The translations under genes were made by a program, and so were the position numbers. The notes beneath the pieces were generated by a model, which did not search any database, was not told the DNA's origin, and saw only the letters and a program-made list of their open reading frames with translations. Source: Lunularia cruciata (taxonomy: Eukaryota > Streptophyta > Marchantiopsida > Lunulariales > Lunulariaceae). From it: a stretch of 64,000 nucleotides of DNA. Numbering within the stretch: position 1 is the stretch's first letter; each line of letters opens with the position of its first letter. Positions 1-64,000 of the stretch are shown in pieces. Location: the NCBI GenBank assembly GCA_948567375.1, contig OX419756.1, positions 50,606,333 to 50,670,332 on the forward strand, given 5' to 3'.

Positions 1-3000
1 TTTAGGATCCTTGATTGTTTTGAAGGAACAAAAAATGCCTTGATAGATTAGTAATAAATTTTAGTGTTGAAAGTACCATAGACTCAAAAGCAAATCCCTA
101 CTATCAATACAAACTGCCCTTGGGGTTGTACCTGATGGGAAGCATAGAATACATCCTTTGGAGTTGAATATCTTTGTAATGAAGTAGTGGAGCAACTCCA
201 AAGGAGTTTCTCCACTAAGGCACTACACTCTTTTGTGAGTTGTTCATTCCCAAGAGGTTACTTAGTTTATTAACTATTTAAACTGCCAATTGTGACACTT
301 CTCTTTCAATCTAGATACTTTTTGGGTAAAAATTATCCACTATCCCTAAGGGTATGACTTATTTCTTACCATTATAGCACATTTTGGTTGACACTAGGTT
401 ATAGCAATGCTCTCTGCGGAATAATCTAGTTTTGAGACACTATATTGATCCTTAACCATAAGTTAGATTGAAATAAGTTGGAAGAAAGGATGCCCTTGCA
501 ACTTTTATAGTTAATCTGGTTATAATTTTACTGTGCTAATAATAGAAAAGATTGTAAAATCTTATAAAAAGTGTTACTTTACAAAAGAATGTGGAATTTT
601 CTAGATTTTAACAAACCTTGCATTATATAGTTACAATTTCTCTTAATGTTGACTCTTCATGTATTTCAAGTGAATTTTTATGTTAAAATGGCTAGTATGT
701 TGTACACATGATCCTTACTCAAAAGAAAATACCACAAACTCTTGTTAATATAAGTCATTGATAACTATTCAAAGTAATAAGTAGAATTCTTTAATAAAAT
801 CTGAACTCCTTAAGGTAAAGGTGTTTGGGTGTTATCTATTCACAAACTCCTTTTATATCATTGTACCAATAGTAAAGTTAGAAGCTCAAATCAACTACAC
901 TAAACAACTAAGAATCATGTAATTAGAAGATTGGGAAAATTGACTTTAAGTCAATGAGTTGTTGAAAAGTAGCTTTCTTCTAATCATCTTATTGAAATTC
1001 TACATCTGTTTGTTAAATTTTTATTACTTTTTCAACAATATATGCACCTCCATGTCTGAATTGTAAATTAAATTGATCAACCTATTGAATCATAAAACAT
1101 CATAGCATCCCTTGGATCTATGATTTGTCTTGGTCTTTTTTCCATCTTGATTCTTTTAGCTAGAACCTTCTGATTAAAAAAGAAGAAGGTAACCTCCATT
1201 TTTTCAAAACTTGCATTTAACTTCTTATAAAAGAAATTTCACTTACTAAGTATTGTTACACTTTTGCTAATACTAAGCATGAAATTTCTATCATGTTGTA
1301 GATGAGTATATCATCTTTAACAAAAAGTCAATTTTTATCCAGTAACCATCAAATAACTTATGTATGTGAGCTATAAACACAACAAGCACATTAGTGAGGC
1401 CAAAGATGAGTACTATCCATTCACACGGTATGTTTCTCATGTAGAAAGCTCTCTTGGATACATTTCTTGGTGAGATAGGTATTTGCAAATAGTTAATTTA
1501 AAGATCAAACTCATTACAAGGGGTGATTCCATACAATTGTTCCAACAAATCATCTTTTCAAGGCAATGAATAAGTATTCTCTCTCGTTAACTTGGTTTAC
1601 TTAATATATAATAGCCAACCAAAATCAAGGAAAACCATTTTTCAGTGCGATAAACAACATCAATACTCCTTAAGATGACATATTATGCTAGATAAAATCA
1701 TTCTCTCTAAGCTCTATTAAGGTCTGTTACAATTCTTTAATTTCTTTAGAGATGTGCAATGGATAGATCTTTCAGTATTTTTTCTTTTTGTAAAAAATAA
1801 TAATATATTAACTGATAAATATTATTTTAGTAATTATTATTATTAAAAATTAAAATTTTATTTAGTAAATTGGTAAACAATTCAAACCCTTATATAGAAT
1901 CTCATTTAGTATCTTCAAATCTAATGTAATATCTTCTTCTTTTTTGTCAACTCTTGCTATATGTTATTTACTCATCCTTATGAGCCTGCTTAATAATAAC
2001 TATATTCATATACTTATGCTATATGCTATTATCTCATCATATATGCTATATGCTATTAACTCATCCTTATGAGCTTGCTTAATAATAACTATATTCATAT
2101 ACTTATCTTTTGTATCTAATACCACAAATATATTTTCAAAATTTATTAAACGTCCTAAATATAATACTTTACCATATTTAGTCACTTGAATTTTTCATTT
2201 TTCTTATTAACATGAGTTTTATTATGTTCAACCTAAGATAATAGAATGATGCTTTTAGTATATGTTGCAATAAAAAGTTCTTTTCCAATTTTGGAAATTA
2301 TTAGATTAAGAGTCCAAAATGTAGGTATTTTATTCTATTAACCACCATAAGGAATCTTCATTTTGTTGGGGCAAAATAATCCTAATCTTTTTTGAAAATT
2401 ATATCAATATATAATTCTTCAAACTACTATATTCCACCAAAAAATCTTATAAAAATGATTTTAAATTATACCATTAAGATGAAGTAGTGATACATGTAAA
2501 GCTCTCAACTTTGTTAGAACAATTGGTGCTCTTATACAAATACAAATAAGTTGCTTTATTGTCCTTCTTAATCATTTGCATTTTGCTTCTAAATAAACCT
2601 TTTATTTATTCAATTTATGTTATTGGTTAGTTTGTCTCATGTAATTTGGAATTTCCAGCTTTTGAGAAAGTCATCTTTTATCGATCTTAGTAAAGCAATT
2701 TACATTGAATTGTATTAGTTTCTATAAATACTATTTTTCCTTATAGAATAGGCTATATAGTAGCAATTCTGGAGCCATTGAAAAGAATTCATACATAGCA
2801 TTCTTTAGACAACTAGTTCATTAAAATAGGGAGTGAATACTTCATAATCATATATTCTTCTTACTGAATGTGCTTAAGCCTCAACTTGGATAGTTGAAGC
2901 TACAAACAATAAAGTGAACCAATTATTGTCTACATATCTACTTTGCTAAAGTATATGTGATAGAGTATATCATAATAAATAACAAAGTTTATTAAGTGTT

Positions 3001-5929
3001 CTTAAGCCCATAATTAGATATATTCAAGCTATAAATTACTAATTGAATTAAAATATTATCTACTTCACTACTTTATTGAAATAAAAATTAAATTATTCTA
3101 ACCAAATTTTTTATTAATTAAGGTGCTCAAATCTAAACTAAACTAGCTACAAATTCTAAGAGAAGTTCTTTAGGATTTATAGATATATATCCGTTATATA
3201 TAATAATAATTTTTAATTTATTTCATATTAGTGGTTAGTTGTGAAGACATAGTGTATCATTCTCATTTTCATTATCTAATATCTAAAATAATTATGCTTT
3301 GATTAAATTTTATGAAATAAGATGCTACTTTAGATATTGAAATTTATGCAATACTTGTAAACACCAATAAATCTTGAAGAATTGTATCTAAAATCCTCTA
3401 ATTTATTTCAACTTACTGATAGTATTATATCACTTTTCTTAGATCAATCCTTCATAAGTTTTTAATATAATAAATAAAAATTTAAGCCAATATTTTTCTA
3501 ATATATGGAAATATTTTCAATTTCTAATAAATCCATATATAAAAATTAATTTGAGTAAGAATGAATTTTTTCAAATAATATTTATTTTATCCAGCCTTTT
3601 TCATTCAAAATCTTTATAAACTATTGATTTCTACTTAAATACTACTTAATCTAATTTAGGCTTAGATGAATCTCCTCACATCATAAACAATTTTGAAAAC
3701 CTTTCATATGTACTCTAGAAAGCAACCAATACCAAATGTAAAGTTCATGAAAAAGATCATACAGGTAAAATAATTTTAAAATAGTATAAAGCTAAAATAT
3801 TTTTAAAATAAAACAGATTGAAACAAAATATTTTGTATTTAGAAAAATTATTGCTTTTAAATGTTTAAGAATATGATTATTTTCATGATATCATATTTAG
3901 TGGAAAATATAAATAAAATTCTAATTATATGATTTAAACTCTATATCAAGTAAAGACTCTTTTTAGAAAACCTGCTTTCAAATTCATATATTTTAATGTA
4001 CGTTGATCTAGCAATGCAGTTCTATAAAACATCACTAACCAATCATTGTCATTAAATTAATTATAATGGAAATTTTTTTGTAATTGAATTTATAAATTAT
4101 ATAATGAGATAATTTTTTCATCACTTTTAATGTTTCAAGAGCTATAAAATTAAAACAGAATCACTTTTTAAATTCTTTCTAATTATATGATAATATCAAA
4201 TGAATACTGCAAAGAAAATGAATATTGATAAAATTTATATTTCTTGTAATTTTTTGAACATAATAGGAACTTATTTTAAGATAAGATCTCCTTACTCTAA
4301 TAATTGGATTTTATGTTTAATATTTTTATTTTATTTTAGCAAGAGTAAAGGAACAGTATAATGGTTTAATTAAGTATTCTTATTAACTCAATATCATATC
4401 TAGAATAATGTAATGGTTTCATGAAATATTCTTATCATCTCCATATCCTCATTTTGATAATAAGAGTAAGAAATTAATTTGCAATATATTGTCTTGTATT
4501 TTATAGATTGGTTTTAGTTGAATTCTACATTGTATCAATCAAAATATTTAATTTTACAATAATGTTAACATGCATTATAAATACTAAAATTGCATATTTT
4601 TAACTTAAGGACTTCCATAAAAAATTTTATTCTAGAAAATTTCCATAATTAATTATATCATGCAATTATTTATATTATTGATATTTATTCATCTTTCTAA
4701 ACATACTCAAAATTATAAAGATTATCAACATAACTCAAATCAAATTTGGTTGAATTTTTCCATAATAATTTTAAATATATTTGGAAAAGAACTATGCTAC
4801 TTTTCATATAAACTAGTTAAATCTTCATTTCTCATATTTCAAAGGATTTTTTTAAGATTTCAAAAATTAATTATGAGAGAAATATCTTAAATATGATGAG
4901 TAAGAGTATAAGTGATATTGATATACTTTACGATTATTTCTTTGTGATGTTATCTTATATAACTCTCATTTTCTTTATTTATTGTTTGGGATTTTCACGT
5001 TTTTAAGCTTATTAAATTAATAATGAAACTAGATAAATTCATTAGTGATTGAAAAGGTAAATTATGATACATTCTAAAAGAGTTGCCATGTTACTATCCA
5101 AATGGTATGAGGTCCTTTGGTTGGGTCTACACATGTAAGTCTAATTTAAAAGGAAAAGTTATAAAACTCTATTTATTTTGTACCAAAACCAAATTCTTTT
5201 TTCTAAATATGGGTTATTTACTTTGCTGACTTCAGATATTGGAAGATAAGCAAGGCTAATTAAGGATAAAAAAGAGCTTCAATAATGCTAATTAACTCTA
5301 AAGCAATCTAATAAGTCCACTTGAAGCAATACTAAACTAAGGAATGCTAGTTCAAACTAGTCTAAAGTAAAATTTAAGTTATTCAAATATTAAGAGTTAA
5401 TTTATTATATTATATACTTATAAAAAGTCATATTGATATGGTTAAGTAGAATGATATCATTATAAAATTTGAAAATAAATCTACTACATTAGTGTATTTT
5501 AGATACATCCATTGGTGCTTCTTTACTATGATTGTTTATCCAATATTCCCCTTTACATACTTATACTATGTACCTTTATCTTAAAATATCTGTTATATTT
5601 TATGATGAGAAACTCTACCCATCTAAGACATGGTTGACAAAATAATTATATTATATTTCAAAATATTAATTAAATTTAAGTGCTCAAGAGAAGTTTTCAA
5701 AGAGTGTTTTTGTTTTTTGGAATATTCATGTCTTTTTATTATTTAATGAAACCTTATTCATTAAGCTAGAGAGGTCATTGATACTATATTAAAGGAATAA
5801 ATTAATATAATAAAAAATCACATAAGGTCTTTATAGTGACCCCTTTAAAAAGCCAATTTTTTTATAGTTTTATAACCATTTTCTAAGCCTTTTTATGTTT
5901 TTATAACCATTTCCTAAGCGTACATTGAG
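1..5929. other. AT-rich stretch, no gene recognised
   Basis: Very AT-rich DNA with only short open frames (at most about 76 codons), none with a recognisable domain. Homopolymer and TA-rich tracts are common. I see no LTR pair, terminal inverted repeat or RNA gene. It is probably decayed intergenic or old transposon sequence. The one clear internal structure is the 89-bp tandem duplication listed separately. Confidence 0.6.
1955..2106. repeat. Tandem duplication, 89-bp period
   Basis: A unit starting TGCTATATG at 1955 recurs at 2044. The second copy runs to about 2106 with few mismatches. The unit holds CTCATCCTTATGAGC followed by TAATAATAACTATATTC. There are only about 1.7 copies, so this is a local duplication rather than a satellite. 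Confidence 0.8.
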
Positions 5930-6859
5930 TTAAAGGCTAGGAAGTGGCTTTCTTACCCAAACAATAACCTTCCACCTTTGGGATGGAAGGTTATTGTTTA
6001 GGTAAGAAGAATGAGCATAAAGAAGGGAATGTGCAAGGAAGAGATGAATTAGAAGAAGGTGAGCCGGAAGACAATCTATGCAAAAGAGATATGAGCTCAA
6101 AGACCTTCTTCGCTGCCAACCTTTGGCATGAATACCTTTGGCCCAAAGACCTTCACTTTGGAAGACCTTTGGCCCCAAAGTACAATAGTTTGAATGCGCT
6201 GCCACCTAGACAAATAATTGCCATTGGGAACTGTTACCAAGCGCCAAAGCCTTTGTACCGTGCAGATTGAGATAGCCCAACCGAATTCAATCACTAAATG
6301 CGGGTAATCAATACACTCCATCTATGAAGAAGAGTCCAAAGATCCAATCCTTTTCACTTTGTGCAAAGAAAGTAGTCTCAAGCCTAAAGTAGTTGATATT
6401 TCCTTACCTTGGCATCAAAATTCATAGGCATTTGCAATAGCAATCCTTCATTTTGACCTAAAAGAGAGAGAAAATGGTGAGAGAGAGCAAAGTAGGAGGT
6501 GTGCCAAGACCATGCACATGTGTGCTTGAGGTGATTCTAAAATCACCCATTGTGAATAAGTGTGTTATACATTATAGAGCAGATCTTATTTGTAGTAAGG
6601 AATTAGATTTCTTGCTATGGAAATTGGATTTGAGCTACCTAGAAGCTATCCAAGAAATATGGGAGAATAGGGATCCAGAGACAAGAAATATGAAGGAGAA
6701 CCTATTTACTTGGACTGAGGAGCACTAGCAAATGTTCTTGGCTTAGAAAACTCTCTATAAGGGACAATAACCATAGAAACTCAATGGCATTGACCTGATA
6801 ATAATTTGGAGAAGATACTTAAGGATTTATTTGTCAAGGTGGAACAAATGGAGTGTGAG
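5930..6859. other. Intergenic stretch with short unassigned ORFs
   Basis: Holds a strong inverted repeat (5950-6008) and several overlapping short open frames on both strands. The longest is 84 codons at 6474-6728 on the plus strand. None shows a domain I recognise. The right-hand part may include the undetermined start of the family C LTR that follows. Confidence 0.45.
5950..6008. repeat. Near-perfect inverted repeat (hairpin)
   Basis: The left arm TTCTTACCCAAACAATAACC and the next bases (5950-5973) pair with the right arm ending GGTTATTGTTTAGGTAAGAA. The stem is about 24 bp with a single C/A mismatch, and the loop is about 11 nt. It could be the remains of a fold-back transposon or a small-RNA precursor. 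No flanking duplication was seen. Confidence 0.75.
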
Positions 6860-7376
6860 TAGCTACGAAGACCCTATGATGGGCTAGGTAGATCATATAG
6901 AGGTGTCACAAAAGAGTAATATTACTAATAGTACAGGAATCAAAAATAGCATAGAAACTTTAGAGCTAATTTTGGAGGCCTAAATGGATGAATTAGGCCT
7001 ACAAAATGCTTAACTTCTCCTCCCAATTGAGGAGAAGTCTAGCCTTATTGAGACCTTTCCAATAGTACCTCATCCATGTGATTTGGAGATTCATACAAGA
7101 AGATTCCCTAAAGATTCCCTCTGGTCAAAGATAGTTTGACCAACCAGATAGGATCAGAACCAACATATCACCCATGTATGGAACTAATCTAAGGGTAGAG
7201 CTCACTACCATGTCACCAATCCATTTATTTGATCTAAGGGTGGAGCTTCTTTTAGGGGAGTTCCCTTTGCTATATAATACAATCAAGGTGCTCCTTTGGA
7301 GTATCGGAGATTGAGTGAAGAGCTTTGTGTTTTCTTTTATGTTTCTCTTAAGGTCTTCTATCCTTGGAAGATTACA
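6860..7376 (+). mobile_element. Family C Ty3 LTR, plus strand (5' edge unresolved)
   Basis: The sequence from about 6860 aligns by eye with the reverse complement of 9644-10387, including the shared blocks GATTCCCTAAAGATTCCCTC and TTTGACCAACCAGATAGGA and a TATATAATA box near 7272. It ends in ATTACA at 7376. Two bases later comes GGTATCAAAGC, a primer-binding site of the initiator tRNA-Met type. The left edge fades out, so the start is approximate. An LTR supplies the promoter and polyadenylation signals of its element. This one leads into a decayed gag. Confidence 0.6.
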
Positions 7377-7378
7377 AG

Positions 7379-7389
7379 GGTATCAAAGC
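7379..7389 (+). other. Primer-binding site (tRNA-Met type)
   Basis: GGTATCAAAGC lies two bases after the LTR end. It differs by one base from GGTATCAGAGC, which pairs with the 3' end of plant initiator tRNA-Met. This places the LTR/internal border of the family C plus-strand element. Confidence 0.6.
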
Positions 7390-7599
7390 AAGTGTTTCAA
7401 TCCAAGAGAGTGGATCACTCCTCTTGGAGAAACATGGGCCAGTGAGACTCAGTGATTTTGAGGAGAGAAACCGTAGTACCATCAATAAATTAGGAGTGTG
7501 TTAGAGAGAGAATGGGATAGAGGCTCCAAGAGGACAATATATTGCACCCCACTTTCTATTTTTGAATCCATTCCACATCAAGATTATGTACATCTAGCG

Positions 7600-9005
7600 C
7601 AAGTAAGTGAGAGTATATCTTGTTTTCCATTTTAGAGTACAGTTCATGGAGATAATGATGAATTCATCAAACCCAATGATTTTGCCTATGGTGATATACA
7701 ACATAGAGTGGGATGTGATGATCTACATTTTTAATGATGGATTTGAATTTGCCAAATCTTCTTCCTTTCAACACTCAAGTGGAAATTTTTTATGTGGTTA
7801 GACCAAAAGTAATGTTCAAGGATTTTGTAGTCCACAATTTTGGTGGAGAATATTATCAACAAGTGATAGCCTCTAAAGTCCCAATAGTCCATGCTCCCTC
7901 TCAGATGATCATATTAACACTCTATTAAAGTACAAAGTAGCAATTGAGCAATTGTTGTGTGTAGGAATCATGATTCCACAATTGCAAGATTTGATGCAAG
8001 GAATGCAAGGGATGTTGAATGAGTTTTGGGAGATCAAGGTGACCATGGAGGCATTGCAAAGTCAAGTTTGTACCTTCCAAAATGATCAAGCAATGCAAGA
8101 AGTAGAATCATCTCAAAATCCAATACCAGCGGCTGAAGTACCTAGAGAGTCACTCATGCCAAGAACACCAACCCTGGTCCATAATGAAGCCATATTGTTA
8201 GTATAGATGAAGAAGACATGCAATATTGAGCCTTATAAGGAAAAATGGTCCATGGGAGTAGTGGAGAACTAAATTTCAAGAATGAATTGATACTTTTGAT
8301 TGTTCACAACTAAAATCACTAATCATTCTGTCAGAGTGTTTGCATGTGGGTAATTGATCGATAAGACCCTCACATGGTATGATGCTTGGGAATGATCAAT
8401 GTTGGCAAAAGGAAGAGAAGTCACTTGGATGGCCATGCAAGAAGGACTATTGAAGAATTTCCAATTCGTGGATTTTGTGCAGATTGCCCAAACTTGACTA
8501 TGAAGATTGAAGTAGAAGAATAGCACAAGAGTATATGGGGGCATCCTCTGATCTAGAGGTTGAAATAATTGACCAATAGAAGCTCTAGATAACTTTAAAT
8601 GAGGGTTAAAAGAGCAAATTCACCAAGGAGTAATGGTACCAATCCCTTGCATTGTTTTTGAAGCCATTGCTTGTGCTCAAAGAATGGTAGGGGCACTTGG
8701 AGGAGGTGAAGAGGTATTTTTGACTCCACATTATCAGATTGAAACACAACAATTTGTTGGACCAAATCCTATGGAATTGGAGCAACATTTGGTTCCAAAG
8801 AAGAAGGAGCACAATTGCTCCAAGGAGAATAGGGATGGGTCCAAGAAAGGAGAAATAGGGTTTGTGGGCTGGCATGTCTCTCACTCAAGATGAACCTCTG
8901 ATGGCTATTATGGTAGCGCACCATGGACTAAGAAGGCAAGGAATCCCAACTCCATCATACTCCTCCAAGGCTAACACTCCAAGACTCAAGACATTGCTCA
9001 CTAGA
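7600..9005 (+). pseudogene. Family C Ty3 gag relic
   Basis: Broken reading frames follow the primer site. A stretch around 8340-8480 reads, with stops, as a retrotransposon gag core (LIDKTLTWYDAW..., then WMAMQEGLLKNFQ). This resembles the W-x-x-W/Y and F-x-x-F patterns of the Ty3 gag superfamily. Further open pieces lie at 7607-7801, 7952-8206 and 8633-8893. No zinc knuckle, protease or RT follows. At about 9,005-9,040 the sequence switches to a minus-strand integrase, so most of pol is missing. The protein would have formed the virus-like particle. Frameshifts and stops make it non-functional. The family assignment is moderate and the exact borders are uncertain. Confidence 0.5.
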
Positions 9006-9009
9006 GAGC

Positions 9010-9643
9010 TCAATGAGAGAGTGTATCCAACACACTAGAATCCAAAATATGCCTCTTGTCATAGCTCTCCTTTTTTTTCCTTTGGGCTTGCTCCACTTGA
9101 ACCATAGCAACTGCTCTTGCCTCTTCCAACTCCATGAGTTGTTCCTTCCGTGACTTCTCTACATCACCTCCTTGTGCTTTCTTCAGTCTCCTATGAATGC
9201 TTTGGAAGATAGGAAGATCGAAGTGAATAGGTAGGGTATACTCAATACCATATACCAATTGAAATGGAGAATATCTGGTGGAAGTCTTCATGGTTGTCCT
9301 ATACTCACACAAAACTGCATGAATCCTCTTGTCCCAATGTTGTTTAGCCCCCTCTATTTCTACATCTTTGTCCAACATCATGCACAAGGTCTGATTGGTT
9401 CTCTCTGCCAAGCCATTGGAATTTGGCTTATAGGATGTAGTTACTCTATGTGTGATAGAGAAATGTTGTAGCATGGCTGTAGTAATGCTTCTTGTAAACT
9501 CTCCTCCTCTATCAAAAACTAACTCCAAAGGGCATCCAAACCTAGTGATAATGCGTTCATAGAGAAATCTACCAACTGCATATTCATTTTTGTCCCTCAA
9601 TGGTCTAGCCTCAACCCACTTGGTAAGGTAATCAATAACTATC
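9010..9643 (-). pseudogene. Ty3 integrase core fragment
   Basis: An open frame of about 211 codons on the minus strand reads as the DDE integrase core. It begins IDYLTKWVEARPL (first Asp). Next comes VFDRGGEF (second Asp) and, 35 residues on, NGLAERTNQT (the catalytic Glu). The D-x35-E spacing is canonical. The frame is uninterrupted until it ends after SYDKRHILDSSVLDTLSH, so the C-terminal part is lost. The N-terminal HHCC zinc finger is also missing because an LTR abuts the first Asp region at 9644. The enzyme would insert retrotransposon cDNA into the genome. It is better preserved than neighbouring relics, but truncated at both ends. It may belong to family C or to another Tat/Athila-like Ty3 family. 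Confidence 0.8.
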
Positions 9644-10387
9644 TGTATTACTCCAAGAACAAGAGAAGAGAGAAAACACAGATTGCATACTCAAACATTC
9701 GATGCCCCAAGAGAGCACCTTCTCTTTATTATATAGACAAAGAGGATCTCCTCCAAGGGAGCTCCACCATAGGATTAGGGACACAGATAGGTGACATGTC
9801 AGCAAGCTCCACCCTTGGATTAATTACTTGGATGGGTGACATGTCTGGTCTAGGTCCTATCTGGTTGGTCAAACAAGCTTTGACCGGAGGGAATCTTTTA
9901 GGGAATCTTCTTGTAGGAATCTCAGAATCACGTGAGTAAGGTACCATTGGAAATCTCTCGACGAGACAAAGCAGGGGGGAGGGAAAGGCCAGCCTTTCCT
10001 CCATTGGGGGGGGGGGGCATCTGCACATTTTCGAGGCCTAATTCATCCGTTTAGGCCTTCAAAATTGCCTTCAAAGATTTCAGGCATATTTCGGTTCCTA
10101 CTCTATTAGTAGAAGTCCCCTTTTAGTGATACCTGTTTTTGATCTGTTTAGTCCATCATGTGTAACATCCTTCCAGATGTTACCAAACCAATTCTCACCT
10201 TTAAATCATATGTCTAGCTATTGGTTCTAAGGTTCTCAAGTCTATTTTGGTTTTTGCACTATTAGTAGAAGTACTCTTTTGGTGATACTTCTATCTGATC
10301 TATTTCAACCATCATGTATAACATCATTCTAGATGTTACTAAACCAAATTTCACATCTAGATCATATGGCTAGCTCTTGGTATTACA
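9644..10387 (-). mobile_element. Family C Ty3 LTR, minus strand (744 bp, possibly solo)
   Basis: On the plus strand it starts TGTATTACTCC and ends GGTATTACA, giving TG...CA termini (TGTAATACC...TAATACA on the minus strand). Its interior matches the plus-strand LTR at 6860-7376. The five bases on each side are CTATC (9639-9643) and CTATA (10388-10392), a possible 4-of-5 target duplication. Inside is a tandem duplication of about 150 bp (about 10085-10387), each unit carrying TTCTACTAATAG. There is also a G12 run at 10006-10017 next to a GGAAAGGC/GCCTTTCC hairpin. The left flank is integrase and the right flank is family B, so this is a solo LTR or a recombination junction. Confidence 0.65.
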
Positions 10388-12000
10388 CTATAGCGATAAG
10401 GATGTCAAAAAACTGGTGTATTGCTAGTTAGCTCAATCCGAATACTAGGTCCATTCAGAGCACCCAAATCCTTCATACTGAAGGAAAAACAACTCGTGTA
10501 GCTCCTAAAATCCTCAAACTCTCAGTCTTTCCTCTCCAATAAGCTTGGGTCCAAGATCTGGCTCCCAAGTATCCTCGGTAAATGTCGTAGGAGTGGAAGA
10601 CATACTGATTGGCTGCTACATTGGGCCCTTGGGAGCAATAGTGTCATGCCCCTGACCACTAGAGGTCTTAACCTCTATGTGAAAAACTCCCTCCACTTTG
10701 GCTGCAAGCTCCACACGTCCTCTAGCTACATCCCAAGTGGACCAAGGGTGGAATCCAAGTAGCTTAAACTCACTTGGATGGACTCCAAATAGACCACTCT
10801 CCCTAGTAGCTACTGGTTGTGTCCCAAGAATACCATGTCCACTCTGTCCATTGCCCCCAGGATGTGCCTGAATCATCTTGATTGGCACAGGGCTCACAAG
10901 TGGTCGAGTGGTGATGCCTATCAAGCGCATCCTACGCTACTCTACCAATCCAAGGCTCATAATCCAGGTCAAACAGTTCAAATCCATAGCCTGACCTAAC
11001 TTCTGACACCTAGATGCCTCTAACATTGTTGGAACAATGATAATACTGATGCAAAAATCCATTGCCCACTCTCTCTCATCAGCATTGGGCTCCACCAACT
11101 ACTATAATTGTGAGTCCCAAACAAGTCTAGGTCCTCCCTCTCAAAAAGCATGAGAGCTTGGGAAACTCATGAGTGTGGGAAATGCGGATCTAGGCTATCC
11201 AACTAGGTTCACCATTGCCATAGGTGACCTATCAGCCACTACTACTGTCTGAGACTGACGCCCAACATCCAAGATATCATCAACAAGGATGTGGTCAAGT
11301 TACTAAATCCCATCATAAGCACACTGTAAAACCTCTTTGGGTAAGAGGTTTGTCCACCAAAGATAAAGATGGTAAGCCCGTGATCCCACTATGGCTGCAT
11401 CTAACAATACAATAGGTCCCATCCAAGAATTTGAAGTGTACTTACCACCACTTTGGTGCAAGAATCACTCATCAAAGGAACGTTCTCCAAAATGTGAGCT
11501 AGAGAAACGGACTGATGAACCTAGAGATGTTGTAGTATCCGTAACATCTCCCAAAACACACCAAAACAAGGATCTTGAAGACCTAAACCTCGGCCAGCAC
11601 GTGTATGTCCCTGACATGTCCATCCAAAAATCACCAAGTGAATAGGCCCATGTCTCTCCAGATCATGCGCCCTTAGTAAGGAAATGTTTGTTGGTAGGGC
11701 CTTCTAGTAACCTTTGACTGTTGACATCGGTAATAACTTTGGATACCAATAGGCCAAGTGTGCCACATGATGTAGAGAGACTCACCTAATAGTCTCATCT
11801 CTCACTATATACAAGTACCTCCATACTCATATACCCGCTTGTGATATCGCAGCTAGTCCGGTGCTAATCCCAACAAATAACTCCAATAGACATATCCCCT
11901 CTACTGGCTAATGGCAAGCAATGATTGTGGTATCTAGAGGTGTCAAAGTAATCAACTCTGGAGGCTCATCCTCACACTCATCTCCTGATGGTACGAAGGC
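10388..12000 (-). pseudogene. C5 cytosine DNA methyltransferase domain inside a Ty3 polyprotein (family B)
   Basis: Minus-strand frames read as a compact C5 DNA methyltransferase of about 304 codons from motif I to motif X. Motif I is LLELFVGISTGL (11854-11889), the AdoMet-binding loop. Motif IV is GWTCQGHTRAGRG; its catalytic Cys codon is 11614-11616, and Thr replaces the usual Pro before it. Motif VI is ILENVPL (11473-11493). Motif VIII is GSRAYHLYLWW (11354-11386). Motif IX is LVEPNADEREWAM (around 11069-11098). Motif X is LGQAMDLN (10976-10999). Motifs I-VI share one frame and VIII-X another, so there is one frameshift near 11425. About a dozen in-frame stops kill it. It lies downstream of gag/protease in the same orientation, and its frame runs on to a pre-RT segment (IELTSNTPVF near 10400). 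It is therefore part of the retroelement, not a host CMT/DRM gene. The intact enzyme would methylate cytosine C5. The target-recognition region between VIII and IX is short. Confidence 0.8.
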
Positions 12001-12490
12001 TCCACTCCAAGCTTGTTGTACCAATTGATCTGCATGCTACTGCAATGCCTCCTCTGAACTCCACAATGGAACATACAAGATGGATGGAACAATCCCACTC
12101 GTACTCCAAATCCAAGTGATCTCCTTTGCTATTGGATCTCCTTTGTGTTCTCCTCCAACAAGTCACCAGGCCAAGTAATTGCACCACTGAAAGCTAAAAC
12201 TGATGCTACCATGGTCTCGGATTGTAGTGAGCCAAGACTGCCACTACTGAAGCGTACTGGTAGGCAACATACATGTCCCTCAATAGACTGCTAACCTGGT
12301 CTATAAGAGGTTGTCTCCTCCTAGTAGTCAATATTGAAACCTGTGGGGTTTAACACTGCTCCCCCAACTAGCACATCATATGACTTAGCTATTGTTGCAA
12401 TAGCCTGAGCTCTCACCACCGAGCTATAAGTCGGATGACCAAGTTGAACCTAGAAAAAAAGCTCCCCACGTGTGATGTGCTATGTCAAAC
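12000..12490 (-). pseudogene. Linker between protease and methyltransferase (family B polyprotein)
   Basis: This segment bridges retropepsin and methyltransferase motif I. One frame reads SYDVLVGGAVLNPTGFNIDY (about 12310-12390). It resembles the C-terminal flap/ILG-type part of a Ty3 retropepsin, where VLVGGAVL would be the hydrophobic strand. Further on come VPLWSSEEALQ and a stretch rich in L/T (LITLTPLDTT) just before motif I. Several stops and at least one frameshift are present. It shows that the methyltransferase is joined to the protease side without an intervening LTR or promoter. Confidence 0.5.
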
Positions 12491-12492
12491 CA

Positions 12493-14660
12493 TCACCTAG
12501 AGATGTCTGGATCTAAAATGGACACCTCTCTACATCGGTCTTTCGTAACTCCAGACCAACTACTGTAGCCTTCTCCAACATAAGGGATTTGCGCACTAGA
12601 GTCTAACAAGACTCTCTGTGGTGTATAGACCTTCCTTGAAGGTCCCACCAAACGGAAAATACCCCTTTGGTTATCCAATAGGACAACACCAATTGTGAAC
12701 CATGCTCTCTCAAGGGCCGCTCTAGCTGACAACTCCTCCAGTCTAGCCGCTATTGCTTGCTTTAAGCCATTGGTTGTTGAACGGATCCCATGCTCCTCAA
12801 CCAAGTCAGCTCCACTATCAACCACCTCTATTATAGTAGTAGGAACCGCATCATCCCTACTCTCATAAAGCATGGCAGCCAACAGGAACACTGGGGCTAG
12901 GTCAACTCTCAATGTAAACATGTCACTGGCTGAAAACAAAGGGCACTGCATAATCAGCTGAGCAACCCCAAACATCATGCTAGACTTAGTCTGTGTTGTA
13001 GTAGGTGGCTGACTAGCAGGTAGTTGATCATGCACTCCATCACCACCTACCACACCTGCAATGGGACATCTAGGAGCCATGGATGTTGTTTGCAATGCCT
13101 CAGATAGCGTGAAAGACTTGGGAAGTCTAACCTGTCTCCCAACCTCTCTTCTTTGTGGGTCCAACTCCACTGATGCTCCTCTAGGCTCTAGAGCATGTAT
13201 TGCACTCCTAGTCATTGTTGCATATGCATCCATCTGTGTTGCTCTGCACATGAAGTCCAAAGCATCTCTATCACCAACATATGAGATGGAAGCCTTAACA
13301 CCCAAATCTGATCTCCTTTGAGCAATGGCCATACTAGCCAATCTTTGCTCCAACTGCTCAATCCAAGTAGCCATAGCTGTACCAGAAGTAAGGGCAAGTA
13401 TTACACCCCTACTAGGTGTAGATCCTCTACCACCACCTCTACCACATCGTCCTCCATGAATTGAAGCTCTTCTACTACCTACCATAGCAGCCCTACCACT
13501 CCGTAACTTCGGGTGTAGGTCAAAGCACCGGTCACTAGTGTGACCAAATCTGTGGCAATGCTCACACTACCTCTATGTTGGCTGTGATGCACCTGAGGTA
13601 TCAAGTCCACTACCTTGAGTACACTCTCTCCGATGGTGAGGTCCACCACAAGTCCAACAAGCAACACCACTATTCATTGGCTACTGTTGACCCAAAAATG
13701 AAGGTAAGTGTCTAACTCCACTAGCCCCTCCCCTCCACTTGCCCCATAGGATCTGGGCTATCCACCTTGTCCTCAAAAACCAACTGGGCATGGTGCACTC
13801 TAGAAGAAGTAACAATTGTGGATGAGGTCTCCCTACCAAATCCAGATGTCACCACTCTCTCCTCCTCCATGTTGAGCTTAATACGCTCAGCCAAACCAAA
13901 GACCACTACCAAAGTAGGCAAAGTAGCATGTAACAACATAGCATCACAAACTCTACATCGCAACTCCCTATCCAGTATCCCATACCAAAATTGGACTGCT
14001 TGGGTTTCAGTACCTCCCTATGAAACTGATCAGCCGCCTCATGCGAGTGTATGCCTTGCGTAGGCTCTCTCTAGCCTTCCACTAAAACTCCTGCAAGCTC
14101 CTCAGCTTGTCAATCCGTACTCCTTGGTAGTTCTGCCTCAAACACAAGAAGAACTCCACCATGGGGTTAAACCCCAATACCACACCACCTCCTGTACGAT
14201 ACCTCCACTCGTAGTAGCACTATCTCCAGCTAGTGCACCTCCACTAGCTCCACCAACACTACTCGAGCTAGAACTCGTAGGTACAGCCGATCTACTCCTA
14301 GCCACCAAACCTAAAGTGATAGAGACATAGTTTGGAGACCAATACTATCTCCATAACTCAATCTCCTCCAAATAAACTCTCCTGAACTCATGGTAGTCAT
14401 CCATCGGTGGACCCTCTAGATGTTGAAACAACCCCTTCCATGCCATGAAGGGTGTAAACAAAGTCGGTTTCCGCATCTACTGTAGATCATACCAACTATC
14501 AACCTCCTAGAAGAAGTCATCCAACTCAATGGTGCCCATTGTACCAGAGTAACGCCTAAGGCCTTTGGAGGCCCCATAAATCTTGTCCATGTCCCACAAC
14601 AATAGTGCAGACACACCAAGTGCACTCTCAATTGAATTAGCTCTTGTGTCAAACTCCAAC
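12493..14660 (-). pseudogene. Family B Ty3 gag and retropepsin
   Basis: A gag core is readable at 13720-14110: residues like YTRMRR, then AVQFWYGILDRELR and VFGLAERIKLNMEEE. Two zinc knuckles follow in the same frame: CWTCGGPHHRREC (13621-13659) and CEHCHRFGHTSDRC (13525-13566, a perfect CX2CX4HX4C). They bind the element's RNA. The frame then stays open for 330 codons (12493-13485), through a low-complexity Gly/Arg stretch and a coiled region. It ends with the retropepsin active site VLLDSSA (12591-12610), where the usual D-S-G has become D-S-S by one G-to-A step. Stops between the knuckles and a break after 12493 disable it. Two knuckles are more than most plant Ty3 elements have. Confidence 0.75.
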
Positions 14661-15689
14661 TTAGAGTCAATCTCTTCCTTCATTGGCACCTGAGATACAA
14701 GCTGATACCAAGTGCCCCTCCAAGTAAACCCACTACGCATTGCTGGGCTAACTCCTCTAGAATTCCCAATGAAATTTGTTGTGACAAAGTAACTGCAACT
14801 GCAATCACAAACCGGAACCACAAACTGCAACCGCAAGTATTCCACCAAGTGCCAACATCACCAAGTGCCAATACCAACGGAACACCACCCACTAATATAA
14901 CTCTAATAAAGATAACTACACTAGGCAAAAGGGCAACCTATAACATGCCATCACAACATGCACTCTCACGGTCTATAGGTCATCACTTCTTGCCTCACCA
15001 GAGAGAAACAAAGATAGTCTAACTGGTCATCACTCTGGCCTCACTATCGAGAGCACACCAGAGCACCAATGCTCAAAAGTTAGGGCACCTCACACAAACG
15101 TGATTCACAAACAAGAAGCATAGAATAGAGGAGGTCCAATCACAAGAAATCTAAACAAAAACACTCCATCTCATAAAAAAACACGGGACTGACTTTGCAA
15201 CCATTTGGCATTTGACATAAGAGAAGTTCGTATCTAAGTCCTAAACTACCAAGATGACTAAGAATGGGATCAAACTGCCTCTTCTAGCCAAAACTACAAG
15301 TGTATAGATAACAATGGCACAATCACTAGGACAACAAGTGAGGGTGGACCAATTGGCTAGGGCACCAGTCTAGGAACAAGAGATCTAGGAGTCAAACCCT
15401 GTTGTGCACAATCTAGTAGTATGGGCAGATTTTGCCAACCAATGACTAAGATCTACTCTAAACTAGCTAGCCTCACGCCAGTAAGCTGGCTTTCTGGCCC
15501 TTCTAGGTCTTTGTAGCCTCTCATAGCCCACAGCCCTATGCCTCGAAGCCTCAACGCTTCTGCACACCGTCTTAATGCCAAATCTGCATCAAGCAATGAG
15601 CTCTTGCACACCAAGGAAAAACTGAACTTCAATCGAGCTACAAACAATCCACGAGCTTGGAGATACCACCAACACTCAAAGTTCATGCA
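14661..15689 (-). other. Family B leader / 5' internal region
   Basis: Lies between the minus-strand LTR and gag. The open frames here (113 codons at 14507-14848, 82 codons at 14680-14928) show no domain and probably belong to the untranslated leader or the extreme gag N-terminus. A block at about 14930-15170 resembles 44395-44600 and 22370-22620, both inside family D copies. This suggests shared leader sequence. No clear primer-binding site was found, so the LTR/leader border is approximate. Confidence 0.4.
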
Positions 15690-16240
15690 CCCGATTTCCC
15701 TTTGATTTCACTTCTTTGATGTAATCAGATTGTTTACAACTCTCAAATACACTCAACTCAGATCAATACTTGATCTATCACTCTATAAACTGCCAACAAC
15801 TGGACATTGATTACAGTCAAGCCACACCCACTCTAGCTAAGAGAATCAGGTGACGCTCGCCAAACTCTGTCCACCATAGATAAGAACTCGAAGGCTCAAC
15901 ATCAGAGAAGTGAGCTCTCTGGAGCTGCACTTCAAAAGTATACCCCTGGACTCGAGCTAGGTCTAAAACCCTAATGGTCCCACTGACGGCACACTCGACG
16001 GTGAAAATGGTGCAAAGTGACGATGGGCCCCACCGTGAAGTCAATACCCTGAACACAAAATCTGACCACCAGAAAGTAGTCTTTGAGAATCTGAAATAAC
16101 CTGAAACTAGCTGAAATACTCTAAGTACTATCACTGCAACTCCATTGTCCGAGCAATCTAGATGCGACACTACAAATGGTGTCACATATGGATCAATGTA
16201 TGTTATGTACAAACACATTTGTCAAGGAATGAACAAAAGT
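15690..16240 (-). mobile_element. Family B Ty3 LTR (5' LTR of the minus-strand element)
   Basis: On the minus strand this matches the plus-strand copies at 27585-28080, 39411-39640 and 56676-57450. Shared blocks are GAGCTCACTTCTCTGATGTT, GAGCCTTCGAGTTCTTATC, TTAGCTAGAGTGGGTGTGGC and CAAAGACTACTT. It precedes the leader, gag and methyltransferase in the correct order for a 5' LTR. The outer edge near 16240 is only a homology limit, since no TG...CA end or target duplication could be fixed. A 133-codon frame here is incidental. Confidence 0.6.
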
Positions 16241-16249
16241 ACATCATAG

Positions 16250-18045
16250 TAGATATTAAGAGTATCATTCTCAATTTCATTCTTGGTAACATACTTAGAT
16301 AGAGTGTGTCCATAGCTCTACAAAGAATGCTTGCAAGGGCAATCCATAGGAGAGCGATCACACTAAGTGATATTTCTTTGGATGCTCCAATAAAATATAG
16401 ACATATAATTCATTAAATACATAATTCATATATATTAGGTGCAAGAGAGCAGATTTATGGAGCGGATAATATTAGGACTTAGCTGCATTTTACCTCTTAT
16501 CTTTCCCGGTAGCATTTTCTCTTTTCGTCCTTGTCATAGTGACCTCTTGTTATCTAGTCATAATGAGAAACGGGTGATCACCAGTTTCTAGTTTCCCGCA
16601 CATTATTGTTTTTGCATTTCCGTTTCCCGAAGAGAAGTGGATTTCGGTAAAGAGATTGGCAAGAAATGGATGTGCGATGCCGATACACGAAACATTTAGG
16701 CGATGGGAATCGAGCTTGAGAGATATTGCAGTGGTATTGCTTCAGGAGATGGACTTAACAATACCCTAACTTTGCCACTTCGTCTTTACTGTACCGAAAA
16801 GAGTTAGCGGTACGGCTTAGTCAGTCCGCGTTGGCATTTAAAATTCTCGACCAGCTAGATTTTGTTCTTATAAATTTCACTGTAATAAGGAGGAATTCAT
16901 TAGTGTAAATTATCGCAGTTTTGGTAATCGACCAACCCGTTCTTCACTAAGTCCACCGAAGGGCAGGTGAGAGAAACGGAGTAGGAAGAATAGGAAGAGT
17001 GACAGGGGATACAAGAGAAGCTAAACCTCTTGAATTCTTAACGCGCACGATGAACGATGTGGAATTACGGGGAGCCCGAGCGGCGCATTTCATTAGAAAT
17101 TCAGTGAGGGGTGGACCATTCTATCAAAGCACACGATCTCGCTTGACTAGAAGAAACCCCGATCTTTGTTTATGGATCTTTGTTGCATTCGTCTATGATA
17201 CACAGAACTGGAATTTCAGGACTGGGATACATGCACTGTCTACTTCTCGTATTGCCGTCTATGAACTTATGGAGAAATGTCTTAATATTTAAGCATATCC
17301 GGCAGGCAATGGAATTCGATCTAGGACCATGACATGATAGACTGGACTGCCGACGCACCGACATCAGGACATGCACTCAGGAAATCGGATATGTCCTCCA
17401 GGCACTCACTCCATTCCTCCACGCCACTAGTACCACGCTCTAGCATCTAGTGTCCTTTCGATCATATTCTATCGTGAGAGAAATTTCCACCCGTTTTCTA
17501 GCATCTTGTGTCAAGATATAGATTCTCAACTCTCGAATGAACTTCATGGAGCCATCCAAGGTTGAGTAGGAGTTTCTGCAAGGCTGACGAGAAACGGTCC
17601 GGTCGTTTAATTGACTGTCTGTGATGGCTGAACGACGCTGTTTATTGAGTCTATGATCTGTAGGGAGTTTCACAATCAGAAATTATTCATGCTTTCAACG
17701 AAACCAAATTTTTCATCGAATTCCCCGGAGCTCGCCCTGGAGTTCGGGGGAGCTCTGGGGCGACCTCCCCGGATAAGCTCCTCTGAACTTCGGGACGAGT
17801 TTTCCTAAGATATCTATGTAATCAACCAACTCTTCCAAAACCGCCCGAATTCCCGGTAACTCATTCTGGGATCTCGCCCCGAACTGTCATCTTTGCATTC
17901 CCGCAATTCTTTGCATTTCTCGATAACTATGTAACGCAATTGACATACAAGAACACGATGACTTCCTATTAACGCATTTGTTGCCAACTAACATAGTCGG
18001 TTGCCACATCGAGCTTTGGGGAACTGTAAAGTCTTTTTTACCTTA
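16250..18045. other. Unassigned stretch at the start of the G+C-richer island
   Basis: Base composition becomes visibly more G+C-rich near 16,480. Open frames are under 100 codons (for example 16999-17292 on the plus strand) and none shows a domain. Around 17,700-17,900 there is a run of CCCCGG and GAGTTCGGG motifs. No repeat shared with the retroelements was seen. Confidence 0.45.
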
Positions 18046-18049
18046 TGGA

Positions 18050-18139
18050 ATGGGGCTTAGCCCCATTTTACCATTTTTTTGTCCCTCCCTTGTTCGGTTT
18101 GATGGGGTCGTCCCATCCTTCGTTTTTCTACGCGGTCGC
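18050..18139 (+). repeat. Small dispersed repeat, copy 1
   Basis: The core runs from GGGGCTTAGCCCC (a palindrome) through CATTTTACC, then TCCCTCCCTTG, GATGGGGTCGTCCCATCC and CGCGGTCGCC. The same ordered blocks recur at 18249-18334, 28540-28632 and 33640-33716. Both ends of the core can fold into hairpins. No open frame is kept across copies, so it is probably a short non-autonomous element. Confidence 0.7.
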
Positions 18140-18172
18140 CTATGCAAGTCGTCTTATGGACGACTTGCATAG
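18140..18172. repeat. Perfect 14-bp hairpin
   Basis: CTATGCAAGTCGTC (18140-18153) pairs exactly with GACGACTTGCATAG (18159-18172) over a 5-nt loop, TTATG. It sits immediately after repeat copy 1. The motif GGACGACTTG recurs just downstream at about 18187. It could be a terminal structure of the repeat. Confidence 0.8.
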
Positions 18173-18199
18173 TGTGTATATCTTGTGGACGACTTGAAT

Positions 18200-18340
18200 A
18201 TTTCGGATATCCTAAATGTAGTGGGGCAGATTTCTCGCATGGATTCTATTGGGGTTTAACCCCATTTTACCTTTTCATCCCTCCCTTGTACGGCGTGATA
18301 GATTTTTCCATCCTTCATTTTTTCTACGCGGTCGTCCTTC
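18200..18340 (+). repeat. Small dispersed repeat, copy 2 (extended)
   Basis: Has the same core as copy 1 (GGGGTTTAACCCC, CATTTTACC, TCCCTCCCTTGTACGG, TTTCTACGCGGTCG). It also carries an upstream arm of about 45 bp (TAGTGGGGCAGATTTCTC and neighbours) shared only with the copy at 33595-33716. The true unit is therefore nearer 140 bp. It lies about 200 bp from copy 1 in the same orientation. Confidence 0.7.
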
Positions 18341-18344
18341 TCTC

Positions 18345-21150
18345 CTTGCGGTACCGTTAAGTCTAAGTGACAAAGTTGGGGTACTGTTGAGTCCATAGAA
18401 GTACCGAGTAAAGAAGGTTGAGATGCAGAGTCGTTAAAAACCAATTAAAATAGAAGGAAAGATTCTGACAAGATCCATGGGACAATCAGTGGCAGTCTAG
18501 ATGAGCATTTTCCACGTGTATGCCACGCGTCGCGCTGAACGGGATATGTCACACCATGTTCTCGCCCATTTGGTGGTCCCTTCAAGACTCACCTGCCTCA
18601 TGGCCATTTTAGCATTTGCCTCTGACATGCAGTTTCTTATAAGAACGCTGTGCATTTTCTGACAAGTACTCTATGTCGTTTAGGAATTTCAGGGACCAGT
18701 AGAGAATGAATGCACAAAAGTTGGCCCCGCGAGTCCTTTCCCCGAATAGGGTATTATTCCCTACAAACCGGAGTTACAAAAGTAAGCTTAGAGTTTAGAC
18801 TATGCGGACACGATCGGAAGATATGTGCAAGCGTGCGGTTTGAGATGACGATCACCGCAGCTTAGGTCGGCTCCTGACCGTGGAGGTTACCCCTTGCTTT
18901 GCACAACCAGAACGCTTGACGGTAAACCCTTGTGCGGCATCTGCTAGGTACACTGTAGTACACACCCTGCAGCTAACCTCGCGTAAGTGTAGTCCCCATG
19001 TTATACCATCCAGCCCGGGCAGTGTACAGTTAACATGTGTTCCAGATACTACAGATGTTTGTGAACCAGATTGGCTGTCTGATCCTGCGACTTGTCAGTC
19101 TGACTGTTGGCTGGTATCTGACCATGGAGGTACCTGACCTGCACGGAGTCGCCAAACTCCTCTTCGCGGGATGTTCAGTCGCAGACTATACCTGCAGGAG
19201 ATCATCAACACATCATTTCCGGGACGTGTATTATAACTAAACTTCTTAGACGCAGCGAGTTGCGATTTCTACCCATTCATGCTAAATCGCGAGCACTCCC
19301 ATGTCTTATTTTATCATTTCGTATTGTCCTGAAGGTGGGACTCACAAGCGGCCCACATGGCCCCACGGGAGCAGCCCTCGTCCTATGCCTTGGGACAAGG
19401 ACTAACTGCACGTAGGACAAGGATTAATCGCTTGATAGCGCAAAGTACGTTATGACAATTCTGATATTGACCAGGACAAATGTTCCCATCCCGTGGTGCT
19501 TTTATTTAGGCACTTATGTCCTCAAAACAATGCATGTCCAAACCAGAAGGTCAACTTGACACGAGACAAGACATGTTATACGAGGGAGGAGGTAGCAAGC
19601 TAAATGACGGCTGCATAATTAGGAGAGGAGATCAGAAAGTGTTCGAAGGAAAGAGCCGGAGAAATGTGATCCAATTGCGGGCGTTTAAAAAATAATAATC
19701 CAGAGACTGTATCCACATTCAGCGATATATTAGACATTTATCCAATGATCTGAACCAGACATTCTCTAAATAAATCATTGATGACATAAGGTTGTGGCTA
19801 TAGAAGTTTAACAATATGCAGGCCGAAGCAAATCTGACTCCTCTATTGCAAACTCAAGTAGTAAAACCATGATGATCTTCTATAGATGAGTTTGATAGTG
19901 GCAACAATGCCTTTGTGTTACACAAGGACCAGTATTCTAGTCAGTCTTCATCCTACATTCACACTCCTTGCTACCAGTAATCTGCTCAGTAGATTCATTC
20001 GACAAGCACTCCACGGATTCACTGCATTTAAAATGCCCGTCTTGTATGAAGGAATGTCCATATTAAAGTTGTGCTCTTGAAGCATCCGTCTGGATTTCAG
20101 ATTCTATGCATACTAGTTGCCTAATGGAAAACACCATTGCACACGCACAAAAATAGGCTTAGCCCTTCAAGTTACGTCACGAGCCTACAGACGAGCCAGC
20201 TTCTTTTCGTCTACACTTCTACAATCGGGCGTGCACCGTTTTTAAAGCAAAAGGCAGGATGGAATCCAGATGTTTCTAGCTGTTTTGTCTCCAAAGATAC
20301 TTGGAGCCAGCACAGGAGCATTCGCTCTATCTACTATTTTCATCTTCCCTGTTTACATAATGGAAAAAAGGGTTATTGCGTAGGATAACAAGAAGGATGG
20401 GAAGACCCATCAACCCGCACAAAGATAAAACACAAGAGATAAATGGGAATAAGCTCGAATAGTATTGATATGAAAATTCTATCGCACAGATCTGTCCATA
20501 AGAAGAAAATCAAACAGAGAAGTAAAATTGGTCAAAGTCGTTGAAAGATTGTAAATGTTAAATCCGCCCAGCTAGTTAATCTGGTGACTTCGTAGTCGTT
20601 ACATAATGTCTTAATTACTACAAACTCTCGACTACAAACTTTCTTGTGTCACAGTCTTGTGCATTAATTATTAACTAGATTTCCATGTCAACTAACTAGC
20701 CTTGTGTGATTAATACCATTGAGATTCTAGTGACACCATACCATATTCTCGTTGGGAAGACAATACATGAATGAGTAGGTAGAGGGTCATCGAGGACACG
20801 AAGGTAGAAGAGACATTTGGAAACGAATGTTGGGAAGAAAAGAGGGACCGGGTTTAGGGTAGAAGAGACATTTGAACAAGATCATGTTTGATTTAACTAC
20901 TCAGTTTTTCCTCAGCTTAACCCTCCAAAGCTAAAGTCAATAGCGTATATACTCTAAAGCCTCTATCTCAATTTGGGAAATCCAACCAGCAAGTACTGCA
21001 ATTAGTGGAAGCAGTGGTTGGAAGTGAGTCTATCACAAAACTTGAGCTAGGGAAAATGTACAGGAATTCAAGTAGAAATTTGTGAAGATTTATGGATACC
21101 ACTTTTTACTCATCCTACCTGAAATCATTGCAGAATTAAGAGAGAATTAC
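18345..21150. other. Unassigned G+C-richer stretch
   Basis: Only short frames (up to 85 codons) are present, with no domain recognised. I see no retroelement homology, terminal repeat or RNA gene. It may hold introns, UTRs or unique intergenic DNA. Confidence 0.4.
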
Positions 21151-21151
21151 A

Positions 21152-21195
21152 GAATGTTACTCTTAGAATTAGAGAATGTTACTCTTAGAATTAGA
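21152..21195. repeat. 22-bp direct repeat, two copies
   Basis: GAATGTTACTCTTAGAATTA begins at 21152 and again at 21174, two adjacent copies of a 22-bp unit. It is probably replication slippage. Confidence 0.8.
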
Positions 21196-21206
21196 GAAGT
21201 TACGGA

Positions 21207-21562
21207 AAGTTTTCTCTACTTCTCTCTCTGATATCTATGTTCTCGATAGACATCTTAACCCTTTCTCCTTGAAGCACAAAATGAGGAATTTAGAAGTTGT
21301 CTCTTGCCCTAGAACAGTTTGATCCTCTTTCCGAAGCCACCTCTTATTACGTTTTGCTGTACATAGCCTCCAGTATTTGCCTACTTTTGTAAGTTGTTCA
21401 AGCAGCCGATGCATTTCTTCGCTCCACAATGAGGAGCAAGTTGAGTGTTATTTATCTATCAAGTTATGAAAGTATTTTTTGTTTCTCTTTACGATATCTA
21501 TGTGCTTGACTGACATCTTGACCCTTTCTCCTCAAAGAAAAGAATGAGGAACTTGGAAGATG
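21207..21562. repeat. Pair of ~95-bp direct repeats
   Basis: The segment 21207-21302 (GATATCTATG, then GACATCTTAACCCTTTCTCC, then AATGAGGAATTTAGAAG) recurs with changes at 21472-21562. The two are about 265 bp apart and in the same orientation. They could be the ends of a small element or a local duplication. No coding content was recognised. Confidence 0.55.
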
Positions 21563-22004
21563 TCTTCGAGAAGTGTAGACCTGCTAGGGTTTGGAAGTAC
21601 TTGGAGATGTTTGCAAAGACTTGGGAGAGCTTGGTAGCCCGTTGAAAGGATGTTGTACCAATAAAAGGTATCTGGATTGGATTGGAGTTCTTGATTGGAT
21701 TCGTGATAGGAATCTTGACTGGATGCTTGATACAGCTAGGACCGGTTCTAGCCCATTTTGGGCTCTTAACCATACAAATCTTGGTTGAGGACTCTACCAA
21801 GACTCAAGAAGATGTTTTGGGCTCAATATTTTTGGGGATTGCACTATTTTGAGAGAGAGAGAGATGCATAATCTAAATCATTGATAAGATTATGCACTTA
21901 TAGTTAGGATAGCCTAAGGATTCCACTGCTAAGACGCTCTGAAAGAGCAGGACAGGATGGTAGGATGTTTAGATGATGTTGAGGATAACTTTCTAAGAAT
22001 ATTT

Positions 22005-22300
22005 GCCAACTTATAGCTCCAAAGGAACTATCCCATGCATGATTGAAACCAAGGAGATGGTCATCCCATCAATAACCTTGAAAAAGGTAAGGATTGACCT
22101 CTTCATTATGGAGATGTGTTTGGTGACAAAGGTTTGATTGATTGAGCAAGACATGACACTTGAGTCTACAAGTGCCAATCCTTGCAATGTCATGATTGAG
22201 GATAAGATGATATTGATTGGTTGGGTAAAGCTTGGATTGGGTTTGGTTGCTAAATAAGAACCTTGACAAAGATGATGTGGAGTGACATCTAGCCATATAG
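22005..22300 (-). pseudogene. Ty3 retropepsin relic
   Basis: A minus-strand frame of 60 codons (22011-22193) reads LALVDSSVMSCSINQTFV, then KVIDGMTIS and PLEL. This is a retropepsin of the plant Ty3 type, with LVDSGA degraded to LVDSSV at the active site (Asp kept, Gly lost). It lies on the same strand as the gag relic at 23720-24440. The two are parts of one element split by the family D insertion between them. It would have cleaved the Gag-Pol polyprotein. Confidence 0.65.
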
Positions 22301-22339
22301 TGCTGTACTTTGACTTGTTCTCTCTATGAACATGCCAAG

Positions 22340-23700
22340 TACATAATTGTGAAACTTATGAATAGGAAGGTGTATCTATACTTATTATGGGTGGTTGCAC
22401 CCAATTGTATCCCCAATTGCCAAGAAACTACTACAATGATCCTTAATCTTCCTTCTATTGGTTAGTACACAATACATATTCCTATTTCATCACCACCAAG
22501 GAGAAATACATAACACCTCTAAAGAAAGGAATCCTAAGTACAATGGTTCTACACCAACCCAAACCAATTGGATATGCAATCAAGTATTCAAAGCATGAAG
22601 AGGATCCAAACACAACAATTTAACCACAACTTTCCATACTTCTATAATACACATGTGCTTCAAAGTATCCTCACTCCATCCAAAATCTATTTTCAACCTT
22701 TACTCTATATAGGATAATTATATCCCTTTTTATGGTGTGTTTTTGAGGTGATAATCTCAAGGTTTGACATGAGAGAATATTTTAATTATAAATTTAAATC
22801 AGACTTTCTAAGACTCAATGGATGGCTTGAGATTAAATTTTCTTAATGATATATAGCATGCCTCAATTTGACTACTATGGCTTCCTTAAAATGTCATGAT
22901 CTTGCTTAGATTTATGGCTCAAAATACTAATTCAAAACCCTACAAAAGTGTCACTTTAGGTTCTTGCTAAACTTTTTGCCAAAGTCTTGGCTTAAGGATT
23001 TGAATATGTTTTAAGAACTCTCTAGCAAGTTTCTACTCTTTTAACCATAAACTCAAATGGGAAAATTGAAGTCATTTGTTGTTGTAGATGGAAAAAAATA
23101 TTGGAGCTTGTGAGAATATTTTGATTAAAGTTTGATGTGTCATCTCACTACTTGAGTAAACCCTAATCCAACCAAACTTCACAAGTCAATTTGTTATCCT
23201 CTTCTCTATACTTCCATGAAGTTTAGTATTTTAATTCTAATCCAATACTTAGATATGGATCAATTGACAAGTTGGACTAAAATTTGAGTTCTATAGACCC
23301 AGAACTTGATCACTACCAATCATTTGAATGTACATAGATTAATTTTATGGCAATTGACCAACTTCTAGGATCCATTGCATAGTATGTTAACACTTAAAAA
23401 ATTAAAATAATAGAATACTATATAATTTCATGCACTAGCCAAACCATAACACAACAATGGCTCCTATTGTGACAAGTCATCTCATTTTTCTAAAACTTGA
23501 GTGATCGATATAGCTTGGAATTGTTACTATATGAGTTTTTGAGTGCACTAGTGTGCAATGTGTCATGGGTTACATAATGGAAGGTTAGGTTGTTGGCTTG
23601 ACATTAAATATTTTTTTCCTCAAATAAAGATTGGAAGTAGATAATATTGATCTACATGGGATTTCTTCCCCCAAGAGATGTTAGAGCTCAAGAATGTGCT
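22340..23700. mobile_element. Family D non-autonomous insertion, copy 1
   Basis: Separates the minus-strand gag (23720-24440) from its protease (22005-22300). It shares ordered blocks with 44228-45900: CACCACCAAGGAGAAATACA, GAGGATCCAA, GGTTCTTG near a CTAATCCAA block, TGGATCAATT and CTATAGACCCAG. No protein domain is visible in either copy. Being repeated and sitting inside two different Ty3 elements, it behaves like a mobile, non-coding element (LARD/TRIM-like or similar). The ends are not resolved. Confidence 0.5.
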
Positions 23701-23719
23701 AAGCTTGGGGAGTAATCAT

Positions 23720-24440
23720 TTTTCCTTGGCATCATTCAAATAGGTGGTTATCACAATGGATGACATACGTGATTACTTCATTGAGAATGGAAGGATCAAA
23801 GAGAGTCAATATCAAGTCTTGAACATCATCATCAAAGCCATAGTGGAATTAGTCAATTAAGGATGCTTCATTTCAATTGATATTATAAGAAATTTGCTTA
23901 AACTTAGAGACATAGACCTTGGCTGATTAGGACCTCTCTTAGAGCTTGCAATGATGCATCTATGTCACTACCACCAAAGATTGCCTCAAATTCTACCATC
24001 AATGTAAGGAAAGCATGAAGCAAGAAAGGTGAGGTCTCCAAGATGGGAGCAAACTAGGCAATATAGCTCTAAAGAAGAGGGTCCCAACTTGAGTTCTATT
24101 ATTAGGATAATGATAAAGGTGGAGCTTGATGATCAACTTGATCTGATTAATGAAGCCGCTAAACTTTGAGTATGACTCATCAAACTTTTTTGGTAGACCG
24201 ATCTCGGGTTTTAGTTGTGTTATGATCAAAGGGTTAGGTGTTGGGACCATAGGTGTAGGCTAGGACTAAATTTGGTTCACAAAGCCTTGGAGTACCATAT
24301 TTTCTTATTGAAGGTGCTAAAGTGTAGTCAAGATCTGGCTGAAATTGATAGAGTTCTTGAGGTTGCTCATAGTGTTGAAGGATAAGATAAGAAGGCTGCA
24401 AGGAGGCTGAGATCAAATTTAGGACCAGGTAAGACAAGAG
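23720..24440 (-). pseudogene. Ty3 gag relic
   Basis: The minus-strand frame 23999-24250 reads GLPKKFDESYSKFSGFINQI and LHLYHYPNNRTQVGTL. This matches the Ty3 gag core pattern (LP-x-KFDG followed by F-x-NQI). A second frame further down reads FEAIFGGSD, then LTLFDPSILNEVI and HCDNHLFE, the usual C-terminal half of that gag. Frameshifts and stops break it. It would have encoded the capsid of a Ty3 element whose protease lies at 22005-22300. No RT was found nearby. Confidence 0.7.
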
Positions 24441-24444
24441 CTAG

Positions 24445-27400
24445 ACAAGGAGCCTAGCTACAACCAAGCAAGGCAATACAAGAAAATATATTATAATCAA
24501 GACAAGACAAGACAAGACTAGGATGGATAGATTATTGATCCATCAATTGGTATTGATTTGTTGAAGGTTTGATACAAGAGTTCTTCCTTTTATAACAGTA
24601 CATTACTAATATTACATGATTGACCTATACCAAGAACTTCATGTGGCCACACCTGCAATTGCACCAACCTTGACCAATATATTTAAGCATGTTCCATTAT
24701 CATATTCTATTATATATGATTTCATTGGCTACAGTTTTTCTTACTAGATATTACCAAAACCTTCCATGACCTTTTCGTTTGTGCTAGTTGGTTTTGTCAT
24801 ATGAACTCCTTAGATGATAAACAAAAGATTTCCTAGAAAGAAAGCATGGAGCAAAGCTCTAAAACAATCTCTCCACAAGGAGAATCCTAGCCCTATAAAT
24901 TTTAAGTGCATAAATGGAAATATTGGTAAGAGTACAAATGTACATATGCTTATTAAGATACATTTTACTCTTTGTAGAGTAGAAATAAAATGTATATAAA
25001 TGTTGGGAATGTGGTACCAAGAAGTAAACTACAAGCCAAACAAAGATATGACTACAAATTATACATCCATGAATCTATCTTGAGAGGTGCTAAAAGAGAC
25101 AGATGACCATGTTATAACAAATGACATAACAGATGATATTCTATCTACTAACAAAAGGGTCACTAAGGCCCTAGCTCTTAAAGATCTGATGGTATAATAA
25201 TCTCCTATTGTGTGACCACATTCTCCTAGAATATGGGGAGAAATATTTTTATTTACTCCACAAAAGGGTCACTAAGGCCCAAGCTCCTAAATATTTGATA
25301 GTATAATAATCTCCTATTGTGTGAGACCACATTCTCCTAGACTATGGGGAGAAATATTTTTATTTACTCCACTCATTTGAGAGCTATAAGATAGCATAAT
25401 TTTCTCTAGCAAAGTAGAGAAAGTGTGACATATAGTACCTTAGAAAAAGTGTTGATGAGGTAAAGTGGGCGTGTAAGTATGTGTCAAAGATGAGGCTTTG
25501 AGGATATAACATCTAGTAAAATTGGAGTAAGTCACTTGTGTATTCACTAAGAGGAGTAAGTGATCATGAGCTATAGCCTAGATAAAGGTGCAAAGATAAA
25601 AGAGTTAATATTGTCTCATAGGGGAGAGCCTAAGACCTTCAAGCTTCATACTAGAAACTAGAAACTAGAACTTACATGGGAAATTGGATGGAACAAAGAT
25701 CACATATTGACTCCAAGCCTTGAAATTATGAGTTTAAACCTCAAAACTTGAGCTCTCTAGGCTAAGTGTAAGGGTGGAAAAATCTATATTTCCAAGAAGC
25801 CTAATTTATGGGTATCATTTGAAAGTGAAAGAAAGAGATATAATTGGAAAGTGACTACTTCCTTTAGTAGTCAAGTGAGCTATGAAAAATGAAAATACAC
25901 CTATTTCTTTAGTAGATATCCTTGGCAAAAACATAATATATGAAATCTACTATAATAGTTTGATTGTTATAAAGTAAGGAGAATTACATGTCATAAAAAT
26001 TATGCACAAATATAATCAAGGAAGAGGTTTGATCTCTTGAAAAACATAAAATACAAAACAAGGCAAAACAAGAGATGGTATTAACAGTATTAGAAACATC
26101 TACAGAGAATATAAAACAAGGAAAATTGAGAAGTAGTATTGAATGTATTTGAAACATATAATTGGACAATGACACATTAAGGATGGAGGCTCAAAAATAG
26201 TGTTATGAAAAAAATAATAATTTTATAACCTCTTAGGATAGTCAAAAAAGTGATACATGAATAAATATATTCTAAAAGACCATGGACTTCTAAAAAAATA
26301 TTATGTAAGACTAGATGTAGAAATGATCTCAACTAGCAATAGAGCAAACTCAAAAAGTCTCTTTGAGAGTGTAAGGAGATATGAAGTGCCAAACAAATAT
26401 GTAGATTTTGTTGGCACTAGACAATGCATTGATAAAAGAAAACAAGGGAGTAAAATCTATATTTGGGATACCTAATGAGAGACAATTATACAAGTACTAA
26501 AAAATCATATTTGATAATCCATCTATAGAAAAAAGAGAGTAAAGAATGAACCAATGTATGAGAAAAAATTAACTCTATAAGTTGTAATTCCTCATCTAGA
26601 TGAAAGTCATTCAGGGAACAAGGGAGGTTGTAAATGAAAAGTGAATGGAGATTATGTAATGCAATCAAATTTCTAATAGAAAAGAAGGTTGATCTATAGG
26701 AAGAGTGTGCTTATACTTTCTTTCGTGCCATAATATTTAGAAAAAAAAGATGTGATAATACTCTAGAGGTAGTGCATATGAATTGGAAAATAAGCAACAT
26801 ACTAGTTGTTAATTGAGCCTATATAATATACTCATTTGATAGGGTTGACTATAACTCTTGAAAATTTTTACAAATCCTCAACAAAATCTCTCAATATGTT
26901 GATGCATCTCCATGGACTAGTAAGAGTAGGGTCTATAATGAGAAGAATGCTAATAAAATCTAGGAAGAAACATCTCTAATCTTGGTCATCCAAGCTAGTC
27001 TTTTAGATGATTAAAAGAATAGCTTATAGTAATATAAAGAGCATTGAGCCTACCAATGGTATAAGGGAATAAAAATCATGATATTGTATAGAAATCTTGG
27101 TGTAGATCTATGGTTTAAGTAAACCAAGAAGGAAAGGCTGGATAGCGTTGAGAGAATAAAACCATGAATATGAATTTGGTAGGAACACAATAGAAAATGC
27201 TAGAGTACTTAGAGGACATGTATGGGGAGAGTGACAAAATATGTGCTTTACTCTCAAACATAAGAATATGGAGCTCACTAGGAAGATCCATACTTCCACT
27301 TAAGGATAATCTGGATAAGATTATGGAGGCTGATGATGAGGCAAAATATACACTATAATGACAATTATGATCCTATAAGGAGGAGTATGATCCCAAGGAA

Positions 27401-27580
27401 GTGGTAACTTGAAAGGCTTAGAGTGAAGAAATACTAAAAATAACAAATATGAGAATATAAAGAAGTGTAGGATACATTATTATTAACTCCTTTATTTTTG
27501 TGGATCCAAATAGATCTCTCTATAACTATAATTATGACTATGCAAGTCTAGTTTATAAAATGTAACTTTGTAATCAGAAA
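24445..27580. other. AT-rich stretch without recognised genes
   Basis: Low G+C, short frames only (at most 72 codons), no domain identified. It includes an ACAAG microsatellite at about 24500-24520 and the tandem duplication at 25152-25372. It is probably decayed repeats. Confidence 0.45.
25152..25372. repeat. Tandem duplication, ~109-bp period
   Basis: CAAAAGGGTCACTAAGGCCC at 25152 recurs at 25261. The following GTATAATAATCTCCTATTG and GGGGAGAAATATTTTTATTT blocks also repeat, with about ten differences per unit. Two copies only. Confidence 0.85.
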
Positions 27581-27584
27581 ATCC

Positions 27585-28230
27585 ATGTCATAACATTTAT
27601 AACATTGAAGCTAGTTTGCTAGGATACTAGAGTGGTGGTTTTGGCAGTCATCATATTATGAATAGTTTCTCAAGGACTACTTAGTGCCGGCTAGATATGG
27701 TCCTAGGTCTATTGATTACTTTGTTGCCATCGTATTATCAATAGTTGCTCAAGGACTACTTAGTGCCGGCTAGATATGGTCCTAGGTCTATTGATTACTT
27801 TGTTGCCATCGTATTATCAATAGTTGCTCAAGGACTACTTAGTGCCGGCTAGATATGGTCTTAGGTCTATTGATGACTTTGTTGCAATTGCTGTTTGCAT
27901 TGTTAGATGTACCATTAGGGCTGGATTTCTGGCTGTTCCAAAGGAGGTATACCTCCAAGTGCTGCTCTACAGAGCTCATTTCTTCTATTTTGAGCCTTCG
28001 ATCTATGCTTTTTGCTATGGTGAATAGAGACCAGCGAGTGTCACCTTTATTCTCTTACCTAGAGTGGGTGTGGCTTGACATTAACTCTGAGGCACTCTAG
28101 CACCCGGCCTCTTGATCTTTGCTCACCATAATGCATATCATGTACTTGGAGTAGATGGCTTAACTACTAGGTAGAGTGCTATGTGTATCACTTTGGAATT
28201 TGTGTGTTATCTATATGAATTATGGTTCTA
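27585..28230 (+). mobile_element. Family B LTR fragment, rearranged
   Basis: 27585-28080 matches the middle and end of the family B LTR (AGAGCTCATTTCTTC, GAGCCTTCGATC, CTAGAGTGGGTGTGGCTTGAC). From about 28085 it continues with blocks that lie at the start of the LTR in the 56676 copy (TAGCACCCGGCCTC, TTGGAGTAGATGGC). The order is thus middle-end-start. The copy also contains a 79-bp triplication. No family B coding sequence adjoins it. Confidence 0.6.
27650..27890. repeat. 79-bp tandem triplication inside LTR fragment
   Basis: GGACTACTTAGTGCCGGCTA occurs at 27674, 27753 and 27832, an exact 79-bp period. Copies 1 and 2 are almost identical and copy 3 differs slightly. Single-copy equivalents lie in the other family B LTRs (for example near 39508), so the expansion happened in this copy only. 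Confidence 0.9.
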
Positions 28231-28539
28231 TAGTTAAGGATGTTACCGAAATATATATTGTATAGTGATATATATACATATGACATATAAACAAAAGCAA
28301 AATATCATATATCCCAATATGTTTGGAAATGAAAATAGAATTTGACAAGCTTGGATGCTTATGCATGAAGTTTATTAGCGTGGATGAGATTTTGCTGAAA
28401 TTGACTCCCAAGTACCTTGTTAAGGCTTTTGTCATGGCCCTCGCATAATTTGTTTTTTCCTGCTTTCTTTACCTTCAGTCAATTTTCTGAATTTGTTACG
28501 CCTCTTGCCATTACTTCTTTTTAGATCACATCATAATGC

Positions 28540-28632
28540 GTTGGGGCCTAGCCCCATTTTACCTTTTCCGTCTCTCCCTTGTACGGCTTGATGGGGTCTT
28601 CCCCATCCTTCGTGTTCTCTGCGCGATCGCCC
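28540..28632 (+). repeat. Small dispersed repeat, copy 3
   Basis: The best-preserved core: GGGGCCTAGCCCC palindrome, CATTTTACC, TCTCCCTTGTACGG, then GATGGGGTCTTCCCCATC, which forms a perfect 7-bp stem with a 4-nt loop, then GCGCGATCGCC. It is in the same orientation as copies 1, 2 and 4. Confidence 0.7.
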
Positions 28633-28639
28633 TTTTCTC

Positions 28640-29384
28640 CCATATTGTGGGATATTATTATATCGCCTCTTTCCAGTACTTACATTATATTGTGCGATGG
28701 GTTCGGTAACAGGGAAACTCTTAAATAGCTTGGTTAATAGCGGTCTTCTAATTTTGAAATTCACAGTGTTCACCGCAACCGAAAAGATTGATGGACCTGA
28801 GTTCCACGAGCTAGAGCAGTAATGGCACCGAGGAGTCGTATCAGTAGGTGTATATGTATATGTCTTGTACACTACTTTGATCTCAGACAACTAACATATT
28901 TCTATTGAGCGGGGCCCGCTGACCCAGAACCGTGATGGATGCAAGTGAAGAGCTTACTTTAGTCTTTAGAGCAGTCTGGAGCACCTCTTCTCTGATCAGA
29001 GCAGAACAAGTGCACCTCCTCGTCATCTGAACTTCTGAGCCTTCGAACTTTGAGCTCTGGGCTAGTCTTCTGAGCAGCGACACTAGCTGTGGCTGATGGT
29101 CTTACCACCCAAGTGTAGAAGTTGATGGAAAGGTGTAGATAGCTGGGGTCTGTTGATTAGTGTTTTGTACATCACCGACTTGAAGCTCCATCCCTAGAGA
29201 GTCTTCCATCTATGAACCAGCTTCGCCTTCAGTGTGGACAATGGCTATTGGGATATGCGAAGTTTGCTGGCTGGCGGCTCTCCCTTGAAACTCCGGAATC
29301 TGTGGGCATATCGTTGAGTTCTGCGTTCCTAGTCTGATGCTTGAGTTGATGGGGTGCGGAGTGTTATGTTCTGTTAGCACTCAG
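28640..29384. other. Unassigned stretch upstream of the gag-like ORF
   Basis: Short frames only, no domain. It may contain the promoter and leader of the ORF that follows, but no convincing TATA box could be assigned. Confidence 0.35.
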
Positions 29385-29387
29385 TAG

Positions 29388-29897
29388 CAGCTTGGTGCTG
29401 GCGCTTCCAGGCTGACTGACAGAATTATCATCGCGTTCCGTGGAGGTCTTGCTCGTTGCATCATTACAACAACTGCTGTGCTCAGGATGCCGCAATACGC
29501 GTTGAGTGAAGAGTTTCGGAACGAGTTCAAATTCAAGTGTATAGACTCTCTTATTCCCCAGCCTCGAGCTGGTAATGCTGTGGTTCCAGTGTTCACTGGG
29601 GATGAAGACAAGCAAGCGGCCATGAGCTGGTTGACTCTCTTCACTCAGTGGGCCTTGCAACAAGGATTATCTGCCGATCATACTTTACTCTTAGCATCGA
29701 CTCACATCAAATATTCTCTTATATACTACCCTCAGTTATCCACATGGACCGAGTTTGTACAAGATTTCTTTGCTTACTACCACGCTGTCGGAGGTAAGCG
29801 ACATTTTATCACCTATCTAACATCAAATCAAATATCAATTCGAGCGTTGAACTTCAAGCCCCCTGACGTCAGAGTACTCAACCTGCTCCAAGATTGA
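29388..29897 (+). CDS. Gag-like hypothetical ORF
   Basis: Open from 29388 after a stop at 29385-29387. The first ATG is at 29487, giving about 137 codons to the stop before 29898. The middle reads VPVFTGDED, then AAMSWLTLFTQWA and LSTWTEFVQDFFAYYH. The W-L...F...W and T-W-x-E-F-x-x-x-F-x-x-Y pattern is that of retrotransposon gag capsid domains. No zinc knuckle, protease or RT follows, and no LTR was recognised. It is free of stops, unlike the relics elsewhere in the window. It could be a recent gag fragment, a captured (domesticated) gag gene or a chance frame. A GAGGTAAGC at 29791 could serve as a splice donor. The function is not known. Confidence 0.4.
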   Translation, partial: QLGAGASRLTDRIIIAFRGGLARCIITTTAVLRMPQYALSEEFRNEFKFKCIDSLIPQPRAGNAVVPVFTGDEDKQAAMSWLTLFTQWALQQGLSADHTLLLASTHIKYSLIYYPQLSTWTEFVQDFFAYYHAVGGKRHFITYLTSNQISIRALNFKPPDVRVLNLLQD

Positions 29898-30260
29898 GCG
29901 CTTTCTTGCACTATTCTGTTTCTCGCGTGTTTATAGTAGCCTGAGAAGTAGAAGCATCTTCGCCCGAGGGTCTCCAAGCTCACAATAGTTTTAGGAAGCT
30001 AGTCAGCTGATTTTGTATTCATTTCTCTGTTCCTTCTGGTTGCTCGAAAACCTGCAGCTGTTTCCTATTTTCCCTTTCAGTTTCTGGGAAATCGTAGGCT
30101 GCCGATCGGTCTCGATACATGCTCAGTCGTCTAGATGGTGTAAGATTGCCGCTTTCCACCTCTAACATCGTGTTTGATGTTCTGGGAGAAAACGTTCCTT
30201 CATCTTTGCTGAAGGTAGTATCTTTTGCGGGCCTTCTTGTGCAGATTCGCTCTTTATTCA
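29898..30260. other. Stretch before the kinase exon (probable intron or 5' region)
   Basis: Contains a 66-codon frame at 30119-30319 in another frame that is not convincing. A pyrimidine-rich tract ending TTTATTCAG at 30260 is a plausible 3' splice site for the kinase exon. Confidence 0.4.
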
Positions 30261-30300
30261 GTGGTACTGGAAGCGTGCAGCGAACATTCAAATTTGCTGG

Positions 30301-31284
30301 TTTTCGTACAGAGAGCTGAAGACAGCGACAAATAACTTCTCAGAGCATAAGACAGTGGGTTGTGGGAAATCCGGCCAAGTTTACAAAGGTGTCTTGTCGG
30401 ATGATCGCATTGTGGCCGTGAAGAGGTACACGGAAGTGATTGGTCACTCGCTGGAGGAGATCCTGTACGAAGTTTTCATTCACCGAAGTTTGCCGAAATC
30501 TTCGAACTTGGTGAAATTAATCGGATTTTCATCTTACGAACAGGATCCCCTTCTTGTGTACGAGTATATAGAAGGCGGCAATTTGGAGCAGCACCTGCAA
30601 GGTCATCTTCTAGGAGAGAAACTGACTTGGAATGAGAGGTTGAGTATTGCCATTGATGTGGCTGATGCTATTTCACAGCTCCATTACAACAGGAAGTTCC
30701 CCATATATCACCGTGATATCAAGTCTTCCAATATTCTGCTGGACGACCATCGACAAGCAAAGTTGGCCGATTTTGGGATCGCTGCAGCTGTTTCGGCGAA
30801 GAAAGCTAGAACCTACTGCCAGACGAAAATGAAAGGTTCACGTGGGTACACGGACCCTCACTATGAAAGCACAGGAAAGCTCACAGACACGACCGATGTT
30901 TACAGTTTTGGGGTAGTTTTGATGGAGCTCGTCACGAGTTTGAATGCCGGGGACCCTTCACGATCGAAGAATTTCCTCCCGGATCTCGTGATGGAGATGT
31001 ACAGTCTGGAGCGGGTGGAAGAAATTGTTGATGAGTGTATCCTGGCCCCGTGTCCATGCAAGCAATGCCTGAAGATACTAATAGAAGAAGTGATCGAGCT
31101 GGCAGTCTTGTGCTGTTCGCAGGATCCTTCGAAGAGACCAAAAATTAGTGAGCTAGCCGAGAAATTACGGCTAATCCAGCTAGAACAGAAGATGAGAAGT
31201 ATGGAAGCAGAACTAAGGGATGAGAAGAGAAGCATGGAGGTCGTAGAGAAGGATAAGACCCCAAGGAAAAGTCATCGTCAATGA
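30301..31284 (+). CDS. Receptor-like protein kinase, WAK-like kinase domain (3' exon)
   Basis: The frame reads FSYRELKTATNNF from 30301, the usual entry to plant receptor-like kinases, then a complete Ser/Thr kinase domain to a stop after 31284. Counting from 30355 as residue 1: the glycine loop is GCGKSG (2-7); the ATP lysine is K23 in VAVK; the helix-C Glu is E39; the catalytic loop is YHRDIKSSN (118-126); DFG is at 139-141; the P+1 region is GYTDPHYE (164-171); D181 and R261 are also present. All catalytic residues are intact, so it is probably active. It phosphorylates Ser/Thr of partner proteins, normally at the plasma membrane in wall or defence signalling. A short charged coiled tail follows residue 275. 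No in-frame ATG exists between the upstream stop (30175) and the domain, so the extracellular and membrane parts must lie in upstream exons or be lost. Splice acceptor candidate: 30260. Confidence 0.85.
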   Translation, partial: FSYRELKTATNNFSEHKTVGCGKSGQVYKGVLSDDRIVAVKRYTEVIGHSLEEILYEVFIHRSLPKSSNLVKLIGFSSYEQDPLLVYEYIEGGNLEQHLQGHLLGEKLTWNERLSIAIDVADAISQLHYNRKFPIYHRDIKSSNILLDDHRQAKLADFGIAAAVSAKKARTYCQTKMKGSRGYTDPHYESTGKLTDTTDVYSFGVVLMELVTSLNAGDPSRSKNFLPDLVMEMYSLERVEEIVDECILAPCPCKQCLKILIEEVIELAVLCCSQDPSKRPKISELAEKLRLIQLEQKMRSMEAELRDEKRSMEVVEKDKTPRKSHRQ

Positions 31285-33594
31285 CTACAGGGGATCGTTG
31301 TCAACGTATTGGCCTGTACATTTCGAGGTCGGACACCAGCACAATTAGGCGGCATCCCTTAATGTAGACTTGACAGTCTACAGAAAGGAGCTTAGCGCAT
31401 ACAGGATTTAATTTTGTCAATGCCGTGTAGCGAACGCAGCAGCAGGTAATTTAGTTACAATTTCAGAGATGGGTATATTGCACAGATCTCTGCCCAAGGC
31501 TGACTTTCTACCGCGTTCCAAACCAAGGTTTGTTTGTGGTCGATTATGAAGACAACGATCGTCCTTGAAAGTGGAAGGGACAGATCTTTCGCCAAATACC
31601 AGGAACTGTCCAAACTTCCCTTCATTGAGTAAGGTTCTCTAGGAAGTAATCAATACTTATAGCTTTGCTGTCGAGAAATTCTTTTAGATTCTCGTGTACA
31701 GAGTACTTCATGCTACTCACGACTGCAAGTGCACTTAATATCTGATTAGCAGCTCCAGTACAATCGTCACCTCACTTGTACTTCCCCCTTCTTACATTGG
31801 AGAGGGGAAGGTCTCGGGCCGTGAAGTTGCCGCGTCCGAGACATTCCGTAGGAGGAACTTGTGAACTTAGTGTCTCGGATAGCTAACGTGCACAGTAGGA
31901 ATTGAGGTGATGGCGTTTTTTGGGTCAGTAGATTATGAATCGTTGGTAGGTAGTGTGATCTGCTCCAGGAATTTACGGTCTTCAAGAAGACAAATCTGGG
32001 TCTATTACAGGACGGCGTACGGCCTTGCCACTTGTTGTATATAAATGAGTGACCCGATGGGCTTGGTGATCTGTCTGAAACATCGGATTACACGAACATT
32101 TGCTTAAAGAATAAAGAGATCAATGGAGTCTTCAAGCAATTTGAAGAACCAAGCTAAACGGACGGGAAGACTTCGAACTTTATTGTTGACGCCGGTTGTC
32201 GATGAATCTGTTCTAGTTTTGTATCTCTCCCCAACTTTAGTCGATCTTGGTTTCGAACATCCGGTCTTGTTGACAAAAGGAATGTTCACGACAGATTCTC
32301 ATTTGAATGCCCATCCTCCACCTTTTTCCTGGTCGTTACCAACCTGCTGAACTACTTTCTATAACTTTCTCCCACTCATTTGGTGATCTAGCTAGTTTCT
32401 TCACCCGGCAACGGCGGCTCCGGGTCCAGATTCCGAAGAACGTAGACCGGTTTATAGACTCCAATGTGCCTTTCACAGACAAAAATCTCTGGGAAAGCGA
32501 AAAAATCACTACAAGGACGACGAGTAAGAGTACCGGTATGCGGTGTCCTCGAGTAACACCCGAGCTTGGAGTTTAGTTCTAAAATATGGGTCTAGTGGGT
32601 GGACAGATTCCAGACTTCGATGACGCAGACTACTGGGAACTACGCGACAACCCACAGAAAACACTGGGAATATCGAGGACAAGAGGATTACCATGGGGTA
32701 AAATGGCTACCTTTGGGACACTGAATTGGGATGGTAATGGGTTAAATCATTAGCAGTAACAAGCGTTACTGTTGTGCAGGCCACAAATCTGCATATCGGT
32801 CAGATGGAGGAGGGTAGGGGAAATCGATGACATGTACAGTACCTGCAGTATTTTGTCGTTTTATAACCGCGGCTACCGTCTATCTTCTTCACGTGATTCA
32901 TTTATTACACTTACGTGACTGCACAACAGGAGCACGACAAGCGCGTTTATGGGATAATAATACCATCTCCCCACTGATAATAGAGATTAGAGGCAAAGAG
33001 GTATTAGAAATCTGAAATTTGGAGAAGTTAGTCTCGAAGTTTCGTACTTATTTAGCCCAAGAGGCCGGTGATAGAAACTGACGAGATTCCGAGACGGTTT
33101 ATGGAGGCCTTGAACTCGTGGATGAGCGTACGTTCTAGTGGATTAAGAGGAGGTTTTGTTGTCCCGAGCTTTATGAGACTACGAAGAGTAAGCGACGTGC
33201 TGAGTTCCACTTCACATTTCGACTTCTACCGCGAGAGTGTCTACAGTCCCGAAGAATGTAAGGGAGCGCGACGTGTGTGGGACGGAGTTCCACCTTGTCA
33301 AGAAAATAAATATGAGCAGTACACAGCGGATCGGGAGATGTAAAAGACAGAAGTTTCTGCCTTGAAAAGTTTGCGGGTCATATTGAATTCGATATACAAA
33401 GGGTCCCAAAGGGTTTCTTTTCACTGACATGTTTGGAGCCAGTGAAAGGTGGATGACAAAGTGAACTCTGGCATTCCGATTTTCCCCGCCGACCGACTAC
33501 GGGATAACATTGGGAGAACTAGTATTACCCGAACGTGGTTGAGGCTTGGTGCTACTGTAGATTTTTCACTTCTCTATTGCCAAAGAAAGCTTGA
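31285..33594. other. Unassigned stretch downstream of the kinase
   Basis: Probable 3' UTR followed by DNA without recognised genes. Frames are up to 91 codons with no domain. Confidence 0.4.
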
Positions 33595-33716
33595 AATCTT
33601 AGGTGCGGTAGGGCAGATTTCTCATACAGACTCTGACGAGGCTTAGCCCCATGTTACCTTTTTTTTCTCTCCTTGATGGGGTCTTCCCATCCTTCATTTT
33701 TCCTATGCGGTCGCCT
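33595..33716 (+). repeat. Small dispersed repeat, copy 4 (extended)
   Basis: Shares the upstream arm GTAGGGCAGATTTCTC with copy 2. It then has GGCTTAGCCCC, CTCTCCTTGATGGGGTCTTC, CCATCCTTCATTTTTC and GCGGTCGCC. A short deletion removes part of the central pyrimidine tract. Confidence 0.7.
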
Positions 33717-33719
33717 TTT

Positions 33720-36700
33720 ATCTCATAATAAGAAAGCTTGATATGCTCACATCCATCTCGTCTTCTAACCGGGTATGGGTTGATGTTTAAACCCTCCATG
33801 CACCGTATGAACCGTAAGGAGTTCAGCAGGTGTCTGATCTTCTTGTACGTATGGCTTGCTAGCTGTACTGCTGACATCTCTGGGGAGTGGTAGGCCTCTT
33901 GCAAGCTTCGACCGTAGAAATGGTTCGACAAAGGAAATGGATGACAGTCGCTTTGACTACCTCCCAACAAGTAGCTCCTCTCTTGTGGCTCACTAACACA
34001 CAATCTTTATCTTTGCCTGGAGACCTTTCTGCCCCACCACCTCAATTGTACGAACTTTTTCACAAAGCTAGTCCTCCCTGAAAGTGATCACAAAGAACCA
34101 CTTTCTTGTCAAGGGTGAAGTAGTGGGCCCGCTGGTCGAGCTTGCGGACAGCCATGGCGAGGAGGAAGAAGAAGCCTGGAGCTGTTAATAGATGACAGCT
34201 AAAGAACGACGTCTCTCATCTGCAAATGACGTTACTCATGATGAAGTCACGTTCGGGCTTTGGGGGCGCCTGTCTGAACAATCATTTTGTCCATCACTTA
34301 AAAACTCGAGACAATCTGTTTAAGAGTGTGACTACTTTGTTCGAGACCCATGGTAATGAAACATTGTCGTGTAGGCTTTGACCGTCGTGGAGTCTAGCTC
34401 TCTAGGTAAGAAATTCTACCAGGAGCCACCGGACTCCACAGACGCTGTGAAAATCTTGCAATCATCAGAGATACTCGTGCAAAGACACGAGAAAGGGGAA
34501 TCATTGTACATGTATACAACCAGTGGATGTCCTTACCCTTGATGATGAAACGTCACAAGGTGAATTAGGCGCCCTCTCTCCTTCTCCCGTTGTACTCATC
34601 CAGGGGTAGTGCACTGATGCTCAAGGTTGCGGGAGGTTCAGTGGCTTGAAAAGATCGAGTGCATCGGAGGATGAGGTCAAATAATAGAACAATTCTTGCT
34701 GTAACACACCAGTTAGAGTGAATGCGGATTTTTTGACAGTCCAAGTGCCAGACGGTCGTTTGTTCTGTAGCGTCGGCCTGTGTGGTACCGGCGCGTTAAT
34801 GTTCAGGCTCCCCAGAAATGACGTCGGAGATCACAAACACAAGTCCTTTTCACACACGGGAAAGATGGCAGGATACGATTTCTCATTGCTCTATCCGAAT
34901 GTGATGAACATATCAATAGTTGCAAGCGGTGTGAACGTCATTGTTAGAATCATTCCATATGCGGGAAATATGGAGACTAGCTTCATCACAGACTGGGCTG
35001 GAATTTTGTTTTTGGGTCATTGTTGCGTCATTGTTGTGTGGGGGCGGTGGGTTTAGATTGCGTGGATAGAAATTGTAAGAAAAGAGATAAAGACACTCGA
35101 TGCTCCACGATAGATTTCCATCGACGTTCAAGTTGGTCAAGTTGCAGTTTTGGAGTGATTAGCATAGCATTAGATGTCTGTTGTACTCGAGTCAGATGCA
35201 AATCGGACAGACGTAGATCGTACTGGCGGAGTACGCCGAGTGTCTGATCTTACAATGTTTGGCCGACGAAGGTTCAACTCTCAAGGTTCTCTTGATTTGT
35301 GTAAGAACTGTGGAAGAGCCAAAGCAGTCCGCCGGCTCGTCTGGCAGCGTAAGTGTATTACACAGTAGAGTCAGACAGTAGGATAAGCGTAGAAAACAGC
35401 GGGTACCTCACAACACCTTTCCAATCCTACCCCCGTGATTGAACATGGAAAGAGGGACACATCAGCTAGCAATCTTTATATTTACTCAAGTCACATCTCG
35501 TTTTAGGTTCAGGATCGACTGAGAGATTGTTCGCCGGCTGATTAACAATCAGTACCCAATACTGTAGCAGCACAACGCACGTCGTCTACACTCATGCATA
35601 ATAACTTGCGAAAAGAAGACAAAAAGGCCTGTGGGTCCCGAAGCTCGTTATGAACAGCTCCACTACCTAAGCGACCGAATTCCCTGACATGGATGATTTG
35701 CCGTCATCTCGAAAAGCTGATGCGCTGAATCAAATTACAGTGCATTTTTTTGCAAAATGTCGTTCAACTGGCAGTCATGTAGAGACAGACAGACTGATGG
35801 GCAGGACTAAGTTATTCTCATCTGCCCTGTTGCGTATTTTGCCCAACTCCCCAAGTCGCACTAGATCTCTTGATGTGCTTCCCGCAGGCACTGCTCTGCT
35901 GCTCTGTAACATTCGCGCCATCCTGGAGACACTAGCCCTCCTATGTGTACTCACTAGTCAGTTTGCTTCGTCCTTGAAGGGAATCGAGAATAAGCCAAAG
36001 TGCCGAATGTACTCTCTTATTATCATCAACACGTTTGAAGCAGTTGGTGATCAAACTTAGGCCAGTGTGATCAAAGACTCTTATCAAAGCAACGTCACCT
36101 TCTTTTGTCAGCTCGTTAAGCCATTGAATGCACAAGGTAGTCCTCTCTCGAGACGTGGGTGTCCCAGTTTTACCATGACCTTCCCGATCCTGTAATATCG
36201 GGAGCTGGAACATTACTTAGTAGTCATCAAGCGCCACAACAGTAACGAGTTTCTTTGGAGGGTTATCGGTACCTACTTATTGCGTCATCTGCACGTATCA
36301 GGAGAAGAAACAGCTACAGTACCATTATTCGAAGAGAGATCGATGTTCTCAATGCGTGCTCTGTACAATACTAGCTACCTGCTAGTACTTACGATAGAAC
36401 GAAGCATAGATTGGAATATGGATATCCTGCCTCCTGCCTCCCGCTCCCATATCCGCACATCCAAGTTATATGAACAGATATAAATGTGTCTGATCTCCTA
36501 CAGGAACCTTCAGTACATTATACACAAGCTCTTTTCTGCGCCTGTGAGAAGACGACAATATCTCGAAAGGTTCCAGCAGTACTTCCTTACTAACAAATCG
36601 CGTCATGTGCACGTCTCAGGAGATACGACCTCACGATCGATAAAGGAATTATTGGAGTTGAACGAACTTGTTCTTTACGACACAGAAAGTCCTAGCACAA

Positions 36701-38553
36701 ACTGCGACACCTAGCACTATTATCTTGATGAAGCCATTAGTCATGTTGTTGGCTTACTGGGGCTTCGATCTGGCTAGTTAACTTCTTGTGGAATCCAAAA
36801 TAAAAGCACGATGACACACACGATGCAATCCTTCTTGAAAGAAAGGATTACCTTCCCATCATTCCCAATCTGCTACTGTTTCTTAAACTACCTCTGAATA
36901 CGTTTCTCCTTGTACGAAAATAGTACAGTTCTGTAAAGGAGAATCGAACCTCAAGTGACGGGACGAGAGAACCTGAAGGACACCAACGATTATCAAGACC
37001 CAAGGAGCTGAACTTCTATACTGTAATGTGAACGCGAGTTATGATCGATCTTAACTCAGGTAAGAAAGAGTACGAGCCAGCTTCAAAGCCTGCAGTACAA
37101 AGAAGCTTCATAGAGAACAAAACAGGACTTGAAGTCAGGTAGTGGTAAATTAGATGAAAATGGGAACGCGAACTTATCGCAATTCCATGGTTTCAGGTAC
37201 TTGCCAATACTTGAGACGCTATCGTGCTATATTTATGATGAGATCGGCATCCATCAGTTATCAACGGAGATTGAGGACGTCATAGATCTTCGCTAGTTGA
37301 TTATCAGTGGTAATCAACGAGTTCATCAGCGGATGATATTACACTAATGAATGCTTGCTATGACATTTGAGTTACTTCCTCTCTACAGCCACCAAGAGCT
37401 CAATTAGAAGAAGCAAGGGAACTCTCCCTATAATGAAGTCCACTCTCGATTGCAATTTGGATAAATGCAACTTTTGATAACTGCAATGAGTTTGGTTGGA
37501 GTAATATGTATACAAGATTAAGTGTAAAAAATTACATATAGTATATAGTGTGTATGTATTGTTCTGTATTCCTCTTATGCATAAGTCGAAACGGGTTATA
37601 AACGGGGAATGTTTACTCCTCCCCTTGTGTAACTTAGTACATATACTTCTAATATATGTAAGTAACGTGGGTTATTGGGAGACACGAGGAAGACGGCAAG
37701 AAGACCATATAGAATATCAAGAAGCAAAAAGAGAAGAGCACAAAAGCACCAAGAAGTGCAAATGGACAATCAAGCAGGAGTTCCAAGCCAAAGGGGCCCA
37801 AAAGCAGAGGATAACAAAAGCCCAAGCTCTACATGGAAAAATAGAGAAGAAATATCGGTCCAAGCCCCACATGGAAGATGCATAAAGTGACTTACAAAGT
37901 AAACTACTCTTGAACGGTATTATAGGTACTCCAAAGGTATATCTGGTAGATGGAGAGTGAGAGGCCTAGATGTGTCTAGAGTTCCTCCTATTGCTGCACA
38001 TTAGTCAAGACCTAATGCCTCTAATAGTTGTAAGGTGATGGATACCTATTGGTGAAGGTAAGAGGTGACCATGGCTGATAAGATAACTAATGTTACTCTT
38101 CTCTATGGGGAACCTAAATGCTACATTATAAAGAAGACCATCAAAGTGGTGAGGGAGATGACCAAAAATCTCCATACTAGTGGGACAAGGGGTGTTGAAG
38201 GCCAGTTGTGGTGCATAGTGGTCTTCTTCCCTCACAACTACAATAGTTGTTGTAGATCATTTCTATATGCTTCTCTAACCAAGGACTTTGGTCGGAGTGG
38301 GTTTGCAACCATCACATCAAACAAGGCATGTTGGCCGTCCATGAATGAGACTATGTTGGCCCTCACCCTATGAGAAGGAGGTCCCAATAGGTCCAACCAT
38401 TGCTCAATTTGAACTTTGGAATGAGTGGATCGTCTAAGCTATTGTGTCCCAAAGAGTATTATGAACTCTAGTGAGTTCTCCACCTATGGCACAACATAAA
38501 ATGTGAATGCTCTATGTGTCATATGTAGAACCACAAGCACACTAGTCCGGTTG
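33720..38553. other. Unassigned stretch, G+C-richer then AT-richer
   Basis: Frames of up to 134 codons occur on both strands (for example 35689-36060 plus, 33599-34003 minus). None shows a domain, and most overlap one another. The motif GCGTCATNTGCACGT occurs twice (36283, 36600). The right end (from about 37,500) returns to lower G+C. A 102-codon frame at 38065-38373 is unrecognised. Confidence 0.4.
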
Positions 38554-38987
38554 TGTAATAACATGGAATTAACAAAAGCTAAATATAGCTGTAAAATACA
38601 GGTTGTAAAATAAGCACATAACTAGGAAACTACAAGGATATTTTAGAAGCATCCAAGAAACTTCTTGGTGAGAAATTTCTAGGAACTTTCCAAGGGTTGA
38701 GTAACTTGTACACCAAGTCAATGGCAAATTTAGTTTGTATGACAAATAAACAGTTAGTTTAGCTTGCATGCAAATTAAATTGCTAGCTTACCTTATAATC
38801 CAAGTAAGGTAGCCTCTAGAAGGAACCTTCCTTGGAAGCTTATTGGGAGCCTTGTACATAGGATGCTTATAAATACCAAATCCCAAGCTCAAGCTAGAAA
38901 TTTGGAGTTTCCTTCACTTGAGAGCTCCAATGTGCTTTTCCACTTTTTGATCTTCCATTCTCTTATTTCTCTGCTTGGTTTTTTACA
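38554..38987 (+). mobile_element. Diverged family A-like LTR, plus strand
   Basis: Starts TGTAATAACATGGAATTAAC and ends TTTTTTACA, with a TATAAATA box near 38871. The layout matches the family A LTRs but with many differences. It is followed by TTGGTATTGGAGAAG, a mutated tRNA-Met primer site, and then by family A-like gag leader sequence. The heat-shock-type GAA/TTC blocks are mostly eroded here. It is an older member of the family. Confidence 0.65.
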
Positions 38988-39410
38988 TTGGTATTGGAGA
39001 AGGAATAGGATGGATGGATGGATAGATAGAATCTATAGAACACTTAATCCATTTCCCCAAACCATTAGGATTTCAGTGTCCATGTGCTACCAAAGTATCA
39101 TTTCACACTTTATGTAGAAATTTTTGAATGTCATCACCTTGTACAATAAACCATTGATCCTTTTGATTGCAACCTACAAAGAGTGATGGATGTGTTGCAT
39201 CTATGTGTTAAATTACATAATTTCAAGTAGGGAGTTTGGTAGAGTAGTAGTCATGGGGGCAATACCCAAATTTATCATTGCTATGCATCAATAGATTGAG
39301 CATCTTACTCAATTGTTGAAATAGAGAGATTGTGTCAACAACAAGAGCAAGTAGAAATAGCAACATTTTGAGAAGTAGAATCAAGTTAGATTTTTGAAGC
39401 CAAAGGTATT
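38988..39410 (+). pseudogene. Diverged family A leader and gag start
   Basis: Matches the region after the PBS in the two family A copies, including GATGGATGGATGG, TAGAGTAGTAGTCATGGG, CATCTTACTCAATTGTTG and TTTGAAGGCAAGAT. It breaks off at about 39410, where family B LTR sequence begins. It is too short and mutated to encode anything. Confidence 0.6.
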
Positions 39411-39640
39411 TGAAGGCAAGATATTGCAACATTTGCAATGCCAAAGCTAATTTAACTGAATATTGCAATGTTAGTCTTGGTAGTCATAACTATACTAATA
39501 TTTGCTCAAAGACTACATAGTGATGGCCAGATTTTTTTGTTAAAGCTACCAATCACAAAATTAGAGTCACTGTTTGCACCATCAAGTGGACCCTTAGGAA
39601 AGCTATTAAAGGTGATGTTAAGGTTGGGGTTCTATAGATT
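39411..39640 (+). mobile_element. Family B LTR fragment
   Basis: Matches the central part of the family B LTR: CATTTGCAATGCCAAAGCTA, GTTAGTCTTGGTAGTCATA, TTTGCTCAAAGACTAC and TGTTTGCACCATCAAG. It may be what is left of the 5' LTR of the plus-strand family B element that resumes at 40029. Confidence 0.6.
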
Positions 39641-39675
39641 CCTTCCATTCCATTCCATTCCTACTCTAATATCAA

Positions 39676-40028
39676 TTAAAAGACTAAGGAAAGAAAGAGT
39701 GGAAGATCACATTGGGACTCTCAAGAAAAAAACTCCTGATATCTAGCATGAGCTTGGGCTTTGGTATTTATAGAGAAATATACAAGGCACTTAGGAAGCT
39801 TATAAGAAAACTTCTTTTAGAAATTACCTACTTGGCATGCAAGCTAATCTAGCTAGGAAGCTTCCTCTCAAAAATTACCTACTTGACATACATAGTACCT
39901 AATCTTTGGAAGGTACTAAGAAGCTTTCTAGATGCTGCTACAAAATTCTCAAAATTTCTTGGCTAATTTGGCCTATTTGCTAGCTCATTAGCCTCTAATA
40001 ACTCATTTGCTAACTCCATATTATTACA
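39676..40028 (-). mobile_element. Diverged family A-like LTR, minus strand
   Basis: The reverse complement starts TGTAATAATATGGAGTTAGC and contains TCTATAAATACCAAAGCC and ends with GTCTTTTAA before a mutated primer site (GATATTAGAG). It is inverted relative to the LTR at 38554-38987. It lies immediately before the family B coding sequence at 40029, so it interrupted that element. Confidence 0.65.
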
Positions 40029-40900
40029 ATGGTGGTGGCTGATAGGTCAAAAATGGCAATGGTGAACCTTGTTGGGTAGCCTAAAGTTGATTTTCCCACA
40101 CTCATGAGTTTCTCAAGTTCCCATGCTTTTTGAGAGAGAGGTATTGGACTTGTTGGGACCAAAGTTATAGTTTAGTTAGTGGAGCCCAATGCCAATGAGA
40201 GAGTGGGTAATTAGTTTCCATACTATTATTATCGCTATTTCAGCAGTGTTTGAGGCATCCAAGCATAAGATGTTAGGCCAGGCTATGGACTTGACTAGTT
40301 AACCTAGATTGGTTGAGAAATGTAGAATGTACTTGATTAGCATCACCACTCAAACACTTATAAGCTCTATGCTTATCAAGATGATTTAGGCACATGATGG
40401 GGGAAATGGACCAAGTAGGCATGGTACTGATGGGACACAATTGGTGACTACTAGTGAGATTGGTCTACTTGGTACATCTAGGTGAGCAACGTCTACTTGA
40501 GATACACCCGTGGTCTACTTAGGATGTAGTTAGAGGATGTGCAAAGCTTGCAGCTAGAACAAAGAGAATTTTTTTCTTTGAGGTTGTGGACTATATCAAT
40601 TGGGAGCATGATATCACTACTCCCAAGGGCACAATGTAGTAGCTAATCAATGCCTACTCCACTCCTACATTAGTTATAGAGGACTTGGGAGCTAAATATT
40701 GGACCCAAGCTTATAAGAGGAGAAAGATAGAGTTTGGAGATTTTTGAGGAGCTACATGAGTTGTTTTACCTTTAGTATGAAGGATTTGGATGCTTTGAAA
40801 GGACTTGGTATTTGAATTGAGTTGACTAGTAATACACTAATTTTTTAATATCACTATAAATATAATGACATGGATAGAGCCTTGACTTAAAGCTAGAGTA
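40029..40900 (+). pseudogene. Methyltransferase C-terminal part, second family B copy
   Basis: Aligns with the reverse complement of 10390-11230. Readable blocks are VVADRS and MAMVNLVG, FPTLMSF then SSHAF, LVEPNANERV (40176-40205, motif IX) and LGQAMDL (40273-40293, motif X). The frame then passes through a linker to TSNTLIF-like sequence near 40830. Motifs I-VIII are missing because the minus-strand LTR at 39676-40028 cuts in. Two stops (TAG 40077-40079, TGA 40131-40133) are at the same sites as stops in the minus-strand copy. It confirms that the methyltransferase lies directly before RT in this family. Confidence 0.7.
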
Positions 40901-41107
40901 GAGACTTTTTTGAAGCTAGTTTGGTAGAGATTTCACATAGAGAATGTGCTCCAACTATGATGATGCTAGCAAAGAAGGATATGCATTGCAAGTACTCAAA
41001 TAGACAAATATGTGGAGATTATTATCCTATTAACCAATAGACTTAGGCTTACTAGTATGCTATGCTTATAATAGAGGAGATTGTTGATGCAATTGGGCAT
41101 GCAAAGG
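40900..41107 (+). pseudogene. Family B reverse transcriptase, first part
   Basis: Reads GDYYPIN, then YAML and EEIVDAIGHAK up to 41107. This is the region of a Ty3 RT just before the first catalytic Asp. The nested family A element splits it at codon level. Removing that element and one target copy joins GHAK directly to VSNTLDL at 48397. Stops are present. Confidence 0.7.
41103..41107. repeat. Target-site duplication AAAGG (left)
   Basis: AAAGG at 41103-41107 directly precedes the LTR of family A copy 1. The same AAAGG follows the other LTR at 48392-48396. A perfect 5-bp duplication is the normal size for Ty3 integration and dates both LTRs to one event. Confidence 0.9.
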
Positions 41108-41537
41108 TGTAACAATATGGAGTTTAGCGACGAAGTTAGTTGGGCTTACAAAGTTAGTCGGGCTTACAAAGTAGCACATAAGACAAATTAGCCTAGAATA
41201 TTCCAGAAGTATCTAGGAAGCTTCTTGGGAAGCTTCCCAGCTAGCTTAGCTTGCACTTTAGGTAAGTAGCTTCTAGAAGCTTCCAACTAGCTTAGCTTGC
41301 ATACCAAGTAGGCGGCTTCTAGAAGGAAGCTTCTTGAGAAGCTTCCTAGTTAACTTGGCTTGCACTCTAAGAAAGCGGCTTGAGAAAGCTTCTTGAGAAG
41401 CTTCTCAAGAGCCTTGTATGCTACCTATAAATACCAAAGCCAAAGCTCATGCTAAGCATTCGGAGTTTTCTCTCATTCAAGTGTCCCAATGTGAGTTTCC
41501 ATTCTCCTATTTCTCTCCTTGGTCTCGGTCTTTTACA
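41108..41537 (+). mobile_element. Family A copy 1, 5' LTR (430 bp)
   Basis: Starts TGTAACAATATGGAG and ends GGTCTTTTACA. A TATAAATA box lies at 41426-41433. Upstream of it are GAA/TTC arrays: GAAtaTTCcaGAA (41196-41208) and TTCtaGAAgcTTC (41271-41283) are perfect three-unit heat-shock elements. Two-unit sites lie at 41317-41324, 41326-41333, 41338-41345 and 41397-41404. Transcription probably starts about 30 bp after the TATA box. The four LTRs of the two copies share this layout. Confidence 0.9.
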
Positions 41538-41538
41538 A

Positions 41539-41550
41539 TGGTATCAAAGC
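41539..41550 (+). other. Primer-binding site, family A copy 1
   Basis: TGGTATCAAAGC lies one base after the LTR end. It pairs with initiator tRNA-Met with one mismatch (copy 2 has the perfect TGGTATCAGAGC). Confidence 0.85.
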
Positions 41551-41929
41551 AAGAATGGGATGGATGGAATTTATGGACCACCAAATCCACTTCCGCCAAA
41601 CCATTTGGATTTTCATGTCCAGATATTACCCAAGCACCGCTTCACACAATTCATCACCTCGCTTTGGGCAAGATTTTCTACATATGATCACCGTGTTTGA
41701 AGAACCCTTGATACTTCCAGTTGTCACTTATGGAGAGAGGTGGACGTGCTGTATCTATGTGTTAATGAATTAGATAAATTGGGAGTAGGATAGAGTAGTA
41801 GCTATGACGGCAATACCGGACGTTATCCTTGCGATGTAGCAACAAATCGAGCACCTTACTCAATTGTTGGATGAACAAGACCAACAACAATGAGAACATA
41901 TAGAGAGAGAGCACCAGTCCGAGATGGAG

Positions 41930-42660
41930 AAGATTGTATTTGATTTCCAAAGCCCAAGGTGTTTGAAGGCAAGAATCTTTTGGGCACAATGGAGAATTTT
42001 GTGTTTGAGTGCAAACGTTACTTCAAAGCCACCAATCTTCAAGATGGATGGAAACAGATTCTCTTGGCTTCTAGCCAATTGGATGGTGTGGCAAAACCTT
42101 GGTGGCAATTCCGAGTGGAGCGAGCTAAACAACAGATTGTTGCACCAATCTTGACATGGACAAAATTCAAGGATGCAATACTTGGTCGATTTCAAACTAT
42201 AAATGCAACCCGAGCCGCACAAGATAAATTGGGGGAGTTGAAGCAGATTGGCTCTGTAAGAGGCTCCATCACACAATTTCAGAACATCATCATGAAAATT
42301 CTAGATATACAAGAAGGAGAAGTTGTGGATCGATTTGTGCGGGGATTGAAGTCACAAACCAAATTGGAAGTGACCATGCAAGAACCACAAAACATAGAAG
42401 AAGCCATGCAATTGGCTGAGCGCTTTGATTTGTTGGTTGCAACAACTTGGTCTTGACCTTGACTTACACCAAGCTTATTAGTACAATATGCATAGGAAGA
42501 ACCAACGCTAATGGAGATTGATGCTATCCAACAGAGGCCACTTAGTGCAACAGATAGAGAAAGATTACAACAAAATAGAGGTTTTTTTATTGTCACCAAG
42601 TTGGACATTGCATTGCTGAATGTCTACTTAGGAGTGGGCAATCTCAACAAGTTACCCAGA
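41930..42660 (+). pseudogene. Family A copy 1 gag
   Basis: The 165-codon frame 41959-42456 holds the Ty3 gag core: FEGKNLLGTMENFVFECKRY, then AKPWWQF, then LTWTKFKDAILGRF and EGEVVDRFVRGL. After a break, RPLSATDRERLQQNRG leads into a decayed zinc knuckle that has lost its cysteines. It would have formed the particle shell and bound RNA. The same region in copy 2 keeps a partial knuckle. Confidence 0.85.
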
Positions 42661-42733
42661 TGGTGTTTGTGGAACCGAATGATTAGGGAAATAAAGAATC
42701 CCAGTAAGAGATTCCAAGCCGCCTATTGGGAGC

Positions 42734-43099
42734 TTGATTAGTTCCAATGGGATTGAAGGCTCGACCTATACAAGTTTGCTTCACTTGCAAGGTACAATAT
42801 CTAATCGGGGTTGCAAGATTTTGGTTGATTTTGGAAGTTCAGAGAATTGGATGTCTATGCAAGTAGCAAAGGAATTGGGTATTCCTATCAAGCCAGTGAT
42901 TGAAAGTAGTTTCATGATGACGGATGGTAGAAAGGGTTCTGCATTCCGCACCTCATATCCTATTACCTTCAAGATTGGGAAGGAGTATTTGGAGTGTATG
43001 AGGTTTGTAGTGGCACCTCTAAACTATGATATCATTTTGGATCTACCTTGGCTTGAACATCATAAGGTTCAATTTGATTGGACCCGACGCCAAATTTGA
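42734..43099 (+). pseudogene. Family A copy 1 retropepsin
   Basis: A 121-codon open frame holds ILVDFGSSENWMS, the aspartic protease active site. The usual D-S-G is changed to D-F-G (Asp kept). Further on, YDIILDLPWLEHH corresponds to the ILG-M-x-WL signature. The enzyme would process the Gag-Pol polyprotein. It lies between gag and RT, as in all chromoviruses. Confidence 0.85.
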
Positions 43100-43429
43100 G
43101 TACAACACCAAGGTAGGAATTTTTGATTAGGTTGTCTGGCACCTTTGAGTAAGACACCTAAGAATAATTAGTTCCAAGATAGGAAGTTTGTCAAGAAGGT
43201 AGTCATAGAGCAAACCTTGAAGGGAGTGGAGTCCCAAGATGAGAAGTTTACCAAGAAGGCAACCATGGAGCGAGCTTGGAGAAGAGATGAGTCCCTGGAA
43301 GGGAAGTTGGTTAGTAAAGCAACCATAGAGCAAGCTTTGGAGGAAGATAAGTCTGTATTTGCGGTGTGGATCAAGCCAATTGCACAAGAACAATCCAAGG
43401 AAGGCCAAGAGCCTCATTAAGCAATGGTT

Positions 43430-44227
43430 GATCGGATAGTTCAGGAGTTTGCAGATGTGTTTCCGGATGATCTGCCAAAGGGATTACCCTCCGATTGAGG
43501 TATGCTCTTCAAGATCAAGTTATTGCCAGGGAGTACTCCAGTGAGTAGACCGATCTATCAGCTCTCACCAAAGGAGTTGGAGGAGTTGCAAACAACACTT
43601 ATAGAGTTATTGGAGAAGGACTTCATACAACATAGGACCTCTCCTTGGGGAGCACTAGTATTATTTGTTCTAAAGAAGGATGGAGGACTTTGCTTTTGTA
43701 TTGATTATCATGGGCTCAAGAAGCAAACTGTGAAGAATGCATATCTCTTGCTTGGGATCAATGACTTGCTTGATCAACTAAGTGGAGTATGCTACTTTTC
43801 CAAGTTAGGTCTTTGTAGCGGCTATTGGAAAATTCCTATTGATAGAGAGGATGTGCAAAAGATTGCCTTTTGTACAAGGTATGGGCATTTTGAGTGGAGA
43901 GTTCTATCTTTTGGACTCATTAATGCTCCAGTAGTCATCATGGATCAAATGCATTGGGTGTTGGATGGACTTTTGGATTGGTTTGTGGTAGTGTTCTTGG
44001 ATGATATTTTAATTTATAGTAACATAGAGGCAAAACACGTGAATCATGTGCAAGAAGTCCTAAGACGACTACGACAATGGAAATTTTATTGCAAGAAGTC
44101 AAAGTGTGCCTTTTGGCAGAAGGAGGTTACCTTCTTGGATCATAAGATCTCATAAGAGGGGATCAAGTGGAAGAAGAGAAAATCAAGGCCAATATTGGCC
44201 TACTCCAAAGGATGCTACAGAAGTACG
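43430..44227 (+). pseudogene. Family A copy 1 reverse transcriptase
   Basis: The 217-codon frame 43502-44155 covers most of the RT palm and fingers. It has PIYQLSPKELEEL, then KDFIQHRTSPWGA, then CIDYHGLKK, then LSFGLINAP and the catalytic VVFLDDILIYS (the YxDD box, here FLDD). In GVCYFSKLGLCSGYW the first catalytic Asp of S-K-L-D-L has become Gly, so it could not polymerise DNA. The frame ends at DHKIS just before family D interrupts the element. Confidence 0.9.
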
Positions 44228-45900
44228 GTATCGTACTTTCCTTTTCTCTCTCTGGGAACACATAGGGTGCCTAGCTGTGGAGACTACAGATCAAAGGCTA
44301 GAGGTAAACCCGTAATGACTTGACAAAACATGCTTGTGACCCTTATTGCCGGAACCTTCTTTTCTCATGACTAATATTCTTGCTATTGGGAAGGATAGTA
44401 CCGGGCAACTTGACTTATCATCACAACACGCACTCCTGGTCTGCTGGTCATCACTTCCAACATAACCAAGGAGAAATACACAACACTCTTAGAAGGAAAT
44501 AATCTGAGCGCAACGCTCACACACCAATCCAAGCCAACTGGGCATACAAACAAGCATACAAGTACAGAGAGGATCCAATCACAAGAAAAAGGCAACAACT
44601 CTCTATAATTTTTGTTGGGAAAGAGCTTCAGAGCCTTTGTGCTCTGTCATCAAGCTCATTCCAACCTATACTCCAAGTCTCCTCCCATCTGTACTTCAAA
44701 TCTCAACAAATTCCTACTTCATGTGGGGATTTTCTATGTCTTTTTGATGGGGCAAACTCTGTGCAGCTCATATGCAAGTAGCTATTTCTACATAGCTTGG
44801 ACTCAAGTGATCTAGGATTCAATGAAAAGCCTGTAAGATAAGCTTTCCAATGATATAAAATACACTTCAATCAGATTACTACAACTCTCCTGAAAATCTC
44901 TCAAAGTTGGCTAGGGTTTTTTTTGACTTCACCCTAATTTCGAAATCTTCTTTTTAGGGTTTGCTCTTGGTTCTTGGCAAATTTTCCCCACATTTCTGAT
45001 TCAGAAATACACTTGATTCTCACAAACACTCTGGCAACCATAAACTCTAAATCATAGTCACATGACATGAGACTTGATATCCAATCAAGATGAAAGGAAA
45101 ATTTGCTCTACCGAACTTATGATAGTATTTTTAGCATGGTGTTTTGCATCAGATCTCACTCTGCACAAATCTAGAACCACCCAAATTTTCCACAATAGCT
45201 TTTTTTGTTTTTTTCTAACCTCTTGCAAAATTTCGTAGCCTAATCCAACTCCAGTCTTTAGATGTGGATCAATTCCTGAGCTGGGCTAACTTGTGAGCTC
45301 TACAGACCCAGGTATACTTGATCCAAGACCCTGATTTCTCTATTTGAAAAATTCACATGAAAATTTCACACAGAGGAGCTAAACCTATCCACCAAAAGCT
45401 CTAGAAATTTTCATGAGGAAATTCAAGCTGCAACTTGGAGAGTGACCAAAACTCCAAACCTGATCATTATCTCTTCTCCAACACCTTACATCCCATAAGC
45501 TTCAACTTCAATCAATTGAATATGATTTGAAATTGACCCAAAACTAGAATTTATTGTGCTCAGTATTGTAATAACATTGTCTTCTCTCCAATTCCACTGA
45601 CAGATAGTGAAAAAGTCTCAAGAAGCTCCCTGAATTGACTACTTTGTGCTCCTGGGTATGAATTCAACCCCCATTCACTCAATTGATCATATCCCTCTCA
45701 TACTAAGCTCAAATCGCGTCATTCATCAAAGCCCTCAAAATGATAAGATTGTAACCCACATGGCCAATCACATACATGTACATAGATGGCTCACATGGCA
45801 ACATCTCATCCGTCGGATCTAGCATGCAACCTACCCCACTAACGTGGAGATAAACTATGATAAGTCACTTTTTACGAGCTACGCAAATCACAACACGACA
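44228..45900. mobile_element. Family D non-autonomous insertion, copy 2
   Basis: About 1.67 kb absent from family A copy 2, where AAAGTACG is followed at once by TGCATTCAATGG. Here AAGTACG (to 44227) and ACGGGCATTCAATGG (from 45901) flank the extra DNA, with ACG or a diverged longer target repeated. There are no open frames with domains. It shares blocks with 22340-23700 (for example GAGGATCCAATCACAAGAAA-like, CCTAATCCAACT, TGGATCAATTCC). It is a mobile non-coding element inserted after family A copy 1 had landed. Confidence 0.7.
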
Positions 45901-46480
45901 ACGGGCATTCAATGGATTGGCCAATTTTTACCGACAGTTCATCCATTATTATGCTCATGTGGCTGCACCATTGACAGACCTCTTGGGAAAGAACTTGAGC
46001 TTCTAGTTGACCACCAAGCATGAAGAAGCATTCCAGAAGTTAAAGCATATGGTATATTCAAGACCCATTCTTCAACCATATGATCCTCAACTACCTTGTG
46101 TGGTTGATTTTGATACTTCTAACTTTGCAATTGGAGCCGTGCTGCAACAAGACTTCCCAGATGGACTCCATCTCATTGCCTTTGTGTCTTTCCGACTCAA
46201 TATGGCTGAACAAAACTACTCTACTCAAGATCAAGAACAACTTGCAATGGTATATGCTACCAAGGTATGGAGGCATTACCTCTTGGGGAAACAAGTGATC
46301 ATACGAACTGATCACAAACCATTGTTGCAGACCTTACACTTGGAACACATGAAGAGTCGACATCATTGATGGGAGGAACAACTCCTACTATATGACATCA
46401 AACTTGAGTACAAACCAGATTGGTTCCATGTCATCCATGATGCTTTATCACGACAACCTGATTTGAAGTCTCTTACTCTC
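45901..46480 (+). pseudogene. Family A copy 1 RNase H
   Basis: After FNGLANFYRQFIHYY-type sequence (end of RT), the 120-codon frame 46007-46369 reads EEAFQKLKHMV, then VVDFDTSNFAIGAVLQQ (catalytic Asp), then YSTQDQEQLAMVYA (the Glu region) and IIRTDHKPLLQTL (catalytic Asp). RNase H degrades the RNA strand during reverse transcription. The frame is good but ends early at RHH-stop. Confidence 0.85.
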
Positions 46481-46599
46481 ATCACAACGGCAATTTCAAC
46501 AGTGTGTGTTGACTCCAAGGTCCAAAACAAGTTTCAGTCAGCTCTACACCAAGATCCCTTCTTCCAAATGGTACATGGTCACCTTACGGCATGCAATAT

Positions 46600-47700
46600 G
46601 GAGTACAACACCTTCTCCATCAAGGAGTGCCTTTTATTCCATGAGGACTGGATCTATGTTCCAGCTAAAGGTGATCTTTGACTTCTACGCCTTCAAGAAG
46701 CCCATGATTTACCCATTGCTGGTCACATGGGTTTTGGACAGACCATGGGTACCCTCCAACGTCAATAGTGGTGGCCCAACATGACATGAGATGTTTGAGA
46801 ATTTTTCCGATCGTGTGAGAGCTGCCAATGTAACAAGGCCAGCAACCGGAAGCCGAGTGGACTCCTTCAACCACTCGCCGTTCATCTATTTGCTGGGAGC
46901 ATGTGAGCTTGGGTCTCATCACATCTTTGCCAAAGACAAAACAAGGACACACCGCAATTGTGGTGTTTGTGGATTAGCTTAGTAAGCAAATCCACTTGGC
47001 ACTAACCTGTGATATCGTGGATACTCCAACCTTAGCACAAATCTACTTCAACAATGTCTTCAAGCATCATGGGATGCCACGTGTATGCATCTCCAACCAT
47101 GATCCTTGTTTTATCAAGAAGTTTTGGCAAGCACTCTTCCAAATACTTGGCACCAACTTACTTTGTCCACGGCCTATCATCCTTAAACTGATGGACAAAC
47201 CAAATGTGCAAATCATACATTGGAGGATATGTTGGGTGACTTTGTCAATGTCCACAATACCAATTGGGATGAATGTCTTGTAGCGGCAAAATTTGCCTAC
47301 AACAATTCCAAACAGGCAAGCACCGGATTTTCTCCTTTCTTTCTCAATTTTGGCCAAGATCCGCTTGTTCCAGATTTTCTTCTTGCTCTCCCTCCATCTC
47401 AGGTTCCTCATACTTCTACATTCTTGAGCACAATATCCCACTCTCTCCAACAAGCCAAGTCTCACCTCCTTGTTGCTCAGAATCACCAAAAACAATATGC
47501 GGACCACCATCATCATGATCTCACTTTTGAAGTTGGTGATAAATTCATGCTATCCTCTAGTAACCTCCCTCTCCCATTTGATAACCAAGTTCATAAACTT
47601 GCACCTAATTGGATAGGACTCTTTCATATCACCCAAATTGTCTCTCTTGTTGCTTATTGACTTGCCTTGCCTTGTCACATGCGTATCCATCCTGTCTTTC
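46600..47700 (+). pseudogene. Family A copy 1 integrase
   Basis: Pieces in several frames. The HHCC zinc finger lies around 46700-46850 (GHMGFGQTMGTLQ, WWPNMT, CESCQ). The core is around 46900-47300. The 146-codon frame 47220-47660 holds WDECLVAAKFAYNNSKQAST, then SPFFLNFGQDP, then the C-terminal KLAPNWIGLFHITQIVS (the GPY/F-like module). Frameshifts are frequent. It would insert the cDNA into chromatin. Confidence 0.85.
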
Positions 47701-47759
47701 ATGTTTCCAAATTTAAACCCTTTGTTCCTAACCCCTCTTCCTTTTCCTCTTGAGTCCAA

Positions 47760-47935
47760 CCTCCTCCTCTTCTTGTCCCTATCAATGATCATGAGGAGTA
47801 CAAAGTTGATCATATCCTTGTGCGTCGCCATATTCAACAAGGCCGTTGCCAACATACGGAGTACAAGGTCCTTTGGAAAGGGTATCCCCTTCGCGATGCC
47901 ACATGGGAACCTCTTTCTCACCTCTAGAATGAATT
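47760..47935 (+). pseudogene. Family A copy 1 chromodomain
   Basis: A frame after the integrase reads PINDHEEYKVDHILVRRH, then EYKVLWKGYP, then DATWEPLSHL. This is a chromodomain with the aromatic cage positions Y, W and W present (47787-47929). In chromoviruses it binds methylated histone H3 and steers integration to heterochromatin. It is one of the best preserved parts of the element. Confidence 0.9.
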
Positions 47936-48002
47936 GACGGCCATCTTGTAATTCAAAGCTTCACTGGCAACGAGGACGCCACCAACTAGCGGCGGGGGAA
48001 TA

Positions 48003-48391
48003 TGTAACAATACGGAGTTTAGCGACAAAGTTAGTCAGACTTATGAAGTAGCACATAAGACAAATTAGCCTAGAATATTCTGAAAGTATCTATAATAGCT
48101 TAGCTTGCACCTCAAGTAAGTAGCTTCTTGAAGTTTCCAACTAGCTTAGCTTGCACACCAAGTAGGCGGCTTCTAGAAGGAAGCTTCTTGAGAAGCTTCC
48201 GAGTTAACTTGGCTTGCACTCTAAGAAAGCGGCTTGAGAAAGCTTCTTGAGAAGTTTCTCAAGGGCCTTGTATGCTACCTATAAATACCAAAGCCAAAGC
48301 TAATGCTAGTCATTTGGAGTTTTCTCACATTCAAGTGTCCCAATGTGAGTTTCCATTCTCCTATTTCTCTCCTTGGTCTCGGTCTTTTACA
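48003..48391 (+). mobile_element. Family A copy 1, 3' LTR (389 bp)
   Basis: Starts TGTAACAATACGGAG and ends GGTCTTTTACA, followed by AAAGG (48392-48396), the right target duplication. TATAAATA is at 48280-48287. A three-unit heat-shock-type site TTCttGAAgtTTC is at 48125-48137. It is 41 bp shorter than its partner, so indels have built up since insertion. Confidence 0.9.
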
Positions 48392-48396
48392 AAAGG

Positions 48397-49017
48397 TCTC
48401 CAATACTTTGGATCTTTGAGTAGGATATCATTAGTTGCCAATCAAGGAGAAAGATAAGTCCAAGACATCATTTTAGGCTATTGATCCTCATAGTAAGGAT
48501 GTATTGTATAAATGAAGGTTCTTACCATTTGGGTTAAAGAACACTCTTGTTGAGTTCCAAAGTATCAAGGATAGGATCCTAATAGCACTTAATTATTCTT
48601 GGTGCTATGATGACATTTTGGTCTATAGTATTATTGTGGAGGAGCATGAAAGACATTTGTTGGAGGTGTTTGAGAGATTGAGATCTCATAGACCCAAATT
48701 ACATCCTAGGAAGTGCAAATTCTTCAATGAGCAAGTTGAGTATTTGAGTCACACTATCTACCTTGGTGGACTTGGTGTTTAGTAGATCAAGGTGGAGGCT
48801 ATTTCATGCACTCCTTGGCCTCTGGATGTGAGTAGAGTGTGAGTATTCTTTAGGTTGACAAACTTCTATTGCAAATATGTTATAAGATTTAGTGTCATTA
48901 CCAAGGCTTTGATAAAGCTTACCAAGCTTGTAAAATTCAAAGAGAGGTTGATATCTATCTCTATTCTTAGGAGATTGATCAAAGGATAACTATTCTAGGT
49001 TCATATTGATTGGAGTA
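48397..49017 (+). pseudogene. Family B reverse transcriptase, second part
   Basis: A single frame, continuing exactly from 41107, reads VSNTLDL, GYH, LPIKEKDKSKT, RFLPFGLKN, CYDDILVYS (catalytic YDD, one residue shorter than the usual YxDD), EEHERHLLEVFERLRSH, KCKFFNEQVEYLSHTI and SVITKAL. About eight in-frame stops interrupt it. Each can be derived from CGA, CAG or TGG by one C-to-T or G-to-A change. The second family A element begins right after it, at 49018. Confidence 0.85.
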
Positions 49018-49488
49018 TGTACCAATCTGGAGTTTAACAACAAACTTAGTCAGACTTACAAAGTAGCACATAAGACAAATTAGACTGGAATATTCTAGAA
49101 GTATCTATGAAGCTTCTTGGGAAGCTTCTCGGCTAGCTTAGCTTGCACCGCAAGTAAGTAGCTTCTAGAAGCTTCCAACTAGCTTAGCTTACACGTCAAG
49201 TAGGGGGCTTCTCAAAGGAAGCTTCTTGAGAAGCTTCCTAGTTAACTTGGCTTGCATTCTAAGAAAGCGGCTTGAGGAAGCTTCTTGAGAAGCTTCCTAG
49301 TTAACTTGGCTTGCACTCTAAGAAAGCGGCTTGAGGAAGCTTCCTGAGAAGCTTCTCAAGGGCCTTGTATGCTACTTATAAATACCAAAGCCAAAGCTCA
49401 TGCTAAGTATTCGGATTTTTCTCTCATTCAAGTGTCCCAATGTGAGTTTCCATTCTCCTATTTCTCTCCTTGGTCTCGGTCTTTTACA
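49018..49488 (+). mobile_element. Family A copy 2, 5' LTR (471 bp)
   Basis: Starts TGTACCAATCTGGAG and ends GGTCTTTTACA. Target copies are GAGTA (49013-49017) on the left and AAGTA (54678-54682) on the right, 4 of 5 matching. Three-unit heat-shock-type sites GAAtaTTCtaGAA (49088-49100) and TTCtaGAAgcTTC (49163-49175) are present. TATAAATA is at 49377-49384. A block of about 60 bp containing AAGCTTCTTGAGAAGCTTCC is duplicated, which explains the extra length. Confidence 0.9.
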
Positions 49489-49489
49489 G

Positions 49490-49501
49490 TGGTATCAGAG
49501 C
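49490..49501 (+). other. Primer-binding site, family A copy 2
   Basis: TGGTATCAGAGC lies one base after the LTR, the perfect complement of the 3' end of plant initiator tRNA-Met apart from the CCA end. Confidence 0.9.
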
Positions 49502-49859
49502 AAGAATGGGATGGATGGAATTTATGGACCACCAAATCCACTTCCGCCAAACCATTGGGATTTTTATATCCAGATATTATCCAAGCACCGCTTCACACAA
49601 TTCATCACCTCACGCTTTGGGCAAGATTTTCTACATATGATCCCCGTGTTTGAGGAAACCTTGATACTTCCAGTTGTCACTTATTGAGAAAGGTGGGACG
49701 TGCTGTATTTATGTGTTAATGAATTAGATAAATTGGGAGTAGTAGGATAGAGTAGTAGCTATGGTGACAATAACGGACATTATCCTTACAATGCAGCAAC
49801 AAGTCGAGCACCTTACTCAATTGTTGGATGAACAAGACCAACAACAACAAGAATAGATA

Positions 49860-50640
49860 AAGGGAGCACCAGTCCAAGATGGAGAAGATCGTATTTGATT
49901 TCCAAAGCCCAAGGTGTTTGAAGGCAAGAATCTTTTGGGCACAATGGAGAATTTTTTGTTTGATTGCAAATGTTACTTCAAAGCCACCAATCTTCAAGAT
50001 GGATAGAAATAGATTCTCTTGGCTTCTAGCCAATTGGATGGTGTGGCAAAACTTTGGTGACGATTCCGAGTGGAGCAAGCTGAACGACAGATTGTTGCAC
50101 CAATCTTGACATGGACAAAATTCAAGGATGCAATACTTGGTCGATTTCAAACTATAAATGCCACCCAAGCCGCACAAGATAAATTGGCAAAGTTGAAGCA
50201 GATTGGCTCTGTAAGAGGTCACATCACACAATTTCATAACATCATCATGCAAATTCCAGATATACAAGAAGGAGAAGTTGTGGATCAATTTGTGCAGGAT
50301 CAAAGTCACGAACCAAATTGGAGGTGACCATGCAAGAACCAAAAAACATAGAAGAAGCCATGCAATTGGTTGATCGACTTACACCAAGCTTACCAGTACA
50401 ATAGGCATGGGTGGAAGAACCAGCACCAATGGAGATTGATGCTATCCAATGGAGGCCACTTGGTGCAATAGATGGAGAAAGATTGCGACAAAATGGAAGT
50501 TGTTTTTATTATCGCCAAGTTGGACATCACATTGTTTAATGTCCACCTAGGAATAGGTGACCTTGACAAGTTACTGAGATGGAGTTTGTGGAACCAAATG
50601 ATCAAGGAAACAAAGAATCCTAGTAGGAGATTTTGAGCCG
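49860..50640 (+). pseudogene. Family A copy 2 gag
   Basis: Reads the same gag core as copy 1 with more breaks: LTWTKFKDAILGRF, then AAQDKLAKLKQIGS and EGEVVDQFVQ. A zinc knuckle is still visible near 50490: CFYYRQVGHHIV, a stop, then C. The second Cys is now Tyr (TGC/TGT to TAT). The long minus-strand frame across this region is only its antisense shadow. Confidence 0.8.
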
Positions 50641-50699
50641 TCTATTGGGAGCTTGATTAGTTCCAACGGGATTGAAGGCTCAACCTACGCAAATTTGTT

Positions 50700-51005
50700 T
50701 CACTTGCAAGGTACGATATCTAATTGGGGTTGTAGGATTTTGGTTGATTCAAGAAGTTTATAGAATTGCGTGTCTATGCAAGTAGCAAAGGAATTGGGTA
50801 TTGCTATCAAGCATGTGATTAAAAGTAGTTTCATGATGGCGGATGGTAGAAAGGGTTCTGTATTTTACACCTCACATCCTGTTACCTTCAAGATTGGGAA
50901 GGATTATTTGGAGTGTATGAGGTTAATAGTAGCACCTCTACATTATGATATCATTTTGGGTCTACCTTGGCTTGAACATCATAAGGTTTAATTTGATTGG
51001 ACCCA
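50700..51005 (+). pseudogene. Family A copy 2 retropepsin
   Basis: The 73-codon frame from 50770 reads VAKELGIAIKHVIKSSFMMA, then DGRKGSVF and YDIILGLPWLEHHKV. The active-site segment just before it is damaged (a stop falls near the expected D-S-G). It is otherwise the same protein as in copy 1. Confidence 0.8.
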
Positions 51006-51329
51006 ATGCCAAATTCAAGTACAACACCAAAATAGGAATTTCCGATTAGGTTGTCTGGCACCTTTGAGTAAGACACCTAAGAATAATCAGTCCCAAGATG
51101 TGGATTTTGTCAAGAAGGTAGCCATAGAGCAAACCTTGAAGGGAGTGGAGTCCCAAGATGATAAGTTTGCCAAGAAGGCAACCATGGAGCAAGTTTGGAA
51201 GAGAGATGAGTCCATAGAAGGGAAGTTGATTAGTAAAGCAGCCATAGAGCAAGCTTTGGAGGAAGATAAGTCTATATTTGGATCAAGCCAATTACACAAG
51301 AACAATCAGAGGAGATCCAAGAGCCTCAT

Positions 51330-52130
51330 CAAGCAATGGTTGATCGGATAGTTCAAGAGTTTGCAGATGTGTTTTCGGATGATCTGCCGAAGGGATTACC
51401 ATCCAATCAAGGTATGCCCTTCAAGATCAAGTTATTGCTAGGGAGTACTCCAATGAGTAGACCGATATATTGGCTCTCACCAAAGGAGTTGGAGGAGTAG
51501 TGAACAACACTTACAGAGTTGTTAGAGGAGGACTTCATACAATATAGTACATCTCCTTGAAGAGCACCGATACTATTTGTTCCAAAGAAGGATGGAGGAC
51601 TTTGTTTTTGTATTGATTATCGTGGGCTCAATAAGCAAACCATGAAGAATGCATATCCCTTGCCACGGATTGATGACTTGCTTGATAAACTAAGTGGAGC
51701 GTGCTACTTTTCCAAGTTAGATCTTCGTAGCGGCTATTGGCAAATTCCTATTGATAGAGAGGATGTGCAAAAGACTGCCTTTTGTACAAGGTATGGGCAT
51801 TTTGAGTAGAGAGTTCTATCTTTTGGACTCACTAATGCTCCAGAAGTCTTCATGGATCAGATGCATTGGGTGTTGGATGGACTTTTGGATTGGTCTGTGG
51901 TAGTGTTCTTGGATGATATTTTAATTTATAGAAAGATAGAGGCAAAACACATGAATCATGTGCAAGAAGTCCTAAGATGACTACGACAATGGAAATTTTA
52001 CTACAAGAAGTCAAAGTGTGCCTTTTGGCAGAAGGAGGTTACCTTCTTGGGTCATAAGATCTCATAAGAGGGGATCAAGATGGAAGAAGAGAAAATCAAG
52101 GCCATCACTGATTGGCCTACTCCAAAGGAT
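51330..52130 (+). pseudogene. Family A copy 2 reverse transcriptase
   Basis: Reads, with several stops, [34 protein letters not shown] (first catalytic Asp kept), LSFGLTNAPEVFMDQM and VVFLDDILIY (catalytic DD). It is closer to the active consensus than copy 1 at the first Asp, but stops at about 51500 and 51560 and later sites kill it. Confidence 0.85.
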
Positions 52131-52720
52131 GCTACAAAAGTACGTGCATTCAATGGATTGGCCAGTTTTTACCGATAGTTCATCCATTATTATGCTCATG
52201 TGGCTACACCATTGACTGACCTCTTAGGAAAGAACTTGAGCTTCTAGTGGACCACCAAGCATGAAGAAGCATTCCAGAAGTTAAAGCATATGGTGTCTTC
52301 AAGACACATTCTTCAACCATATTGATCCTCAACTACCTTGTGTGGTTGATTTTGATGCTTCTAACTTTGCAATTGGAGCCGTGTTGCAACAAGAATTCCC
52401 AGATGGACTCCATCCCATTGCCTTTGTGTCTTGCCGACTCAATAGGGCTGAATGAAACTAATTTGCTCAAGATCAAGAACAACTTGCAATGGTATATGCT
52501 ACCAAGGTATGGAGGCATTACCTCTTGGGGAAATAAGCGATCGTGCAAACTGATCACAAACCATTGTTGCAGACCTTACACTTGGAACACATGAAGAGTT
52601 GATATCATTGATGGGAGGAACAAATCCAACTGTATGACATCAAACTTGAGTACAAACCAGGTCGGTTCTGTATCATCCCTGATGCTTTATCACGATGACC
52701 TGATTTGAAGTCTCTTACTC
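52130..52720 (+). pseudogene. Family A copy 2 RNase H
   Basis: Reads RAFNGLASFYR, then WTTKHEEAFQKLKHM, then DASNFAIGAVLQQ (shifted frame) and TDHKPLLQTLHLEH, with stops between. It covers the same three catalytic regions as copy 1. Confidence 0.8.
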
Positions 52721-52859
52721 TCATCAAAGCGGCAATTTCAATAGTATGTGTTGACTCCAAGGTCCAAAACAAGTTTTAGTCAGCTCTACACTAAGATCCC
52801 TTCTTCCAAAATGGTACATGGTTGCCTTAGGGCATGTGATAAGGAGTACAACACCTTCT

Positions 52860-53920
52860 CCATCATGGAGGGCCTTTTATTCCATGAGGACCGGATCTAT
52901 GTTCCAACTAAAGGTAATCTTGGACTTGTGCGCCTTCAAGAAGCTCATGATTTACCCATCGTTGGTCACATGGGTGTGGACAAGACCTTGGGTACCCTTC
53001 AACATCAATGGTGGTGGCCCAACATGACATGAGATGTTTGAGAATTTGTCAGATTGTGCGAGAGCTGCCAACGTAACAAGGCCAACAACCAAAAGCCGAG
53101 TGAACTCCTTCAACCACTCGCCATTCCAGCTGCTTGCTGGGAGCATGTGAGCTTGGATCTTATCACATCTTTGCCAAAGACAAAATAAGGACAAAACAAG
53201 GACACACCGCAATCATGGTGTTTGTGGATAAGCTTAGTAAGCAAATCCACTTGGCACCAACCTGTGATACCGTGGATGCTCTAACCTTAGCGCAAATCTA
53301 CTTCGACTTGTCTTCAAGCATCATGGGATGCCACGTGTACTCATTTCTGACCATGATCCTTGATTTATTGAGAAGTTTTGGCAAGCACTCTTCCCAATAC
53401 TTGGCACCAAGCTTGCTTTTTCCACGGGCTATCATCCTCAAACTGATGGACAAACCAAACGTGAAAATTGTACATTGGAGGATATGCTACGTGCTTATGT
53501 CAATGTCCACCATACCAATTGAGATGAATGTCTTGCAGATGCAGAATTTGCCTACACCAATTCCAAACAGGCAAGCACCTGATTTTCTCCTTTCTTTTTC
53601 AATTTTGGCCAAGATCCACATGTTCCAGATTCTCTTCTTGCTCCCCCTCCATCCCAGTTTCTCATACTTCTCATTCTTGAGCACTATATTCTACTCTCTC
53701 CAACAAGCCAAGTCTCACCTCCTTGTTGCTCAGAATTGCCAAAAACAATATGCGGACCACCATCGTTGTGATCTCACCTTTGAAGTCGGTGATAAAGTCA
53801 TGCTATCCTCTAGTAACCTCTCTCTCCCACTTGATACCCAAGTTTGTAAACTTGCCCCAATTGGATAGGATCCTTTGCTATCACCTAAATTGTCTCTCTT
53901 GTTGTTTATCAACTTGACTT
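52860..53920 (+). pseudogene. Family A copy 2 integrase
   Basis: Reads DLPIVGHMGVDKTLGTLQHQ, WWWPNMT and CESCQRNKAN (the HHCC zinc finger, intact spacing). It is followed by broken core frames (53134-53868) and a C-terminal part with EVGDKVMLSSSNLSLPLDTQ. The core is shifted several times, so the full DDE set cannot be read in one frame. Confidence 0.8.
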
Positions 53921-54009
53921 GCCTTGCCTTGTCATGTGTGTATCCATCCTATCTTTCATGTTGAAACCCTTTGTTCCTAACCCCTCTTCCTTTTCCTATT
54001 GAGTCCAAC

Positions 54010-54200
54010 CTCCCCCTCTTCTTGTCCCTATCAATGATCATGAGGAGTACAAAGTTGATTGTATCCTTGCACATCGCCATATTCAACAAGGCCGTTGCCA
54101 ACATACGGAGTACAAGGTCCTTTGGAAAGGGTATCCCCTTCATGATGCGACATGGGGACCTCTTTTTCACCTCTAGAATTCTCAAATGGCCATCCAAGAA
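54010..54200 (+). pseudogene. Family A copy 2 chromodomain
   Basis: Reads HEEYKVDCILAHRHIQQG, then EYKVLWKGYP, then DATWGPLFHL. The cage residues Y, W and W are kept, while the usual W-E-P has become W-G-P. It follows the integrase and precedes the polypurine tract, as in copy 1. Confidence 0.85.
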
Positions 54201-54251
54201 TTTGAAACTTCATTGGCAACGAGTACGTCACCAACTAGCGGCGGGGGAATA

Positions 54252-54677
54252 TGTAACAATATGGAGTTTAGCAATGAAGTTAGTTGGATTTACAAAGTAC
54301 CATATAGGACAAATTAGCCTAGAATATTCTGGAATTATCTAGGAAGCTTTTTGGGAAGCTTCCCGGCTAGCTTAGCTTGCACCGCAAGTAAATAGCTTCT
54401 AGAAGGAAGCTTCTAGAAGCTTTTAACTAGCTTAGCTTGCACGTCAAGTAGACTGCTTCTAGAAGGAAGCTTCTTGAGAAGCTTCCTAGTTAACTTGGCT
54501 TGCACTCTAAGAAAGCGGCTTGAGGAAGCTTCTTGAGAAGCTTCTCAAGAGCCTTGTATACTACCTATAAATACCAAAGCCAAAGCTCATGCTAGGCATT
54601 CGGAGTTTTCTCTCATTCAAGTGTCCCAATGTGAGTTTCCATTCTCCTATTTCTTTTCTTAGTCTTGGTCTTTTACA
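54252..54677 (+). mobile_element. Family A copy 2, 3' LTR (426 bp)
   Basis: Starts TGTAACAATATGGAG and ends GGTCTTTTACA. Three-unit heat-shock-type sites GAAtaTTCtgGAA (54322-54334) and GAAgcTTCtaGAA (54406-54418) and a two-unit site at 54397-54404 are present. TATAAATA is at 54566-54573. It is followed by the target copy AAGTA. Confidence 0.9.
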
Positions 54678-55090
54678 AAGTATGGTGAGGCTTGGAGCAA
54701 TGCTCACCCAACATGATAATAAGGGAAAGGAGTTTATGATGGCCTATGTTGGTTGCATCAACAATTTAGTTGAGGTAAAGTATAGTTCACATGAAAGAGA
54801 GTGCTTGATATCAATATGCACATTATCACATTTTGATATTTTTTATTTGGTAACCCTTTCACTCTCATCATTGATCATCCACCACTTAAATGGTTGATGG
54901 AGTCCATCAAGCTTTTAAGAAAGCTTGCACAATAGGCTTTGATTTTACAAGAATATGATTTCACAATTATTCATAGATCTAGAGTGGTGAACTATGATGT
55001 AGATGCCTTGAGTAGAAACCCATGTTCTAGCCAACATGATCAGATTAGAGCATGTTGGTATGGTGATATAGATGAGGAGATGTTGCCAAA
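54678..55090 (+). pseudogene. Family B RNase H (second half)
   Basis: Joined to 49017 by removing family A copy 2 and one target copy, the frame reads VHIDWSMVRLGAMLTQHDNK across the junction (catalytic Asp in IDW). Then come KYSSHERECLISI (Glu region), IDHPPLKWLM and ILQEYDFTIIHR. This shows the insertion hit the RNase H domain. Stops follow after 54897. The 102-codon frame 54589-54897 is partly LTR and partly this domain. Confidence 0.85.
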
Positions 55091-56290
55091 TTAGCATGCA
55101 TCTTCCAATCTATGTATATTGTCTAAGGCTCTAATGGTATCTCTCTCAATATAAACAAGAGGAGTTATTGAGGTCTTAGTTCCAAAGGGTGGAGATATTG
55201 GTACATGTTAGCAAGAAAGTCATGATGATGTCTTAGTGCATTGGTGTTGTGGGTGGCATAGTTGGTGCAATGGATAGAGACTATGTCCTTTAATGAGCTT
55301 GGTGGTTTAGATTGGAGGGTAGACATCTTCTTCATGTATGGGAAGATGATAGAGTGCAAGTAGTACCACTTCCATCTGAAAGACTATAGTTGGTATGACA
55401 TGTTCATGAGGAGTTAGGAAATTTTGGAGTAAACAAGACATGTAGCTTACTCCATAGTCATTATTGGTGGCATAGTATGCAAACCATTATATAATAATTT
55501 TTCTTAGATGTGGGGTTTTTTACCAAGTTAGAGCATCATTCAATGCTCCTACACCATAGTTACACTCACTACCTATCATGCAATTAAATTATCCTAGAGT
55601 TTGGAATTTTTGGATTTTTACTATTGATTGTGAGACATCACACTAGTTATGGTGGAACACGTCTCCAAGTGGATTGAGTTGGTGGCACTTCTTGAAAAAT
55701 CTAGTGAAGGAGCATCTTACTCATCCTTGGATTAGGTTCTTAGTTGTTTTGGTGCACCAACAAGGTCTTGACTGATGAAGGTACAGAGTTCTTGGGAGAG
55801 TTTTAGGTCTTGTGTGACAAGGCCTTGATTGATTATTGCACTACCTCTCAAGATCACCCTAAAGCAGCTAGCATAGTAGAGAGTGTGGTTCAGATGGCGA
55901 AGAGAGGATTGTGTAAGTATAGTTTGTAGAAAGACCACTTGGGTGATTGAGATCTCCAATTACCTTGGTTGCCCATTGGCTATAGGTTCAGTTGGAAATT
56001 CTCTTTAGCATCCTTCTCTCCTTATCTTCTACTTTATGGATGAGATCCGAATTTACCTACAATCATTTGTCATGATACTATTGTAATGTTGGACTTGGAT
56101 AATCTAGATATATGGATGAATATATGTTCTCAATGGGCATAGATCTTCTGGCAAGTAATGTCACTGACCTTTGAGAACTTAGTGCTTGCTCAACAAAGGG
56201 ATACCTTATACTATGCTACTATAGACCCTCAATTTGTTGATTTCATCTAGATGATTATGTATATCTAGAGTAGACTACACCAACAACACT
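55090..56290 (+). pseudogene. Family B integrase
   Basis: HHCC-type start: His codons at about 55405 and 55459 (HSHYWW), a Cys at 55509 and a lost second Cys, followed by QVRASFNAPTP. Core: SKWIELVALLEKSSEGASY, then VLTDEGTEFLGEF (catalytic Asp 55774-55776). The Glu in SIVESVVQ (55879-55881) comes 34 residues later. C-terminal: LQLPWLPIGYRFS, then ASFSPYLLLYG and DPNLPT. Several stops and shifts. It would insert family B cDNA. It has no chromodomain; a PHD finger follows instead. Confidence 0.8.
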
Positions 56291-56294
56291 TGAT

Positions 56295-56615
56295 TTGATT
56301 ACAAGCTGCACTACCTTGAAAGTGTGTAAGGTTTTACCTTGTAGAGTCCTTATGTTAGAAGAACATGATGATGTTGTTTGGAAGGATCATATGCGCAATT
56401 GTGTGCCATGCCACCTCCCAAACATTAGTGGCACTATGGACCTAAACTTGGTAGTTGTATGTGCAAGCATGTGGTGTATGTTATATGACTCTTTTGGTAG
56501 AGTCACTAATGTATTAGTGTGTGATAGTTGTTTGAGAAGATGACATATGGCATGTTTGACTCCTCCACTCACAATGGTTCCTCAAGGACAATAGCTGTGT
56601 CATGGATGTACTTGA
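56295..56615 (+). pseudogene. Family B C-terminal module with PHD finger
   Basis: The frame from 56295 reads LEEHDDVVWKDHMRNCVPCH, then a PHD finger at 56475-56609: Cys 56475, Tyr 56484 where the second Cys is expected, C-D-S-C (56520-56531), His 56544, Cys 56553, then Cys 56598 and Cys 56607. The spacings (C-x2-C, C-x4-H-x2-C, C-x14-C-x2-C) are those of the Cys4-His-Cys3 fold. Two in-frame stops (56541-56543, 56592-56594) fall exactly where PHD fingers carry conserved Trp, and the Tyr falls on a Cys. All three are single G-to-A changes. The natural stop is 56613-56615. PHD fingers bind histone H3 tails, so this would be the chromatin-reading end of the element. Confidence 0.8.
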
Positions 56616-56675
56616 CTATAGCTAGTTCACTCTTTAGATGATATACATTGCAAAGATGCAACTAACAATGAGGCT

Positions 56676-57450
56676 TGATAGCACCCAACCTCCTAATCTA
56701 TGCACACCATAGAGCATATCACATACTTAGAGTAGATGGCTATCTAGATTTAGAGGGATCTAACTGCTAGCTAGGAGGTGATTGCGATACTTTAGAGTTA
56801 GTGCAAGATTTTTGTATGAGTTGTGCTTCTATAATGTATTATGTTGATAATAATGTATATCTGCACAATAGTTGTCATGACATTTGCAATGCCAAAGCTA
56901 GTTTCATTAGATGCAAGAGTGTTAGTCTTTGCTATTACAGTTATACAAGTAGTTGCTTAAAGAGTAGAGAGTGGTGGCTTGACTTTGTGTTTGAGCTATT
57001 GATCACACCGTTGGAGCTACCATTAATTACACTATTCACACCTTTAGATGGACCGTCAATGGAATATCAATGTTAAAGTGCTAGGTCAAGTTCAAAGGGC
57101 TACACCTTGAAGTGCAACTCCAGAAAGCTCAATTTTTTGACGTTGAGCCTTTTATTTTATGATTAAATTTTTTTCAATAATTTAAAAAAGTTTGGAATAG
57201 GTCAATTAATATAGTTTTTGTATAACAGTAGAACTATCATAATAAAAAGATGGTTATAAATTATAAAATAAAATATAAGAATTCATTTCATATTTTAAAT
57301 AACTTTTAATCAAAAAAGAGCTATATGCACTTTTAAATATATGTATCTTGGCTATGGTGGAAAAAGTCCAACAAGCAATACTTAGAGTCTCTTAGCTAGA
57401 GTGGATGAGGCTTGACTATAATCAGTGCATGTTGTTGGCAATATTGAGTT
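56676..57450 (+). mobile_element. Family B 3' LTR, plus strand
   Basis: Begins at about TGATAGCACCCAACCTCC, 60 bp after the polyprotein stop. It runs through CATTTGCAATGCCAAAGCTA, GCAACTCCAGAAAGCTCA and GTTGAGCC to TTAGCTAGAGTGGATGAGGC, matching the other family B LTRs in order. An AT-rich insert of about 200 bp (57155-57352) interrupts it. The outer edge is not sharply defined. Confidence 0.6.
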
Positions 57451-57454
57451 GATT

Positions 57455-58500
57455 GACTTTTGTAATTTATGTGGGGGCAAGGTTAATGAAGCAAATTGCC
57501 ACCTTCAATCCATCTATCTAAATCTATTTCTCACATTCCATCTACCAAATGCCAAGGCTGCTCTTCATCCATCCAGGCCCATTGGATGAATGTCATTCTG
57601 TTGGGCATTAGGTGATGTCCAATCAGCCAATTTCTCTCATGGAAATCTTCCATGTTAGGCATGTGCCAGATCTTTTAATAATTGGGGATAACTACGATTT
57701 TCTGATTTGGCTTTCTGGTTTTTGCCCTCTTGTGGTTGCTGTCCTTCTCAAAAGTCTCTACCAAATTTGTGAGTTCTTCTATCTTCCTAAACTCTCACCA
57801 CACATGTTCTCAAGTTCTTTTGCACCTTCAAAACTCCAGTATCCTACAAACTCACACTTGGTTTCTCTCTCACTATCCTTCTTCAAATGGTCTTGCTATC
57901 CTACTAAACTTTATTGGGATCTCTGTCCCTCATAATCATTCAAACCAGGTTTTGCTAACCAGTCCTCCCTTTGAAAAGATAAGTTTGGCCTCCTTTCCCA
58001 ATTTTCAACTTTTGAATCTCCCCCTACCTAGATTTTTTGTTCCAAAATATCACCTTCTTTGAACTCATACTAAATGTCACCCCTCCTCCTCGATATTAAC
58101 AACCTCTATGCCTTCATGTCTTCTTCCTCCTTGAAATCTCTCCAAAATCTAAATTGTGTCTTTAATATGGTGGTTCATAAATTTGAAATTCATTCATTCT
58201 CACACCTTCAACACAAAGTGTTGCTTCAGAAGTGACTCTTCACCTTCTGTATAACGGACACCCTTCTGTTTAACAATGAGCCCCCTCCATAGAGCAACAA
58301 TCTTTCGGGATCTAACAACACCCCCTTCTTACAATGGCATCCCATATCCAAACTTTCCTTCCTCATCTAGATGCACATATTGCAAGGGAATATATGAATT
58401 TTGAAATGTAATATTACTAAACATATTTTAGTAATCTCATTTGTAAATATGAGGTATGGTCTTTGTTCTCGATTATGAGTTCAGTTCTTAACTCATTTCT
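57455..58500. other. AT-rich stretch, no gene recognised
   Basis: Frames of up to 110 codons (57612-57935, 57730-58062) overlap in different phases and show no domain; they are rich in Ser, Phe and Leu, as expected of chance frames in T/C-rich DNA. No repeat boundary was found. Confidence 0.4.
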
Positions 58501-58519
58501 TGCACCTAGCATATGTAAA

Positions 58520-58990
58520 TTTCTTGCACCTAAAATATATAAACTGAACTGAACTCAAAATGGAAATAAATAATCAAAATTTAACAAATATCTTGAATAG
58601 GATTATATAAACAGAACTCAACTCAAAAATGGAAATATTTGCCCCATACTTAACTCATATCAGAATAACATTTCCCGGGACTCATTTTGGCATAAGGAAT
58701 ATATATACCAAACTGAACTCATTTTTGGCATGGGGAATATATAAACCAAATAGAACTCAGAAATATCTAACTCGGACTTAACTGAATTTTGGCACGGGGA
58801 ATATATAAACCAAACTGAACTCATTTTTGGCATGAGAATATATAACCAAAATATAATCAAATAGAACTCAGAAAAATATAACCCGGACGTAATTAATACC
58901 TAGCACTAGGAATATATAAACTGAACTTAACTGTCTAATATATCAACCAAATATTTCTTATTGAAACAAAAGTATATAAATTGAATGTTT
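58520..58990. repeat. AT-rich minisatellite-like tract
   Basis: The phrases GGAATATATAAACCAAACTG, AACTCATTTTTGGCATG and AATAGAACTCAGAAA recur. Starts near 58699, 58735, 58798, 58838 and 58906 give alternating spacings of about 36-40 and 63-68 bp, or a higher-order unit of about 100 bp. The units are diverged. Confidence 0.6.
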
Positions 58991-59229
58991 TTATTGAAAC
59001 AACCATCACAAATAACTCTGCCATATTTGGACACCCATGCTCTATCTATAACAACCTCAAGCATAAGCATATGCCATTTCTGAACACCCTGCAGTTTTTA
59101 CTTTCAAGGAGTCAAGGATAAGCATATAAGATCTGTATTAACTTATGCATGAAGGATCATTTTATTAAGATATATTCAAGAATCCAGCTTGGCGGTTAAA
59201 TGCAAGACATGTGTTCACAATTAAAGACT

Positions 59230-60560
59230 TTTTTTCTTCTCTATTGCTTTATCTCCTAGAGATTGATGTGTTATGTCATTGTCCACTTCTTCATCTATGA
59301 ACTCCTTTAATTTTTCCCAAGTGTCTAATCTATTGATTAAAAAATTGTGTAAAATAACACATACACTGATCCATCACAAAAGATATTGATTTCTATTTAT
59401 TTGTCTTTTCAGTTGAACTCAGACTTCTTGTAAGGAGTTCCATCTACTCTTCACAACTCCTATACAATGCTCATTGACAACATGCATCCTAGCTTTCCAT
59501 TCTATCCATATCCAAATCTATTTTGTGTTGAGTTTGCTATGCTTTAGACGAGGGTATTATATGGCTCATAGGGACATAACCGGAATCACCCAATATCTAT
59601 TGGTGATTCCGGTTAGATCACCCAATAGATATTGGTGGTGTTTGAAAGAATTATTATCTTCTCATTGATTCAAGTCTCTCCATAATGAAAACTTCTTCGG
59701 ACAAGTCAGTCATGTCAATCAGTCAGTCAGTCATGTCATGGCAAGATCCAAGCATCATGCACAATCATAACAAAATTTGTAAGTACTATTGTAAATAACA
59801 TAACAATACATAGTGAGAATTAAACCCAAATTTGCACCCATCACCAAACTCTAATAAGCAAAATCATCAGATGGCCTCTCTCTAGGATATCCTCTGTCTT
59901 TGGTATTAGGCTTCTCTAAATAAATCTATATAGGGTGAGAAATGAGCCCAAATTTGCATGCATCACAAACTCTAATAAGCAAAACTATCAAATATGCACT
60001 CTCTCTCTTTGATATCCAGCCTCTCTCATAACACTCTATATAACAAAACCTCAAGGAACAAAGAAAATCTCTTACTAGAAGAGGAATGAATTATTCTTCT
60101 CATATTGTCCCAAATATTTTGTCCATTGAGAGAGTAGGAGCCTTTCTAACTATAGTATGTTTCACTGCCAATTATGGGATGTTGGGCTAGTGGGAAGAGA
60201 GTACTGTACACCAATCCCACACACTCAATAAAACCTTTTAATCCAAAAATATTTGATATCCTCTCTCTCTCTTGGTCCTTGGGCTAAACCACATCCTTTG
60301 CAAGATTTGCTAGAATACCCATGATAACTCTATCAGTAGATTAAAAAGTAATACCTCCCATATTGGTCCTCCTTGCTATATAAACACCATTCCCACTATG
60401 CCCAAATCTATCTAATGCAAATACGAGTTGGATCCACATAGGGGCTTGATTCCTCCCCAACTTACTCTTGGTGAAAACTGCATGATATCATGAGCTCCAA
60501 TAAAGTATAAAAGACCTCACATCTATTTTCATCAATGGTTTAAAGGGATGTGGATCAAGG
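59230..60560 (-). pseudogene. PIF/Harbinger-type transposase relic
   Basis: Minus-strand frames read, in order: QLVFALDRFGHSGNGVYIAR (60380-60440), then STDRVIMGILANLAKDVV, then GFIECVGLVYST (first catalytic Asp now Tyr, about 60200-60236). Next come GSYSLNGQNI, then LGDSGYVPMS (second catalytic Asp, GDSGY at 59576-59590). Last are CIGVVKSRWNSLQEV and CVILHNFLI (about 59334-59360). This is the DDE nuclease of the PIF/Harbinger superfamily, with the usual motif order. Stops and frameshifts are frequent. The enzyme would cut and paste its own DNA element. No terminal inverted repeats or DNA-binding partner ORF were identified. Confidence 0.7.
59576..59640. repeat. Fold-back duplication within the transposase relic
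   Basis: AACCGGAATCACCCAAT pairs with ATTGGTGATTCCGGTT (one bulged C, 4-nt loop). CACCCAATAGATATTGGTG follows as a second, inverted version. The GDSGY codons lie in the left arm, so part of the coding sequence was copied in inverted form. Confidence 0.75.
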
Positions 60561-63336
60561 TTTTTGAACAACATAGAAACAAATTCACTTTGCCTACCCA
60601 CATAAATTCAGTTCTCCAAGTAATGCATAGAGATGAAAAATCCTACAACTTTAAGAGTAATTTCTACTCTTTGATGTGCATCCCATCAAAGCCACATTCA
60701 GTTTTTTCCATCCACTCATCTACATCTCAAAACTCTTTCTTGCTTTTGTTATCATACTCAAGCTGCATGTTATCAAACTCACCTTGCAAAAATGTTAACT
60801 GCTCTCGTATACACTTCTTTATCTTATTTTTCACCTCAATGCACAAACTAATGCATGGCATAGTGAAGAACCACTTCTGCTCAAAGCAGCACCATGTTAG
60901 CCTCCATTGTATCTGCATTCTCCAAGGATATCAACATCTATGTCACTTTCTCCACAAATCCTTTTCAAAATGCATCCCTTGCATCAGCAATCTCATAGGA
61001 TATCACTGTCTCTAGGCTCTTTCTCCACTAATCTATCCCCTTGCACCCGACCTCTATGGCCCTACAACTCTGTCCCACTTCACTTGATCTTTCCTCTTCA
61101 AGTTCAAAGTGCTATCTTGATCGCCTCTGATCTCTCTCCCATGCTCTAGCAGGTCCATAAACCCTCGTGTGAAATCCTCTGCCTCGTCCAAAGCAAATTG
61201 ATTTAGAGGTGATTATTAACATTGATGGTAGTTTTACACACGCCGGATCACATCCATCGATCACCCACCCTCGAACACTCACCGGGTAGAAGGTCTAATG
61301 CTCCAACAGGTGACTGAAAATGCAGTAGGTTCAGAGTATCATGGGCTGTAGATACCATCGGCCGTCTAATACTATACTCTGGAATATAGTATATATGGAA
61401 TATATATATGATTAGGCATCTGACCAGATGACCGTAATAAATCGAATTTATAAAGTATATCGTTTGGTCCATTCCTAGGGGAGCCTTTGTGTTTGGCAAT
61501 ACTGCTTCTTCCATCCTTTCGACAAGAGAATTTAATTCTAATCATGTTTGGTAAAGTTTTAAATATGATAGATAATCAATAAAATTTACATTTATTTATA
61601 ATTAAATAATTAATTATGATTAAATAATAAATTTTCTTTTGCTGAATACATCATTTAAGAGAAATCTTTTTCTGTGAAAACTTTGGTTCATATTTGAGTT
61701 AATAAACTGTATATATACAATTAGACATTAGTTACTAAGATATTTTATCTTTGTCAAATTACTTGTGTGAGGTATATTTGTTTTACGTATCACTGCTATC
61801 ACCGGTTACCACCCGGTTTAATGTGTTAATTTAGGATTAAAAGGGATTTTTCTTGTCATTTCTCATCGCTGCTCATTGCTGCTTGTAGCCACCCATAGCC
61901 ACTAGTAGCCACTTGTTGGCACTCTTTGGTGCCCAAAGCCACTTGTTGGTCATTGCTTGTCATAGCTTGTAATCACCTGGAGTTGCTCGTTGCCGTTGGT
62001 ACCCGCTCGATAGCACACGTTGATTTTGCATCCAAATGTGAGCTTGCATTGTAATTAGATTCTTGATTTCCTTTTGCTAAATTTTTATTGCCCTTTTGGA
62101 GTAAATTCCTCAACCCTCAATTAATTTCTTGGTTGCCCGCAAGATGATGCGAATCATTTTCCATAACTCACACTCTCTCTCTTTTGCCACACTAATCCAT
62201 GGAAATGAACCACCACACCAATGCAAAACTACAAAGCACACAGCTTAAGTTTATTGAAAAGAACATTTGCACACCGCATTTGCATTTGCAGATGGTGAAT
62301 TTGAATTCAAATAGTTGAGAATTGCATTTTGGATCCACCAAAAATTATCATAAATCACACTCTAAGAATCACCCACCAAAAAAACCTAGAAACTCTCTCA
62401 AAAAGCCACATCATCTATTTTGAGAATCATTTATTTCACTATACAATCCTAAACATCAAGAAAATAGTGTTTGATTTTTATAAATGAACTCAAATTGCAT
62501 GTGATATATCGTAAAACAATTTACAAAGTGTTCATTTATTAGCACCTCATCTCCTTACAGAGTTCACTAAAAGTAGTTAAGAAAGTTATTAATAACCCGA
62601 AGACATCAGTCAAAACTATTTCTGAAACCCCCTAATGTTTTCCACAAACAAATGAGTGCTTGCCAATTTCTATTGAATCTCTTGAGACGCGTTATTTGTC
62701 GGCTTCGGTTGATAGGAACAAGAAAACAGGTTAACGATGTTCAGAACGAATTTGAATGCAATGTACCCAAAACAGGCTCGAAGTGAATGCTCCTTGCTGG
62801 AACTTGAAACTTATTTATTTACTGATTCAGATTGTTTTACATGTTCTCAACTCAACAAACGTAATTAAGCTGAACGTATTCTCTCATATCAGTATAAAAA
62901 TGTCCTCAAATTTTCTTTTTATGTGCGTATTTGCAGTGTAGCAAGGTCATTTCCATACACGAGTAGTCATGGCTCGATCACGATAAATCAGTTAACCATG
63001 CACATGCTTCACTAGATCAACATGATGCCAACTCTCAATCGTGCTGCAAATGACAGGTTATTATGCGCACGAAATATGATGGTCATTTACTTATATCTCC
63101 GGATATGGAAAGAAAAATCTATGTGTATGGACCGGGGGACGTACAACATACGATACAAAGAGAACAATGCCCGATTGTATCTCTCCATATGGATATGGAT
63201 AACAAGACCTAAGTAAGGTTGCATTGACATTTGGAGTAAATGTTGCACGCTACTATGTATTGCTATGACAGCTCCTCTTTGACTCAAGTTAGAATCCTTA
63301 ATCTCCCTGAATGGGACTATGCCACTCTCCTATATA
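60560..63336. other. AT-rich stretch without recognised genes
   Basis: The 155-codon plus-strand frame 60548-61015 is opposite the possible N-terminal part of the Harbinger relic and shows no domain. Around 61,860-62,000 there is a degenerate run of TAGCCACTNG-like decamers. TA-rich palindromic sequence lies near 61,380-61,410. Nothing else was identified. Confidence 0.4.
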
Positions 63337-63734
63337 TGTTATGTTTGGCTTGTTATCAGTGACGACTGATCAACAGCAAACGTGACTGATGAAACACCTT
63401 GCTGTTTCATGCAGTGCTAGACAGTCACTTGTCTAGATATGTTCAATCACTTCTATGGTAAAGTATTAAAGTGACTAGATATCTTGAGTGGTCAATATTC
63501 AAGAAGTCACACACGTCCATATTCAGGAGTTCAGTCAGCTGACAATGATGAGGAACTATATATATGAAGAGAATAATAAAGGTTCAAAGGCTGGTGTGAG
63601 CTTATTTTAGCCGTAGAGGTAACTTCCGACACAAGAAGTGAACCACATTATTTATTGTTGTCCTTTGATTTTTGTTTAATGGGGTTTATGATGTGCTATT
63701 GCAAGAGGTCCTAGGAACTGTGTTTTCTAACAAT
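63337..63734 (+). mobile_element. Ty1/copia 5' LTR (398 bp)
   Basis: Starts TGTTATGTTTGG and ends TTTTCTAACA, giving the terminal inverted pair TGTTA/TAACA. A TATATATA box lies at 63557-63564. It is followed three bases on by TGGTATTGGAAC, a primer site of the tRNA-Met class with changes, and then by a copia gag start. The 3' LTR is beyond the window. Confidence 0.7.
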
Positions 63735-63736
63735 TG

Positions 63737-63748
63737 GTATTGGAACTT
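63737..63748 (+). other. Primer-binding site, Ty1/copia element
   Basis: TGGTATTGGAAC lies three bases after the LTR end. The first six bases match the initiator tRNA-Met site used by most plant copia elements. Confidence 0.55.
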
Positions 63749-63823
63749 AGTTGGTACTGAAGTGTGTCTTTAGATCTGAGGGTGCACTGAAGTGGTGTCC
63801 AAAAGCAAGTCCACACCAGAGCA

Positions 63824-64000
63824 ATGGCAGGGATGATATCCATATCAAATGCTAAATTTGCAGTGGAGAAGTTTGATGGGAATAACAATTTTGGACTTTG
63901 GCAGCTGAAGATGAAGGACCTTCTTGTCCAGCAAGAACTGCATAGAGCACTACGAAAAAGACATGAGGACAAAATTTATGAGGATGAGGACGATGAAAAT
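63824..64000 (+). CDS. Ty1/copia gag, N-terminal part (runs off the window)
   Basis: Opens with ATG at 63824 and stays open for 59 codons to the window edge. It reads AKFAVEKFDGNNNFGLWQLK and then MKDLLVQQELHRAL. This is the N-terminal signature of plant Ty1/copia gag (KF-x-G-x-N-x-x-x-W-x-x-x-M/K-x-x-L). No stop or frameshift is seen, so this element may be younger than the Ty3 relics. The protein builds the particle. Protease, integrase, RT and RNase H would follow outside the window. Confidence 0.8.
   Translation, partial: MAGMISISNAKFAVEKFDGNNNFGLWQLKMKDLLVQQELHRALRKRHEDKIYEDEDDEN

Follow-up and report, generated by a model that had tools for sequence, protein, structure and literature searches.

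The window analysed here, a stretch of 64,000 nucleotides from Lunularia cruciata, holds two decayed copies of a Ty3 retrotransposon that carries a C5 DNA methyltransferase (MTase) of its own. Copy 1 lies on the minus strand at 10372..14755, as delimited by colinear tblastn matches to the homologous proteins P0102, P0104 and P0108 over 14755-10655 and to P0040 as far as 10372, together with matches to the two open reading frames (ORFs) of a related contig, L007. Its parts follow one another in a single orientation: gag, zinc knuckles, protease, MTase, connector and pre-RT. An earlier note on this DNA had confined the feature to 10388-12000; the MTase does lie inside that span, but the element is larger, with a gag match from near 14755. 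Copy 1 breaks off at about 10372, adjoining a tandem duplication (10070-10381). An integrase ORF at 9013-9690 might have supplied the missing 3' part of this copy, but it shows 35% identity to L007 across 142 residues, and other DNA lies between it and copy 1; it probably belongs to another Ty3 element.

The gag-like segment (13853..14755, minus strand) matches residues 32-295 of P0108 at 41% identity. Two CCHC zinc knuckles, CWTCGGPHHRREC and CEHCHRFGHTSDRC, were read from the frames at 13525..13680 (minus) and align with the CCHC region of L007; against the stretch with the first knuckle the zf-CCHC profile gives E=0.14. The retropepsin-like segment (12147..12750, minus) was located by tblastn with P0102, P0104 and, in two frames, L007 ORF1, whose match runs up to residue 533 and then from 529 to 660 across a frameshift near 12571-12584. 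It reads DSSAQ where relatives read DSGAQ, and the window ORF that was scanned gave no Pfam protease match. The MTase domain (10940..11907, minus) is followed by a TAG at 10616..10618 (minus) that ends the gag-protease-MTase frame, and by a pre-RT segment, FSMKDLGALNGPSIRIELTSNTPVF, at 10372..10600 (minus), which matches L007 ORF2 residues 12-85 and is 64% identical to P0040 over 36 aa. That zinc knuckles, retropepsin and a pre-RT segment flank the MTase in the same orientation, as had been proposed, is borne out by colinearity with Marchantia polymorpha proteins and with the Riccia protein P0040.

Copy 1 is decayed, with 31 stops across its matched codons (21 TAG, 9 TGA, 1 TAA). A probable LTR fragment lies upstream of it at 15791..15960 (minus) and matches 57081-57151 and 57346-57440 downstream of copy 2 (blastn, 77% over 96 bases and 79% over 72 bases). 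No complete LTR pair of the MTase-bearing element was seen in the 64-kb window or in L007; LTR-like fragments are common to both copies.

The MTase domain of copy 1 has six segments that we take to be motifs I (LELFVGISTG, 11886-11857), IV (GWTCQG, 11625-11608, with the Cys at 11616-11614), VI (ENVP, 11487-11476), VIII (SRAYHLYLWWTN, 11383-11348), IX (region VEPNADEREWAMDF, from 11095) and X (LGQAMDLN, 10999-10976), all on the minus strand. The earlier note had reported six C5 MTase motifs in canonical order, including TCQG and ENVP, and each can indeed be read from the frames. The region is not a single working frame: it occupies two, with a switch near 11420-11450, and contains 10 premature stops. 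The catalytic Cys of motif IV and the Glu of motif VI are kept, the Pro of motif IV has become Thr, and the scored His and both Arg of motif VIII are altered.

The earlier note had suggested a profile search. Pieces of the copy 1 MTase score at best E=0.0018 and 18.2 bits with PF00145, below the Pfam cut-off of 22, a 60-residue open piece gives E=0.11, and the C-terminal piece has no Pfam match at all, but a read-through translation of the domain, with X at stops, matches 79 proteins, the best with E=3.4e-120, 61% identity and 100% coverage. The relatives P0098, P0104 and L007 score 35.2, 28.9 and 45.9 bits with PF00145. Named plant matches to the read-through query are all bryophytes (Calypogeia fissa, Sphagnum, Marchantia polymorpha, M. 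paleacea and Riccia sorocarpa), and one match, P0019, comes from the record of a bacterial MAG. In a control tblastn search of the window at 1e-3, with the low-complexity filter on, 134 homologues with their sequences reversed gave 0 matches.

The second copy, which the earlier note does not mention, is on the plus strand at 40017-56609. It too is dead, and it is split by two nested Ty3 elements. In the order MTase, RT, RNase H, integrase and PHD finger, it extends over the parts downstream of the MTase. The C-terminal part of the MTase with the connector (40017..40555, plus) was found by tblastn with MTase homologues, and the pre-RT and start of the RT (40720..41109, plus) match L007 ORF2 residues 36-165 at 39%. 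The DNA at 40026-40852 is 75% identical to 11248-10401 of copy 1, a stretch that spans the end of the MTase, the connector and the pre-RT. Alignment with L007 ORF2 is then interrupted at residue 165 (41109) by the first nested element (41108..48391, plus; TGT...ACA LTRs and a 5-bp duplication, AAAGG) and picked up at residue 164 (48393). The RT (48393..49016, plus) matches residues 164-386 at 43% and scores 8.7e-15 with RVT_1. A second nested element of the same family (49018..54677, plus; TGT...ACA LTRs and a duplication, GAGTA/AAGTA, with one mismatch) interrupts the match at residue 386 (49016), which resumes at 386 (54679). The RNase H (54679..55124, plus) is 44-54% identical to L007, with RT_RNaseH at 4.6e-5 and 24.0 bits, against a cut-off of 24.8.

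The H2C2 region and integrase core of copy 2 (55243..56223, plus) match L007 ORF2 residues 571-901 at 44-69%, and there was no Pfam match for this integrase in the sole piece scanned, 55747-56223. The integrase C-terminus and PHD finger (56220..56609, plus) match residues 906-1034 at 42%; the PHD profile PF00628 reaches 1e-5 and 25.9 bits, above its cut-off of 24, over profile positions 12-47 of 47. In all, 38 of the 1045 matched codons of copy 2 are stops. No MTase match was found in the two nested Ty3 elements. Elsewhere in the window is an intact kinase ORF (30181-31281), 91% identical to Marchantia polymorpha MpRLK-Pelle_WAK_LRK10L-3, 73% to a Riccia fluitans and 63% to a Calypogeia fissa sequence; the land-plant setting that had been supposed for the family is borne out by the first of these matches, which points to a host that is most likely a complex thalloid liverwort close to Marchantia, perhaps other than M. 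polymorpha.

The clearest view of an undamaged element comes from L007. A search of the genome_contigs collection returned 5 loci, namely L007 and four distant Streptomyces loci. The contig L007, 9285 bases long, had been binned with a Synechococcales MAG; from its content it is presumably a eukaryotic contaminant of that MAG. The same 127 bases stand at its start and at its end, as would be expected of a circular assembly over a collapsed LTR. ORF1 has a gag-like N-terminus, CCHC knuckles, a protease and the MTase (PF00145, 6.8e-12), and ORF2 has RT, RNase H, integrase and a PHD finger. The best PDB match is yeast Ty3 (6.7e-100), the RT being nearest to Ty3, and integrase follows RT-RNase H in the Ty3/Gypsy order. 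The intact copy with gag, protease, MTase and RT in one frame that the earlier note had asked for is thus found in part: both frames are intact and in the same frame, but they are split by one TAG.

A second protein search, in which the MTase region of L007 was compared with long proteins and scoring was limited to the 8000 candidates with the most shared words, yielded at least 55 further proteins, including Klebsormidium nitens KFL_009030040, Calypogeia fissa and three Marchantia polymorpha proteins. We mapped the domains of 134 proteins and the two L007 ORFs, and the MTase is present in 135 of these 136 entries. Two layouts can be distinguished. In layout A the MTase comes after the protease (39 entries) or before the RT (11 entries); in layout B it follows the RNase H (8 entries) or immediately precedes the integrase zinc domain. 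The idea of a Ty3 element with its own C5 MTase is established by L007, the Marchantia proteins and the second copy in the window, and the feature is almost certainly what is left of a family of Ty3-type LTR retrotransposons with a DNMT3-like MTase between protease and RT and a PHD finger after the integrase. The sequences are not new, since these proteins are in databases already, for the most part labelled hypothetical or left unnamed.

The kinship of the MTase was assessed with a profile built from 14 relatives' MTases and compared with the PDB. DNMT3A is best (4.7e-19), and the 29 best of 58 entries at E<=10 are DNMT3A, DNMT3B or DNMT3C. The next matches are 4onj (1.2e-9), labelled as a DNA methyltransferase and presumably the tobacco DRM, then DRM2 (1e-6), HaeIII (2e-5) and DNMT2 types (7.5e-4); no DNMT1- or CMT-labelled entry is among the 58. 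The predicted structure of P0001 with A1 has a pLDDT of 77.2 and a pTM of 0.82. Plant DRM methyltransferases are DNMT3 kin as well, but DRM is rearranged (PMC5890265), whereas the motif order here runs unpermuted through I, IV, VI, VIII, IX and X; the MTase is therefore not a DRM. A bacterial or phage origin found no support: the viral_contigs collection gave 6 loci that match over 34 to 100 residues at 31-53%, the four Streptomyces loci from genome_contigs are distant, and two Streptomyces rows fall far outside in a first MTase tree.

That first tree took MTase stretches of at least 270 residues (66 of the 135 entries with an MTase match) and left out the Klebsormidium protein P0121. In a second tree P0121 was added, and 14 rows, mostly near-duplicates, as well as the two Streptomyces rows were removed by hand. 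Both trees are without native plant DNMT3 genes and are rooted on a DNMT3A fragment with a very long branch. In the second tree layout B forms one clade (100/99), while the layout A rows do not. The window copy sits among the named Sphagnum and liverwort rows and some further ones, 12 rows that make up one starred set (100/100). This group and L007 belong together in a larger starred set, of 31 rows (96/97), and the Klebsormidium clade lies outside it. Layout B is again one clade in a tree of RT-RNase H (12 rows, 96/97), and in an integrase tree (16 rows) the layouts separate at only 84/87. This pattern fits an old lineage whose MTase would have moved once; repeated capture of an MTase is a possible alternative.

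The TAG between MTase and RT may be a leaky stop. In L007, ORF1 and ORF2 share a frame and are parted by this single TAG; CAATCA comes next. The MTase frame of copy 1 closes at the TAG at 10618-10616, CAGCCA comes after it, and the reading stays in frame on the way to the pre-RT; copy 2 retains the aligned TAG, with TAGCTA, not CAR, as the next bases. In several relatives the protein of ORF1 ends at the matching point, as ...ASPKVFA in P0003, P0006, P0066, P0068 and P0075 and as ...LSATK in P0080, P0081, P0083 and P0084. A CARYYA sequence 3' of the stop is described as important for read-through in PMC3441728, which cites another paper for it. The in-frame TAGs of L007 and copy 1 both have this context. 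Of the 2340 TAGs in the window just 3 have it, and of the 190 in L007 just 2, the sites themselves counted. RNA downstream of the L007 TAG is more stable than its shuffles (z=-3.96), and downstream of the copy 1 TAG the fold is ordinary (z=0.08). Counted against a leaky stop are the extent of the CARYYA support, which comes from two loci plus one decayed one, and 11 relatives in which MTase and RT lie in one predicted protein. One of these, the Riccia gene model P0040, has a short connector of 71 residues that may have been spliced over the stop. On balance, UAG readthrough is likely in this branch. If the stop is leaky, the MTase would be produced with Gag, in amounts exceeding the RT.

The other unusual part of the element is the PHD finger. 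PHD fingers were found in 11 of the 136 entries (ten of layout B, and L007 of layout A), many entries being too short to show one. In P0105, of layout A, 147 residues follow the integrase core and a PHD match was not found there. The best solved matches of the L007 finger include PHF12, Cph2, UHRF1, CHD4, KDM5, PHF21A and AIRE. Several of these PHD fingers are readers of unmodified histone H3 tails. Chromoviruses are Ty3 elements with a chromodomain. Like them, the present family is a Ty3 element with a chromatin-reader-like module after the integrase; unlike them, it has a PHD finger in the chromodomain's place, and there was no match to a chromodomain after the integrase in L007 ORF2, P0112, P0126 or copy 2, where the PHD finger is found instead.

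The retrotransposon-borne DNMTs of dinoflagellates and Klebsormidium to which the earlier note pointed are real precedents (PMC5890265). The closest is KnitGypsy-Dnmt3 of Klebsormidium nitens, which de Mendoza et al. (2018, PMC5890265) present as an independent acquisition in the K. nitens lineage. Like the family described here, it is a Gypsy-type LTR element with an unpermuted DNMT3-like domain within the polyprotein; unlike it, the present family occurs in bryophytes and its MTase frame closes at a leaky-looking TAG. According to a figure legend of that paper (Fig. 4), KnitGypsy-Dnmt3 has a DIRS-like repeat layout, and in a yeast test it gave no methylation, a result that its authors call inconclusive. 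Among our homologues, the K. nitens protein P0121 (KFL_009030040), which may be one of the paper's named copies, has the order PR-MTase-RT-RH-IN; as annotated, it is missing part of the MTase and has EHV in place of ENV. Since this K. nitens polyprotein is homologous, the published KnitGypsy-Dnmt3 kind extends to bryophytes.

SymbioDIRS-Dnmt3 and SymbioLINE-Dnmt of Symbiodinium, as described in PMC5890265, are likewise retroelements with a C5 methyltransferase, but by that description they are set apart by tyrosine recombinase or LINE ORFs, where the present family has a Ty3-type integrase. A 2025 paper (PMC12344493) speaks of DNMT3 in streptophyte and dinoflagellate retrotransposons and names LTR Copia and DIRS. 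The suspicion that such a land-plant family is little described agrees with searches of the open-licence literature, in which no bryophyte case was found among the titles and starts of abstracts listed or in a few papers taken in greater depth. The main text of PMC5890265 has zero occurrences of PHD, Marchantia or moss, and the same searches gave no printed account of the family's recognition in bryophytes, its PHD finger, its leaky stop or layout B.

The conservation of the MTase counts in part for, and in part against, the reading preferred below. Among 11 ORF1 proteins chosen by hand (55 pairs), mean pairwise identity is 0.60 in the MTase, 0.62 in the protease, 0.46 in gag and 0.35-0.39 in the linkers and tail, which puts the MTase about level with the protease. 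In 11 longer elements, also hand-picked, the MTase is less conserved than the RT (0.42 vs 0.47; lower in 43 of 55 pairs), the RNase H (0.42 vs 0.53; 43 of 45 pairs) and, by a small margin, the integrase (0.41 vs 0.44; 12 of 21 pairs), a point against that reading. Over 67 rows, the 66 of the first tree plus P0121, the catalytic Cys of motif IV is present in 65 and absent from two, and the Glu of motif VI is present in all 67; the adjoining Asn is found in 61, and the other six rows, all of the Klebsormidium clade, have His.

The reading that we prefer, by a little more than even chances when taken as a whole, is that of a packaged, element-borne MTase acting on cDNA or at the insertion site. 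In this branch the MTase would be made within the Gag-PR-MTase precursor, before the leaky UAG, and so be packaged with the capsid. It could then methylate double-stranded cDNA inside the particle, or the DNA at the insertion site. The integrase-PHD module would dock on histone H3 tails and, because several of the PHD matches are known as readers of unmodified H3, the integrase may be steered to unmodified-H3 chromatin. New copies would be born methylated and quiet, doing less damage to the host and staying hidden from the triggers of de novo silencing; they might pass for already silenced host DNA. The cDNA or insertion-site role of the MTase, judged from sequence, is possible at slightly less than even chances. 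Methylation of cDNA for the DIRS type, and a slower retrotransposition, have been discussed by the authors of PMC5890265. More tentative is the fuller picture of one old Ty3 lineage, in bryophytes, Klebsormidium and other, probably algal, hosts, which would have joined a DNMT3-like writer to a PHD reader of the unmodified-H3 type and so rebuilt the animal DNMT3 pairing of catalytic domain and ADD; here the writer would be made at Gag level by UAG readthrough, packaged, and would methylate cDNA before or at integration. We regard this picture as possible but doubtful.

The MTase might instead be a trans-acting effector that works on host chromatin or genes, for instance controllers of silencing, and not on the element's own cDNA. 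Gag-level amounts through the leaky TAG would make it abundant, and the PHD finger resembles those of the chromatin proteins PHF12, UHRF1, CHD4 and KDM5; but in this branch the finger sits at the integrase end, not beside the MTase, and packaging as a polyprotein would favour cDNA as the target. We consider this reading unlikely.

We give the same low standing to self-limitation, in which the MTase would silence the element's own chromosomal copies in trans and so tune copy number; the earlier note had supposed, as one possibility, that the family silences its own copies. It bears on how the window copies have decayed. Observed over expected CpG is 0.27 in copy 1 and 0.08 and 0.06 in copy 2, so that both are depleted, and at 8 of the 10 MTase stops in copy 1 a Gln or Arg stands in most of 7 relatives, the pattern expected of C-to-T decay. 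C[AT]G stands at 0.26 of expectation in copy 2, which speaks for the same idea, but copy 1 is hardly depleted (0.87). The nested elements, which gave no MTase match, are also depleted (CpG 0.34 and 0.33; C[AT]G 0.54 and 0.45), the kinase ORF having a CpG ratio of 0.83. The MTase copies, moreover, look older, so host methylation explains their depletion equally well. The stops and CpG loss fit a decay of methylated cytosines, which could have been methylated by a host or an element enzyme; the CpG loss in the copies could come from host methylation alone. Differences between copies 1 and 2 are about equal on the three codon positions, which is plain neutral pseudogene decay. The window copies are pseudogenes, and therefore uninformative on present activity.

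An RNA target, with the enzyme methylating genomic or primer RNA as DNMT2 does tRNA, seems quite improbable: RNA methylation is raised for the LINE type by the authors of PMC5890265, but DNMT2-type structures match our profile far worse (7.5e-4 at best) than DNMT3A does (4.7e-19). Still less probable is a defence of the host cell against other DNA, such as DNA viruses, from which the carrier would benefit. Such a role is put forward in PMC6338049 for transposon-borne methylases, but the argument made there depends on land plants having none, and this is contradicted, at least partly, by the bryophyte cases. That a host DNMT3 or DRM pseudogene merely chances to adjoin Ty3 debris might be suggested by the broken window copies in several frames, but it is refuted by the DNA shared from MTase to pre-RT by both copies at 75% and by relatives that carry the MTase at the same place inside the coding region of the element.

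Cytosine methylation is a chief means by which plants silence transposons, yet in this case a transposon family carries an enzyme of the silencing type, and has kept it at about the level of conservation of its protease. The bryophyte cases weaken the view of the Klebsormidium MTase as a private acquisition, and they add a chromatin-reader-like domain and a likely leaky stop to a known kind of element. With relatives in Marchantia, a standard laboratory plant, there is a place to test what a retrotransposon may gain from methylating DNA.

The second decayed copy of the methyltransferase-bearing Ty3 element (40017-56609, plus strand) is split by two nested Ty3 elements, at 41108-48391 and 49018-54677. 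Both are bounded by TGT...ACA LTRs, the first with a 5-bp duplication AAAGG and the second with GAGTA/AAGTA. They belong to one Ty3 family: where the two compared parts align, identity is about 91%.

At the broken end of the first copy (minus strand, broken off at about 10372) lies an imperfect tandem duplication of 157 bases (10070-10381, 79%). An integrase-like open ORF lies nearby on the minus strand (9013-9690; rve 5.1e-7, 30.3 bits, slightly below the cut-off), which probably originated in another Ty3 element. This ORF is flanked on either side by an inverted pair, 6876-7335 and 9671-10159, of about 490 bases at 71% identity.

Elsewhere in the window, 27957-28079 matches 15932-15816 at 79%, and is perhaps an additional LTR remnant of the methyltransferase element. 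An intact protein kinase ORF (30178-31284, plus strand) is 91% identical to Marchantia polymorpha MpRLK-Pelle_WAK_LRK10L-3, a match by which the host was placed as probably a Marchantia-like liverwort.

Among the relatives with the methyltransferase after RNase H or directly before the integrase zinc domain, the proteins P0126 and P0112 have extra C-terminal sequence beyond the PHD finger. The relative with intact frames, L007 (positions 1-9285), is contig CADCWO010000201.1, filed under a MAG of uncultured bacteria of the Synechococcales. It looks like a complete eukaryotic retrotransposon and is probably a contaminant of that MAG. The homologous protein P0019 bears the name of an Obscuribacterales MAG and probably reflects contamination of the same kind.
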